A stretch of DNA of 64,000 bases from Clytia hemisphaerica (taxonomy: Eukaryota > Cnidaria > Hydrozoa > Leptothecata > Clytiidae). Position numbers and translations under genes: made by a program. Location of the stretch: contig CACVBU010001358.1 in assembly GCA_902728285.1 (NCBI GenBank), forward strand, positions 868,001 through 932,000, read 5' to 3'. A model generated the notes under the pieces. That model made no database searches. It was not told where the DNA came from and saw only the letters and a list, made by a program, of their open reading frames with translations. This document shows, piece after piece, positions 1 through 64,000 of the stretch; the stretch's first letter is position 1, and the number at the start of each line of letters is the position of its first letter.

Positions 1-16
1 AAAAGATCAGACATAC

Positions 17-136
17 GTTTTTCACAGAACTGGCCAGTATAATATCTCGGGCAAACGCAAGTAGCATTTCCATTCTTATCTACGCACTGTCCAGGGAATT
101 GACATGGGTTGTGCTGTTGACAAGGGGTCGAAATGG
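17..136 (-). CDS. EGF exon of the SVEP1-like gene, last exon in the window
   Basis: A 120-nt phase 1-1 exon with six cysteines in EGF spacing: TPCQQHNPCQFPGQCVDK, ATCVCPRYYTGQFCEK. The donor GTATGT lies at 16-11, so coding continues off the left edge. EGF modules after ephrin-like repeats are the SVEP1 order. Confidence 0.8.
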
Positions 137-3100
137 CTGAAAATAGAAATAGAAAATTAAATATATTTTTTAATCTATCAAGTCGTGGCATAACGTTGAG
201 ATATAATTAAACATGCGATACTTTTATGGACCTACCTGGTTTGTGCATTTAACACATATACAATTGATATCTACGTGAGCGTGACCATTAAACAATCATT
301 CAGAACACAAATAGTGACGATCCAGGACGATCTATTAAAATTAGTCGTTTGTTTCTTATAAAAAAACATTTAGAAACCAAAATTTCATGCTCTTGAAATA
401 TTCTTTCATATTCAAGATTTTGTGAGCAAAGAAAACATCTATCTCATCAAGAAATTTAGCAATTTGGCTAAGAACATTGATGTATGCTTATTAATAGTGA
501 TTCTTATAGATAAACAGTTTTTTGAGCCAACAAAATTTTTTTTGAAAAAATCTGCTTGAGCCATCTTTTACCTATGATGGTACCCTACTTTCATGCAAAA
601 AATCAGAAAAAGTTAATGATCCAATTTTTCACAAAGTCCAAAAAACCCGTTTTTTAGCCGTATTTTGGCCCAAATTTGCCCAAAAATTTTTTTTTCGAAA
701 ATCGGGCTCCGTCACATTCGAGGGTTTATGGTCATGCACCTTTGTGCCAAAATTCAGAAAAAACTAATGAGCCAATCTCGAGAAAAGCTGGTAACGAACG
801 CATTAACTAACTAACATGGGTTAATTTATAGGACATCCACCCCACCGGGGTAGGTCCAAAAAAGGTAGAGTAAAACCATTCAAATCGATTATTCGCATAT
901 TGGGCTCTTCCAGTTAAAGCCTTTTACAGGGGTTGGGGAGGACACAGCAGATTTCCGAGGTAAATTTTTTTTTGAAATTCCTGGATTTCCAATACAAAAT
1001 AAATTTTTTGATGGGAAAATCTGAAATTTCCGATACTTTATTGAAAATTTTAATAAATATATGGAATTTCCAAGGGTTTTAATAAAAAATTGAGCGGAAT
1101 TCCCGTAGCACTTTTAAAAATTTACTGGATTTCTAAGTGATTTAATCTGAAAATTGCTGTCAGTGGATATATATCGAATTTCTTTTGGAAGAGCCCAATG
1201 AAAAATGACAGTCTTCTGAAATTATTAGTTTCTTCACGAAAACTTCTTTTCATAAGAACCAGTAAAGTTGTTTTTTTTTTCTTGGTTCTCATAATGTTCT
1301 TATCTTCATGAAAAAATGAAAAATTAAATACTTTAAGCTTTTTATCGTAACTTATTTTTACTAATTTGATCTTAAAAATTCTTCTTATATTTTGGTACTT
1401 TTGAGCCTCACTGCACTCGTAAAATTATTACAATATAAAGTATTCACATACGTATACAATCGGAAGGTCTAATGCTTGCTTCTTGTTTGGTCGTTTCTCC
1501 ATCAGCACATCTTGTGCATTGAGTTGATGTAAAACCACTTGCTTCTTTGTATGATGCGATGGGACAATCTTGACACGAATTCAAAGTGGTGTTGTAATAT
1601 TGACCTTCATATTTACATTGATCTGACGAAGAGAAAGTTGTCAAATATAAACATTAAAATAATGAGATTTTGATCAAACCTTTGTTTCACTCCCTTTTCG
1701 ATTAAAGGAAAAGAAAACATTTTTCAGTTACATTCTTCATACTCAAATTTCTGGAAACTTTTGCCTGAAAGTTGAAAGTTGAAAGGGAAAAAGTGGATGG
1801 AAAGTAACACATAGTAGCCAAAATAATAAAGTTGGCAAATTTCTGAAAATAATCTAAAAACTCCTACCTTTCCCAAGAAAGCAATCGCCAATGGTGTCCG
1901 AGCCCATTTTGATCGTTGTTTTATCTTTCGGACAGTAAAGACATTCTCTTTGTGAATGCCTTTCGAGCGGTTGATAGCGGCCGTACGCACACTTTGAACA
2001 AGTGTTGTCTGCATTCAGGTATTCTCCTTTTGAGCAAGCCTTTTCACAGCTAGTTGATCTTTCAAACCTTTGAAAATATGAAATGAGTTATCGACTAATG
2101 GAAATTGCAGCGGGACTTGTGCCAGGAACAGAAATTTACAAAATAACTCATACTTAAAAAAAAGTAATAAAGCTAATACCTTGTTGATTGGCCATTAGGG
2201 CACTGCTTACATAGTCTATTTTCTTCAAATGTTCCGATAGGGCATGGTTTACACTGCAAGCCTTCACCTCCAAATCCTGATGGACAAGGCTCTGAAACGT
2301 AGACGAAACTGCATAATTAAATCTTATAAGGCTGGATTTAAAAATCAACAAGTGATACTTTCATGGACCTACCTGGTATTGCAATTAAAACACATATATA
2401 ATTGATATCTACGTGAGCGTGACCATTAAACAATCATTCAGAACACTAATAGTGACGATCTATTAAAATAAGTCGTTTGTTTCTTATAAAAAACCGTTTA
2501 GAAACCAAATTTTCAAGACTTCGTGAGCAAAAAAAACATCGATCTCATCAAAATATTGAGTAATTTGGCTAAGAACATTGATGTATGCTTATTAATAGTG
2601 ATTCTTATAGATAAACATGCGTTTCTTGCGTTTTTTGAGCTGAAAAATTTGTTTTTTACAAAAATCTGCTTGAGCCATCTTTTAACTACTTTCATACAAA
2701 AAATCAGAAAAAACTAATGATCCAGTCCAGAAAACCTGTTTTTTAGCCGTTTTTGGGCCCAAATTTGCCTAAAAATTTTTTTTTTCGAAAATCGGGCTCC
2801 GTCACATTTGAGGGTTTATAGTTATGCATCTTTGTGCAAAAAATCATAAAGAATGAAACAGGCAATCTCGAGAAAAGCTAATACCTAAGTAATTGATAAT
2901 GTGCTTATAAAAAAATATCGAATTTGGGCAGTTTTTCTATAAAAACACGCCAAGCAACCAAAGGTTCATGTCTAAACACATAATATTCTTTAAAAGTAAG
3001 CCCTCATGAGAAAAAAAAACATCTATCTCATAAAAAAATTGAGTAATTTGGCTAAGAACATTGATGTATGCTAATTAATAGTGATTTTTATAGATAAAAA

Positions 3101-6100
3101 TGCGTTTCTTGAGCCAACAAAATATTTTTGCAAAAATCTGCTTGAGCCATCTTTTAACTATGATGGTACCCTACTTTCATACAAAAAATCAGAAAAAATT
3201 AATGATCCAATTTTTCACAAAGTCCAAAAAACCCGTTTTTTAGCCGTTTTTTGGCCCAAATTTGCCTAAAAATTTTTTTTTTCGGAAATCAATACTTGGC
3301 AGGAAAGCTGGTTTGTTGTTGGTTCAACCCCTTGCCACTCCTTTTTGGTAATTGAGCAAGAAACTAGAATCTGAGAGTATTATCTGCCAGTCAAGCAAAA
3401 TAAAAGCCTGAACCATACATGTCAAAAAAGCCACAAAAACCTTGGTAACACCTTTACAAAAAGTGAGGTCATTTTCAAATTATAATCTTCCTAAATGGAG
3501 AGTATAATTTGTGTTGATAAAAAAAACAAGAATATTATTTTATTCTTTTACTTACTGACACAAGTAGTCATTCTAGGGCCATAGTTCGTTTTACCAGCTG
3601 CACAGCGTTGACAACTATACTGGTTTTGTTTGTTTTGGTACGTCCCTTGTTGGCAATCAGTACATTGTTGAGTGGTCAAGTTATGATACTGGCCAGCTTT
3701 GCAAACACCTTGGAAAAATACATATACTTATTGGTCTTTTGGTACAAAGAAATATTATTTTGATGTTAATGAATATGAGAAATGTTGTACACTGCATTGC
3801 TCAAATTTCATTCCACACAATATAATACTACTTTGCAGACACCTTAACCCTATTCGTACTAGGGGGGGGGGCTCTTTCTGTTCGGAGGTCAAACTATTGC
3901 TAATAGCTCCTGAAATAAAAGAGCTTTTGTCGTGAAATTTTCTGTAAATTCCTAACTTTTATTTAGCTTCAAAATAAAAAAAAAATTGACACCTAAATTT
4001 TTTCACACCTTGAGCATGATGACATTTCTGACAATAAGGTGTCACAAAAATTGACACTTTTCCAATACAAATTTATTTTCATTGTCAAATATATCGTTTA
4101 AACCGTAATTTATTGAATATTTAGGATAAAATAAGCATTTTAAACTCAGGCAACTTTTTTCTAAAGCCTTTGTTAGAATACAATAGCTATTTATAAGAAC
4201 AAAGGAAATTTTCGGTTTTTGCTCACTTTGGGCATGATGAGTGACGTCATCAAAAAATTTTTTTGTCAAAAGTTACCTTACGTCACAAGGATCTTGTGTG
4301 CCAAATTTCATCCAAAAAGACCCACTAGATCAAAAGTTAAGGGGTGGTACAGGAAAAGCCCCCCCCTAGTTCTGAACCGCCCCTAAAAGCCTAGTATGAA
4401 TAGGGTTGGAATTATAAACAACATTAAAAAATTGTTTCCTAGAAAATATTTGTATGGAGGTGCCCAGGGAGGGGGAAGGGGTGATGAAATTTAAGGAGGA
4501 TATCAAAGAAAAGAGTTCTAATAAAAAGTAATCTTTCAGGATATTCAAGGAGTTTCTTTTTTCATCTTCAACTCGTGAATATCCAGACGTACAAACAGAC
4601 TGATGAAACATTGAATATTTTCAAATCTTAACTTTTCTTGTCGCTGAAGCTATTGAATGTGTCATGATTTAACTTAACCTTTTCAATTACAAACATAGAA
4701 CATTTGGATATGAAGTGAAATCATCAACCAGCCAGGCATGTGTTTCTTTTGTAAAGCGAAATGAAAAATCCGAAAATCATTCTACATTTTCATTTTAAAG
4801 TAAGCGTTTTTGTATGAAAACCTACTGTATACTACATATATAAGAAGATGTAAATTGCTCATCCTGGAACTTTTTGAATTTCTGCAGGAAATAATAATTC
4901 ACTTACTGTAGGCGTATTTGAGTTTTATTTCATTCGTATTGTTATTTGAGAAAATTTGCAATGAAGTTTGTCGCCAAGGTCTCAATTTAAACAAGACGTT
5001 GCCCTTCGCCTTATCTCCACATAAACGATCTGGAAATTAAAATGATAATCAGTTAGCAACATTACAGAAAATAATTTACCACCTTTTAGAGTTAGTTGGA
5101 TTATCTGTCCAAGAGAAGGAGGTTCAAATTGTTCTTGAATTTTCTGAGGTTAAGACCTTGTTTGCACGTGACGGAATTAAACAGAATGAAGCCATTCTAT
5201 TGGTTAGAAGTGATGTAACCAATAGAATGATGGCTTCATTCGTTTCGGAGTGAAACGGAACCGTCACGTGCGAACATGGTCTAAGTTTTCAATTTTGAAG
5301 AACAATCTCTGGAAGGTTTTAATACTATGTCTATCATAGTTCTAACTCTTGAATTAAGAGCTAAATGTTTAGGAAAGCCTTCAGAATCAAAATATACTCA
5401 GAATATGATCCTAATTTCCAAAGTATTACCATCTGGGTCTGGTGTGCATAGCGAATAAATTCAAAAGATTAAGATCTATCAATTAATATCGTTATTACAT
5501 TGCAGTTGAAGTTCCTTTGTAAATATCATTAATATTAAGAGTTGAAATAACATGAATTCTAATTTGAATACCTGTAACGTTTGTTTTGAATTCTTCGAAA
5601 TATCCGATAATTTGAACATAACCCTCAGTACAAAGAAGCGAAAAATCTCCTTGGAAACGAATAGCCATATTCTGATGGAGTTGATTTTCTGCTATACCAG
5701 TAATGTCAAATCGAACATAGGTGGAAGTATTTTTCAAAACAATCAGATTGTCAATAGTTCCATTGTTGGATGTGACTGTCAACCCAGGTACTACACGAGA
5801 GAAAAAATATTTGATGGGATTTGATGATCAAAAAACTCTAATTCGACAAATTAACTACATCATGTTAACTACATCGGCCTTACCGAAAATACCTTCAAAA
5901 CGAGATGGAACCAACATAAACATACTTTTAGGTATGAGGAAAAAGAGAATTCCACTGAACTTTCAAAGTACGTATGGAAACTACAGCGCAAAAACATTTC
6001 ACCTTTGTTATCCTGGAAAGTCATCGATCACGCAAAACCCTATTCAAATGGGGGCAAATCGTGCAACCTTTGTATGACCGAAAAGTACCACATAATCACT

Positions 6101-9100
6101 TCCAAAGACAAACTTATTAACAAAAGAACCGAGCTGATCTCCACGTGCCGTCATATGAGCAAATTCTTTTTAAAAAACTTTAAAGACGTCCCCCGGACAC
6201 ATTTGATGTCCCTTGTGACAATTCATAGTTTTACGATTTTATCACTTTTTATCACTTTTTTACGACTTTTTAATCAGCATTTTACCAATTTTGTAACATA
6301 TGTTTTCACACAGCTTTTTAATTTTTTAGTTACATCTGACGATTGCTTAGAGCATGAAACTCCGAGTTATGGATTTTTAAATTTTTTTGGTTTTGAAATA
6401 TATTTTTGATTAATTCGACAAATTAGTATGTTTTGGAATATGTATATCAAAATAAGACCGAAATAGAAATTTTGTGGCTTTAGATATCTTAATATCTTTG
6501 GAAAAACGATTATAAGAAAATCTTACAACAATGGTGAACAGATGTCGATCGTTCAGATAAAGTTGTTTTTCCTGAAGGACATTTAGTACAGCTTGTTGTT
6601 CCTTGATCTGCATAAAATCCTGTTTGACATAAATTACATCTTCCACCCTCGTATGATTCACCTCCTTTGCAAATATCTGTCCATAGAAAAAGAAAGAAAA
6701 GACCATAGAATCAACCATTGGGACTGGTAATGAAATTGAACGAATATTTCTTTCGATGATGGTAATCGATACACAAAAACATACCCTTGCATTGAAGTGA
6801 TAAAGTAACGTTCATTCAGTTTGGCTTTTCATGATATGTGCCATTTGTAATGTCTTCTAACATTACATCACAGACTCACCAATTGGTTGTAAGTTGTAAG
6901 TGATGTAAATAAAATCAGTCAATACGTCACTTGCAACCAATCAGCTGTTGGATCCTTCAAAGACATTGCAATGGTGCATAGCATGAATTTGAATGCTAAA
7001 AATAATTTGCACTCCTCTGCAGAGGCCTAGGGAAATGTCTCTTAGCCGAGACCAATTTAATTTGCTGTTCTACGGGCAGATCATTAGAAAAATATGGGTC
7101 AGTCGGTCGGTAAAATAAGAATAAATTTTTCATTTATCAGGGTTGGTAAGGCACCGGAAATATTTTCCAAAAAATATCTCGATCAATTCATTTTTTTTTT
7201 TCGATGAAGATAATAATAAAATTTCAGTGTATAGAATGCTGTATTTTCTAAATTTTTAATTTCATGAATTAATTTTCAGCTTTATTCAAATTTAATTCTT
7301 ACAAATAACTGGTGTGTAAAATATATTGTAGTGGAAATTCAATATTATTAATTTTTTGATTTTAGCAAAAATAGGGTCGGTCGGGCCCGTAGAACAAGAA
7401 ATTAAATTGGCCTCACCTTATGACAAGAAGTTTTAGCGAGAATTTGCTTGGCTTGCTTTAGAGGCAGTTTAAAAATGCACTGCGCCCACAACAAATGTCA
7501 TACAACAGGTAATGGCTATTTCTCGGCAGATTTTCCCAGGGTTATATCAGCAACATTTTGAAAACGAGTCCAGTAATGATTTTATTCATTTCAAGAAGAG
7601 GGGATTAATCTAACATCGTGTAGGTAGAAAATTGTGTTTTTGTTGAAAAAAGTTCTCTTTAGATAACACATATTACTAAAGGGGTTAAAACAAAAAATAC
7701 CTCAAGGATTCAAAGGACAATGTGTATGAAAGCTTACATTTGCAAACTGGGAGTCCACCAACTGTCATTTGACTTGAAGGACAAGGTTTACAACCATTTA
7801 AACTTCCAAGACCATCAGTTGACGTATTTGTCGGACATTTTTGACAAAATGTACCTGTGCTGTTTGATATGAACTCAAATCCACGTGGACAAGGGACTGA
7901 AAGATGAAATGCACCATCATTGAGTCTACAAAGAGTGGTCCATGGGGAATTTAAATGATTAGTTCCGAAAGTGTAAGATCTTTTTAATAAAAAAATAAAT
8001 TAGATTTTTAATATCATTGATGCACACAGCTATCGGCTTGAAATTAAGACAAGTATTGTGTAAGATTATTCTTCAAGTTTAACAAGAAGCCAGAGCGGCG
8101 TGAAGGTCCAGCTGACGTGGCAATAACCGAATGTCGTTCGTACCGGGTTCCTTAATTGACGCAAAAAAATTTCCTTCCCATCCTCCACTCTGAGCTTCTA
8201 TTCTTTGACACTTTCTTTCCATTGCTAAATTTTGAAAGTTTTTGATGCACTTCCCGAAATTTCGAAACTTTTGCCGCTTAGGGGATTCGAACCCACTATA
8301 TACAAAGCACCTATGATTAGAACGCCAGCGCCTTAACCACTCGGCCATCGAGTCACAACTGCATTAAGGAGCCTAACCCTACCTGAAACAACCCTTTAAT
8401 CTAACCGGGAAATTTGACTCTACTACCAATTCAATCCAAAACATAGGTCAAACATCGCGCGGGTAGGCGGGGCAAAAATTCTAGATCGGCGGTTGGTTTA
8501 GCCTGAACTTGTTAATTTATTGCGCGTACAGGCCCCGACAAAGACAAAATCTTTTCGATCAGTTGCTTTTTAAAGGTCCATTCTGCTGCGCGCTGGACCA
8601 ATAAGGGATTGATTTATTAGCAGAATCGGTCTTTTCCTTAGTATTTTCTCAAATCTAAGGATCAGATTCTTATAATAAGCATGAAACAATAAAATATCTT
8701 CTGACATTACATCACGGACCCAAAAGCTGAAAATCAGTCAATACGTCACTTTCCAGGGGGGGGGGTCAGTACTAAGTTGTGGGGGCCAATGCCGGGTGGT
8801 GGTATGATGATAAGGTAAGTAAAAAACAACTTAGTACATGGTAAGTGGTGGTCCTAATTGAAAAAAACATTTTTGCAACTTTGTATCAAGGGACTAAATG
8901 GTGGTCTCCATACCAAATATGAGGCATCAAGTTAGTATCTGGTACTCAAAATCCTGAAAAATCACAAAAGATTTCTTATAGGCAGTCTATATTTATGTCT
9001 TACCATTTTATTAGGATGTTTATTACGTTTATTGTTTATTAAACTTTTGTTTTTTGTTTTCCCCTGGGTGTTATCATTACATGTTTTGAAATGAAAGCTA

Positions 9101-12100
9101 ACTTTTTTTGTGTTGTCCTTTTTGCCCCTGATGAAATAAATTTGAAACTTCCAGCAGGGCCAGAAGAGATTTTAATTCAATAGTATACTTTATAAGTTCT
9201 TAGGATTTTCTTGGGATGGATGTTACGTTACATTTTTACCTTTGGATGAGCAGTTTTAAAACTATTTTTAGCTTTTCTAAGCTATTCTTATTTCTCATTT
9301 TTTCGAGACTAGTTTATTGTGCAGTTCTTTTGATTTCTTTGACAAGCTTGTTATAAATTTGTTTCTATTTGAAAGTTTGATTTCTTTTGATTTAAAAGAA
9401 AACGGCTTGAAAATTATATTTGACTTAAGGCTGGACTTGACCTACCTTGACAGGAATTTTTCCTGAGATATTGACGGTGGTATGTTTTTTAATACAGAGT
9501 TGTAAAGTTTTTTAGAAAATTTGAAGGAGGTGTACCAGAAAGTACCATTACTAAGAATTAAAGGGTCGTATACCTATTTTGAGGGGGGAATCAACCTAGT
9601 ACAGGGTACTTAACAGTGGTGTGTCATTTCTCAATGGGTGGTAGTCTCAGATAAGTTTCAAAAAACAAGAAAGTACAACTTTTCGGCACTGGTCCAGTAC
9701 CACAAGTTGGTACCCCCCTGCACTTTCAACTAATCAGCTGTTGGGTCCTCGGAAGACAGTGCAATGGTGCATATCATGAATTATATAAAAAAATATACAT
9801 ACTGCATATCAAATTTGGGCCTTCATTTAGAACTGAACCATCCTCACACTTTTTTGTATCATTGTCCGGTTTGACAGTAGCTAGAAGAAAAGTAAAAGAT
9901 AATATATAATCAAACTAAAAGGGGGATAATTCTAATTTTGAAAAAATAATTCAATTTTGGCAGTATAAATTCAAATACTTGAAATTCAACAAGTCTTGTA
10001 GCTGAACGGGGTATTAAGCAGTGTTTAGTGAGAAAAAATACAAAAAATAAACCATTCACAATATTGAAAGGGAATGGAATCTAATGAAGAACAAAGCAGT
10101 CAAGCATTAAAGTGTTGGTTAGCTCAAATTCGACTAGAACATCCAGCCTTTCTTTCAGTGTTTCTTTTTTAACAACATTTGTGTGGTATACTATTATACT
10201 AAGTGAATATTTTTTTGTTCTTGGTAAGAAACTCACAAAAACACAATTTCTGACATCGAAGTCAAATTTTGCCAATAACTCGGGCTAAAAACGCAATTAC
10301 AGACTATTTGATGGTTTATTGAAATAACCTATCCCAATATTATATATAGGATAATACTAATTGGTACTATTGGTAAAAAACTGTTCAACTTTTACTTTGT
10401 ATAAACAGTTAATTCAACTTATACTTAGACTTTAATAAACATTCATGAGCTCAGCAGATTTTCTTATTTCTTCACCCTTTTCCAATATCACTGAAACAAT
10501 TTTAGTCTATAGGTCATATATGGACACATATCCCGGTATAAAGTTCAAGATTTATAACTGCTGGACCCATGAAGTGATATCTATAAACCCCTAAAGACTT
10601 ACGGAAGCATTCCAAAATGGGTGAAAATTTGGTAAAGTTTGCGTTGCTACAGTAGACAAATAGCTTTAAAGCTTCTACTGGTATTTGACTTCTGAATTGA
10701 TACATATTATATATATAGCTTTGAAATGTTGCGTTTTTACATTTCACTCTGAAAAGATGCTGCATTTTCTCAAGCTCAATGGTATCGGATAAAGGTCCAT
10801 CATGCTCACATTTCTTTTCTAAAATGACAAGAAAGTTTAAGGAAAAGATATAATGTCTTCATTTAATTAAAGCTTGCATCCGACCGTAGTGCAGTGGTAG
10901 AGCATATGGCTACGGTTCGCAAGGTTGTGGGTTTAACCCCCAGCTGGGTCATACCAAAGATTTCCAAATTGGTACTTGATGCCTCTCTGCTTGATGCTCA
11001 GCAATTAAGAGAAAGATCACGGGTAAGTGGAGCAATCCAGCGAGAAAAAGTGGCGCCCTCCCCTACCTTCGGGTAGATCGAAAGAGGTTCACCGCCAACT
11101 GCGGTCGCAGACTTAATTACTTATTTAATCTCTTGGTTGATTGAAATTCGACTGACGTTTTTGCTTACGTTGATTTGTAATTTGCCCGCGAACTTACAAT
11201 TTCCCTACTAGATTTTGAAATTTCCCTCGTAGATTTTGTAATTTCCCGCAAAAGTGAAACCACTTCGGTTTGTTCCATAACCTTTAGATCAGACCCGATT
11301 AATCGAACTTGTCGAACCAACCAAACTAATCAAACTTCTTCGAACGATTAAAGCTCACAATTTTGCCGGTTATTGGAGTGCGACTAGTTCAGCGAGTTTG
11401 ATTAGTTTGGCAGGTTCGATTGATCGAGGCTGGTATAGATCAGTGTTTAATAATGATTAGAGTAATCGTCATAGTCTCAACACTGACTACCTTATTACAC
11501 GAATATTACTAGGCAAGTATTCAACGGCCTTGAAATTTGCACGCTCTGAAATTAACACGAATTTTTCTGTTTTTTTAAGGAAACAAGGGCTGGTTTTAAT
11601 TAAGGGGGTTTTTATTAACACAAAATGTTTCAATTCGTGTTAACAAAATGACTAGTAATATTCGTGTAATAAGGTAATTTATTATGGCCCATAATGATAA
11701 GCTGGAAAAAAAAGGGGAAATGAACTAACATGGTAACAGAAAAGAAGAAAAAAAATTTTCACAAGTCATAAAATAGCATAGTTAACTATTGTTTTGTAGT
11801 GTACTTTTTTGTACATAGTCATGTAGTCATCTCATCAAAACTTACCATGAACAATATATTTTTGATAAACTCTTGCATTGTTACGTTCAGAATCTTCAGC
11901 CATGAAGAATGAGTGTTCATAAACTCCAGGTGCAATACTCCCATCTGCTGATACACGATTGTTAAAAGTACCGTTGATATCACCATTCACATTATCGTGA
12001 AAAACACATTTTCCTATGACCATCTTGCCTCGCTTACCAGCTTGAATAACCTGTTCTTGTTCTTCAGTGCAAGATATAGGTACTGGAGGTTCTTTATCTG

Positions 12101-15100
12101 TAAGTCGAGATGAAAGTTGTATACTCGAGATGAAGTATACAAATTGTTTATTATCGCCTTGGAATAGTGATAGACTGAAAAAAAATTGCAACAATGGATG
12201 AACACCAGAACAATACGTGCATTCGACCACTCGTTTTTAATATTGAAAACCTTATTCAATTAATAAAAGGCAACAAACCTGTAACGGTAAATCGCACAAA
12301 ACATGACTTTTCAACACCAATGGATTCATTGATAGAAAATTTCAAATTTTGATATCCAACTCCAACATTAAGGTCTGGTGATATCACTTGTGACGGACTG
12401 AGACCTGTGACTGTTGGTAGAGGGATTATCTTCCTTGCATCTTTTGTGTTAGATTGTGGATCAACTTCAACAAGAGATTGAACTGTTGGACAAGTCAAAG
12501 TAACTGAAAATTCATCTGAAAGGAAAAATACATTTTTCTGAAAAGAATTTTGATTGAAGCTCTCAGCTAAACTCACTGAGAAAAATTTAACCAATCTAAA
12601 CCCAGTTGCCAACTAAAAGGCTTTAAAAAAGGCTGTAGCAATATCAGTTAAACAATTAAACAATCTCTTGCAAATTGTTTCCTCTGTATTCATAAAGTTC
12701 AGCAAAGAATACTCGATAAAGAGCATTTATTGATTTTTTAAGCCTTGAAATGTTCTTAAAACTTGTTCCTAACATTTTTGCCATCGAAGCATTATGTTCT
12801 TATATAGTTTATTCTTATAAAAAATTGTGTACTTGATAAAGAGGATTTATTGATTTTTTAATTTTGTTGGTTTGATTTTTTAACTTTGTTGGTTTAATTT
12901 CATGAAATACAGAATGAGGAAATAAATAACACCAAATATAGCCTAATGACACTTCTATGTCACTGACCTTTATATACCCTGGACAAAGCTTCTCAATCCC
13001 AGCCAAGCAAAATCTTTGATCAGAGTTTTTTGAAAATTGGTACCCTAATGTCGGCACTACTCGATAGCGGTGTAAATGCATCAAGAACGCTAGGTCTACT
13101 TTTCCTCAAATTCTTTTGATGATGTAGCGACGTTAGACGTTAATTTTTAGCATTGCAATGGCTTCTCAATGGGTACCAATTCTAAAAAAACTCTAATCAA
13201 AGATGGCAGATATTGCTTGGTCCAGGGTTATATAAAGGTCAGTATTCTATGTTGAGAAAATTTTGATTTTGGAAAATAATGATCAAGATTTGAAGAACGT
13301 GTCAAATAATAATTATAAAATACTTAACACTTTAGTACCTTTACAATATGTTCCTCCTTCAGACCAAGTTAGATTACTTTGGCATTTGAGAATACTTGGT
13401 CCCACCATACGTTCGTATGGACAAGTAGAATAGTTCATGTGACAGGAAACACCAGGTTTGATATTTGGAAATCTACAATTGTTCTGGTAGATACTACTTC
13501 CCAATGGGGGACAGAATTGATCTAAACATGAAAAATATAATAGCTATTGATCAATAATTGGTGCAAGATCTCTCCCTCATATAAATAGTAAAACAAACGA
13601 ACAAAAGAAATTAAAACTTTAAAATTTCTGTGATATTTCAACACTTATCATAAGCGGCTTTTTTGAAACAATTTCATTTGTACTAGCCTGGAGATCCATG
13701 CTATCATTTCTTATTTATATAATGATTACAAAAAGAATAGCATGGTCAGGGCTGATAATTTGTAAGTTTTAAATTTCCCACCAAAAAAACTGAATCTACT
13801 AATCAGAATACTTCTTTTTGCCGGTGGTCACACTCACACTCACTTACACAAATTAAAAAATACATATGAACAATCAAGCATTTAACTGCTTTGATATAAC
13901 TCTGCATGAATTTTTTTAAACAAAATTTGTTTACTTTTTCGGTTGGTTCGAAACGCAGGACACAGGACCCAGGAGGCAGGACACAGGACGCAGGTCAGTG
14001 CTGACAGGTCAGCTTTAATTGCTGTAAAAGACAAAGAAAATGTTTGAAAAACACTTGTAAATGTTAGAAATATCATTCTGAAGGTATTTTATTGGTCTAG
14101 AACCTTTTTAAAGGTCAGAATCTATCCACATGCTTGCCACGTGCTTATTGCATTTTGTGCCGTGTATAACACGGACCTGTAATACTTGTATTATATATTA
14201 CATAAATCACGCATGTATAGTAGCAGTTATCTTTTCAATGTCATTGACATGTGACATATATGTTATACACAAAATACATGTGTTAAAAATATTTATCTCA
14301 TCTTTAAACAGCCCCAACAGGAAAATAGCTATTTCACAATCGCTATATCATATCTCATTATATCTCCTGCATCACCTTGGGTATGATAACAAAAATCAAA
14401 GACTTTGCAAAAATTGACTAAAATAGCGTCAAAGGTTTGTATTTTATTAATATATCAATATTTTCATTCCCTTTCTCGTATTTTTGATGAAAATGACGTC
14501 ACTATTTTCATATCTCTAAAACAACTCTCTTGGAGCATTTAATGTTTTCAAAATATATAAATCTATATCTACTTGCACCATCAGCATCCTATTGAGCATG
14601 AAAAAACATTTTGTTGTAAACTGATGTACACACCTTGTATTTTGTGCTAGCGTCATCATTTACATAAATTAAATGTCATTTTGTCAATATTTAGGATTGT
14701 TGGTTTGTCATTTAAAAATCTTTTAAATAGCCTATTTTGTATAATATATAATTTATTGCGTATAATATTTTTAGAAACATTTTATACATTATATGTTACG
14801 AGTGTGTTACAATTTTCCGGTCTGTAGTTTGTATGACCTGCGTCCTGTGTCCTGTCTCCTGCGTCCTGTCTCCTGCGTTTCGAACCAACCGTTACTTTTT
14901 TCAAGGTATGGACACCCCGACTGGTTTTAACTAAAACATATCAGTTAGTACAACATTCCTCAATTAGTTCTAATAAACTCCCTATGTATATATTTGAGTA
15001 ATAAGGTATGATAGCATAATAACAAATAATTACCCCGAACACAGATTTCACTCTCAAATCTGCTCCAAGTTGTACTGTTTATTTTCAAACAATCCAATGA

Positions 15101-15255
15101 AGCCAAAGCATTAGGTTTTATTGAAAAACCTGGAAGACATTTCATGTAGCATCGCCCACCACGCTCAGAGTCTTGAGTGGTACATGTTTCTGGAAACCAG
15201 TTTGCATTACGGCTGTTTGCATCAGATCTTGCTAGACTATGACAAAAGTCAATTG
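17..15255 (-). CDS. SVEP1/polydom-like modular extracellular protein, 15 exons, partial at both ends
   Basis: Fifteen exons read in transcript order: 15255-15034, 13521-13339, 12515-12279, 12097-11846, 10818-10603, 9880-9803, 7896-7738, 6676-6527, 5790-5572, 5029-4907, 3708-3556, 2291-2180, 2067-1868, 1622-1452, 136-17. Together they give 2,595 nt, about 865 codons, with no stop. Every junction is GT-AG. All are phase 1 except the 2291-2180 to 2067-1868 junction, which is phase 2. Domain order is sushi, sushi, HYR, HYR, unknown, ephrin-receptor-like (GCC2/GCC3) repeats, EGF; this matches the central part of SVEP1/polydom, a secreted adhesion protein. No transmembrane segment is seen. The gene continues beyond the left edge, where further EGF or pentraxin modules would be expected. 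A start codon and signal peptide were not found upstream of 15255, so 5' exons are missed or lie in the repeat-rich gap. Family assignment is by domain order only. Confidence 0.8.
220..3285. repeat. Triplicated intronic segment
   Basis: Three direct, partly diverged copies lie in introns of the SVEP1-like gene: about 220-800, 2354-2885 and 2900-3285. Shared landmarks include GTGAGCGTGACCATTAAACA (first two copies), GGCTAAGAACATTGATGTAT, and AATTTGCC followed by a T-run ending TTTCG. Copies 1 and 2 each sit directly 5' of a coding exon, so they may mark intron or exon duplication. Confidence 0.75.
1452..3708 (-). CDS. Four exons of ephrin-receptor-like (GCC2/GCC3) repeats
   Basis: Exons 3708-3556, 2291-2180, 2067-1868 and 1622-1452. 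Motifs: VCKAGQYH, QCTDCQQGTYQ, SCQRCAAGKT; PCPSGFGG, QCKPCPIGTF, LCKQCPNGQST; CEKACSKGEY, TCSKCAYGRYQ, CLYCPKDKTT; QCKYEGQYY, SCQDCPIASYKE, QCTRCADGETT, SDCI. This is a run of ephrin-receptor-like repeats. The junction between the second and third exons is phase 2 and falls inside a repeat; the others are phase 1. The introns contain a triplicated segment (220-3285). Confidence 0.8.
3846..4407. mobile_element. MITE with AACCCTATTC termini
   Basis: Termini AACCCTATTCGTACTAGG (3846) and CCTAGTATGAATAGGGTT (4407) are inverted with one mismatch. Both ends continue into G- or C-rich runs. The element is intronic, and the short open frames inside it look non-coding. Confidence 0.65.
4907..5790 (-). 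CDS. Two exons of unknown domain in the SVEP1-like gene
   Basis: Exon 5790-5572 (219 nt) encodes a beta-rich stretch (PGLTVTSNNGTIDNL, YVRFDITGI, FQGDFSLLCTEG) with several possible N-glycosylation sites. Exon 5029-4907 (123 nt) encodes RLCGDKAKGNVLFKLRPW and NNNTNEIKLKYAYS. Frame, phase (1-1) and splice sites join them smoothly to the flanking ephrin-like exons. The single Cys in each may pair across the two exons. No family was recognised; a Laminin-G- or CUB-like insert cannot be excluded. Confidence 0.55.
5150..5284. mobile_element. Palindromic MITE
   Basis: A near-perfect palindrome of about 135 bp. The outer arms contain GCACGTGACGG / CCGTCACGTGC and the inner arms ATTCTATTGGTTA / TAACCAATAGAAT. 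It sits in an intron of the SVEP1-like gene. Confidence 0.7.
5854..6410 (+). mobile_element. 5'-truncated Penelope-like retroelement (GIY-YIG endonuclease end)
   Basis: The frame from about 5866 reads NYIGLTENTFKTRWNQHKH, then STELSKYVWKL, then SWKVIDHAKPYSNGGKSCN, LCMTEKYHII, LINKRTELISTCRH. This is the C-terminal GIY-YIG endonuclease of Penelope-like elements, with the YIG, the downstream Arg/His and the CxxC-type cysteines visible. A 15-bp direct repeat TAATTCGACAAATTA flanks it (5839-5853 and 6411-6425) as a target-site duplication. Only the 3' end is present; the reverse transcriptase is missing. Insertion is antisense to the host gene, in an intron. Confidence 0.85.
6527..7896 (-). CDS. 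Two exons with ephrin-receptor-like (GCC2/GCC3) cysteine repeats
   Basis: Exon 7896-7738 (159 nt) encodes PCPRGFEF, GTFCQKCPTN, GCKPCPSSQ and VCK. Exon 6676-6527 (150 nt) encodes CKGGESYEGGRCNLCQTGFY, TTSCTKCPSGKTT and HHC. The pattern CxxCxxGxY followed by CxxCPxGxxT is the ephrin-receptor-like repeat also found in SVEP1. Both exons are phase 1-1. The intron after the second hosts a Penelope-like fragment (5854-6410). Confidence 0.8.
6833..6987. mobile_element. Palindromic CATTGCAATG-type MITE, copy 1
   Basis: About 155 bp with inverted halves around AATCAGTCAATACGTCAC; outer arms read TAATGTCTTCTAACATTA and AAGACATTGCAATGGTGCAT. Three relatives occur at 8680-9790 (interrupted), 28043-28176 and 55061-55215. 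Confidence 0.7.
7048..7414. mobile_element. MITE with GAGRCCAATTTAATT termini
   Basis: Left end GAGACCAATTTAATTTGCTG continues to TTCTACGGGC; the right end, reverse-complemented, gives GAGGCCAATTTAATTTCTTG and then TTCTACGGGC. GGTCAGTCGGTCGGT and GGTCGGTCGG occur subterminally. Confidence 0.7.
8081..8600 (-). repeat. Composite repeat containing a tRNA-derived SINE, copy 1
   Basis: A long repeat shared with 57585-58164 in the same orientation, from AACAAGAAGCC to GCGCGCTGGACC. On the minus strand it carries a tRNA Leu/Ser-like head at about 8356-8265, with box A-like TGGCCGAGTGGTTAAGG and box B GGTTCGAATCC. The acceptor stem does not close properly, so it reads as a SINE head rather than a tRNA gene. 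Confidence 0.75.
8680..9790. mobile_element. CATTGCAATG-type MITE, copy 2, split by another element
   Basis: The left half (8680-8753) and right half (9728-9790) match the two arms of the palindromic MITE. They are separated by the 967-bp element at 8754-9720 and its 7-bp duplication. Confidence 0.75.
8754..9720. mobile_element. DNA element with CAGGGGGG/CCCCCCTG termini, copy 1
   Basis: Begins CAGGGGGGGGGGTCAGTAC and ends GTACCCCCCTG. It is flanked by CACTTTC at 8747-8753 and 9721-9727. Termini beginning CAGG with a short duplication suggest a hAT-like non-autonomous element, but the duplication is 7 bp, not the usual 8. No transposase frame was found. Confidence 0.75.
9803..10818 (-). CDS. 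Two exons of unrecognised fold between HYR and ephrin-like repeats
   Basis: Exon 10818-10603 (216 nt) begins KKCEHDGPLSDTIEL and contains KCKNATF and VYCSNANF with four cysteines in all. Exon 9880-9803 (78 nt) encodes KKCEDGSVLNEGPNLIC, which resembles the half-sushi element that precedes ephrin-receptor-like repeats; the plus-strand receptor gene has a similar element ([16 protein letters not shown]) in the same relative place. Both exons are phase 1-1 with clean AG acceptors and GTAAGT/GTATGT donors. The domain in the first exon was not recognised. Confidence 0.6.
10883..11120 (+). mobile_element. tRNA-derived SINE (family A), copy 1
   Basis: The head contains TAGTGCAGTGGTAGAGCAT and GGTTGTGGGTTTAACCCC (degenerate box A and box B). 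The body contains CATACCAAAGATTTCCAAA, GGCGCCCTCCCCTACCTTCG and GCGGTCGCA. Two more copies sit in intron 2 of the receptor gene. Confidence 0.8.
11297..11425. mobile_element. Short inverted-repeat MITE
   Basis: Arms GATTAATCGAACTTGTCGAA and, reverse-complemented, GATCAATCGAACCTGCCAAA, followed by a shared AACTAATCAAACT. Confidence 0.55.
11490..11674. mobile_element. Mariner-type MITE with TA duplication
   Basis: A 185-bp element with perfect inverted termini beginning CCTTATTACACGAATATTAC, flanked by TA on both sides (11488-11489 and 11675-11676). It lies in an intron just 3' of the second HYR exon. Confidence 0.8.
11846..12515 (-). CDS. Exons with two HYR (hyalin repeat) modules of the SVEP1-like gene
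   Basis: Exon 12515-12279 (237 nt) encodes a module with TLTCPTVQ near the start, VTGLSP in the middle, and EKSCFVRFTVT at the end. Exon 12097-11846 (252 nt) encodes PPVPISCT, a central GKCVFHDN and VYEHSFFMAEDSE. A cysteine after a Pro-rich start, a mid-domain Cys and an Ig-like beta pattern are typical of HYR modules, which occur as a tandem pair in SVEP1. Both exons are phase 1-1. The intron of about 180 bp between them is the shortest in the gene. Confidence 0.65.
12962..13243. mobile_element. Foldback MITE with ACTGACCTTTATATA termini
   Basis: Left arm ACTGACCTTTATATACCCTG and right arm ending TATATAAAGGTCAGT, with long imperfect internal pairing (CTTCTCAAT, TTTGATCAGAG / CTCTAATCAAAG). 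A one-ended copy lies at 43646-43720. Confidence 0.7.
13339..15255 (-). CDS. Exons with two sushi (CCP) modules of the SVEP1-like gene
   Basis: Exon 15255-15034 (222 nt) encodes a sushi module with cysteines in FCHSLA, ETCTT, RCYMKC and LDCLK, the PGF turn, and the TTWSRFESEICV end containing the conserved Trp before the last Cys. Exon 13521-13339 (183 nt) encodes a second, with FCPPLG, NNCRF, SCHMNYSTC, KCQSN and LTWSEGGTYC. Both are symmetric phase 1-1 exons. The donor of the second, GTACTA, is weak compared with the others. The intron between them carries a 952-bp long-TIR element (13940-14891). Confidence 0.8.
13940..14891. mobile_element. Mutator-like foldback element with minisatellite termini
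   Basis: A 952-bp element. Left end CGGTTGGTTCGAAACGCAGG and right end CCTGCGTTTCGAACCAACCG are perfect inverted repeats, continuing into arrays of CAGGACACAGGACGC-type units. TTACTTTTT occurs on both sides (13931-13939 and 14892-14900), a 9-bp duplication as in Mutator-like elements. No transposase was seen. Confidence 0.85.
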
Positions 15256-15493
15256 CTAATAAAAAGAAAGAAATTGCTTTGCATTCTACATACTACTTCA
15301 TGAATACCTGTAACAACATAAATATTAACATGGCAAGATTATATTGAACAAAGTTCAAGTTCAATATTACTTCAAGGTTTTTGAGAATCCTTCTAAAGAG
15401 TGCATAGTTTAAAACCTTGAAAATTTAAAGAGTGCACTTAATTGAAGAAATACAGTAACTAATTTTAGCAGCGTTGTTGTCAAATTTTTGTCT

Positions 15494-18400
15494 ATTAAGA
15501 GCATGAGTCTGCTAATGTCACCCATTTTCGGTTTTGTTAACTTTTCAACTTTAAGGCTCCAGTGAAAAATCTAGGTGCATGCAATAATGATACCAGCTGA
15601 TGTTTTTTATCAGTCTTGATACTGGCAAGCTTAAACAGTCATTTTTTTCACTTTACAAAGTACACAATTTTTTCAGGACAGCTTTTTACATCAGAATGTG
15701 AACGGAAAATGAGGTTTTTAGCAAATTGTCTAAGTTCATTATTTAATAATCTAGGCCAATCATGTCTGATCATACTTAATTTTTCTTTTTATTACAGCCA
15801 AGGGATATGAAAAACAAAATCTACAAAAAGATTTTTCAAAATGGAGTTTTTCCCAGAATAAATGCAAAAAGTTGCGGACATAACTTTTTCCGTTCACAAA
15901 GTTATGTCCGCACACAATTGATTTGCTAGAGAAGTGGAAGTGTTAATATCTATAGTTATTTGATTTTTAACCCTTCCCATCCATTAGAGAACCAAACCAA
16001 ATAACACTAAAATACCAGTTGTCCTTCATTGAAAAATATTCCATTTTGAAGTGAACAGGGTACGATTTCCGTTCACAATTTTGAGTTATGTCCGCACATT
16101 ATTTTATCCTTTAAATTTTCAAAGGAGTTATTCTTACTCAACTGAATCATTTTTCTATATCAAGGGTCAAATTTGGGGTCATTTTATACAAATTTGAAGT
16201 CCCAAAGGCTCAGGGGGGGGTCGGTAGTAAAATCTCAGACATATATGAGTAGTAAAAGGATTTTTACGAATTTTTACATACCACCACCCAGACTCTTGGA
16301 AGAGGTATTTTACTACCCTGGTAGTAAAAGTTTTTGAGACAATTTGTCATAAAGACCACCTATTTTTTGGTTACTTTTCGATCTGATTTTACAAAAAAAG
16401 CTAATAAATGATTATTTCTGTGACACATTTTTCACTTTGTGCAAAAAATTAATGTTTTGCCCTTAGAATGAAAGTCTTTTTAATATTGACAAAAAATCTT
16501 GAGAATTTTTTGTTTGCAGCAAACAACTTTCCAACAGAAAATTTTTTCAAGTTATAAAAATTTTCAGATTTTTTCAGAAAAGTCATCCAAAAAATTAAAA
16601 GAATTACAAAAATAGCTAAAATTTGCTAATTTTACCAGTTTTAACTACCCAGATAGTAAAATTTTTTCAACATTTAACACATAGATACCACACATTTTAG
16701 TATTTAACTACCCTGGGTAGTAAAAGTTTTTTTCGATTTTTCGTCACACCACCACCGTAGTAAACGTCATTATGTCTGAGATTTTACTACCGACCCCCCC
16801 CTGAAAGGCTATTTGTTGGGAGACAGTGAAACAAAATAGTTTCTCCAAAAATTAGTTATGTCCGCAACAAAAAGTTATGTCCGCAACAAATCATGAAGTT
16901 TTCTCAGCCCCCAAACACCATTTTTAGGTTTCTTTGACAAATTATTGCATTTGAGGTCATTATAAGTTGGTTAAAACCAGAAAAAAGTCTGATAATTTTC
17001 CATTGGCAAGATTTCAGTTTTTTCACCTCATATCATTTGTATTTCATGTTGCGGACATAACTATTTCATCTAAAATGTTGCTGATAAAGTGTATTTGCAA
17101 GCTGGCATGATGTTTTATTATATGGAATTAATGCTTAGGCTATTAGAAATAGAAAACAAATACTCTGATGCCAAGTTGAGGTCCAAAATTAAAATTTTAA
17201 CAGAAAAATAACCTTTTTGTTTCTTTGAAAATGATGGTTCTGAGCCTGCGAGCTTGAATAAAGGATAAATCATGCATTAATTTGCATATTAAATTCATTG
17301 TGTAGTGTTCACACAACATAATCTACTACACATTCACTTACAGACTGGTTAGAATTGCTCCAATAGTTCAAAACAGAGTCATATTCTGTAGCAAATTGTA
17401 TGTTGCGGACATAACTATTAAAGTATTTTATCAGATTTTTGACCCCCTTAAGCAGTTATGCTAACACTTTGACAATACTAAAGAGTTACATTTGTAAAAA
17501 CCATGCATTTCCTTGTTTTTTTAATTTTTTGTGTCCTCTAGAGGGTCGTTCTTCTATTAGAAATATGAGAAAGTTCTAATATCATTGATAAGTCTTCTTT
17601 TATTCTTTTCAAAGAAAAACATGTAATAAAACTGAAATCAAACCAAACCAAATCTTTTGGTTTTATATTGATTTAGTCTCTATAATATTCCTTAAATTTT
17701 GGCAATAGAAAAAGACACTCCAAAATCTTTAATTAATGATGTATAATGTTCTATGGTTCTACCCTAAGAAGAAAAAGTTATGTCCGCAACACAGCATTAT
17801 TATACATTTAACCCTTTCTATTGAAAAAGTTTAGTGACTCTCAAGGAAAATCATATTTAATGATTATGAAAATGTACAACAGTTGATGTCAAGCTCAAAT
17901 CTTAACTTTTAAGATTAGATTTTAACAAAAAATTATGTATGATTGGATTCTCTTTTACAAATAAATCTTCAATTTCAGGAAATCATAGTTACAAAGACCT
18001 TTCAAGACAACAAATTTCAATGATTAAGTTTTGGTTCAAGTACAGCAAAGTATTAAAAGCCAAATAATAACTCAATTTAATGTTTATTGCTGATTTTAAA
18101 TCAAATTTAACAAAAAGTTATGTCCGCAACCACAAGGTTTCATTTCTAATTTTTATTGGCTAACTGAATATAGCAAACTTTTGGTTTTTTGGAAGCCTTG
18201 TGATGAGTCCCTTCAAATCTAGAATGAAATTACCTGACCATAGCCAGTTTTCTTTTCATGAAGTCAAACTTTATGGGAATATTTTTTAGTATTTTAGATT
18301 TTATTTTGAAAAAAGTGTCAGAATTTGAAAAATATGCCATACTGGAGGGTAAAAATTGCTTTTCAATGCAGCTTAATATATTAGCCATGAACTGAAATCT

Positions 18401-18662
18401 AAGACAAGTATTAGATAATGCATAGTTTATCTCAAATAAAGTGTAAACTACAAAGAGTTTTTTGCCAAATTTGTTTGATAATAACTACTCTAGGTTAAAT
18501 TTATGGACCAAGCCAGTTTGATTAAGCCCTGATACTTATGTTTTCTGAAAATTGAAGTCATTAATAAAAGAATTATCTAGGAATAAAAGTGAAATTCAAA
18601 ACTTTATTTTTTCCAAAATTTTTCACCTAATTGGGTGACATTACCAGACTCATGCTCTTAAT
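15494..18662. mobile_element. 3.2-kb TTAA-flanked element with repeated GTTATGTCCGCAAC motif
   Basis: Inverted termini GAGCATGAGTCTGCTAATGT and (reverse complement) GAGCATGAGTCTGGTAATGT, each extending to CACCCA, are preceded by TTAA on both sides. TTAA duplications are typical of piggyBac and Kolobok elements. Inside are nine copies of GTTATGTCCGCAAC or a one- or two-base variant, at 15871(-), 15901(+), 16085(+), 16855(+), 16874(+), 17048(-), 17402(-), 17777(+) and 18117(+). A 593-bp element (16211-16803) is inserted in it. No long reading frame is present, so it is non-autonomous. Confidence 0.75.
16211..16803. mobile_element. DNA element with CAGGGGGG/CCCCCCTG termini, copy 2
   Basis: Inverted ends begin CAGGGGGGGGTCGGTAGTAA; the right end is its reverse complement. 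AAAGGCT flanks it at 16204-16210 and 16804-16810. Internal sequence is rich in GGTAGTAAAA-type repeats. It is related by termini and duplication length to 8754-9720, and nested in 15494-18662. Confidence 0.85.
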
Positions 18663-18845
18663 TGAAAGTTTGGGGTTTTCTGAAAAAAGTTATCAATATT
18701 ATTAACAATTAGATATTTGAATTACCTGCAAAACTATTGTAAATGAAAATTATTGGAAGCAACCAATGCCATCTTATAGACATCTTTTTTTCTTTGATTC
18801 AATTTAAATTTCTAGAAAATGAAAATAAACAATTCAAAATTTCAT

Positions 18846-18952
18846 AAGGATTGATCCGCAGACCTGCTACAACAAATTCCTGAGGTGAGACTTTTTTATC
18901 CAAACAAATCCCACTTCAGAAATTGTTGTCCCAGGGCTTGCAGATCCTTTCT
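18846..18952. repeat. Small imperfect palindrome
   Basis: Arms GATCCGCAGACCTGCTACAA and (reverse complement) GATCTGCAAGCCCTGGGACA, followed by related AACAAATT/AACAATTT. The remaining sequence from 18960 to 19840 shows only AT-rich DNA and a G-run at about 19578. Confidence 0.45.
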
Positions 18953-19858
18953 TTCTATTTCTATTCTATTTCTATTCAATAATTCAGAGGGTACATACGT
19001 ACAATTTCCTGAATGTAAAATAAAATGGTAATAAAATAAAATCTATCTAAATATAATAAAATCTAGAATTTTAATAAAAAGGCAACCACTTTGGATTAAG
19101 AGGTAATTGAATATTGCAGAAAAAAGAACTTAGATTACTGAGGAATTTAATTGGTTACCAAAAAGAGCTACATGGCTGTATTGACATTGAAAACAAACTA
19201 AAAGGCTAAAAATGTGAACGATAAAAATATGTGAAGGATAAAAACAATTCTGAGTAAAAACATTTTATTAACTAATATATAAAACATAAGATAAAATTGA
19301 AATAAATTAGATTGCAAGGTTGAATTGAGGAGAAAAACTACAGAAGAAGTTATGACCTCACACATCACTGAAAGAATTTTGAAAACTTGATAAGACAAGA
19401 CAAGATTAATTAACACTGAGATTTGAAGCAAACTTACATCCTAATATATTAGAGACTTTTTTGAGAGGGGGTATGGCCTGACATTACAAAAACTGAAAAG
19501 ACAAATATCCTACATAGGAAATAAACAATTTTCAACATACATTATAACTTTGTTATTGTTGTTGCTTCCCTTACCATGGGGGGGGGGGTACAACTCAGTG
19601 TACTAACATAATTTTTTGATTTTTTTAATAGCATAACATTCTTTTGATCATGATGTTCAGGCCAGATTCAGGCTACAAAAATTTGGATTTTCCAAAAGCT
19701 TGGCCCAATAAAGCAACAAACATGCCTGGACTAGTTCAGGTCATGTTTAAAACTTTTTCAAGTTCAAAATCGCCATATGGTCTGACCCGAAAAAGTTTGA
19801 GCCATAACATACTGTCAATATAGCGTCTGGTAGAAATGGGTTTTACCTAGCAGTTAGT

Positions 19859-20448
19859 GGGGTCACTCACATATCGATTCTTCCCACGACTAACGTCAAA
19901 TTGACGCAAAGGGGTGGGTGGGTTAGAGTCTTTGACGCTAAGAAATTTCACCAGAAATATCGATTTTTAATACGTTTATTCCGTGACAAATGTTACTTTC
20001 CATATTTCTTTTCCTCCTTTTACATACCTAAATATTCGTTCGCTTCGCTATTTTACAGAAATTTTAACCAAAACAAACGGCCCGATGTTTACGTCTTGAG
20101 TTCCTTTTGTTCAGACGGTCCGCACGGTCCTTGAATTTCGCCGACGGTCGGTCTTTTTTTTGTGAAATGCGGCTTTTCTGTTGATTTTGATTGTGGAGAT
20201 AATTAATTCAGGCAACTTTCTGAAAAAAGTTTAGAAATTATCTCCATTATTTTTTAAATGTAAACTGCCTGAGCAAGCCGTAGGGAAATTAAAGACGGCT
20301 GACGAAACAACGACGAAAGTGAAGGAGAAAATTTTCATCGATTTTTGATAATTTTTGAACTTTGACGTTAAGAGGTGGGGGTGGGGGGTTTTCAAATTAG
20401 CGTCAATTTGACGTTAGTCGTGGGAAGAATCGATATGTGAGTGACCCC
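19859..20448. mobile_element. Element with long perfect inverted termini nested in copy A
   Basis: Termini start GGGGTCACTCACATATCGAT and are perfectly inverted for nearly 50 bp at the right end. TTAGT is duplicated (19854-19858 and 20449-20453). The target is the terminal repeat of copy A. Confidence 0.85.
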
Positions 20449-20914
20449 TTAGTCACACTAGCGTCCCGCCAAAATGCATTTCAAAGATTAATGCTGCGAA
20501 AGCGTTATATCGTTTACTTGACTCTCAAGCAAAAAAATTTGCCGCAAAACTTCTAAAGGGATTCATGAAAAAATAACCCGGCGCTTTTTAATGAAATTAA
20601 TATTTTCAAAAACTTTGAGAAATTGCCTAAAATTTGAGCCATAGATGACAAAATTTGAGCCAAGCCAACCTTGAAAACTAATTTGAAGATCAACTTTCCA
20701 AGAAAAAGATCTACGGGGGAGGCGGAACCCACCTAGATCCGCGCACCGCCGGATAGGCTGTTTCCCGGAAATTTTGCCGGACCTCAAACAATGACCCATT
20801 TACATGTGCGGAATTAATTTTACTTTAGCGTATAAACAAGGCCTTAAAAATCGAAGCGCTGTCTCGGGAATTGAATACAAAAATTTGGTTGGTTGATATT
20901 TGGCTGCTGCACGT

Positions 20915-21544
20915 CAGACCCACGGCATGGCCTGAACATGTTCGGGCCTCTTGATTAATACTTTTTTTAAAATGGCCCGCGCGGGCTGGCCCGCGCAGTT
21001 TCGGACCATGTTCGGGCCAGATTTTCGAAAACTTGCTACGATCGCGCGTGTAATTTCAGGACCCAATATTTATATTTTAAATTCCTTATTTTAGCAAACA
21101 AATTTAAAAATCTTCATCTTTATTCAAATATATATTGTTCAAATATAAAAGTTAATCATCTATTTTCCAATTAAGTTAGGAAAATTATTAAAAAAGAATG
21201 ATTTGAATCTTACATAATATGGTCTTCTTTTTATTCTTTATCCCGTTCCCTTTTCTCGTGGTCTTCTCCTATTCGAAGCAGAATTTTTCTGGATCGTATT
21301 TTGTACTGTTATACAACTTTGTGAATCAAACTGGTATTTGGAACTTTGAATTTGTCTAATGAAAATATTTAACAATGGATGATGATAAACCAGGAAAGGT
21401 AAAGCAAATCCGTATCAATTGTAAATACATGGCCCGAACATCCATGGTCCAAACAAAATGTTCGGGCCGATTCAATAATACTTTTTTGTGGCCCGAGCAT
21501 GGTCCAAACAGGCCCGAACATGTTCGGGCCATGCCGTGGGTCGT
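20915..21544. mobile_element. hAT-type MITE nested in copy A
   Basis: Inverted ends contain GACCCACGGCATGGCC followed by GAACATGTTCGGGCC. The exact 8-bp duplication CTGCACGT (20907-20914 and 21545-21552) fits hAT. The related copy B at about 62127 has the uninterrupted site. Interior is rich in GGCCCG and TGTTCGGGCC palindromes. Confidence 0.85.
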
Positions 21545-22291
21545 CTGCACGTTCGCAATCTGTGATTTTGTTTCATTTTAAGTTTTCAAGTTTTAATTGA
21601 TTGTCTTGGGATCTTGATCTTGAACTTGATTCAGGTAGTGTGGAAATGCGTGAGTCTCTTGCCTAATGCGTGAGAGTTGGCACCTCTGCACATCATTTAA
21701 GGAGACAGGGGTATAATCAAGAGAAAATTGATTTAATCTTGCTGCCTAATAATCCTAGGCATTTTCAGAACACATCTTTCGTGGAAAAAAACAAATATCT
21801 TACAAGTATTAGCAAAATATTTTCCTGGATTTTAGAACACATCCAACCTCAAAGTAGTAATAAGTTTAGGAAGACTAAAAGTGTGACAAAATTTTCCTAA
21901 ATCCTGGAAATCAGGACACATCAATTGTATATATTAAAAAAATAAAATTGAAGGTCTCCTAAAGATAAGAACACATAATTCTAAAAAGATTGGAGTGCAA
22001 GGCTGAAAGCCACATGAATATGGTTCATCCTATAAAAGGAAGTTCATTCTATGGTGGCCTATCTTGAAGTGAAGGTGGTTGAACAAAATGTTTTTGGCAT
22101 ATTGATGGAACTGACTGATGCAAGCTACCCAATCTCACGGTATGACGGTATGCACCTATGCAGTCTCTAGTCTGCTAGTAATAATAAATAATAAATTGTA
22201 CCATCCCCTAAGGGGAATTGGCCTAAAAATTGTTAGGAAAAAAAACTAACAAATTTAGGATATTCATTGCGCTGCTAGGTAAAGAAAAAAA

Positions 22292-24221
22292 TCAAGAAAT
22301 TATATTGCAAGCATCTCTCCAGTTGTTCCTGTCCATAGCGAGATTATACCAGTTGTCTTTATCAATATTAGCCTTTTTAAGAGCTTTAAACAAAGAGCGA
22401 CCGTAAGTCATTTCGGGAGAACCCCGCGGTCGTTTTTCACTGACCCACGACGAAATCATTTTCCTTGGTAGACGATTCATATCCATGCGTACAACATGGC
22501 CAGCCCATCTTAACTGCCTTTTAACAATATAAGAATCGATACATTTGACATCAAGACGATTAAACAAATTCTCATTCGAAATATGCTTTTCAAAAACATC
22601 AATCATATTTACTCCACACATAGCTCTTACACATCTATTGTGAAAGGAGCGCAACCATCGATATAACTCCTCTGTCAGACACCAAGATTCTGATCCATAA
22701 AGTAGGATCGACAATATAAGGGATTCATAAACCTTCCCTTTCACTTTCAAATTTAATTTTACATTTCCGAAGATACATTTCTTCAACGAACCAAACATAT
22801 TTCCCGCTTTTTTAACTCGAAGTAGCACATCTTCTCGATCGGAACAATCGCCAGTGATAACAGATCCAAGATAGGTAAATCTATCTACGACAGGGAAGAA
22901 TTTTTCATCATTGAGATTTACGTCATCACGGTCACATTCAATCGGTTGTGCATTGCGGCGTGAAACAAATAATACTTCGGTTTTTGAAGCTTTGTCATGA
23001 AGGGCACGAATTCCAGCATGTATCTCCATGCCGAATCTGTCGAAATGAGTATTTATAACAGGGGCATCAGTTGTTAAACTTTCTCTTGAATCGAATAGGG
23101 CGGCTGTATCATCAGCGTATTCTGAATCTCCTAGTTCGAAGTCATCACCTTTTGTGTATGGTCTCCTGCCAGTTAGTACGAAATCCTTTTTGGTACGAAA
23201 GATGCATTGTGGGTGGTTGCGAGTTTGCCTCCATGTAATCATAATAGCAGCAATGTACATCGAAAAGAGTATTGGGCCGAGTACATCACCTTGTTTCACT
23301 CCGATTTTACAATCAAGGATGTGTGTGTGATATGGAATCGACAGTAAATTTCACTTGAATGGTGTGATGAAGTGCTTTGATAACACTTAGTAATTTTGGC
23401 GGTACGCCGAATCGTTCGAGAACTAGCCAGAGAAGATCACGCGGAACACGATCAAAGGCTTTTACTAGGTCTAGAAATAAAACCCACGTTTGCTGGTTGT
23501 GTTCGCGTCTCTTTTTCAATGCAAGTTTAACAGTAAAAATAGCGTCTGTGCATCCTCTTCCTGGGCGAAATCCGCACTGTGTTTCATGGTCCAGGCTTTC
23601 GGATATCGGCGTAAGTCTCTGATGAACAATTTTGGCTACGATTTTATAGGCTATTTCCAGTAACATGATACCACGGTAGTTACCAGGTAAACTCAGATCA
23701 CCTTTTTTGGGTAAAACTTTTAGTAATCCGACATTCCATTGGTCTGGTGGTTTCTCAGTGTTCCAAAATTCTAATACAACTTGTTTCAGAATAGTAAAGG
23801 TCTCTGGGAGTGCAATTAAAGATTTGAACATTAGAGGAGTTAAACCGGATTCTCCTGGGGCGTTATTCTTAAGTGATTGTGTTGCTTTAGTAATCTCATC
23901 ATCTGTAGGATCATGATCGACACCTTCAAACACTGGTTGTCGTTCGAGCAGTTCAATGACAGTTGTATCGTAGATTGGTTCACGTTCATACAATTTTTGA
24001 AAGTGGTCTCGAAACACCTCAGCGTTTTCTTCGGCGTTGACACATTTCGATCCATCTGACTTTTTCATCATTTTTTCGGATGAAACTTTTGGTTTATTTA
24101 GTCCTTTTCTAAGTAACTTTACTTTATCCCAGTAAACTTTCGACCCTGACCCAGGATTGTTTATATCTTTACATATGTCAAGTATCCATTTGTTTTTAGA
24201 TCGAGCAATTTCTCCTTTCAA
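22292..24221 (-). pseudogene. LINE reverse transcriptase, second part of ORF2, with one frame break
   Basis: Frame 24221-23313 carries RT motifs: LPKKGDLSLPGNYRGI, LDHETQCGFRPGRGCTDAIF and FLDLVKAFDRVPRDLL (motif A Asp). It stops within a CACACACA tract at about 23325. The next frame, 23299-22292, starts at KQGDVLGPILFS and contains the catalytic YADD at about 23119-23108, a thumb region, and RWAGHVVRM. Loss of one CA unit would account for the shift. No other stops interrupt the domain. Confidence 0.85.
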
Positions 24222-25452
24222 TTGTTTTCTGGCCTTTTTTCAAGCGGTCATTAGAATGCCTCGTGGGTTTTCGGATTTTAAGAGATACAGCAGTGTTTCT
24301 CTCTTTAATTAACTGATTTAGTCGAGTTTGATTGGAAGCGAACCATCCAGGTTGTGGTCGAATGGTTTTAGGAAGTGTGGTAAGAGCAGCAAGCTCCATA
24401 GATCGTTCAAGTTTAGAATAGCTATCGGTATCGTCTGACTCCAGATACAAGTTGTTGACTCGTTCACAGTACATGTTCTTAATTCGAGGTTTAAGCAGAA
24501 GTTTTTGATCGAGACGTGCCACTCTTTGGCGTCGAGTGAAACGTTTAGAGAAATTCAAGTGTATACGTAATTTGACAAAAACAGCACGGTGGTCACTATC
24601 AATGAGGGGTGTCGTAACTCCAGCATCGGTACATCGGTTGAAAAAACTTTTACTGGTGATGAAGTGATCAATTTGATGTGGCAGTTTGGAACGGGGGTGT
24701 GTCCACGTTACGTAATCGTTTTTCTGGAAATACGTCGTGAGAGCCACTAGACTGTTGGTTTCGAGGTAGGTTGAAAATCGAATACCAGCGTTGTTTCTGT
24801 GTTTAAGTCCAAATTTTCCGATAGAGTTCAATTCAGACTGATGTATTTCGTTACGTTGGGAGATGCCCATACTTGAATTTGAGTCACAACCGATGACTAA
24901 AACGTCGTCTCGATGTTTTTTGCTTATACAAGAGTCTAACTTTATCAAAAAGTCTTCCCATACATTATCATCAGCTACCCCGACAGGAGCATAAGCTGAT
25001 ATCAGGAAAATGCTGTTAACTTTAGTTTTTAAACGAATAGCAATGATTCGGGCACCAAATTCGTTGTAGATTACAGAGCCTGCGGCTTTCCAGGCTGTTA
25101 ATGCGTCCGGATTTAAAGCGATCCCAACACCTTGCTCACCACGGCGACTTCGATGTTGGTGTTTTTCAAGTCCGTTAAAGAGAAAACGAATACCTTTGTG
25201 ATCGATGTTTTCTATACTACTTCTCCAGGTCTCCTGTAAACACACTGCGAAGTATCCTCTTTGAGCGATTGAAGTGGAAAGTTCGTTGATTTTATCGTTT
25301 GACTTAAGTCCTCTCACGTTCTGTGATGCAATATGGATGTTATTTTTTCTCGCTTTCTTCATTAAAATTTGATGGTTCGCGACACCTTCAAATTTGTAGC
25401 TGATATGACCAAACCCAGATGAAACGTGGCAGAAACGAGAGCAGCGTGACAA
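24196..25452 (-). pseudogene. LINE endonuclease (exonuclease-endonuclease-phosphatase fold), first part of ORF2
   Basis: Hallmarks in order: IASQNVRGL (metal-site Asn), CLQETW (Glu), RRGEQGVGIAL, ISAYAPV (Tyr), VIGCDSNSSMG (Asp/Asn), TWTHPRSKLPHQIDHF and DSDHRAVFV (catalytic Asp-His). The frame ends at 24196, about 40 nt after an A6 run (minus strand; plus 24235-24240), where the downstream reverse-transcriptase frame takes over. One extra A, or two missing, in that run explains the break. Confidence 0.85.
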
Positions 25453-25665
25453 TCATTCCTGGCGAACGCAACGTCGTGTAGGGGTGGACAGCTTGACAGA
25501 GGTTCAATTCATCATGGTCCTTGTCTTTCTGTTATGTTATTCCTGAAAGACAAAGGACTTGCTCCCTCTTGCTGGGACACCCGGCTTTTCAGCACAGGCG
25601 CCCCAGACCGATGTGAAGATTTCGTCCCCGTAGACTTTGACTCAAATTTGGAGTTATGGTGTTTC

Positions 25666-25870
25666 TTTTTTTTTTTTTTTTTTTTTTTTTGTTGGTTTCG
25701 AGGTAGGTTGAAAATCGAATACCAGCGTTGTTTCTGTGTTTAAGTCCAAATTTTCCGATAGAGTTCAATTCAGACTGATGTATTTCGTTACGTTGGGAGA
25801 TGCCCATACTTGAATTTGAGTCACAACCGATGACTAAAACGTCGTCTCGATGTTTTTTGCTTATACAAGA
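25666..25870 (-). mobile_element. 180-bp polyadenylated LINE fragment
   Basis: 25691-25870 repeats 24754-24933 of the LINE endonuclease region over 180 bp without a gap and, by eye, without a mismatch. On the minus strand it ends directly in 25 A residues (25690-25666). It lies immediately 5' of the LINE in the same orientation. This is what insertion of a prematurely polyadenylated, 5'-truncated LINE transcript would leave. Confidence 0.85.
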
Positions 25871-25960
25871 ACAAAAAACAAACTTTTGTGAACATTCAAG
25901 TGAGAAAAAAATCTTATAACACCTAACACCAATCAATAACACAAATAAACATTTCAACAA

Positions 25961-26339
25961 TACACCTTTCCCGTAATTCAAATTTCTCAGAAATGGCCCG
26001 GGAAAATGTGCGCTCCACCGTTGTGTAAAAAATTGTTTGGGAGGTAAAAAACGCGTTTTTGCCTGCGAGGGGTTAGGGAAAGTGGGATTTGAGCCTCTAA
26101 CTTTGGACAGCGACCTTCTTTTGGCAAAATATTTTCAGGGTGGTATAATATCATGAATAGATTGAACATACTAAAATTTGAGGGGATTTTGTTCGACAGA
26201 ACTTAAGAAAAGCTCGAAAAACCAACTTTCCCTAAGGGAACGCAGGCAAAAACGGGTTTGTTTACCTCCAGAGACCAAACGGTGGAGAGCATCAAAATAA
26301 TGCGCGCGCATCAGTTTGACGAATTACGGGAAAGGTGTA
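25961..26339. mobile_element. Foldback MITE with TACACCTTTCCCGTAATT termini
   Basis: Inverted ends TACACCTTTCCCGTAATT / AATTACGGGAAAGGTGTA. Further pairing inside: CTCCACCGTT / AACGGTGGAG, and CGCGTTTTTGCCTGCG / CGCAGGCAAAAACGGG. Probably TA-flanked. Confidence 0.75.
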
Positions 26340-27131
26340 ATTTTGATACCTTCTTCCATGTTGTAGAATTATGAATCACTTCTCTTCTTTCTCAGTTTTC
26401 AACACCTCAGTCAGGATAAAAAGGGGGAAAGTGAAATTGTTTTTGCCTCATCAGCAATAATTTATCAGCCCACGTGACCAAAACAAACCAAGATATTTCG
26501 CGCGTAAAATATCCCGAAAACGGGATCAAAAGAAACCGATTTCGGAACATATTTTGGTTGGATGACCCCGGCAATCTATGGGCAATCTCAAAAAAAAGGG
26601 CTTTAAGGTGATTCCACATCCCAGGCCTCCCTCGCTACAAATGCGTGACGCATATCGGCAAAATTCGAAATTCCGTGATCCAAAACTTCCAGATATATGT
26701 CAATCTCGTATCGCCCAGAGCCACTTGTACCACTTTGATTTTACTGATAGACATAATACGGACATAATACAATTCTGATACAGCTTATTTCGTCAGTGAA
26801 ATGAACGAACTGAAGTAACTAAATGACTGATTTCTGGTTTGCAGATTTGTAGAAAATTTTCCTCTCGGAGCTATAGCAGCGTGTCTGAAGAAAACTTCTA
26901 CATCTGCATACTCTGAAAAAGCTTTTTGCTAAATTTTGTTACCCTGTTTAGAAATGGCGCTCGTTCTATCGGATGTTATTAGTCTCCCTTATACTAGTTC
27001 TGTTTGTACCACAGAACGTTTTCAAGTAAATGACGTTTCAATGTAAACGAAAGCCTGTAAGAAAAAGTTAAAGAGACCAACATACACAGTGATAAAAAAT
27101 TGGAAACGTACAGTAGAACGTATGTAGAAGT
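26340..27131. other. No gene recognised
   Basis: AT-rich sequence between two MITEs. Short frames around 26407-26778 lack domain features and splice context. Confidence 0.5.
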
Positions 27132-27439
27132 TTACACCCCCTTCTCACAGACCCGGTAGGATTTTTTCAGCCAAGTGGGGATAAAAATAACGAACCAAAA
27201 TTAGATGGGGATTGATATTCCCAGGGTTTTTATGGCTGGAGATTTGAATTCCGTTGCTTTCGAGCCAGAAAACTCAGTGGAGACGGAAAAAATCGCACAA
27301 AATATTGCAGTGAGGATTTGCTTACCTGAGTATTTTCAGCGGGACAAAAATCAGAGTTTAATTTTCCACTGGAGACGATATTTTGGCCAATTTTTCCAGT
27401 GGGAAGGGGTCCCAGTGGGTCTGTGAGAAGGGGGTGTAA
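27132..27439. mobile_element. CTTCTCACAGACCC-terminal MITE, copy 1
   Basis: Inverted ends TTACACCCCCTTCTCACAGA / TCTGTGAGAAGGGGGTGTAA. Relatives lie at 32210-32503 (opposite orientation), 33039-33320 and, diverged, 41866-42154, with a fragment at 49088. The interior holds related GGGGATAAAAAT and TTTCCAGTGGGAAGG segments. Confidence 0.8.
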
Positions 27440-28042
27440 GTTTAAACTGTACCAGAGAGGGGATCTATCACGCTTTTTGTCGTAGCGTAGAAGTCTGAAT
27501 CGCAGACCTCTATAGATGTACTTCTTTCAATTTTTTTTGCAAGATGAGGAGCAGTAAGCTTTTGTCTCTGGTACACATAACAGAAGGTTCAAAACAATAA
27601 AAAAAGTAATGTAACGAGTAAAAACATAAAAAATCATGTTGAACAATTCTTAAAAATTAAGCGGGATCTACTCGCTCGAGCTGTTATTTTATTTCAATTT
27701 CAGCTATTTCAAATGATCGATGATATAACACTAATTTCGTAGCAACACACAACCACTAACATACTAACGACTTCGCGATATATAAGAATAAACCTTTATT
27801 GAAATCTTAAAATATCGGAGGGGCAGTTTCAAAATGACATGCCCTTACGGTGCATTTCGAATCATAGAGTAAAATGGTTTTTTATCCAAAAAAGTTCTCA
27901 AAAATTTACCATACAACAGAAACTTAAGTGCCCTCCCTCTCAAACAAATTTCACAAAAAAAATTGCTCCAGTTCCAAACACCAAATACCACAAACAAGCA
28001 AAAATTGAAACTGAATTACTGCTAATAATTGTAATATATATG

Positions 28043-28176
28043 ATATGCACCATTGCAATGTCTTCTGACATTACATCATGGACCCAACAGCTGATTGGTT
28101 GTAAGTGACGTAAAATCAGTCAATACGTCACGCTGTTGGGTCCGTGGAAGACATTGTAATGATGGATATTATATGA
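28043..28176. mobile_element. CATTGCAATG-type palindromic MITE, copy 3
   Basis: GCACCATTGCAATGTCTTCT at left and GGAAGACATTGTAATG at right, with CCAACAGCTGATTGG and GCTGTTGGGTCC in the inner arms. Confidence 0.7.
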
Positions 28177-28430
28177 TATTATGAATACACAGTAAGTAAA
28201 AAGTTTCGACTTTTGGCTTTATTTGACTTTTAGCTTTTATTTGTTTGCTCTAGAAATCGAATTTCATTAGACTGGATATGCCATGCATTTTGACGTCATC
28301 ATTCCGAGTGGTAACCACTTGACAAATTAACTTCCCGTTACATGAGGTACTTTGGTATTTGACTAAGAAATAATTATACTATCGTGTACTACTGTTATTT
28401 CAGAATCGACATATGAACTTTAACAATAGC

Positions 28431-29690
28431 CAGTCGGGCTGCAATCGTATCACGCTGGAAAAGTGAATGTAGGAAGAAAATTGGTCAGTGGCAAGAGCTG
28501 AAAACATCTATTTTCGCTCGTCCTCCTATACGCAGATCCTATTTTAACTGATGCGCACAAAAACAAGAAGACGTTCTACTAAAGCCTAATCGACGTTCAA
28601 AAAAATAGTTCAAAAAATGGTCCGTTGTGAGAAAGAAAACTTGAAATCTCATCCCGTTGGGAAAAAAACGCTAATAAAGTCTCGTCCTCATTGACAATAC
28701 ACTGAAATTGTTTAAAGGTTGTAAGGGTTGTAATTTCAAACTACTACGCACATGTCATTACTGTCTAGCTTTTTTATTTCAGCCAACTCGTTAAAGCATT
28801 CTTACTTGGTCACTGAGACAGGGGTGTGGTATTCTTGATACAAAATAAAACAGATGAAAGGTAATTAAGGGGCAACCAGTCAAAGTCATTAAGTCTGTTT
28901 AAGTTGCAATTACTGTCACGCATCTGTTTCTTTATGTTTTGGAATTAGGAGTTGCTTTTGCTACGAAAATACGATTTTACACGAATTTCAAAAAAAGAAT
29001 TGTATTCAATCCGATTTATGACTCATTATGTTCAGTCTTTCCTGCACGTTTCAGGAAAAACATTCCTGGTGCAATTCCGGGATCATTTGGCTGTTTTCCG
29101 GCATACTGGCAAAAATGGTTTTTCTGCTGTACACCACTGCATGAGAAATTCCTTACGGTCTTCAGACTAACCGTCTAACAAATACGCAGGTTGCAAAATT
29201 AAAGTCTGGATAAAAATCATGCTTTACTCGAAATTTTATTTTATGTGCTTGTTACATGACATTTGTTTCTGATTGGTTCGAATTTATTGACACTAATAAA
29301 GTTGTAAGACAAGTAACATGGGAATAAAATCACGTGAACTTTTTCGAGTAATCACATGTTTTGACTGCATTGATATAATTTTGCAGTTTGCAACCCGTGT
29401 ATTGAAGTTACTTTTTGACCTACCCAGTGTCTCAGTCTGTTTCCCGTGCCAATAGGAAAGTTTTACCGGGAATAAGAAATCTTACAGTAGTGCTAGACTG
29501 GCACATCAGTCGGGCTGTAGCGGTATCACGCGTGAAAGGTGAGCGTAGGAGTTAGGTAAGCGTAGGAAGAAATTTTGTCGGCGGCAAGGGCTGAAAGCAG
29601 CCTAATCAGCAGTCTCTCACCAAGTTTTTCTAGTTCTCCTACGCAGCAGCTCCTATTCTAGCAAACGCCCGCCGCCTTCATGTTCCCGCC
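28431..29690 (+). repeat. Pair of direct repeats (CAGTCGGGCTG...)
   Basis: About 28431-28550 and 29508-29660 share CAGTCGGGCTG, GGTATCACG-like sequence, GTAGGAAGAAA, GGCAAGRGCTGAAA and TCCTMCTAYACGCAG-like blocks. Probably two copies of one short interspersed repeat, type unknown. Confidence 0.55.
29183..29400. mobile_element. Foldback MITE between the two direct repeats
   Basis: Arms ACGCAGGTTGCAAAATTA and (reverse complement) ACACGGGTTGCAAACTG. Inner arms contain TTACTCGAAA / TTTCGAGTAA. Confidence 0.6.
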
Positions 29691-30428
29691 CTCTGACATG
29701 ACTAATTAACAGACTAGTTTGCTAGTCTATGGTAGTGCTAGAGACAATTGTGTGAACTCTCAGTACATCATTTTGATATGAATACACAGAGCTCCGTTAA
29801 AATAGGAAATGAAATAATTATCATATACTAATTCAGCCTATCAAGTAAATTAATTTGACAGCACGAAAAGATAAGAATTCTCTTATTGTTGACAAGTGAA
29901 GGTCGTCAAGGCTTAGCTCATTTATTGAGTCGCTTTTTAATACATCGATATATGTATGATTAGGAGAAATGAATAACGTGGGTTGCAGGTCTTTTTGTCT
30001 CTTTTTAATCAAATCTATCAATTTATACTAAAAATCGTTTTATGTTTTATGATAATTTCTTTATAAAACATTGTTTTTTGATATTCACATGAAGTATTAG
30101 CAACTTTATGATATATGCTGATGGATCAAAAAGGTTGATAAGATTTTCTTGAAATGGAATGGTGTTGTTGTTTTCAAATCAGACGTGAGATTTCGTAATG
30201 AAGTAATGTAATGTGTTTTCCAAATATATCGAGATAAGTGATCTAATCTTGGCTAACTTAACCAGGAAACTTGGTGATGGAAAATAGTTTGTTGAATCCT
30301 GTTTAAAGAATTCGTTTGGCATGGTGGATTTTAGCAACATGTTTTGGTGTGTTGTTATAAGCTAAACAGAAATGCGAAGTGACAGCTACAACTAGATCCA
30401 AGGTTCCACTCGTTGCTCGTATCAAAAG

Positions 30429-30674
30429 GGGGGGGGGTTTGTAGGGGTTCGAAATACCGTTTTCCCGTCAAAATTTTCGCTCAATCCCGGAATCCCAAAA
30501 TTTGAAAAAATAATAACACCGTCACACCGGCTTGTACAGGGCAAAAATGTACCTAAATACCGTCACCGTCTGATTTTAAAATTTACCGTTTTCCCGTCTC
30601 TTTTTTCGTCAAATCCTGTAATACCGTACCAAAAAAGGGCCAATCCCGTCACACCGTAAAAGTACAAACCCCCC
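30429..30674. mobile_element. MITE with GGGGGGTTTGTA termini
   Basis: Ends in GGGGGGTTTGTA and TACAAACCCCCC, with AAAAG on each side (30424-30428 and 30675-30679). The interior is rich in ACCGTTTTCCCGTC and GTCACACCG segments repeated in both halves. Confidence 0.75.
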
Positions 30675-31171
30675 AAAAGCTATGGGAATCCATCTTTCTT
30701 CCTTTTCAAAAAGTATAGTTTAGGATGTTGTCTGGGGGAAGTCTTAAATGATATTCCGATTAGTATTATATTTAGAAATTTTTTAGGCTGCTGGCATTTA
30801 CCAACGGATTCGTGCTCCTATAATGTTAGAGGTCTGCGATTAAGTCTAGGAATTTCCACCATAACTCGATAATACTCTACGTTTTGGCTAACATTTGGCC
30901 AAACCAAAACTAAGGAAAAATTAACAACAACAACTTAGATTTCAGAAATCACTTAAAATATATTGCTTTTGACTTGCAGGCGTATAAAGGCCATTCCTAA
31001 ACTTTAAAGGGATAAATTAAGCATATTAACATTTTTCGATAAATGTGGAAATTTCTAACTTTTAATTTGAAATCTAAAACTGGCATAAACGTTTAGACAA
31101 TGGGTTTTGTTACCGAAAGGTATTTTTAGTTTATTTTCATTTTTAGGGAGTTATAGCCAATGAAGTATAAG

Positions 31172-31220
31172 CATAGTCACAAGAAAATTACCAGTAATTA
31201 GTAATTTTCTTGTGACTATG
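31172..31220. repeat. Perfect 20-bp-arm hairpin
   Basis: CATAGTCACAAGAAAATTAC and its exact reverse complement are separated by 9 bases. It lies directly beside the 31225-31479 element. Confidence 0.8.
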
Positions 31221-31224
31221 GTAT

Positions 31225-31479
31225 AAGCCCGAAGAGCTAGAAGTCAATCTCCTTGGTAGGATTTGAAGCCAACAAATCCTACCAAAGTTGCGCGGCCTTG
31301 AGCAGCTCGCCTGGTTTTTACACAAATGTAAGATTGAAACTAAAGTTTACCGCTAAATTTCGAAAAAAATATCAATCGTAAACAAAGGAGTTGCTAGATT
31401 CAATCTGTCGGCATTTTTTAAGGCTTCACTTTTTCTTGCCTGAGAAAGGTTAGAGATTGAACTCTAGCAGTTCGGGCTT
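31225..31479. mobile_element. Foldback MITE with AAGCCCGAA termini
   Basis: Left AAGCCCGAAGAGCTAGAAGT and right (reverse complement) AAGCCCGAACTGCTAGAGTT, both followed by CAATCTC. A second palindrome, GGTAGGATTT / AAATCCTACC, lies at about 31255-31290. Confidence 0.7.
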
Positions 31480-32209
31480 TAAACTCAATGGTTATAGCCC
31501 TAAGTCTGGGATTCGGTATATTGGTGAATTTAGAACCTGTATACACGTCACTAGGGTTTGAAGGAAGAACATCTTGAGAAAAGTTACGCTTAAAATATCA
31601 AAGAAAAGATTAAGAACGACCTGGGCCGAACCAAAATCTACTGGTTTTCGTGCTTCTATTATATTGGAAATTTATTTATTTGACCAATTGAGTATTTGAA
31701 ATAAATGGTATTTGTAGAAATGATGAGTCACGTTTATGTGGAGGAAAAATGCATGAAAAGCAATCTGATTATAAGAGTAGACAGCTTTGTTTAAGCGCTT
31801 ATCTTTAATTGACATTCTATTTTGATTGAGTAGTGATAGTCAATTGCATTGATAATGTGTTTGCTAAATCGATTCCATGACTTTGAAGTATGAAACGTAG
31901 ACCTATCTATACCAAGCTGGCACACAACTGTCTAAGGCTCATAACGTCCATATAACGTTAGATGAATGTTGAAACAACGTCGTGTGCCAACTAGGTAAGG
32001 AGTACGGATCCATTAGAGGATATCAACAGCATCCTGATAGACCTTCAAAGCTGTCCCACAACGTTGTTTCTAAATTCACCTAGCTTTATGAGGTCGTTGT
32101 GAACATTAAATAGATGTTGCAGATAGCTGGTAATTGATGAACTTAATTGACAATTTTGTTTACAGTTAGGTTATATATGAGGTCGAACACAGATAACACA
32201 ACTGGGGTA

Positions 32210-32503
32210 AAACACTTCCTTCTCACGGACCCACTGGGACCAACCCATTCCCACTGGAAAAGTTGGCCAAAATATCGTCCCGGTGGAAAATTATCCTCCA
32301 ATTTTTGACCCACTGAAAACAATCAAAACACTGCAAAATATTATGCTATTTTTCCCATCCCTACTGAATTTTCTGATTTAAAAACAAAATCATTGACATC
32401 CCCATCCATAAGACATATGGGAATATCAATCCCCATCGAGTTTCAGACCGTTATTTTTATCCTCGTCGGCTGAAAATCCTAACGGGTCTGTGAGAAGGGG
32501 GTA
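32210..32503. mobile_element. CTTCTCACAGACCC-terminal MITE, copy 2 (inverted)
   Basis: ACACTTCCTTCTCACGGACC at left and GGGTCTGTGAGAAGGGGGTA at right. Interior matches copy 1 in the opposite orientation. Confidence 0.75.
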
Positions 32504-33038
32504 AAAAAAAATAAAAAGATTTTATATTATATTCATGCATTTGCAATCTTTGAACGATAGACATGTATATATCACCTAAGAACTTTTAAATTGGTTACTT
32601 ACTTTAAATTGATTGAAAAACCACATGAAGGTATTCTTGGCCGAACGTAATATATTTCATAATAACGTTGATCTATTTTTGAAACCTTTTAGTGGAGGGT
32701 GATATTCAACCCTTTTGCCGAACATTGCATGAAATAGGATTGGATCCTTGCCCTGGGTGGGGGGGGGGGGGGGGTTGTAATAGGGTTGGCGGATAATGTG
32801 CGGATGGGACCTCCAAAAACCAACCCTTAGACTTTTTTGAAAAATTTTCTTCGATTTTTGAATTAAAATTTTCTGATTTTTGGGACCCTTAGAGAGACTT
32901 TGAAGGGTGAAAAGACTGACCCTTACAGCCCGCACATACCCAGCACCCATTTTTGACTAATCACCCCCTCCCCCCGGGGGATTGGGGTTCTCCATATGGT
33001 TGAATATGACATCAAATGTTTGCAGCATTTACATTTGA

Positions 33039-33320
33039 ACATCCCCTTCTCACAGACCCGGTCGAATTTTTTCAGCCAGTGGATATAAAAATAAGGGACC
33101 AAAACTCGAGGGGTATTGATTTTCTCATGTTTTTTTTATGGCTGGAGATTTGAATTCCATTGTTTTCGAGCTAAAAAGTTCAAATGGGGATGAAATAATT
33201 GGCAAAATACTGATTTTTTCAGCAGGGATAAAAATGTGAGTGTAATTTTCTACTGGGGACGATATTTTGGCCAGTTCCAGTGGGAAGGCGTTATCTAGTG
33301 GGTCTGTGAGAAGGGGGTGT
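33039..33320. mobile_element. CTTCTCACAGACCC-terminal MITE, copy 3
   Basis: ATCCCCTTCTCACAGACCCG at left and GGGTCTGTGAGAAGGGGGTG at right, same orientation as copy 1. A 16-G run at 32759-32774 and a C-rich tract at about 32965 lie between copies 2 and 3. Confidence 0.8.
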
Positions 33321-34981
33321 ATTGGCGTGTTTATAAGGAGGCTACAAAAAATTGATGGGTTAAATAGAATCCAATCTCGTTAGATTTGATGATTGGTGTA
33401 TAAGAGTTTTAGTATTTTATTTGTTCTTGTAAAGGTTCAAATCCTGGGGGGGTACTAGGTTTACGAGGTGACGGGTATGTTCGAGCTAAAGTTAGAAAAT
33501 CGATCCCGCGAGGGAAAACTTTGCCATTTTTTTGACGTTTCAACGACACTGTGAAAAACTTTTTTCCCAATCTTCAGTCATTTTTCATTTCTAAGTTTGG
33601 GAATGAATGCTGCAATGCTGATTCGTTGTTTTTACCCCTGTGTAAAAAATGCGACCCTTATGACTAGAACGTACCCTACAGCTTTTATACAGCCGATGCA
33701 AATTTTGTGAAACATTATAAGGTTGACTTCCGTAAAAACATTTACTATCTATTTCAAAGACACTTCTCATCACTGTTAAGGATGGAGTGAGATTTTAGAT
33801 TTTCAATAAAAGTTTAATCTTCAAATCACTTTACCAAATTCTGACTATGGTCAGAGCCCTTAACCTACATCATAAGCATATGCTCATACTCATGCACTCG
33901 ATGCTCTTAACAATGGTGCGTAGGTTTGCTTCACTTCTGTTCACTATTTCCGTGACAAAAATTTTTCACTAATGAATCGTGTGACGCTTTAAAATACAAG
34001 ATTTAACATCCGAATGAATTTTTTTGAGAAACCGAATAAAAAATGATGCATTAAAAGAACCATACCAAAGAGCCGAGACATGACTTATTTCGCCACCTCA
34101 ATCAAAAGACATCTTCGCTTTGTATGAAGGCTGAAAACGAGGTTGTCGTTGTCACAAAAGAGTAATCCCCTTTGAAACTACCGTCAAATTAATCCAAAAT
34201 AAAACCCGGTCAGGTGGAACAAACAGAAAATAATTACCGTAGGATTAACATAAAGAGTGTACGATTAATGATAAACTTTGTTGTCGTAATCTGATTTAAC
34301 ACAGGCTCCGGTTAGTATCTTCCGGAAATAAAACTTCTACATTCAACATTTCCTTTTGTTTGTAGTACACTCTCATAAAAATCATGCATTTAGTAACTAA
34401 ACCGGCGGTTGATTAAAGGTTTTGTTTTTAAATAAGAGTGATGACTTGTTTGCTTACTCATCAATTTTACTTCACAAGCTTCTTCACATGGAATTGACAC
34501 GGGTGTTGAGCAAGATTGGTCAGAAAGAGGAAAAGAAAAACATTTTTTGTTTATATCAGCACAATATAACAATAGGGGGACACTGTCCTGATATGAAATA
34601 TGTGTCTGATATGAAACGGGAACACTTAAATGTAAAAACAAAACCTTTAAAATCTCGATTTAATAATAATCTTTTTACTCAAGCTTTAACGAAATATTAT
34701 CTTTTATAGCAAGTATAGAGATCTAAGAATCAGACCATAAGATTTGGTCATCTCCATACATATTATTGACAAGGCCTCTTGGGTCCTTTTCGAAGGACCT
34801 TAACATCATAACCCTGTGTTTTTAATACTAATATTCAGCAGGGAAAATATATGTGCTTTTGAGGTCACGGGTTATGTTTCAAAGAGAGCCTGACACGTGG
34901 TACTTATGGTGTGAATTTAAATACTGTAAATAAGTACTGTAGATACAGAGACGAAACTAGTCTTTCTAACAGTCTGTTCCT
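33321..34981. other. No gene recognised
   Basis: AT-rich. Short frames on both strands (for example 34390-34641 minus, with four cysteines) have no AG acceptor in the right place, so I could not make them exons of the SVEP1-like gene. Confidence 0.5.
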
Positions 34982-35152
34982 CTAAAGAATCCTGCATTAT
35001 AACACGCATGCGTAATTTTTCTTTCTTTAAACCATATGTAGTTAATTCCCGTGATAAAGAAAGAGGGATGAATACGGGTTGTGGATGGCGACATATGTCA
35101 TTCTTTATGAAATTTGTCGTTCATTTGTCTATTTTAATGCAGGATTCTTTAG
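34982..35152. mobile_element. MITE with CTAAAGAATCCTGCATTA termini
   Basis: A 171-bp element with perfect 18-bp inverted ends CTAAAGAATCCTGCATTA / TAATGCAGGATTCTTTAG. A second inverted pair lies inside (CATATGTAGTTA and GACATATGTC areas). Confidence 0.75.
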
Positions 35153-37594
35153 ATAAACCCCCTCTAATGGGCATTTTGTTTTAGTCTAATACCTCAAAAG
35201 TCGCATACACCTGCAATTATTTTCATTATCCGGCAGACGATTATTGAATAAAGGGATTGGATAAACATGAAAACTTCCTATCATCATTAAATACGAATTG
35301 TTTGATTATTCAATTTTCGAAATTAGTGTAAAGGAAATCTCGTGTACAAAATACTAAATATTTTATAGCCTTTGCCAAACTTTCTGCTCAGTTCTACGAA
35401 TCTACTGTCTACTAAATTGTACATGAATAAACTTATAAAATATTAAAAGCCTTCACGGAGAGAATTTCATTGATATTCTTATTAAATTATCCTAAATAGG
35501 GCGCATTTATTATTCCAATAGAAGTTTTACACGTCTTTTTTATAAGAACACGTAAAGAACATTTTAAGGCTTGCCGACTCAAAAACACCCGTTTTCTTAG
35601 GGAAATGGGTATAAAAATGGTCACAAAATGGTGAAAATAAGAACATTTTAAGAACATTTTTATGCTTGAAACCCAAAAAAGTTAAGAACATCCCAATGCT
35701 TCAAAAATTTTGTATGTTGTTATTCCAATAGAATTTTAAAAATGTCAGAAAGTAGCATGGTGATTGATTCAACCTCTCTCCCAGTAACCCCTCATTTTTT
35801 GGGACGAGATGGAGTTTTTACAAGCTCTTATTTGATTTGGTTGGTCGTTAACCAGTAATAAAACAATTTTGTTACTTTTTCTAAAGAACGCGTCATTTTT
35901 ATTACTTCAAATGACCAATTATTAAAGTATCTTATAAAAACTCCATCACATCTGCATTTTTTATGAATCTTTTGAAATTGAAAAGCGTAAAGTTGACATG
36001 TAACATGTTTATTTGCTGTTCGGTGCGGATAAGCGAGAAGTAAGCAAGTTTGCGAATTCCAGTGGAGAAACTCCGTGGAGTTTGAAACAGGTTTCGTCAA
36101 TATTCAATTGTTTAAATTCCAGGCAACTACTTTTCACCCCCAACAAGTTTTCACCAGGGCTTACATTTTGGTGTCAAAACGGTTATTTTTATGCTTATGA
36201 AACTCAGGTGTGTTACTGTAAATCCTGAATTCATTCAGTCCAATTTCAAGTAAATAAAGAGAAAATAAACCCAGTAAAGGGTCCTAAAGGTCCTAAAGAT
36301 GAAATCGAGCTGATAATTTTTTGGTGAGATTATTCAGTTCGCAAACATTGTTAGGCGTAGTAACCCTTGAGATAAAATATTACTTCTCACAAGGTCTCGA
36401 AAGTAACTTGATAATGATAGCTAGTTTATGCAAGTGTAAGAGAAATGCATATGCGGTTCGCTTCCTTAATCTTCTATTTTCATTTCAAAACATAACAGAA
36501 CACAACATCACTCACTAATTACTTTCCTGTACAAATAATAACAATCTTTAATTGGTTAGGTTAATTGCTAATTGGCCTTTTGCTTCACTACTGCTTCACT
36601 ACTTCACTAACATCATTGTGTTTGTGAGAATAGTCTGATGGTGCTTGTATGAGGATTTTTCTTCAATTTGTGGTAGAAAAGAAATGTTGAAGTTTAGTTT
36701 CTTTTTGAGATGTGAAAGTTGTTTTTTGACCAATTTCTGACGATGTCTGTAAGTCTGAAAGATTGACGAAAAATACTTTGACAGCCCTGTGACCAAATCA
36801 GAGCCGGCCCGGAGGAAGAAATTGGAACTCCACCGGGTCACTGAGGCAGGGATGTTTTGAGAATTTGGAAAGTCCAGATAAAACTGTTTCGCTACGGTTG
36901 ACGTGTTTTGGTAATGGCGATTCTTTAAGTCAAGCTTTCCAGAATTTTCAAGTGCCACGGTCCTTTTTTCAAAGTTGTTTAAGAAAATCACTAGTTCAAA
37001 CTTCAAAGACTTATATCTCCGGATCTAGAAGGAATTAGAAGCTCGTCCATAGTTTGTTGGATAGCTTAGCGTCTCTTCTTTCTTTTGGGCGCGGACCTGA
37101 CTGAAAGTGTCCAGTATTAAAACTTCAAATTAATTCGCTAGAGGACGAATCAAGCAAAGCAGGGCCAAATTTGGTCTAAATTTTGCATTTTTTGACTTTT
37201 TGGCTTAAAATCTCGCTGGAAAGACTCACTTTTGATTTGTTTTGTTTGAACATAGCCCAATCAAATTCCTACGAGTTAAACCAAAAATGACGATTTCTAA
37301 CTTCGCCCTCCTATGTAGCCCATGTCCAGCATTGACACTTAAAGGGTTAAGACTGAAACTGTGAATACTGTTGCAACTGTTGGTGGATCTTCTTATAAGT
37401 TTTCTAGAATTGGATACAGGGGCGGAAATGCCACAAAATTTTATAACTTCTAATTTTATATTTCTTCATTTTTCACGATTAACAAAAGTTGTCAATACAA
37501 TTGAGAGTTGAAGATAAATAAATATTTATTTTTTAGATCTTTAAAACAAGTAATATTTTTACGATGCATCAATTCTGACATTCTCAAATCGTGG
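35153..37594 (+). promoter_or_regulatory. Upstream region of the receptor gene; no clear core promoter
   Basis: This stretch precedes the receptor start codon and should contain its promoter and 5' untranslated sequence, but no convincing TATA or initiator pattern stands out. TAAATAAATATTTATT at about 37516 is merely AT-rich. A 135-codon minus frame at 36599-37006 overlaps an AC-rich MITE-like end (CACCGGGTCACTGAGGCAGG near 36831) and shows no domain. Confidence 0.35.
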
Positions 37595-38920
37595 ATGATG
37601 GTGGGGACTTGGACAAAGCTTATCATTACTTTCTGGTGTTTGGTGGTATTAAGAGGCCAACAAGTTCCTCTTGATCCAGACGGGTAAGTCGTGCTTTATA
37701 ATTCACTGGTGGTGGAGCCAGTGATGATTTTATTTTTGCACATTTGATCCACGCTGTTATATTCTACAGTGAGATAGTATACCAATTTAGACAACACTAT
37801 TCAATTCCTTATTTTCAGGTTCAAAGTGTGCGAGGGGACGGTGTCGTATAAAACAACACGTCGTGTATCCACCACTGTCTCTTACGCTAGAGAATATAAA
37901 ACGTGCTCATTAACAAGTCTATGGGGCGGATGTCTGTTCTGGGCACACAAACATAAATACAGGTATTTATAAAAATACCATTCTGCTGACACACAACGTT
38001 TTATCAACGTTCATACAATAGGACGTTACGAACGTTAGATGAATATCCAATATTTCCCAACTGGTCAGTTTATTAAGTAAGTCTGCCACCGCAGTCGGAG
38101 GCGACCCGAAGGCTCCTCTTTCGATAGCTATCTACCCGAAGGTATGGGAGGGCGCCACTTTTTCTCCCTGGATTGCTCTACTTACCCTTGATCCTTCTCT
38201 TGATTGCTGAGCATCAAGCAGAGAGGCATGAAGGTCTATTTTGGAAATCTTTGGTATGACCCGGCTGAGGGTTGAACCCACACCGTAGCCGAATGCTCTA
38301 CCACTGCACTACGGTCAGTTTAAGTTTTCAGCATTGACCACCAGTAAACCTCCTCATCGGTACCTTTTTTATTTTGCACCTCGCTATGTGTACCGTAGCA
38401 TGAAGGTAGAGCATCCAGCTACGGTGCGCAAGGTTGTGGGATCGATCCCAGGGTCATACCAAAGATTTCCAAAATGGTACTTGATGCCTCTCCACTTGAT
38501 GATCAGCAACTAAAGAGACGGATCAAGGGTAAGTGGGGAAATCCAAGGAAAGGAGTGGCGCCCTCCCCTACCTTCGGGTAGACAGCTATACGAAAAGGGA
38601 GCCTTTGGGTCGCCCTCGACTGCGGTCGCAAGCTTACTTACTTATGTGTACCGTGAGTATTATAAAGCATATCTCGGTTCGATTCGCGAGAGAACAAAAG
38701 TATCATAGCAAACTGATACAATTTCTTACAGACGAAAAGTTGCAGTTGTTTTAACAATAGACGATGAATGAGAAATCGTGTGTTAATCAAAAAATCATTT
38801 TTCATTTTCCCCGTAGAACAGCATATAGAAAGGCATACAGATCGGTGCACGAGGTAGCCTATCGCAAAGAACATATTTGTTGTCCTGGATGGAAGCAACA
38901 AGGAGATTCTTGTCCCATCC
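37595..38920 (+). CDS. Exons 1-3: signal peptide and EMI domain
   Basis: Two ATGs in tandem (37595, 37598) open a hydrophobic leader ([15 protein letters not shown]), cleaved probably after the Gly/Gln. The EMI domain follows: KVCEGTVSY, an S/T- and R-rich stretch, [11 protein letters not shown], then across intron 2 [19 protein letters not shown] and [15 protein letters not shown]. The CCPGW signature near the end is diagnostic of EMI. Intron 2 holds two tRNA-derived SINEs head to head. Confidence 0.88.
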
Positions 38921-41900
38921 GTAAGTGGAAGCATGTTTTATCCTCGAATGAAATATTCCTCTTGATTCATTTCGTGACTTAACTTACTTTCGGTCAACAA
39001 TCCAAAAGTTCGTGCAACAATCAAACGCGCGCGAAAATAACAAAAAATTAAATAGTGTTGCTGCGGTACACCCACTTTGGAGTAAGACAAACCAAGCTTG
39101 CGCTTTATCCACGAAAAACTTCTCACGGAGTCTTTTTTAGAAGGTACGTTGACTATTGCAAAGAGCTCAGATCAATGTTTCTTTCTACTAATCTTTAGAC
39201 TCATTGTTCAACTAAAATCTCGGTTAAAATCTATTGAGAATTTTGGTTAATTCCTCGTTTTTAGCAATTTAAAGTTCGGGCAAGAAAGTCGCTTTTGAGC
39301 TAATTGATAAATTTATTCGAATATTTCAACTCGGGAGGGGTCTATAGACTTATAGGCTATACTCTGAGCGCTATTGGACCATTCTTGAACGTTTGGATCC
39401 TCAGATACTAAGCTCGTAAATCTTAAGTCTAGCGTTTAAACTCAGAGTTAAAACTCTACCCTTTCAACTTAATTTAGAGCGCTTCCAAATCGTTTGTGGT
39501 TGTAAGATTTCGGGGAATTTCCCTTTTTTCTCAAATATTATGACTTTGATTGTACTTTAGTACTGTGGTTAATTGTACTCAACACAAAACTTTTCAAAGA
39601 ATTACATTTATGTTCATTGGGAAACTCTTTTGAACTCTTTACAACGTTCAATTCTCGTCGGCAGCCAAAAAATCGTTCAAATCAGTTAAAATTTGAATGA
39701 AATTCAGCCGAGCAGTACTAAAAAGTAAATCGTACAAAAACTAGAATCATACCTTTCAGTGTTGCGATAACATTCCCATCATTGCTTTCTATTAGCGGTT
39801 TGTGAAAGGCCGTGTGAACATGGAACGTGTATTTCGATCACCGACACCGACAACAACGAGAAAAATATCTGCCAGTGTGACCAAGGATGGAGAAAGGAAG
39901 AAGACACATCATCATGTGACAAAGGTAGTGCTCACACCTACAAAATTAAAAAAATTCAACTTTAATGAAAATAAATCTTTTTATAATAATTATAATCTTT
40001 ATTTGCCGAATTGAACTTTAAATAGATAGCATTATTTCCTATGTTACATTAAACTACGTCGAAAAATGCATTTGAAATTTTCGATTTCCCATTTTGAGGT
40101 CAAAATTTGTTATGTATATTTGGTTAACAGATGGAGCCAGCATCCGTTGCTATAGGTTAAGAGGAAGCACAATTTGATTTGTACGACAAAGTGTTTCTTT
40201 AAAACGGGAATAGATAACCTTTATTATCAAAATGTCTGTTCCCTCCTCTTAACATCACACCTGAAAATCCGAAACTATGCTCCTGGTAAATTTATTCTCT
40301 TCCTAATTCAACTTCAGATATCGATGAATGTGCGACATTGAACGGTAATTGTGACCACATCTGCCAAAACACTGATGGAAGTTACGTTTGTAGTTGCAGG
40401 AGTGGATATAAAGTTTCATCAAACCCCAAAAAATGCGAAGGTATATTTTTCGGAACACAAGACAAAGGCTTTGGAAACGACACCGTCTTAACAAGGATAT
40501 AGCGGGAATCTAGAGTACTACCTCAATGACATTATAAGGATAAAAACGTTCTTCAATTTTCTATAACGCAGGATATCTCGACTGTCAACTCCTTTTTGAT
40601 CAAAATCCTTCAGTCTTTGGAGAATCACGATTATTTTTTCTTGTATTTTACACTTTAAGATATCAACACTCCTTTTAAAACCCTCAACATATTTTCCTGG
40701 TATACTACTGTTCAGAAACCATCAAGAATTTAGCCAACAATAAACCATGTGTAGGATCCTAGCATGTTTTTACTCATTTCCCTTGACCAAACCTTGATGA
40801 AACTCTTCAGACTCTCGTAATATCTATACACCCTTCAGATATCAACGAATGCTTAGCCAACAACAAGACATGCATGTGTGTAGACCAAGCATGTACTGCC
40901 ACGTGCAAAAACATCATTGGCAGCCATCTCTGTGAATGTTCAGTTGGTTTTCATACTGTCAATAACAGAATTTGCCAAGGTAAGCTTTAACAAGGACTAT
41001 CTAAAATTTAGGAACTTTTTGACCCCACGGAAGGGGATACTAGTTTTGGATCTGAAGGGTTTAAAAAAGAGATCCTTATGGCTCACACACACCCGACATC
41101 CCCCTCCGGGTTCTTTTTAGACTTTTGATGAGCATCAGAGCTCTCTTATTCTTTTTAGCTACTGAGGATATAATCGTAGAATATAATTTTCATCCTGACC
41201 CAAAACCTAAAAACAATGCCTAGTATTTAATGTAAAGGCTTTCGCACATTATAGGTATAAATAAAATTTAGAAACTTTTTGAAACAATGTTTCATGCACG
41301 TTGGATTCATACCATGCGTCATACACCCTTAGCAGTGGGGTTGAGTTTAAGAGGTTTGGTAATGAATTTACAAAAATATGTTGCCAAAATTCTTTGTATG
41401 TAAGGATGACAATGCAACGATCATTTCAGACATTTTGACGGCACTCTAGTAACACCAGTATCTATATCCAAATGATTGATATAAGAGATATTAAGGTGAA
41501 AATGTTCTTTCAGATACGAATGAATGCTTAGTGAACAAAGGAGGATGTTCAGATATTTGTGTCAACGAAGAAGGGAGATATCATTGCCAATGTCCTACTG
41601 GTCACCAGCTCAAACAAGACAACAAAACGTGTGACGGTATAGTATACTTTATGTATAACGTGAGATGTTCCATTTGACGTGAGATGAAAATTTCGAAACG
41701 AGATCCGAAAATTGGTTCTAAAAATCAGAAATTCGAGGAAAATTCTCTTCGAAAAAGTCAGATAATCGGAGCATGGTAAGCCTTATGTATAAACCTCGTT
41801 CTCCACGTTTTTGCAATATAGAAAAGTTTTATCGGAGCCAAGGCTCTTTTTCTCAAAGTATTCTCACACCCCTGTGTCACAGACCCGGTGGACCCCCCCA

Positions 41901-44900
41901 CCCCGGTGGAAAAATAGGCCAAAAAATCGTCCCCGGTGGAAAAAATATCCTACAATTTCAACCCCACTGCGAAATTGCTCCATGATTTTATCCCCATTGA
42001 AAACTGAATGTAACAAATTGCACTCCAAAACCGTCCCCACTGGAATTTTCGAGCTGGAAACAATAGATTTTCTATCCCCATTGGCATTTTGATAGAAATT
42101 TCCATCCCCACTGAGGGAAAAAGTTCTACCGGGGCACTGAGTGAGACAGGGATGTATTCTCTCTTATGGTCTGAATAGCACAATATGAACCCTGACCTTG
42201 AAAATTATTGCAAGGTTTCTTGTTAGATTCAGAAACTGCGTTCTGGATTGACTCTCGTTAATTCGAACTCGAATGACAGTATCTTATTTGTTCGAATAAC
42301 AGAGAGATTTGAATTATAGAGAGTATTTTAAGAAGGCTTCTCCCCAACGGGAACTGAGAATAAGTTCATATTATAGAAATATTCGAAAAATAAGCGACAG
42401 TCGACTGTAACTCGAAAGTGTAGATTCGTCATATCAATTCAAAATCTCGTTTTCAGACATCAATGAATGCTTGACACAGAATGGAGGTTGTGCACATCAT
42501 TGTAATAACACAGATGGAAGTTTCGAATGTTATTGTCGTGAAGGATATTTCTTGGATGCTAACAAAAAAGATTGCTCAGGTCAGAAATGATTTTCTTTAT
42601 TCGCAGAGTCTCTATAACTCGAATGTCTCTTTAAGTCGAACACGTCTTTCAATCAAAAAAGAAAGCGTTTTCAAAGAATGTTTTCAATTTGACCAGACAT
42701 TGTGGTATGTGGTTGCATTCAACCAACTCTACGCTCATAATGAGCTATATGCTTTCCCACGTAGTTTGTGCAACACCACTATGTGTAATGGTATCTGTGT
42801 CTCGCGTGAACTGAACTAACAGTGTCTGGGTAGCAGTTCTTAGCAAAAAATGAACCTACTTCGCACTTATGTTATGTAATATCATTCAATTCGACTACAG
42901 ATCATAACGAATGTGCCACAACAAACCATGGATGCCAATACAAATGTGAAAATACACAAGGTGGATATATTTGCACATGTCCAAAAGGATTCGAATTGGA
43001 CAAAAACAACAAGAATTGTATTGGTAAGTTAAAACTTAGTCTCTTCAAACTTAACCTTAAAGATGTTGCTTTTTATAATAGAGAAAAGGGGCGCGCTTCT
43101 TATGCTAACAAAACCAACAGATAAATTTCTAAAATTTTGTGCTCGCGTTGTACGGGAGGGAGAACAAGTTGTTATTCTCTTTGTTTAAAAGTTAGTTCGA
43201 TATCTTCTGCTAAAGTTGGGATTCACAAGGGATTTACACAAAAAAAACAACCTGGGACCTTTCAAACATTTTGACATTTCGACAGTATTTCATATTTACA
43301 AAAATCTTTCCCAGATATCAACGAGTGTGAGGTCATCGTCGTGACGTCATCAGGTCGTAACACCACCATAGCAGATTGTTCATCAGGGTGTTTGAATTTG
43401 AATGGCACATATAAGTGCACGTGTCCACCTGGGTGGTTACTGTTGCATGATGGGAAGACTTGCGCAGGTAAAGTAATGGTTTCATTAGTCTGATTTAAAA
43501 GCTAAGCTTTAGAAATATTTTTTAGAAGCTTCGACTTATGAAGTTTGATTTAGGAAATTTTGACTGAGATATTCTACGTAAAAAAATCTTTGTAGAGAAA
43601 AGACAAAAGTTTACTAAGAATTTGAAAGAGAAATAGATTAAAATCACTGACCTTTATATATCCCTGGACCAAGTTACTCAATCCCGGCCAAACAAAAATT
43701 TTTGAATAGAAATTGAGATCTCAACACAAAACTCAACATCAAGTAGACACCATTTTAAAAAATGGTTTAATTTTTTAACTTTATATTCATTCATTTTTTG
43801 GTCAAATTATTTGAAATTTAGATTTCGATAGTAACCAATATTTGAAAAAAGGGAATACTCTTTTTCTTTTCAGATTATGACGAATGTTTACTAACAACAA
43901 GACCATTGTGTTCGGACACGTGCGTCAATACTATTGGTTCTTATAAATGTATTTGTGCTGATGGCTATCGACTGGCTGACAACAAGAAAGATTGCCAAGG
44001 TGAGTTTTATGTTTCTTTGGAACAAAAGTGCTCATAAAGTTGAACATTTTTAGACTTGAAACTCAAAAAGTTACGAATATTTGAAGGAACATTATATTTT
44101 GAACTATTTCAGATCTTCTAATCTTATATAAAAGAAAAGTGTATTTGCGACGGAGAATGGAAACAATGGTTTAGTAGCCTTTGTAATTCACTGGTTTCCT
44201 TCTTTTGAATCTTTGAAATATTTCAATTTGCAGGAGAGCCATGTGTTTTATTACCACGGTTAGAAAACGGTGACTCAACGTGCTTAAGTGGAATAACTGG
44301 CACCAATTGCTCTTTCTCGTGTAAAGAGGGCTTTGAATTGATCGGATCAGAAAGAAGACAGTGTATGCCAAGCCATAAATGGAGTGGTACGCAAACAGAA
44401 TGTAAAAGTAAGTTTACACTTTGTTGGGGAGGGAAGAGTTGAAAAATCGCCAGCTGAGGGAACCAATATTTTAGTCAGAATTATGAAATGATTTCAGTAA
44501 TAGGGATTTGAATTAGAGAGTTAAGTATTGACTGTATTTCCTTATATTGAATCGCTTTATTTGAATTACCAGGACTTTCCTGCGATGCACTGGATCCACC
44601 TTTCTACACTTCACTCCGTTTACCGTGTGACCACATCTACCAATCAACATGTCATTTCAAGTGTAAAGAAGGATATTATCAATCGAACACAGATTCTACA
44701 AGATCTTGCATGACCAAAAAAACTAGCAATAATAATGTGATGATGCAATGGTCTAACGAAGACTTGAAATGTTTAAGTAAGTAATAGAAAATTTATGATG
44801 CAATGGTCTAACGAAGACTTGAAATGTTTAAGTAAGTGATAGAAAATTTATGATGCAATAAGAGACATCAAAACGGGCATCTTTGAACATCAATATTTGA

Positions 44901-47900
44901 ACTCACAAATACTTTTCAATATTTTATTGCTCAAAAACTCCACAACTCGGAGATATTATCATCCAAATGTACAGCAGGTTCTAGCCTATCTCTATCCCAG
45001 CATGCGATTTTTTATCACTCTGGAACGTTGCCGTGGCAAACGTGTTTGTACAGGCAAAGCAGGTTCTAGTTTTTTTTAACTTTTTTTATTCGAATCGTTC
45101 TATAATTAGAACTAATTGCCAGTCCCCGTCTCTGGTAAAATCTTTTCACAATAGTTCGAACAAAGAAGATTCGTTTCAGTTTGAATTTACAAGGAGACAA
45201 AGTCATCGGAATGGATTATTCAAACAAGCTAAAAATGAAATCTGATTATAGACTAGTATTCAAACTTTCGTTCTAGGATATTCTTCGCCGTGTGATCCGA
45301 ATCCATGTTCAAATTCTGGTGTTTGTAAACAAAACGGGGATGCGTTCATCTGCTATTGTTCCGCTAATTTCACAGGCGCCCGATGCCAAACGCCCACACG
45401 CCCTGAACCCATCATTACTGCAACAACGCAAGGGATTTTTTACTCAAACGCTGTTTCTTATACTGGAACAATCAAGAAGTTATGCAATGAAGAAACAATC
45501 GAGAATTTAAAATTGAAAGTGTCAAGTAACATCAAATTTGATGAGAATTCATTTACGAATGGCATTGTGGGTGTTCAAGCAATCGGTTCTGATGCTCGTT
45601 TCCCAGTATCGTTATCAGGTGGAACATTCAATGATGATGGATTTGTTGCCAACGAATTGGTGAATCCAAAATACGTTCAAAATATAGTCACAACCTCCAA
45701 TGACCAATGTTTGGCTGATCAAGAACCATCAAGCTATTTACCAGAAATCTTACAAACTTATAAACCCTTCACACTGACCTTTCTTGAAGCATTTAATTCG
45801 AAACTACCCTACTGGATTCATATAATATCTAATGGTATCGCTTTACAGCCTGCTAGTTTTAACCATACAGATGTTACAGCATCGTTAAAGAAAGGTGAAC
45901 ATTTAGACCAAGACGATTCTTGTTTCGCTGGATTTAAAGTCTCACCTGACCACGTGTATTACGTATACAAGCCTACAAAAGAATTTCTATTGACTCTTCC
46001 TCTTGGGGATGGTAAAGCAATCAGGAGAGTCTGCTTTATCGTCGACTTAACATCATCCACAGTTGTCGTTACAGGCAACTTCCAAAATATCAAAGATGTC
46101 TTGATTACACATTTGTTAGTTCCGTTTGGAATTAATTCGGGTGATATTAACTATTTCGGATATGAAAATCAAAATCAATTATTGTTCTCCGGTGCTACTC
46201 GACCTGTATTTGTTGATGGCAAACTAGATATTTCTGTAGATTTGAATGGATATTTCAAAATGGATGCTCCATTGCCAGATTTATATTCTTCGAATTCGAA
46301 AACCTCCATCAGTACAAACAAGGCTATGACCAATATCAACATCACTTTTGAAGCATTAAGTCAGACAGAAAAACTTGAAATCACAGATACTAAAAGTGAC
46401 ACAAGGATTGAAACAATAAGTTCAGATGTATCGACTGGTATGTGTCAAACTTCCAGAGTTTTAACAAGCACTCTTGGAGCTTACAACCTCAAATTACCAA
46501 CAATTCTTAAGAAATTCATCAATTTTGTCAAAGAAAAAGATTTGAAACTGACACTAAAAGACATTAGTCAAGGCCACACATCAAAACCATCCGTCGGAGT
46601 AAATGACCAACAAGAGTTACAAAAGGCAATCACAGAGTTTGATAACGATCTAAAATACATACAAGGTCTGAAAGGAATTAGCTCAAAAATCAAGTCACAA
46701 CATGAAGCCCTAATAAAAGCTCAAAATTCCATAAGTACTTCACTTAAAGGATTCCAAAACTCGTTTGCTTCAAAAGCAGCATCACAAATTGTCAAAGAAA
46801 CATCAAATCTTCGGCAAAAGTTATCGGAAGTAGAGCATCAGCTATTTTACTTCTCACGCAATTACGTCATCGAAAACCAAGGACAAGAGATAACTTCCGT
46901 TGCACAATATGCACAGAGAATCGAAAAGGTTGTTAAAGCTTTGGGAATGTACACAGTGACAACTGATAAAACAGGGATACGCACACTACTTGAATTAGAA
47001 GGCTCTGGTGATTTTTGTATCTCTCCAGATAGTTGTTTCTCAGGTGGAAATATTACTTTGATTGCTGGCAAATATCTAAATTCTTGTTCCAGTGGAAAGA
47101 TAATCATGCCAACTGGAGAAGATGATTTGGTGATCTTATATGAAGTTCCAAATGATGTGTACATTGGTTCAACTTTCAAGGTCTTGTCTGGTGAAAAGAT
47201 ACAATTAATTATACCTAGTATGGGAGATGACAAAGATGTTTCACTGACGTTCAAAGGTAAGCGAGGATTTGATTTCATTACATTCTTTGATCAAAAATGA
47301 AGGAAATTAGAATAATCGTAGCCTGTACCACACTCTTCTTTGCTGACTGAAAAGATAACCGTAAACCATAACAGACCGACCTACGGCAAGTTTTTTTCAA
47401 AATATAAAAAACGCCTGTGGCGGTGGGTTGGTGTACATAGGCTAGAATAATAGGTAAGCTAATTACCGAATTTCCGGTATTCCAATACTCGTCATAAAAT
47501 TTTTGGCCGGTATTTAAAAGATTTTTTGCCGGTACGGCAGTATTTAATGAACAATTTACATGTATCTCGGTATTTTGTATCTTTGGAAGATTTTACATTC
47601 TATTCTTTTGTTCTTACAAAGGCAATTGGGAACTAGCTGGTATGTCTTTCCAATCAAACGTTAAGCTGAACACAGCAACTGGAAAATTCCAAGTCAAAGA
47701 CACCATAAAGATTCTCAATGATAACGTAAAAATCGATATAACAAATGAAGATAATGATTTTTTGTCAATCAATGGCGACTTTGATACCAGTAATTTAACC
47801 AAAAACATATTGACCAAATTTAAAGAGATTGTTAGTGACAGGAAAAAACGTTTTGAATCTGAAAAGGCGACCATCCAAAGGGAGCTCAAAACAATGAAAG

Positions 47901-50900
47901 CAACATTGGAGCACCAAGTGGCGAAACACGATGCAGAAGATGAGAAGCTGAAAGAAATCAAAGAGGATATAAGTAAAATCGAGGGTGAGATAAAACAACA
48001 AACAAGTCTAGTGGATGCAAAACGAAAGGCAGTTCACGAGTCACTAGATGGTAATCTCAAAAGGGACGAGTTTATGCAAAAATGTGCCCTGGGTCCGAAC
48101 TACTGTCAACAGTACTGCTTGTCTCACTTAGAAGCTAAAGAATGTTTACAAGACTCTAAGCAACGCATTATTTTTAAAGTTGAGCATCAATGTAGAGAAG
48201 AGAACTATGTCAAAAACATCGTGAAAATCAACGGCACCATGAAACTCAAAATCAACGAAATAAAAACTTTACAAAAGGTTGAGTGTGAAAACAACTGTCC
48301 ACTCTTATTTGGTCAGAAATTATCATTCAGTGAATCAGCAGTAGATTTTGATAAGTTATTTCACTGTTACCGCACATGTGACTCTGTACAAGTCCCGGTT
48401 CTTCAAAATCGGGAAATCACCAAACCGATTCGGGATATACAAAAGGAATCGGAGAAAGTAACTCGTTGTACCAACATTTTTCAACAAATGATTCCGAAAC
48501 CTGGACAGCCATATGATCAAGAAAAAGAACTTTGTTATCATAACCGAATATGCGCGACCAGCATCGATCAGATGTGCTTGACCAACGTTACCGATTGCAA
48601 GACTAAGATCCAGTCGATGGCAAGCTCTTCTACATCAGGCTTCAAGGTTGCTTTCGATGACTTCACCAAGGAAGTGAATACTTTAGAGATCATGAAAAAA
48701 CGCAAAGAAACTCTCGATCAAGTCTCAAGAACACAGCAACATATTGTCGTCTTCTACAATAACATCATAACCAAAACTCGTGAATATCTTTCCAACCTAC
48801 ACACCCTAGAAACCAACATCGATCCATGGTCTAGTACCAAATTATCGAAATTCCAAACAGGTGCTGGGTTACAAATAACAGACCTTTCATTTGAGATCAA
48901 ACACGAGTTAGGTCAATCTATGTTACCAAACCTCCCTTTGAGAATTCAAAGCAAAGATTACAAGGGTGATACATTGAAACCTGTCAATGTTTTGTTTGAC
49001 GTGAAAAATGAAAATCAAGCCATCTTCGAAGCAGCTGATTCCCTGATTGACATGATTGAAGAAAAGGTAAATACTTTTTTTATTCAATACACCCCTGTCT
49101 CATTGACCTGGTGTAAATTTTCTAACTAGTGGAGATAATTAGATGAAAGACTAAATGCCAATGAAGATAGAAAATCCCCAGGTTTTAATGAGTGAGGATT
49201 TTAATTCTATTGTTTAAAGCTCGAAAATTCCTGTGTGGATTTTCACAAGTGTTTTTCCCACGTATTTAATATGAGAGATTTTGTTGATGGCAACTTACAA
49301 TATTATCGAATAATGGAGTGTATATCGAATAGTAGAAGGTCGAATTAGAGAGTGTCAACTATACTTGAATTCAGCAAAATGCAGTTTTAATATACTCTAC
49401 ATATTTTGCTTTTCAGGCTCATTCATCTTTGTGTTACAACGTGGAAACATCTGCAGTCTATTTAAACAATTTCGTTCTCACTGTTGACAAACTGATCAAA
49501 GATTACGAAAACACCGAATTAGCATACTTCAGGAATGTCACCAAAGTTGAACACGAAAATAAGCAACTATACGATCAAATTGTCAGAGAACTATCCAATG
49601 CTTCCAATATTGATTCGTTAAAGACAGATTTGAAGAAGCTGATTCCAAGCTATATACAATGGAATGTGACATTTTCAAAATTTATGATGAAACTACAAAG
49701 CTCTTCTCATGGCTATGGTGAATGTTACTCTTTTGAAGACTGTATTGATTTCCACATGGCGAGGATCAAAAGATATTTGACTTTCAAGGATACCAGTTTT
49801 CTGCAGTCCTATGAAGAACTTGGTAAGTATAGCTATGGTTATCATATTTTGGAGACGGGTATGTGCCGCTCTTAAGGGTGTTTTTTGAAACCTGGAAAAT
49901 AAAGCTAGAGGAAATTGGATCTCCAACGGTCTGAAAAATACGAAAATTCTAACTTTTTTGTCCCTTAATAAATTGAAATTTGGTCAAATTACTCCCAAAA
50001 AGGTTCTTAAAATTGACAAAAGTTACCTATTTTTCCTCCTTGTTAGTCCCACTAAGGGTTCGAAGGTAAAAGGTTGAAAGCACATACCTGTCACCTATAA
50101 TGTTCCTTTCTGGAAAAAACAAGTGGCTTTGGCTAACTAGTATTATCGGGCTAAAAAATGTGGATAATTCTCCAGTAGAATGAGAAATTTATGCGCTCAT
50201 TTCTTTCATCATAGGTGAAATTCTAAAAAAACTGATGAACGATGATCTCGACATCAATCAAGCCAAGGAGATGAGCAAATCTGCCAAAGACAAGATGTCA
50301 AAACAAGATCCAGTTGTTTTATTCTGTGGCTTACCTCCATCCATCAAATACAAGCTGAATAACCAGATAAGTGTCAAAGAATACGAAGAATTATCTTTAT
50401 CTGTTATTGTGACGCCCAGTAATTTTGAATACTTTGTCACTTGGAGGAAAGATAACGTGATCATACCAGGCCACCATAAATCAGATTACCAGAAAAACGC
50501 AACGATGGCCGACGAGGGTTGGTATTCATGTCACGTGGAAAATAAGTTCGGATCAACAGAATGCGGTGTTGTTAAAGTAGATATAATTGCAAAACCCATA
50601 TTTCATTATTTCCCTAAGAAGGTTACTGTGTACGAAAAATCACCAAAGAAATATCAATATTTAACATGTAATGTTACCGGTGCTGACAGACTGCAATGGG
50701 TGTATCAGCCTTTTGATGATACAAGACAAACAGAATTTTCTGGTTCTCAGTTCTGGTTTAACGCTTCGCCAGGACTAGAATGGAACTCAGGTTATTATTG
50801 GTGTGATGCTAGCAATGATGGTTTCAAATTGAAAAGTCCGATAATCGCATATAGCAGACAGGCTGTACAGAATGGTATTACAGTCACAAAAATAACTATT

Positions 50901-53900
50901 GATTGGCAAGAACCAGCTTCTAGGCGGCGCCGGAGGAGCTCTCGAAAGCGGCGCCAGATACCAAGCGATGTTTCAGCCAGAGATTTAAATCGTTTAAAAT
51001 ATATGCTATCTCTAGAGCTTAAAGTCAACGCTGATGCTATAAAAGAACTGAAATACATTAAAAACAATCATCAAAAAGCTAAAGTCACATTTACACTTGA
51101 AGGAAAAGATTTCAATAGTGAATTATCAAAAGTTGATACATGGGATGATTTAACAGATCAGGTCATGGAAGATCGACGATCAACAGTCAGTAAAATTGAA
51201 ACATTGAATAATACTCTTGGTTCTTCAAATTGGGTATTGGAAAACGGCCAGGCGTTGAAATTCGTTCCGTCAAGCATGGAATTGTCAAAAACAACCGTTA
51301 AATGTTCAACTGGATTTGGACTGATTGAGAATGGGTTTATGTGTGGTAAGTGTAGTTTAAGAGCCATTTTTTTTTAAAATCTTCAGAATAAAGAAAGTCT
51401 GATACCTCACCCTCTTATATTTTGATGAAATTTTGACCAAATGATCTATCACACAAGAAAATAAGACTCTGAAAATTTCACCTTGATATCTCAAGTAGTT
51501 TTGAAGATACAGCGTCTCAAAGATAGGCTACTAAGCGAAAATTGACCCCTAAAAATCATGCACTCTGGTGGGGAGCAGATTTTGAAAGCCAATGAATTTT
51601 TATTCAAGTACATTAGAAAGCTGATTTACAGTGGATTTCAAGAACTTTTTGTAGGGAATCAGAAAAAATCAAATTGAGTCTCCAAAATTTTCTCCGAAAA
51701 TCTCTAGCACCTCCTGTAGAGGGCTTCAAACTTTGCGTAATCTGGGTTTGGAAGCACTTTTAGCTGACTGCTGATGGTCCTTGGGACTTTTTTGAAGTAA
51801 ACTTTTGACCTGGAGTGGTTTACTGGTGGGTTTTGGCCACAAAAATAACATTTTGATCTTCTCTAGTTAACTAATCATTGGCATTAGGGGAACAACTGAA
51901 AAAGATTTCAGGTCATTTCCATCAAAACAGATGACATTTTATGACAGTTTCTTTATTTTTAAGTACAGAATATGTAAAAAAATGAGACTGACATCTGGCG
52001 TTTCCTACCATTCCAGAGCCTATATTTCCAGAAAAAAACTCAACCTTTCACAGTTTGGTGAATATTAATCTTAAATATAAGCAGGTTACTTCAACTTAAT
52101 GGGTTTAAGAGTACTCAATTTCTATTCAAAAACTTTTTAGACTCCTGGAAATTATTGTCAAAGTAGGATTTCTAAACATGCTTATTAGAGCCTTTGGAAG
52201 TAGCTCACTAGCTTATAAGGTCGCGTTTTTACGTTTTTTGCTTAAAAAAGCCTTAAATAGAGCTTAAATAGAGCTTTTTAAGCGTTTTAAAGCTATTTTA
52301 GTGAAAATTCGTCGGTTCTGCCCCCTTCGCTGGACTTCAATGGGTCTAATCCATTGCAAGGGAGTGTCCCACGAGGTTTAGGACCATTGGGAACCAGCTC
52401 AGCCCCGTATGGAGCTCAGAATAAGCTTAACTAAGGCTCCAGTAAAGCGCTGTAAGCTTACAGCGTAAGCCCGGGCGGCTCTGTAGGCCTAAAAACCGGT
52501 TTTCTGGCAAAACTACTGTTCCCAGCCGGTTCTAAACCCTCTAAATCGCTTTAGCAGCATGAAAACATGCTAATTAGAGCCTTTGGAAGTAGCTCACTCG
52601 CTTATAAGGTCGCGTTTTTACGTTTTTTGCTTAAAAAAGCCTTAAAATCGCTTAAATAGAGCTTTTTAAGCGTTTTAAAGCTATTTTAGTGAAAATTCGT
52701 CGGTTCTGCCCCCTTCGCTGGACTTCAATGGGTCTTACTTGTTGATTCTTAAATAACTAAGCAACATTACAAGGGTGATAATTTATGAGATACTGCAAAC
52801 AATGCTGTTTAAATCTTCTGGACAAGAAATATTGGATAGTCTAAAGCTAATCACAACACTTGGACTTAGAAATTTTGTGGTAAAGCGCAAATCGATCATA
52901 TCTTTAAGAGACTTCAAAAGCCCATTGAGATTTTTTTGAGGCTATAAACTAGACCTACTAAGGAAGCCTTGCTGAAAATTTCAAAAAGATTTGGTGTTGC
53001 CTTAAAAAGATACGCCATCTTGAATTTTGCTCCAGGTCTGCCGAAATAGCAATTTTTTTGGCCATTTTTGACGGTTACGCAAAGATGGAAATCCTAAAAA
53101 TGTTATTTTAGTGGCCAAAACCCACCAGTAAACCACTCCAGGACAAAAGTTTACTTCAAAAAAGTCCCAAGGACCATCAGCAGCCAGCTAAAAGTGCTTC
53201 CAAACCCAGATTACGCAAAGTTTGAAGCCCTCTACAGGAGGTGCTAGAGATTTTCGGGAAAAATTTTGGAGACTCAATTTGATTTTTTCTGATTCCCTAC
53301 AAAAAGTTCTTGAAATCCACTGTAAATCAGCTTTCTAATATACTTGAATAAAAATTCATTGGCTTTCAAAATCTGCTCCCCACCAGAGTTCATGATTTTT
53401 AGGGGTCAATTTTCGCTTAGTAGCCTATCTTTGAGACGCTGTATCTTCAAAACTACTTGAGATATCAAGGTGAAATTTTCAGGGTCTTATTTTCTGTCTA
53501 AATTTCAGCAAAATCCAAGAGGGTGAGGTATCACACCCTGAAGACTCTTAAAAAAAATGGCTCTTAACCCTTATAAAACCCGAGGACAACAAACTTATAA
53601 AAAGTCTTATCAAATATTTTGGTTGGCCCGGGTTGGCCGAGATTGATATATGTTTTTTTAAGAATACAAAAATTCGAAAATAGGCTTAGAGATGCTTAGG
53701 TTGAGGGTTTGATAAGGCTGAAAAAATGGTTACAAAGAAGCTTCTATCCCAAGCAAACTTTTAGGGAAATTCCGAAAATCCGTAAAATCCCAGCCAAAAA
53801 TAGCAAAAAAACGCCTAGAAATGCTTATAAGTGCAATGCTTATAAAAAACATGTGAATTGTCTCAAAAGTTATATATAACTCAATGGGATCAATCCTTTA

Positions 53901-56671
53901 AGTCGAAACTTTTGCAAAACCTTAACTCAGGGAACTAAGTTCTTTTCCACAATCCTGTACCGTTTTCCTAACCACACCCATGTTTCAATTAATTGGATTT
54001 CGACAAACTATATACTCTCGGGTACCTAATAGCCGTCCCCCCGCTAATTAATTTTTCTAAAATTTTCCACCCAGGACACTCTTATTCCAACCCCCCCTAC
54101 TCACTTATTAAATTTTGAATTTGGGTAAATGTTTTTGAAAGTTCCCCTCTTTTGTCTTAATTCTGCTGTAATAGCCTCCTTTTCAAAAATTTTCCACCCA
54201 GGCCATTTTTATTCCAATCCCCCGCTTATTAAGTTTTAAGAGTTTTTCCGATCCCCCCGGCTATTAGGTACCCGAGAGTAAGTGACATAATCTAAAGATA
54301 TACCTTCCAGAAGATAATTTTTAAAATCATTTTGTCAAAAACTTCCCCTTACTATTTCTAGGGTGTACATGCATTAAAAAGTTCACAACAGCTTTCATTC
54401 TTTTTAGGTCAGTGCCCAGCTGGAAGTCGATCCATTGATTCTCGATGTGTACCATGTACAAAAAACTTTTATCAACCAAAAGCTGGTCAAACAACTTGTC
54501 TACCATGTTCATTTGATCACGTGACTGATGATGCTGGTGCAATATCACCTGACGAATGCAAAACACCACGTAAGCTCTATTAAAATATCTAGCCTTTTTC
54601 AGTAAAGATGAAAAATCAATTCCAAATATTAGTAAATCTTTAGAAATTTTTAGAAAAATACCTTTAGCAAGGATAGTATAGCTATGAAGTAAAAGTTATG
54701 GAATAGCTGACAGACCGATCCATTTAAAATATAAACCCATAGTAAATACCGAAACTGTCATAACCATTTTTAATGAGGGTTAGACTTTGCTGTCATTTTG
54801 AGCTAATTGGGTTTTTGGTCCATAAAATGTCACTGTTTCATGAATACTTTTTTTTGCTTTAGCATCGACATTAGCTCCACCAACAACTTCAAAACCGCAA
54901 ACTCCACCAATAATAAACCCATCCAAACCTACTCAAGGTACTGGAGACAAAGACACTCAAGGAGTTGAAGAAAATGAAGATGACAATGTCATTATTATTG
55001 CACCAATCATCGCTGTAGTCTTAATCTTCATCATTATCATCGGTAAGCTTGTATTCATGATAAAATGCACCATTGCAATGTCTAGATTACATCACGGACC
55101 CAACAGCTGATTTGTTGCAAGTGACGTATTGACTGATTTTGCGTCACTTTCAACCAATCAGCTGTTGGGTTTACGGTGTGATGTCGAAGACATTGCAGTA
55201 ATAATGCATATCATGAACTTATTATCTAAAACCTAGTATTACATGATCTGGAAAGTGACAGAGCCAGATTTTTTTGACCATGTTAATTTGCGCCGACGGG
55301 TCAAAATTTCAATGTCTTTGAAAGTGTGAATCGTGATATTCTAAAAATAACCTTTTTTTGAAAACAAAAGAGAGGGAGCCATGAGCTTACCTGTTGGTCA
55401 TGGAATCAAGGAATCTCAATATTAAATGCTTAATCAAGCGTCCTATCATAAGCTTCAATCTTCAAGATTCTTAAGGAACACCACGTCAACTATAAACACT
55501 TTCCATCATGACTGTTCTATACAGGAACAAACTTAAAGTTTTGAGAATTAAATCTTTCTGAGACTTTGGTCAGCTACTAGTTGCTGAAAATAATTTGAAG
55601 TTTTAAATGCGATAGACCTTTTTAGGAAGAATAACAATTATTGTCCTGTAGTGACCAAATTTATTTTCCTTAATAGTTGCTGTGTGTTTTATACGTCATC
55701 GTCGAAGCGAGCGCCAACGTAAAATGAAAACATTTTCACACGATCATATACAACCAACATCTGTTATCAATCCGTCTTTCGTTAACGGTGAAGATCCTTA
55801 CGCTCGAATCCCTTTCCAAGACGATGAAGACGTTTATACAATACCTGAGAAAAGTTTCAAGAAAGCTAACAAAAGTGTATCTCAGAAACGCCTCATACAT
55901 AACGCATATGAGTTTGATGGACCCCCTCAGACTTCGAGTTCTACAGATTCCCCTTACGTACCATCGAGCTCAAGCCGACCTAAAAAGCCTTCTTCAAACG
56001 GTGACCTAAAGAAAGAGCTTGCTACACGAGCAGAACCAAACCCTTATACAGCACCTACACGACCGCTGAATACAGGACAAAATGCAGATCTATCAAATCC
56101 TTGTTATTCTACTGTTGAGGATGTCATGGCAGATAAACAACGAATTGATATGAGTAAGCCTTCGTCTGAAAGTAATCAAAACCGGGCTATACCAAATAAT
56201 TATACGACTGTTGATGATATTGAAAAGCCTGATAAATTAACAGTAGAGCTTGGGAAAGATAATACGGTGCCGGGTCCCGGGGAAAGGGCCGTACCTAATG
56301 TTTACGTGGATGATTTACAGCCGACAGGCCGACGCAAAGCGCCGCCTCTACCCACACGAAGACATACAACAAAACCTGATTTAGACAACACTGATAATGT
56401 GTTTGAAAAGCCGGTACCGGCAAAACGGAACACGGTCAACGGTGACCGGCCACCGATTCCCGAACGTAGAGATTTACCGACGTACGAGCCAGTTCTTTCT
56501 AAGAAACGAATGCAAAGTCGTTCCTCAGTTTCTAAAGATTCCGCCAATCAGTATGAGTCTTTGGGGCCACATGATTTCAATAACAAAGGATTTGAGAACG
56601 ATGCTTTTAAAGATGATAATGAAGAAAATAATTATGATAAATTGGACAGGCAACAGACCTACAAACAATAA
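37595..56671 (+). CDS. Large type I membrane protein: EMI, EGFs, sushi, Ig, ephrin-like repeat, signalling tail (20 exons)
   Basis: Exons: 37595-37683, 37819-37962, 38817-38920, 39796-39924, 40318-40440, 40839-40979, 41514-41636, 42457-42579, 42901-43023, 43315-43467, 43874-43999, 44234-44407, 44573-44776, 45277-47256, 47622-49066, 49417-49822, 50215-51345, 54408-54569, 54863-55042, 55677-56671. They sum to 8,055 nt, giving 2,684 residues with a terminal stop and no internal stop. Introns 1-2 are phase 2 and intron 15 phase 0; all others are phase 1. Order: signal peptide; EMI 30-110; EGF 113-155; seven EGFs 156-459; sushi 460-517 and 518-585; EGF 586-622; unknown region with coiled coil to about 1890; two Ig-like domains; furin-like site 2106-2109; ephrin-like repeat 2240-2293; transmembrane 2336-2359; tail to 2684. 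EMI at one end and NPxY/YxxL motifs at the other recall CED-1/Draper/MEGF10 engulfment receptors, but the middle is different. A likely role is adhesion or recognition; the function is not known. Confidence 0.88.
38073..38312 (-). mobile_element. tRNA-derived SINE (family A), copy 2
   Basis: Minus-oriented copy in intron 2 of the receptor gene, with head near 38312 (ACCGTAGTGCAGTGGTAGAG on the minus strand). GGTCAGTTTA on both sides (38063-38072, 38313-38322) is a 10-bp target-site duplication. Confidence 0.88.
38397..38642 (+). mobile_element. tRNA-derived SINE (family A), copy 3
   Basis: Plus-oriented copy flanked by the 12-bp duplication TATGTGTACCGT (38385-38396 and 38643-38654). With copy 2 it forms a head-to-head pair only about 85 bp apart. 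Confidence 0.88.
39796..43999 (+). CDS. Exons 4-11: one EGF and seven calcium-binding-type EGFs, one per exon
   Basis: Exon 4 encodes a plain EGF ([22 protein letters not shown]). Exons 5-11 each encode one EGF with the opening D-x-(N/D)-[72 protein letters not shown] and [13 protein letters not shown]. This is the calcium-binding pattern. Exons 5, 7, 8 and 9 are exactly 123 nt; exons 6, 10 and 11 are 141, 153 and 126. Exon 6 has an extra CMC insertion and exon 10 a longer first loop. All are phase 1-1. The consensus Asn/Asp in the third loop is not obvious in every repeat, so hydroxylation is uncertain. Confidence 0.9.
41866..42154. mobile_element. CTTCTCACAGACCC-type MITE, diverged copy 4 (intron 7)
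   Basis: ACACCCCTGTGTCACAGACC at left, GTGAGACAGGGATGT at right; interior rich in TCCCCACTG and GGTGGAAAAA repeats as in the other copies. Confidence 0.65.
42245..42425. repeat. Tigger/pogo-like fragment (intron 7)
   Basis: GACTCTCGTTAATTCGAACT at left and AGTCGACTGTAACTCGAAAG at right, with ATTCGAA-type units between, resemble ends of Tigger-type elements. Similar TAACTCGAA pieces occur at about 42611 and 56740-56840. Confidence 0.4.
43646..43720. mobile_element. One-ended copy of the ACTGACCTTTATATA MITE (intron 10)
   Basis: ACTGACCTTTATATATCCCT with CCAAGTTACTCAATCCCGGC matches the left arm of the element at 12962-13243; the other arm is missing. Confidence 0.6.
44234..44776 (+). CDS. 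Exons 12-13: two sushi (CCP) modules
   Basis: Exon 12: [46 protein letters not shown], a textbook CCP with Trp before Cys4. Exon 13: [43 protein letters not shown], a longer CCP with an Asn-rich loop. Both are phase 1-1. The end of exon 13 and its donor are tandemly duplicated (44741-44850). Confidence 0.88.
44741..44850 (+). repeat. 55-bp tandem duplication across the exon 13 donor
   Basis: Units 44741-44795 and 44796-44850 differ at one base (GTAAGTAATAG versus GTAAGTGATAG); a third unit starts (10 nt). Each unit holds the last 36 nt of exon 13 and a GTAAGT donor. Use of the second donor would add an in-frame TAA soon after the first, so the first is taken as the real one. Confidence 0.85.
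45277..47256 (+). CDS. Exon 14 (1,980 nt): EGF plus a large region of unknown fold
   Basis: The exon opens with an EGF ([31 protein letters not shown]). About 620 residues follow that were not recognised: a beta-rich part with scattered cysteines ([28 protein letters not shown]) and NxS/T sites, then a helical stretch ([14 protein letters not shown] to [19 protein letters not shown]), then another beta-rich part with [13 protein letters not shown]. It ends phase 1 in the phrase SLTFKG. Its size is unusual next to the one-domain exons upstream. No stop or frame break. Confidence 0.8.
47622..49822 (+). CDS. Exons 15-16: coiled coil and cysteine-rich helical region
   Basis: Exon 15 (1,445 nt, ends phase 0) continues with a beta-rich start, then a strongly charged coiled coil (about 47815-48050: [20 protein letters not shown], then heptads to KRKAVHESL). 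A cysteine cluster follows ([57 protein letters not shown]). Exon 16 (406 nt) is helical with [14 protein letters not shown]. No known domain recognised. The coiled coil could support oligomerisation. The exon 15 acceptor is TTCTTACAAAG and the donor is AAG followed by GTAAAT. Confidence 0.78.
50215..51345 (+). CDS. Exon 17: two Ig-like domains, furin-like site and a juxta-repeat region
   Basis: Ig-like 1: [39 protein letters not shown]. It has the core Trp and the F-strand D-x-G-x-Y-x-C, but the B-strand Cys is replaced (SVIV). Ig-like 2: [18 protein letters not shown] and [13 protein letters not shown] has both cysteines. A polybasic run (50922-50954) follows, ending RKRR before QIPSD, a good furin consensus. 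Then about 125 residues, SEA- or GAIN-like in size and position though not by clear motif, end [16 protein letters not shown]. The donor at 51346 is followed after 11 nt by a transposable element. Confidence 0.82.
51357..53567. mobile_element. 2.2-kb foldback element with ~500-bp arms, TTAA-flanked (intron 17)
   Basis: Left arm about 51357-51857 and right arm about 53096-53567 are inverted copies of each other over roughly 470-500 bp, with small indels. The ends read TTAAGAGCCATTTTT and AAAAATGGCTCTTAA. TTAA at both ends suggests a piggyBac- or Kolobok-type non-autonomous element. It starts 11 nt after the exon 17 donor GT. The centre carries 174-bp direct repeats. Confidence 0.85.
52174..52736 (+). 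repeat. 174-bp direct repeats flanking a 214-bp spacer (TRIM-like)
   Basis: 52174-52348 and 52563-52736 are near-identical, from AAACATGCT through TCGCTGGACTTCAATGGGTC, differing mainly where one reads CCTTAAATAGAGCTTAAATA and the other CCTTAAAATCGCTTAAATA. The spacer is more GC-rich than its surroundings. The layout resembles a miniature LTR element, but clear TG/CA ends or a primer-binding site were not confirmed. Confidence 0.55.
54015..54278. mobile_element. MITE with CTCTCGGGTACCTAATAGCC termini (intron 17)
   Basis: Perfect inverted ends CTCTCGGGTACCTAATAGCC / GGCTATTAGGTACCCGAGAG flanked by TA. The interior contains AAAATTTTCCACCCAGG twice. Confidence 0.8.
54408..56671 (+). CDS. Exons 18-20: ephrin-receptor-like repeat, stalk, transmembrane helix, cytoplasmic tail
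   Basis: Exon 18 encodes [47 protein letters not shown], an ephrin-receptor-like repeat. Exon 19 encodes a Thr/Pro stalk, an acidic patch (EENEDDN) and the start of the membrane helix ([17 protein letters not shown]), completed in exon 20 (VAVCFI) and followed by [10 protein letters not shown], a stop-transfer. The tail has 12 tyrosines. Motifs include YARI, YTIP, NPYT, NPCYSTV (NPxY), YTTV, YEPV, YESL and YDKL, and two proline motifs, APPLPTRR and RPPIPERR. These suit PTB, SH2 and SH3 partners. The stop codon is at 56669-56671. Confidence 0.88.
55061..55215. mobile_element. CATTGCAATG-type palindromic MITE, copy 4 (intron 19)
   Basis: AATGCACCATTGCAATGTCT at left, GACATTGCAGTAATAATGCA at right, with CCAACAGCTGATT / AATCAGCTGTTGG inner arms. 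Confidence 0.75.
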
Positions 56672-57584
56672 TTTTATCAAAGTAGTCAAAATGGCTTGAT
56701 TTATAATGCCACACCTGAAGATTTAGTACTAAAGTGGAGTCTCTTTAACTCGAATGTCTCCTTAACTCGAACAAGTTTTATGGTCCCCACAGATAACAAT
56801 GCCTTATAAAACTAACTCCATAACTCAAAATTTCCTTAACTCGAACAAATTGCCACTGTTTATTTTTCCATATAATTCAGAATATCCGTTTTGTCGGAAG
56901 AGAGACGTTTAGGGAGCGAGTGGTTGAGAGATTTCATTCAAACTAAGTAAATTATTTTATACTTCACTATAAACTCATTGACATTTCTTTTATGCACTTT
57001 AAAAAGTTTTATAATTATAATACGTTTTGTAAATTATTTTGTAACTTATTTTTTAGTACACGCGTTCATTTTGTAAAACTTTGAGGGTTACAAGAAACCT
57101 ATTTACTGGATGGGGTTAAAAGTCACGTTCTTGAAAAAATTTGTTTTCAAAATTGGACTCTTACAATAGCAGTGCAGACAAAACTTTTGGTGCAAATTTC
57201 ATGTCTAGGGTCAGGAGAAAAAGTATTTCTAAAATACGACAAAAAATATTTTGCACCCCTACTTAATGGACGGTCAAAAAATAATCTTCCATAAAAATTT
57301 TTTTTGTCACCATGTGGTTTTTTCATCACTCTTTCCCAACGAATCCTTTACAATAAAGTAATTTATGGGTTATTTAAAAAAACATGCGGTACTCCATTGG
57401 TGTACCGATAGCGGTAGATATTCGTGTACCACTTTTCGCCACAAATTTCATTAAAACCGATATTTAAACTATATTAGATGATTTTTTTAGAAGAAACTTA
57501 AACTTTCTACTGATGACTTGATAAAGTTAGATTTATGATTTATCAAAGTAGTATAAATTTAAAGACCAGAATAAGACTTAAAAC
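56672..57584 (+). other. 3' untranslated and downstream region of the receptor gene
   Basis: AT-rich sequence after the stop. AATAAA at 57352-57357 is a possible polyadenylation signal; no nearer canonical hexamer was noticed. TTAACTCGAA-type repeats at 56740-56840 suggest a Tigger-like fragment. No gene seen. Confidence 0.45.
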
Positions 57585-58164
57585 AACAAGAAGCCGGAGC
57601 GGCGTGAAGGTCCAGCTGACGTGGTAATAACCGAATGTCGTTCGTGCTGGGTTCCTTAATTTCCTTCCCATCCTCCACTCTGAGCTTCTATTCTTTGACA
57701 CTTTCTTTGTATTACTAAGTTTTGAAAGTTTTTGATGCATTTCCCGAAATTTCGAAACTTTTGCCACTGTTTCGAACCCACTATATATACAAAGCACCTA
57801 TGATTCGAACCACTCGGACATCGAGTCACAACTGCAATGAGGAGTTCAAAGTTGGTTAAAACATGGTATTTACTCCAAACTCTACCCGGGGGCTAAAACC
57901 CTAACCAGGGGTTAACTCCCATCCCCAACCCTAGCCCAAACCCTACCTGAAACAACCCTTTAATCTAACCGGGAATTTGACTCTACTACCAAATTCAATC
58001 CAAAACATAGGTCAAACATCGCGCGGGTAGGCGGGGCAAAAATTCTAGATCAGCGGTTGGTTTAGCCTGGACTTGTTAATTTATTGCGCGCACAGGCCCC
58101 GACAAAGACAAAATCTTTTCGATCAGTTGCTTTTTAAAGGTCCATTCTGCTGCGCGCTGGACCA
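57585..58164 (-). repeat. Composite repeat containing a tRNA-derived SINE, copy 2
   Basis: Same ends as 8081-8600 (AACAAGAAGCC to GCGCGCTGGACC). It has an additional CCCTAACC-rich stretch of about 70-90 bp at 57850-57945 and a deletion in the tRNA-like head (the box A to box B interval is shortened at about 57805). Confidence 0.75.
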
Positions 58165-58189
58165 AAAATACAGAATAACAGTGTTTGAA

Positions 58190-58880
58190 TTTATTTAAAG
58201 GACACGCCCAGTTCATCATCTCTTTCAGTTTTCTTATAGCCTCTTCGTCGTTTGAAAAAGATCATTAATACAACCAGCCCAGGCACCACTAACACTACTA
58301 ATGCAATCAAAAAAATTGTATCCACTACCAATACCAGGCCCTCTGGGCTCGACTGACATTCTGTGTACCAGTAAAACATCCACTACATTTGCACGTGTAT
58401 TCCATTGATTGGTTCCCATTCCTCTTGCAGGCTCCATTATTTTGACAAGGATTATCAAAATAGCAAACATCTTTATTTTCACAGCGTTCTCAAAATATCC
58501 CGAATGACAATTACATTTGAATGTGTTTTCAATTGCCATACAAATACTATTACTCACATACCGACAAGGATTGTCTAATAAACAAGTATTATTGAATTGG
58601 CAGAATTTTCCATGATGGTACCTTTTACTGCATTGGCAATATTGTAATTGAGCCCATTAACCACATGACATTTTGCACCGTTCTGGTATTCATTGTGCAT
58701 TGATGGAGCTTAAAGAACATTTCATTCAGTGGATCTGTAAGATGAAAATTTGCAGGGTCCACCCAATTGGTGTACCAAGAGGGTACCATGCTTTTTAAAA
58801 CAAGAGCCACAAAGATGTGGTTAAATATTTCCTCCAATAGCTCAGAGCATAGATTGTAGTCGCAGTCGAACCTCACAGAT
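58190..58880 (-). pseudogene. Relic of a mucin-like EGF/transmembrane protein gene
   Basis: Minus-strand frames, when followed across four shifts, give: a possible SEA-like piece (VRFDCDYNLCSELLEEIFNH), EGF pieces (YCQCSKRYHHGKFCQ; TCLLDNPCRYVSNSICMA, FKCNCHSGYF; RCENKDVCYFDNPCQNNGAC, YTCKCSGCFTGTQ), then a membrane helix (DTIFLIALVVLVVPGLVVLM) and a short basic tail ending DDELGVSFK with a stop at about 58191. Frame changes fall near 58700, 58660, 58500 and 58375. SEA-EGF-TM with a short tail is the 3' end of membrane mucins. No introns are seen, so it could be a processed copy, but no poly(A) tract or duplication was found. Confidence 0.65.
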
Positions 58881-59879
58881 TATCCTAAAGCCCCAACTTA
58901 GTAACTTAGATTTATTAAAGCCTTTATATTAAGCAATATCCGATGCAAACAAAATGTACATGTTCACAGATGATATAAGTCTAAAAACTTGTTAAAAAAT
59001 TGCATGCAAATGATAACCATTTTGACACAAAGAAAAATGTATTTTATTCAACTAATATTGTTTTTTACCTTCATTAAGGAAATAAAATCTTAGATTTACA
59101 AGTTGATATTATTCTAAGACTCATCTGAGTAAGAAAGTGCCAAAATATCTTGAGTCTGTCTACTAAGGGACTAATATGGAAATATGGCAATATGAATGAA
59201 TTTGGGAGATATCGAAATATGTTGTAGACATTAGTTTCATATGAAAAACTTCCTTGTCATCAATATTTTAAACCACCATATTTATACCATCCACAAGTAA
59301 AAAGTTACTTAAAAATGGATCTCCTTCTTTACAGATTTAGATTTCCAGTGCATAACATCTGTTACATTAGTATTCATGTGATAATATACCAAATTGTCAA
59401 CCTTGAAATTGTCACATTTAGTTACAGTATTGCTGAATATTTACAACACTTTCCAGCAAACTTTTTTGTGAAATTTGTGTCTTGATAAACTAAAAACTCC
59501 ATGACATTTGTATCATTGATCATTAAATCACATCTTGGAACAATAGAGTTCCTTGGTTCAATTATTGCAAGAATGAATGTTTATCTTTTGTTCATATTCT
59601 TTCATTGTGTGCAACATTATCATTACATCATTGCCAGCAAGTTTACATTGTATTGTCAGCTTTAGAGGTCGTCAAACTTTTGTTGAATTTGTAATCCTGG
59701 CACCTGAATGTGAAAGGAAAGAAAAATTCAAAATTTCATAATGGGAAAATAATCTCTTTACAGTAATCAATGCCAAATGTGTGGTCATTCGCTGAAATCT
59801 CCCAAAAAAAAAGGTTTTAAAAGGGTGAGACTCTGCTTGATGGTTTGAGCTATGTTTGCCATGCATATAAACTGAGCCA
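58881..59879. other. No gene recognised
   Basis: AT-rich, no long frame and no clear repeat ends. It precedes the minisatellite. Confidence 0.5.
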
Positions 59880-60830
59880 TTAAAGAAGTTTACGGGAACG
59901 TACAAAAAGGTACGTACAATAAGGTACACTGGGAACATACAATAAGGTTCACGGGGAACATACAACACGGTTCACGGGGAACATACAATAAGGTTCACGG
60001 GGAACATACAATAAGGTTCACAGGGAACGTACAATTAAAGGTACAAGGGGAACGTACAATAAGGTACAAGGGGAACGTACAATAAGTACAAGGGGAACGT
60101 ACAATACAAGGAACAACAATAAGGTACAAGGGGAACGTACAATAATGTACACTGGGAACGTACAATAAGGTTCACGGGGAACATATAATAAAAAGTATAC
60201 TGGGAACGTACATAAAGGAACTACAATAAGGTACTGGAATACAATAAGGGTACACTGGAAACTACAATAAGGTTAGCTGGTAACATACAAATAAGGTAGA
60301 CGGGAACATAAAAAAATAAGGTTCACGGGGGAACGCACAATAAGGTACAAGGGAACCTACAGGGAAAGGGAACCTAAATAAGGTTATATACACAGGGAAC
60401 ATACAATAAGGTACTGGGGAACGTACAATAAGGTACATGGGGTACGTACAATAATGTATACGGGGAACGGCACAATAAGATACACTGGAACAACGTACAA
60501 TAAGGTACACGGGGAGCGTACAAAAAGGTACCCAAAAACACACAAAAAGGACCAACGGAGAGCGTACAAAAGGTACCTTGAAAGCATTCAAAAAGGAACA
60601 TGGGTAGTGTACAAAAAGGACCACACAAAATGTACCAGGACCATGCCGACGCACCGGACTTAACGAACACCGGACTTATTTTGTCCGGTGTAGCGAAAGG
60701 ATACTTTTTGCCACCGAACAAATACACCAGACAGTACGGTGCGTCAGCAGGGTCCTAACGTACCAAAGGATCCCAGAGAGCGCACACAAAAGATACAAGG
60801 GAGGGGAGCATACAAAAAGGTAAACAGGGA
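59880..60830. repeat. Degenerate ~22-25-bp minisatellite
   Basis: Tens of copies of a unit like GGTACACGGGGAACGTACAATAA, varying in length and sequence. It is most regular from 59930 to 60110, more decayed to the right, with CAAAAAGGACCA-type units at the end. Open minus-strand frames through it (repeated TLLYVP/YLIVR-like words) are by-products of the period. A small inverted-repeat insert lies at about 60648-60746 (GACGCACCGG / CGGTGCGTC). Confidence 0.85.
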
Positions 60831-61214
60831 GTAAAACAGCCAGGCACATCCTGGCAAATGAACGGGGTATTTTTCACTTGCGACCATTGGCAAATGAACG
60901 GGGTCGAAAACGAAAGTGACGTAATAGCGCCGAATACCCAGTTTAATTGAACCGATATGGAAATATTTTGCTTCATTTCAAAGAACTGCATAGATGAAAT
61001 TTTTATTCCATGGGTCAATTTTGTCTTCGAAGATTGAAGAGGCTTTTAACGAAAAAATAAAGTTCCCAGTTTTCTTACTTTTTTCCCTTTTTCAGTTCGA
61101 AGTTCATTTTTATTCATTTTCACGCTTTTAGCCTGAGGCGTCCTATCTCATTTACACTGGGTGACGAATACCGCATGCAAAGGTTGGCAAACGATATCAT
61201 CCACCAGGATGCAT

Positions 61215-61428
61215 CCTCTCTTATTTTCCCCCTATTTTCTACTTTCCTATCTTCTATCCTGATTTTCTGACTTCCTCTAGTGTTTCTAACTGTTTTCTAA
61301 GTATTTTTCTGAAATTTGACCGTACCGGTGAAATTGGTCTCCGACCCCGGCTCGAACCACCAAATGCAAGCAACCTTGGTTTACAAACCCAACGCCTAAC
61401 CGCTTGCGCCAACGAGACACGGCAGAAA
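61215..61428 (-). mobile_element. tRNA-derived SINE (family B, Thr-like head)
   Basis: Minus strand: GTCTCGTTGGCGCAAGCGGT, an anticodon-like arm with TTTGTAA, and GGTGGTTCGAGCC as box B, with GTCTC/GAGAC able to close an acceptor stem. The T-stem pairs badly, so it is not a functional tRNA. An A/G-rich body follows. Confidence 0.6.
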
Positions 61429-61667
61429 GTTGTCATTCACAAATACTTATAGCGTGTAATTTACAGACCTTTATTAAGAAAGCTCCCAACCCTACCGGTG
61501 CCCCTACAAGGATCCCTACGGGATCCTAAGTTAGGTCACAGGGTACGGATGCCCCTAAGAAGGCCTTCGGCCTTATATTGTGACTCTCGAGCTCCAACCC
61601 TAACCCTAACTGATAATAACCGAACCCCCGTCTAGGTCCGCAGATTGAAAAATTTCACTTGCATCCT

Positions 61668-62286
61668 GGCAGTTAGTCACACTAGCGTCCCGCCAAAATG
61701 CGTATCAATGATTAATGCTGCGAAAGCGCTATATCGTTTACTTGACTCTCAAGCAAAAAAATGCGCCGCAAAACTTCTAAAGGGGTTCGTGAAAAAATAA
61801 CCCGGCGCTTTTTAATGAAATTAACATTTTCAAAAAACTTTGAGAAATTGCCTAAAATTTGAGCCATAGATGAAAAAATTTGAGCCAAGCCAACCTTGAA
61901 AAACTAATTGAAGATCAACTTCCCAAGAAAAAGATCTACGGGGGAGGCGGAAACCCACCTAGATCCGCGCACCGCCGGATAGGCTATCTCCCGGAAATTT
62001 TGCCCGGACCTCAGCAATGACCATTTACATGTGCGGAATTTTTTTTACTTTAGCGTATAAACAAGGCCTTAAAAATCGAAGCGCTGTCTCGGGAATTGAA
62101 TGACAAATTTTGGTTGGTTGATTTTGGCTGTTGCACGGTTTATTTTGTTTCCAACTTTCAAGTTTTAATTAATATTGTCTTGCAAACTTGATTCAGGTAA
62201 CTCTCATCCTTGTTGTTGAAATGTATCCTGTAGATGACTGATGTTGTTTTTTCTGAAAGCTTAATTTCCTAGTGTGACTAACTGCC
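61668..62286. mobile_element. CAGTTAGTCACACTAG-terminal element, copy B (complete)
   Basis: Perfect 16-bp inverted ends CAGTTAGTCACACTAG / CTAGTGTGACTAACTG, with CCTGG on both sides. It matches copy A (19851-21640) through AGCGTCCCGCCAAAATGC, ACCCGGCGCTTTTTAATGAA and GATCCGCGCACCGCCGGATA. No transposase frame. Confidence 0.85.
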
Positions 62287-62359
62287 TGGTGGATGATATT
62301 GTCTGCCAACCGCATGCAAATGCTCACCCCGTTCATTTGCCAGGATGTGCCTGACGGTG

Positions 62360-63184
62360 TAAAAGCATCTATTATGATCTAGTTTTCTTTTTAGCATCTG
62401 GCATCAAGGCTAAAAATGGGGCACTGAGAAGAGTGCAAGCTTTTCCAAGTTTTGACCATTAATATCTAGACAATATATACATGATGGAAATCAGAAAGAA
62501 ATTTATGCTCACCTCCTTATGGGAAAAATAAATTCAGCACACACGAGAGAAACTCAGGCAGTCCTCTGAGCTTTACACACAATCATTTGTTTTATTTGCT
62601 TTTAGCTGGTAAAAACCCCTGCCATATTTTGATAGAAGGATACTATTTTCTTCCCCGCTAAATCTTCAAGACGATTTTTAGTCACGTGACTGAAGAGCCT
62701 AGTCATAATGTGCAGCACGAATGAAGAAAACATTAACATCGAAAATGGACGAAGAAAAGACGGAAAAAGGCCGTTTTAACAAATATTCCCCTATAGTAGG
62801 GAAATATTTAATAAGAAGAACTGACAGATTGTAATACAAAATACTAACCTTAGTTGCAAAGTTCCCGAGTATCAATCTCCTCCTTATATTCTTCTGCATA
62901 TGATATTTTCTTTATTGCTACCTTTTTTCAAAAAATGAAGACATCAAAGTGTTTTGTTTACGAATAGAGCGCGGGAAAATCTAAAGGCCGGTCTCCACTT
63001 GCGCGCGCGGGAAAATCTAAATCGAACACTCAAACGTTCGAAATTCGAATTCGAATGTTTTGGGGAATTCGAATGTTTTGAACCGCAAAATTCGAATGTT
63101 TTTGGAATGACTAAAATAAATTCCGAAATTCAGAAAAAAAATCAAATCAGGACAGGATCAGGACGCCTGGCATTGAATTGGAAA
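62360..63184 (+). promoter_or_regulatory. Upstream region of the SNF5-like gene
   Basis: AT-rich, becoming CG-containing just before the gene (GCGCGGGAAAATCTAAA occurs twice, 62970 and 63004), then three TTCGAATGTTTT units at 63047-63103. The duplicated GCGCGGGAAAA resembles an E2F-type site. This is a proposal from sequence only. Confidence 0.4.
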
Positions 63185-63930
63185 ATGGCAAGAGAAATCT
63201 ATAATGGAAAATATCCAACAATATATCTTTTGGAAGAGCATGGCGAAAAGTTCATGCTCGGAAGTGATGTCGGTGTATTTATGAACTACTACAAAGGTGC
63301 TCTTTACAAGAAATACCCTTCAATGCATCGAAGAATCTTAACATCAGATGAACGAAGTATTCTAAGTGGATTGAGTATGAGAAAACACAGGTCTTTAACT
63401 AATATGGGGACTATGGTAGTGAGAGCTAGCGAAGCCATGAAAATTATGACTGGTCAAGGAGAGCATTTTCGCAACAAATATACCAAAGCTGCTGCCGAAA
63501 ATAACGAAGCAAAGGAAGCTATTAACGTTGCCTTTTGTAGGGCAAGAGCTCAAAGTAAAGACCTACCTAATCTACGAGAGAATTTAGATTTTTTGCCAGG
63601 TGCAAAAGAAAGAAATTTTGAAGCTATGGCCAGGAGACGTGCAAAACAAGAGACTTGTTATGAATTTTGTCCGAAACTTTTGAATTTTGCGACTCGTCAG
63701 GTTGAATATGCAGCTGACTTGTGTCCTGAATCGACAGTCATGAATAGCGTCTCTCTGATCAACAAACCACCATCTTCCAAATTCTCCGAGGACAAAAGAA
63801 AAAGCAAAAGAACGAACAAAAAGGCGATTGAGAACACAGGAGACAAATCTTCGATTGATGAAAATGTTGAAAATATTGAGGATGATAACGTACCACAGAA
63901 ACCTTTAAAGAAATGTTCGAGTCATTTGTG
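63185..63930 (+). CDS. SNF5/SMARCB1-like protein, first coding exon (partial)
   Basis: From ATG 63185 the protein starts MAREIYNGKYPTIYLLEEHG and continues EKFMLGSDVGVFMNYYKGAL, YKKYPSMHRRILTSDERS, with VVRASEAMKIMTGQG later. This matches the N-terminal winged-helix domain of SNF5/SMARCB1, a core subunit of SWI/SNF chromatin remodellers, including the F-M-x-G-S-x-V-G and G-x-L-Y-K-x-Y-P-S blocks and the distance from the start Met. The same frame is open from 62954, with another ATG at 63107; 63185 is preferred by similarity. The rest (about 63500-63930) is Lys-rich and not recognisably SNF5. A GTAAGT donor at 63931 ends the exon in phase 2; the SNF5 core domain would lie outside the window. 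Confidence 0.65.
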
Positions 63931-64000
63931 GTAAGTTTTTGTCGGGTTTTTGTGTTTTTGAAGGAAAATACTGAAAGGTCTAGAAAAGTGGGAATCGCGG

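Follow-up and report, generated by a model that had tools for sequence, protein, structure and literature searches.

Between positions 37595 and 56671 on the plus strand of a 64,000-nucleotide stretch of the Clytia hemisphaerica genome (the window), a run of exons raises the question of whether one gene can encode a receptor with so many kinds of extracellular domain and, if so, to which family it belongs. The initial annotation, made from the letters alone, had read them as 20 exons of a single gene for a type I receptor. We rebuilt the gene from stop-free frames, choosing the splice sites ourselves. This reconstruction gave the same start and end and again joined 20 exons in a single reading frame that encodes 2,684 residues and closes with one stop codon, with GT-AG borders at all 19 introns. 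Exon 16 has an alternative possible donor 12 codons further on, which would give 2,696 residues. A search with exon 17 found a single copy of the gene in the assembly. The mitochondrial genes of this assembly suggest that the organism is probably a medusozoan cnidarian: the cox1 match, with three internal TGA codons, lies on one contig and strand with cob, which is upstream of it, and cob gives HIARGLYYG when AGR is translated as Arg (table 4) but not under table 5. Cnidarians, sponges, and some other non-bilaterians use this code, and cob followed by cox1 is the medusozoan gene order. A search for GFP gave nothing, a result that is no proof of absence.

The predicted protein begins with a signal peptide, followed by an EMI domain, an EGF-like repeat, seven calcium-binding EGF repeats, then two sushi repeats (the second weak), and another EGF. 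Some 1,270 residues that match no Pfam family above its cut-off come next. They lead to two Ig domains, of which the second is weak, and to a polybasic site; after an ephrin-receptor-like repeat the chain crosses the membrane in a single helix and ends in a tail with tyrosine motifs. Exon 1 (37595 to 37683) supplies the start codon and the signal peptide, the latter judged by hydropathy. The EMI domain is split between exons 2 and 3 (37819 to 37962 and 38817 to 38920) and scored 37.3 bits against a Pfam cut-off of 25 (PF07546) when that segment was submitted alone; it was unlisted when the whole 630-residue N-terminal piece was given. An EMI scan of the whole genome listed one match, over exon 3. 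Exon 4 (39796 to 39924) encodes an EGF-like repeat recognized by eye from its cysteine pattern, and exons 5 to 11 (40318 to 43999) encode the calcium-binding repeats, one per exon (EGF_CA, 2.2e-40 over seven stretches). The sushi repeats of exons 12 and 13 (44234 to 44776) reached 24.6 bits over two stretches of the whole piece (cut-off, 20.7), the second repeat alone scoring 17.4 bits, under the cut-off; both are matched in a paralogue, described below. Exon 14 (45277 to 47256) opens with an EGF (2.7e-6) and runs on into about 618 residues of the unmatched region, hereafter the central module.

The module continues through exon 15 (47622 to 49066), which is coiled-coil-like, rich in cysteine, and free of Pfam matches above the cut-off, and through the helical exon 16 (49417 to 49822). 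Exon 17 (50215 to 51345) carries the end of the module, Ig1, Ig2, the polybasic site, and a post-Ig domain. Its Ig_3 match (7.2e-9) scored 36.5 bits over two stretches against a cut-off of 30; Ig2 alone scored 15.3 bits, under that cut-off. The ephrin-receptor-like cysteine repeat fills exon 18 (54408 to 54569; Ephrin_rec_like, PF07699, 49.2 bits). The initial annotation had called for domain searches, and these placed EMI, EGF_CA, sushi, Ig_3, and Ephrin_rec_like above their Pfam cut-offs. Intron 17, between exons 17 and 18 (51346 to 54407, 3.06 kb), contains an inverted repeat that looks mobile-element-like by eye, with mirror-image open reading frames at 51.5 to 51.9 kb and 53.1 to 53.5 kb.

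Besides the signal peptide, hydropathy revealed one strong hydrophobic segment, in 19-residue windows starting at residues 2331 to 2346. Exon 19 (54863 to 55042) encodes the stalk and most of this membrane helix, and exon 20 (55677 to 56671) encodes its end and a cytoplasmic tail of about 327 residues. The tail contains an NPxY motif (NPCY, 56096 to 56107), YESL, YDKL, YTIP, YTAP, and the proline-rich sequence APPLPTRR. We compared these motifs with 2,000 shuffles of the tail. The six Yxx[LIV] motifs exceeded the shuffled mean of 1.5 (P = 0.001), and the one NPxY, against a mean of 0.10 (P = 0.10), was not significant alone. YESL and YDKL lie 27 residues apart, which is not ITAM spacing. The signal peptide, single membrane helix, and tyrosine-motif tail that had been read from the sequence were confirmed.

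We then asked whether the same domain order occurs elsewhere in the genome, whose assembly totals 417 Mb in 951 contigs. Searching it with exon 14 gave 49 matches, one of which extended beyond the EGF; it was weak (4.5e-4) and lay at 662 kb on the minus strand of the same contig. We read the DNA from 636 to 686 kb and modelled the gene there with splice sites chosen by a simple score and free phase; the model was not blind, the core peptides having been picked by us. The result was a complete paralogue, P2, on the opposite strand about 230 kb from the window gene, with 23 exons running from contig position 675250 to 650611 and encoding 2,529 residues. Its domain order is that of the window gene from the signal peptide to the NPxY tail, and each domain aligned with its counterpart. 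The order EMI, calcium-binding EGFs, two sushi repeats, EGF, central module, two Ig domains, ephrin-like repeat, and membrane helix therefore recurs, at full length, in another gene.

A forced global alignment of the two proteins has 660 identities in 2,238 aligned residues (29.5%). The two models have the phases of their first 13 introns (2, 2, and then eleven of phase 1) and of their last three in common; within the central module the phases differ. The recurrence of the order, together with these common phases, is more than chance would give. Using tblastn, we matched the calcium-binding EGFs of the two genes at up to 2e-13, the sushi exons at 9e-12 and 8e-6, and residues 1803 to 2248 at 1e-31. 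Residues 869 to 1184 matched at 0.005 only, and for residues 1185 to 1802 no match was listed at E values up to 1. Homology of the central module therefore rests mostly on domain order and on the family alignments. The P2 EMI domain scored 17.2 bits, under the cut-off of 25. The P2 tail is short, with 87 residues against 327 in the window gene; it has NPLY, so that NPxY and YxxL occur in both of the tails read, and it lacks the PxxP and YxxP motifs of the window tail.

We searched for further members with exon 17 (six matches), with a 782-residue exon of the relative C753 (19 matches), and with a piece of C186 (seven matches, among which the window gene, P2, and C628 were unlisted). Eleven of the 19 matches to the C753 exon, confined to query residues 474 to 648 (the Ig pair), were set aside without being read. 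Eight family places emerged: the window gene, P2, C829, C753, C905, C186, C552, and C628. At all five places where we read upstream DNA (the window gene, P2, C829, C186, and C905), two sushi-like repeats, an EGF, the central module, and the Ig pair follow one another in that order. Both sushi repeats exceeded the Pfam cut-off in C186, one of two did in C905 (the other at 17.3 bits), and in C829 the first repeat, the only one submitted, did so. Ig domains exceeded the cut-off in C186, C905, C628, C552, and P2. Calcium-binding EGFs were found at four of the five upstream places, in the window gene by Pfam, in P2 and C829 by tblastn, and in C186 by eye; the C905 DNA that was read stops short of this region. 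At C829 the latter half of an EMI domain gave a match (2e-4), and the ephrin-like repeat was above the cut-off in the window gene, P2, C829, and C186. A membrane helix and tail are present in two members, the window gene and P2; the DNA that we read below C829 revealed neither. In C829, C753, C905, and C186 the module and the Ig domains are joined within single open frames, 803 to 1,319 residues long.

This looks like a real receptor family repeated in the genome, a membership that the initial annotation had missed. Judged from sequence, the locus very likely holds a single gene that belongs to this family; the claim of a single type I receptor gene gains support from the recurrence of its order in P2 and from exons that bridge domain borders. 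A tree of the Ig module paired the window gene with P2 (98/98), although long branches meet at that node, and P2, its nearest relative there, is 19% identical to it over 646 columns. The sole close pair, C753 and C829, shows purifying selection; neither is the window gene. These two are 95% identical to each other, and over 782 codons dS was 0.148 and dN was 0.024, giving a dN/dS of 0.16. By part, four ratios fell between 0.10 and 0.18, and that of Ig1, based on 14 changes, was 0.50. Outside the exon their identity was 81%, with many gaps. We take the family to be under constraint. At C628 the open frame is listed as 3,018 residues, of which the 1,294 that we read look helical before the Ig pair. 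Just before an SSCD motif, the ectodomains of C905, C186, and C753/C829 have a glycine-rich hydrophobic stretch (for example, IGAGIGSFFGPVGAGVGAAVGYVLSRFSSCD) that resembles an internal fusion or pore peptide and was unseen in the window gene and P2.

The central module itself could be assigned to no established family in the collections searched. Residues 628 to about 1900 of the window protein had no Pfam match above the cut-off, and scans of the module in four and five family members returned only EGF above it. Against PDB sequences, the best 60 of 102 matches to exon 14 all lay in or beside the EGF, as did the best 60 of 128 matches to a profile of the first half of the module; a profile of the second half gave seven weak matches, mostly to coiled coils. 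Within the family, the module part of exon 14 aligned with exons of P2, C829, C186, and C905, and the later part of exon 15 aligned with the seven other places. Single-sequence structure predictions had mean pLDDT values of 31.9 for exon 17 and 31.1 for exon 14, too low to be informative. No relatives outside the genome were confirmed when exon 14 was compared with viral contigs and exon 17 with prokaryote contigs, collections that were little informative.

How such a precursor might be processed is suggested by its basic motifs. In the module alignment, six of the eight places (P2, C829, C753, C905, C186, and C628) have in common a basic motif whose last residues are RRS; it precedes a conserved cysteine and the Ig pair. 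The window gene and C552 are without this shared furin-type site; C552 has RSKR somewhat further on. The corresponding point of the window gene is interrupted by an intron, and the start of exon 16 aligns with the site of most relatives. A hidden site in this intron, intron 15, was considered and rejected: no RXXR was found by eye, and the nearest candidate, a short frame ending in SRRSN, was unfit. The strongest basic site of the window gene instead follows Ig2 (11 residues, 2099 to 2109, at 50922 to 50954 in exon 17, found by motif scan) and is not shared with the aligned relatives. The strong furin-like site of the window gene is predicted at a position other than that of most relatives, which lies before the Ig pair, a difference that the initial annotation had missed. 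Two minimal RX[KR]R motifs, at residues 1319 and 1843, also precede the Ig pair of the window protein, and further ones occur in P2. Cleavage at the strong sites would release the Ig pair of the window gene together with the N-terminal chain and, in most relatives, leave the pair membrane-bound. The order of strands and helices after the furin site recalls a SEA domain; pLDDT there is about 40, and we do not claim SEA identity.

We compared the window protein with known families. The CED-1/Draper/MEGF10 receptors have an ectodomain in which EMI is followed by tandem laminin-type or atypical EGF repeats. The window protein resembles these receptors and PEAR1 in its N-terminal EMI domain and in the NPxY and YxxL-type motifs of its tail, the likeness that had first been remarked on, as well as in having EGF repeats and a single membrane helix. 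Its EGFs, however, are of the calcium-binding type, matching EGF_CA, cEGF, and FXa_inhibition, with EGF_laminin unlisted by Pfam, and its sushi, Ig, and ephrin-like domains and central module are foreign to that group. Because its EGFs are of another type and so much else is present, it is not a Draper/MEGF10 member, even though the tail motifs stand.

EMI followed by calcium-binding EGFs is also known in MEGF6 and EGFL7, which are secreted and have no sushi, Ig, or ephrin-like domains, membrane helix, or tyrosine tail. The window protein has their EMI and their EGF and calcium-binding EGF repeats but adds all of those other features, including the helix at residues 2331 to 2346. SCUBE proteins combine an EGF array and ephrin-receptor-like cysteine repeats with a CUB domain; the window protein has the first two, but no CUB was listed by Pfam. 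Notch has a long EGF ectodomain cut by furin into two chains, LNR repeats, and an ankyrin tail. The window protein is like it in its long EGF ectodomain and predicted cut into two chains but has a different tail, and neither LNR nor ankyrin was listed by Pfam. Hydractinia Alr proteins have Ig domains, tyrosine motifs in the tail, and high allelic polymorphism under diversifying selection. The window protein likewise is cnidarian and has Ig domains and tail tyrosine motifs, but its ectodomain is differently made up, and the related pair C753/C829, which does not include the window gene, has the low dN/dS given above.

Polydom/SVEP1 proteins come closest in their mixture of domains. Their core, according to PMC12549020, consists of sushi, hyalin repeat, and ephrin-like domains, and the Polydom-like proteins of Nematostella described there have EGF, sushi, hyalin, and ephrin-like domains, some with Ig. 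Such proteins are expanded in a cnidarian, according to the same paper, and the window protein shares with them EGF, sushi, and ephrin-receptor-like repeats and, with some, Ig. Unlike them, it has an EMI domain, a membrane helix, and a signalling tail. Pfam listed no hyalin repeat (HYR) in the parts scanned, which did yield sushi and ephrin-like matches, and none of the vWFA and pentraxin domains of full Polydom; the window protein is therefore not a Polydom. In PMC8748825, one gene of Rhopilema is recorded as combining ephrin-like, Ig, PLAT, and EGF_CA domains. From every known family against which it was fully tested, the window protein departs in a defining feature. What is unmatched is the full domain order and the central module, not single domain combinations. 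The earlier statement that no described family has this order thus held in the open-licence literature, in which we found none; it needs the qualification that partial combinations are known (MEGF6, EGFL7, and the Polydom-like proteins). Animal protein databases lay outside this search, and unnamed predictions of the family may be present in them.

We consider the locus best explained as an intact gene for a single-pass, furin-processed, tyrosine-signalling receptor for adhesion or uptake, a reading to which we give a probability of about one-half and whose ligand and function we infer. A furin-type protease would probably cut the precursor in two, separating an N-terminal chain from one anchored in the membrane. 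In most relatives the cut would precede the Ig pair; in the window gene it would, with less certainty, follow Ig2. The EMI/EGF/sushi arm and the Ig pair could then bind matrix, another cell, or a particle. Receptors clustered by binding would have their tail tyrosines phosphorylated by Src/Syk-type kinases, and the phosphorylated tail would recruit PTB, SH2, and SH3 adaptors, leading to adhesion or uptake as in PEAR1, MEGF10, and Draper. The window receptor would thus work like the Draper/PEAR1 class without belonging to that family. Its adhesion or uptake role, which we draw by analogy, is proposed tentatively.

The domain arm could also be read as that of a matrix-anchoring adhesion protein, of the fibrillin, MEGF6, or Polydom type, whose tail only links to the cytoskeleton. 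This is possible but doubtful. EMI domains and calcium-binding EGF arrays are typical of matrix proteins, and the Nematostella proteins, as PMC12549020 describes them, mix EGF, sushi, ephrin-like, and in some cases Ig domains; against it stand the membrane helix and the NPxY/YxxL tail in both members read. An innate immune receptor for microbes, of the scavenger type, with the sushi and Ig domains as its binding parts, is unlikely. Related exons at eight places and strong divergence (19% between the window gene and P2 over 646 columns) fit such a receptor, but Pfam listed no lectin, SRCR, CTLD, or LRR family for the window protein, and the only close pair is under purifying selection. That pair bears equally on the suggestion of self/non-self recognition, as by Hydractinia Alr or Botryllus fuhc, which we consider very unlikely. 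The Ig pair, the YxxL tail, and the presence of two family members on one contig are in keeping with it, but the overall dN/dS of 0.16 between C753 and C829 gives no sign of diversifying selection in the pair, and the suggestion, which concerned the window gene rather than these two, gained no support. Finally, a misjoining of two neighbouring genes, one for a secreted EMI/EGF/sushi protein and one for an Ig/ephrin-like receptor, could be hidden by the 3.06-kb intron before the ephrin-like exon in a model built from genomic sequence alone, but we reject it as scarcely credible: exon 14 holds both the EGF and part of the central module, exon 17 both the module end and the Ig pair, open frames bridge module and Ig in four relatives, and the whole order recurs in P2.

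A more novel reading appears improbable to us. It would place these genes in a cnidarian receptor family not described before, whose two-chain, furin-processed members share a new extracellular module of about 1,270 residues. The main cleavage site would have moved in the window gene, so that its Ig pair departs with the N-terminal chain rather than remaining at the membrane, and a linked Polydom-like gene on the opposite strand would encode a ligand, as SVEP1 is for PEAR1 in mammals. Were this borne out, a cnidarian lineage would have produced a receptor family of its own, with very large EMI/Ig members and engulfment-like tails, unlike Draper/MEGF10, Alr, and Polydom in make-up. For studies of structure and ligand binding, the central module is new ground: it had no Pfam match above the cut-off and, among the best PDB matches, none beyond its EGF and coiled coils. 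What the Ig pair does could be tested directly through the difference in cleavage sites between members.

The linked gene has a Polydom-like layout and occupies positions 1 to 15292 of the window on the minus strand, running out leftwards to C928 at about 859 kb. Six of its ephrin-receptor-like repeats were scanned within the window, four of them above the Pfam cut-off, and it also contains EGFs and a stretch weakly resembling sushi (15.1 bits); two stretches that look hyalin-like by eye had no Pfam match. No Polydom-like neighbour of P2 was seen when cysteine-rich frames were scanned by eye over 40 kb of the 50 kb that we read there. PEAR1 has an EMI domain, as does the window receptor. SVEP1 is a ligand of PEAR1, which gives a phosphotyrosine signal on SVEP1, according to PMC9932102. 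By this analogy, a ligand-receptor link between the Polydom-like neighbour and the window receptor is only a suggestion.

Elsewhere in the window, broken-up frames on the minus strand at 22292 to 25452 look by eye like a LINE-type endonuclease and reverse transcriptase. An EGF-like frame at 58191 to 58656 on the minus strand scored 17.5 bits, under the cut-off, and a hydrophobic frame beside it, which has a basic tail, may be the last part of another membrane protein gene. At about 59.9 to 60.7 kb, both strands give repetitive translations that suggest a tandem array, as far as translations alone can tell. A frame on the plus strand at 62939 to 63934 matched the SWI/SNF INI1 DNA-binding domain (PF21459, 70.5 bits).
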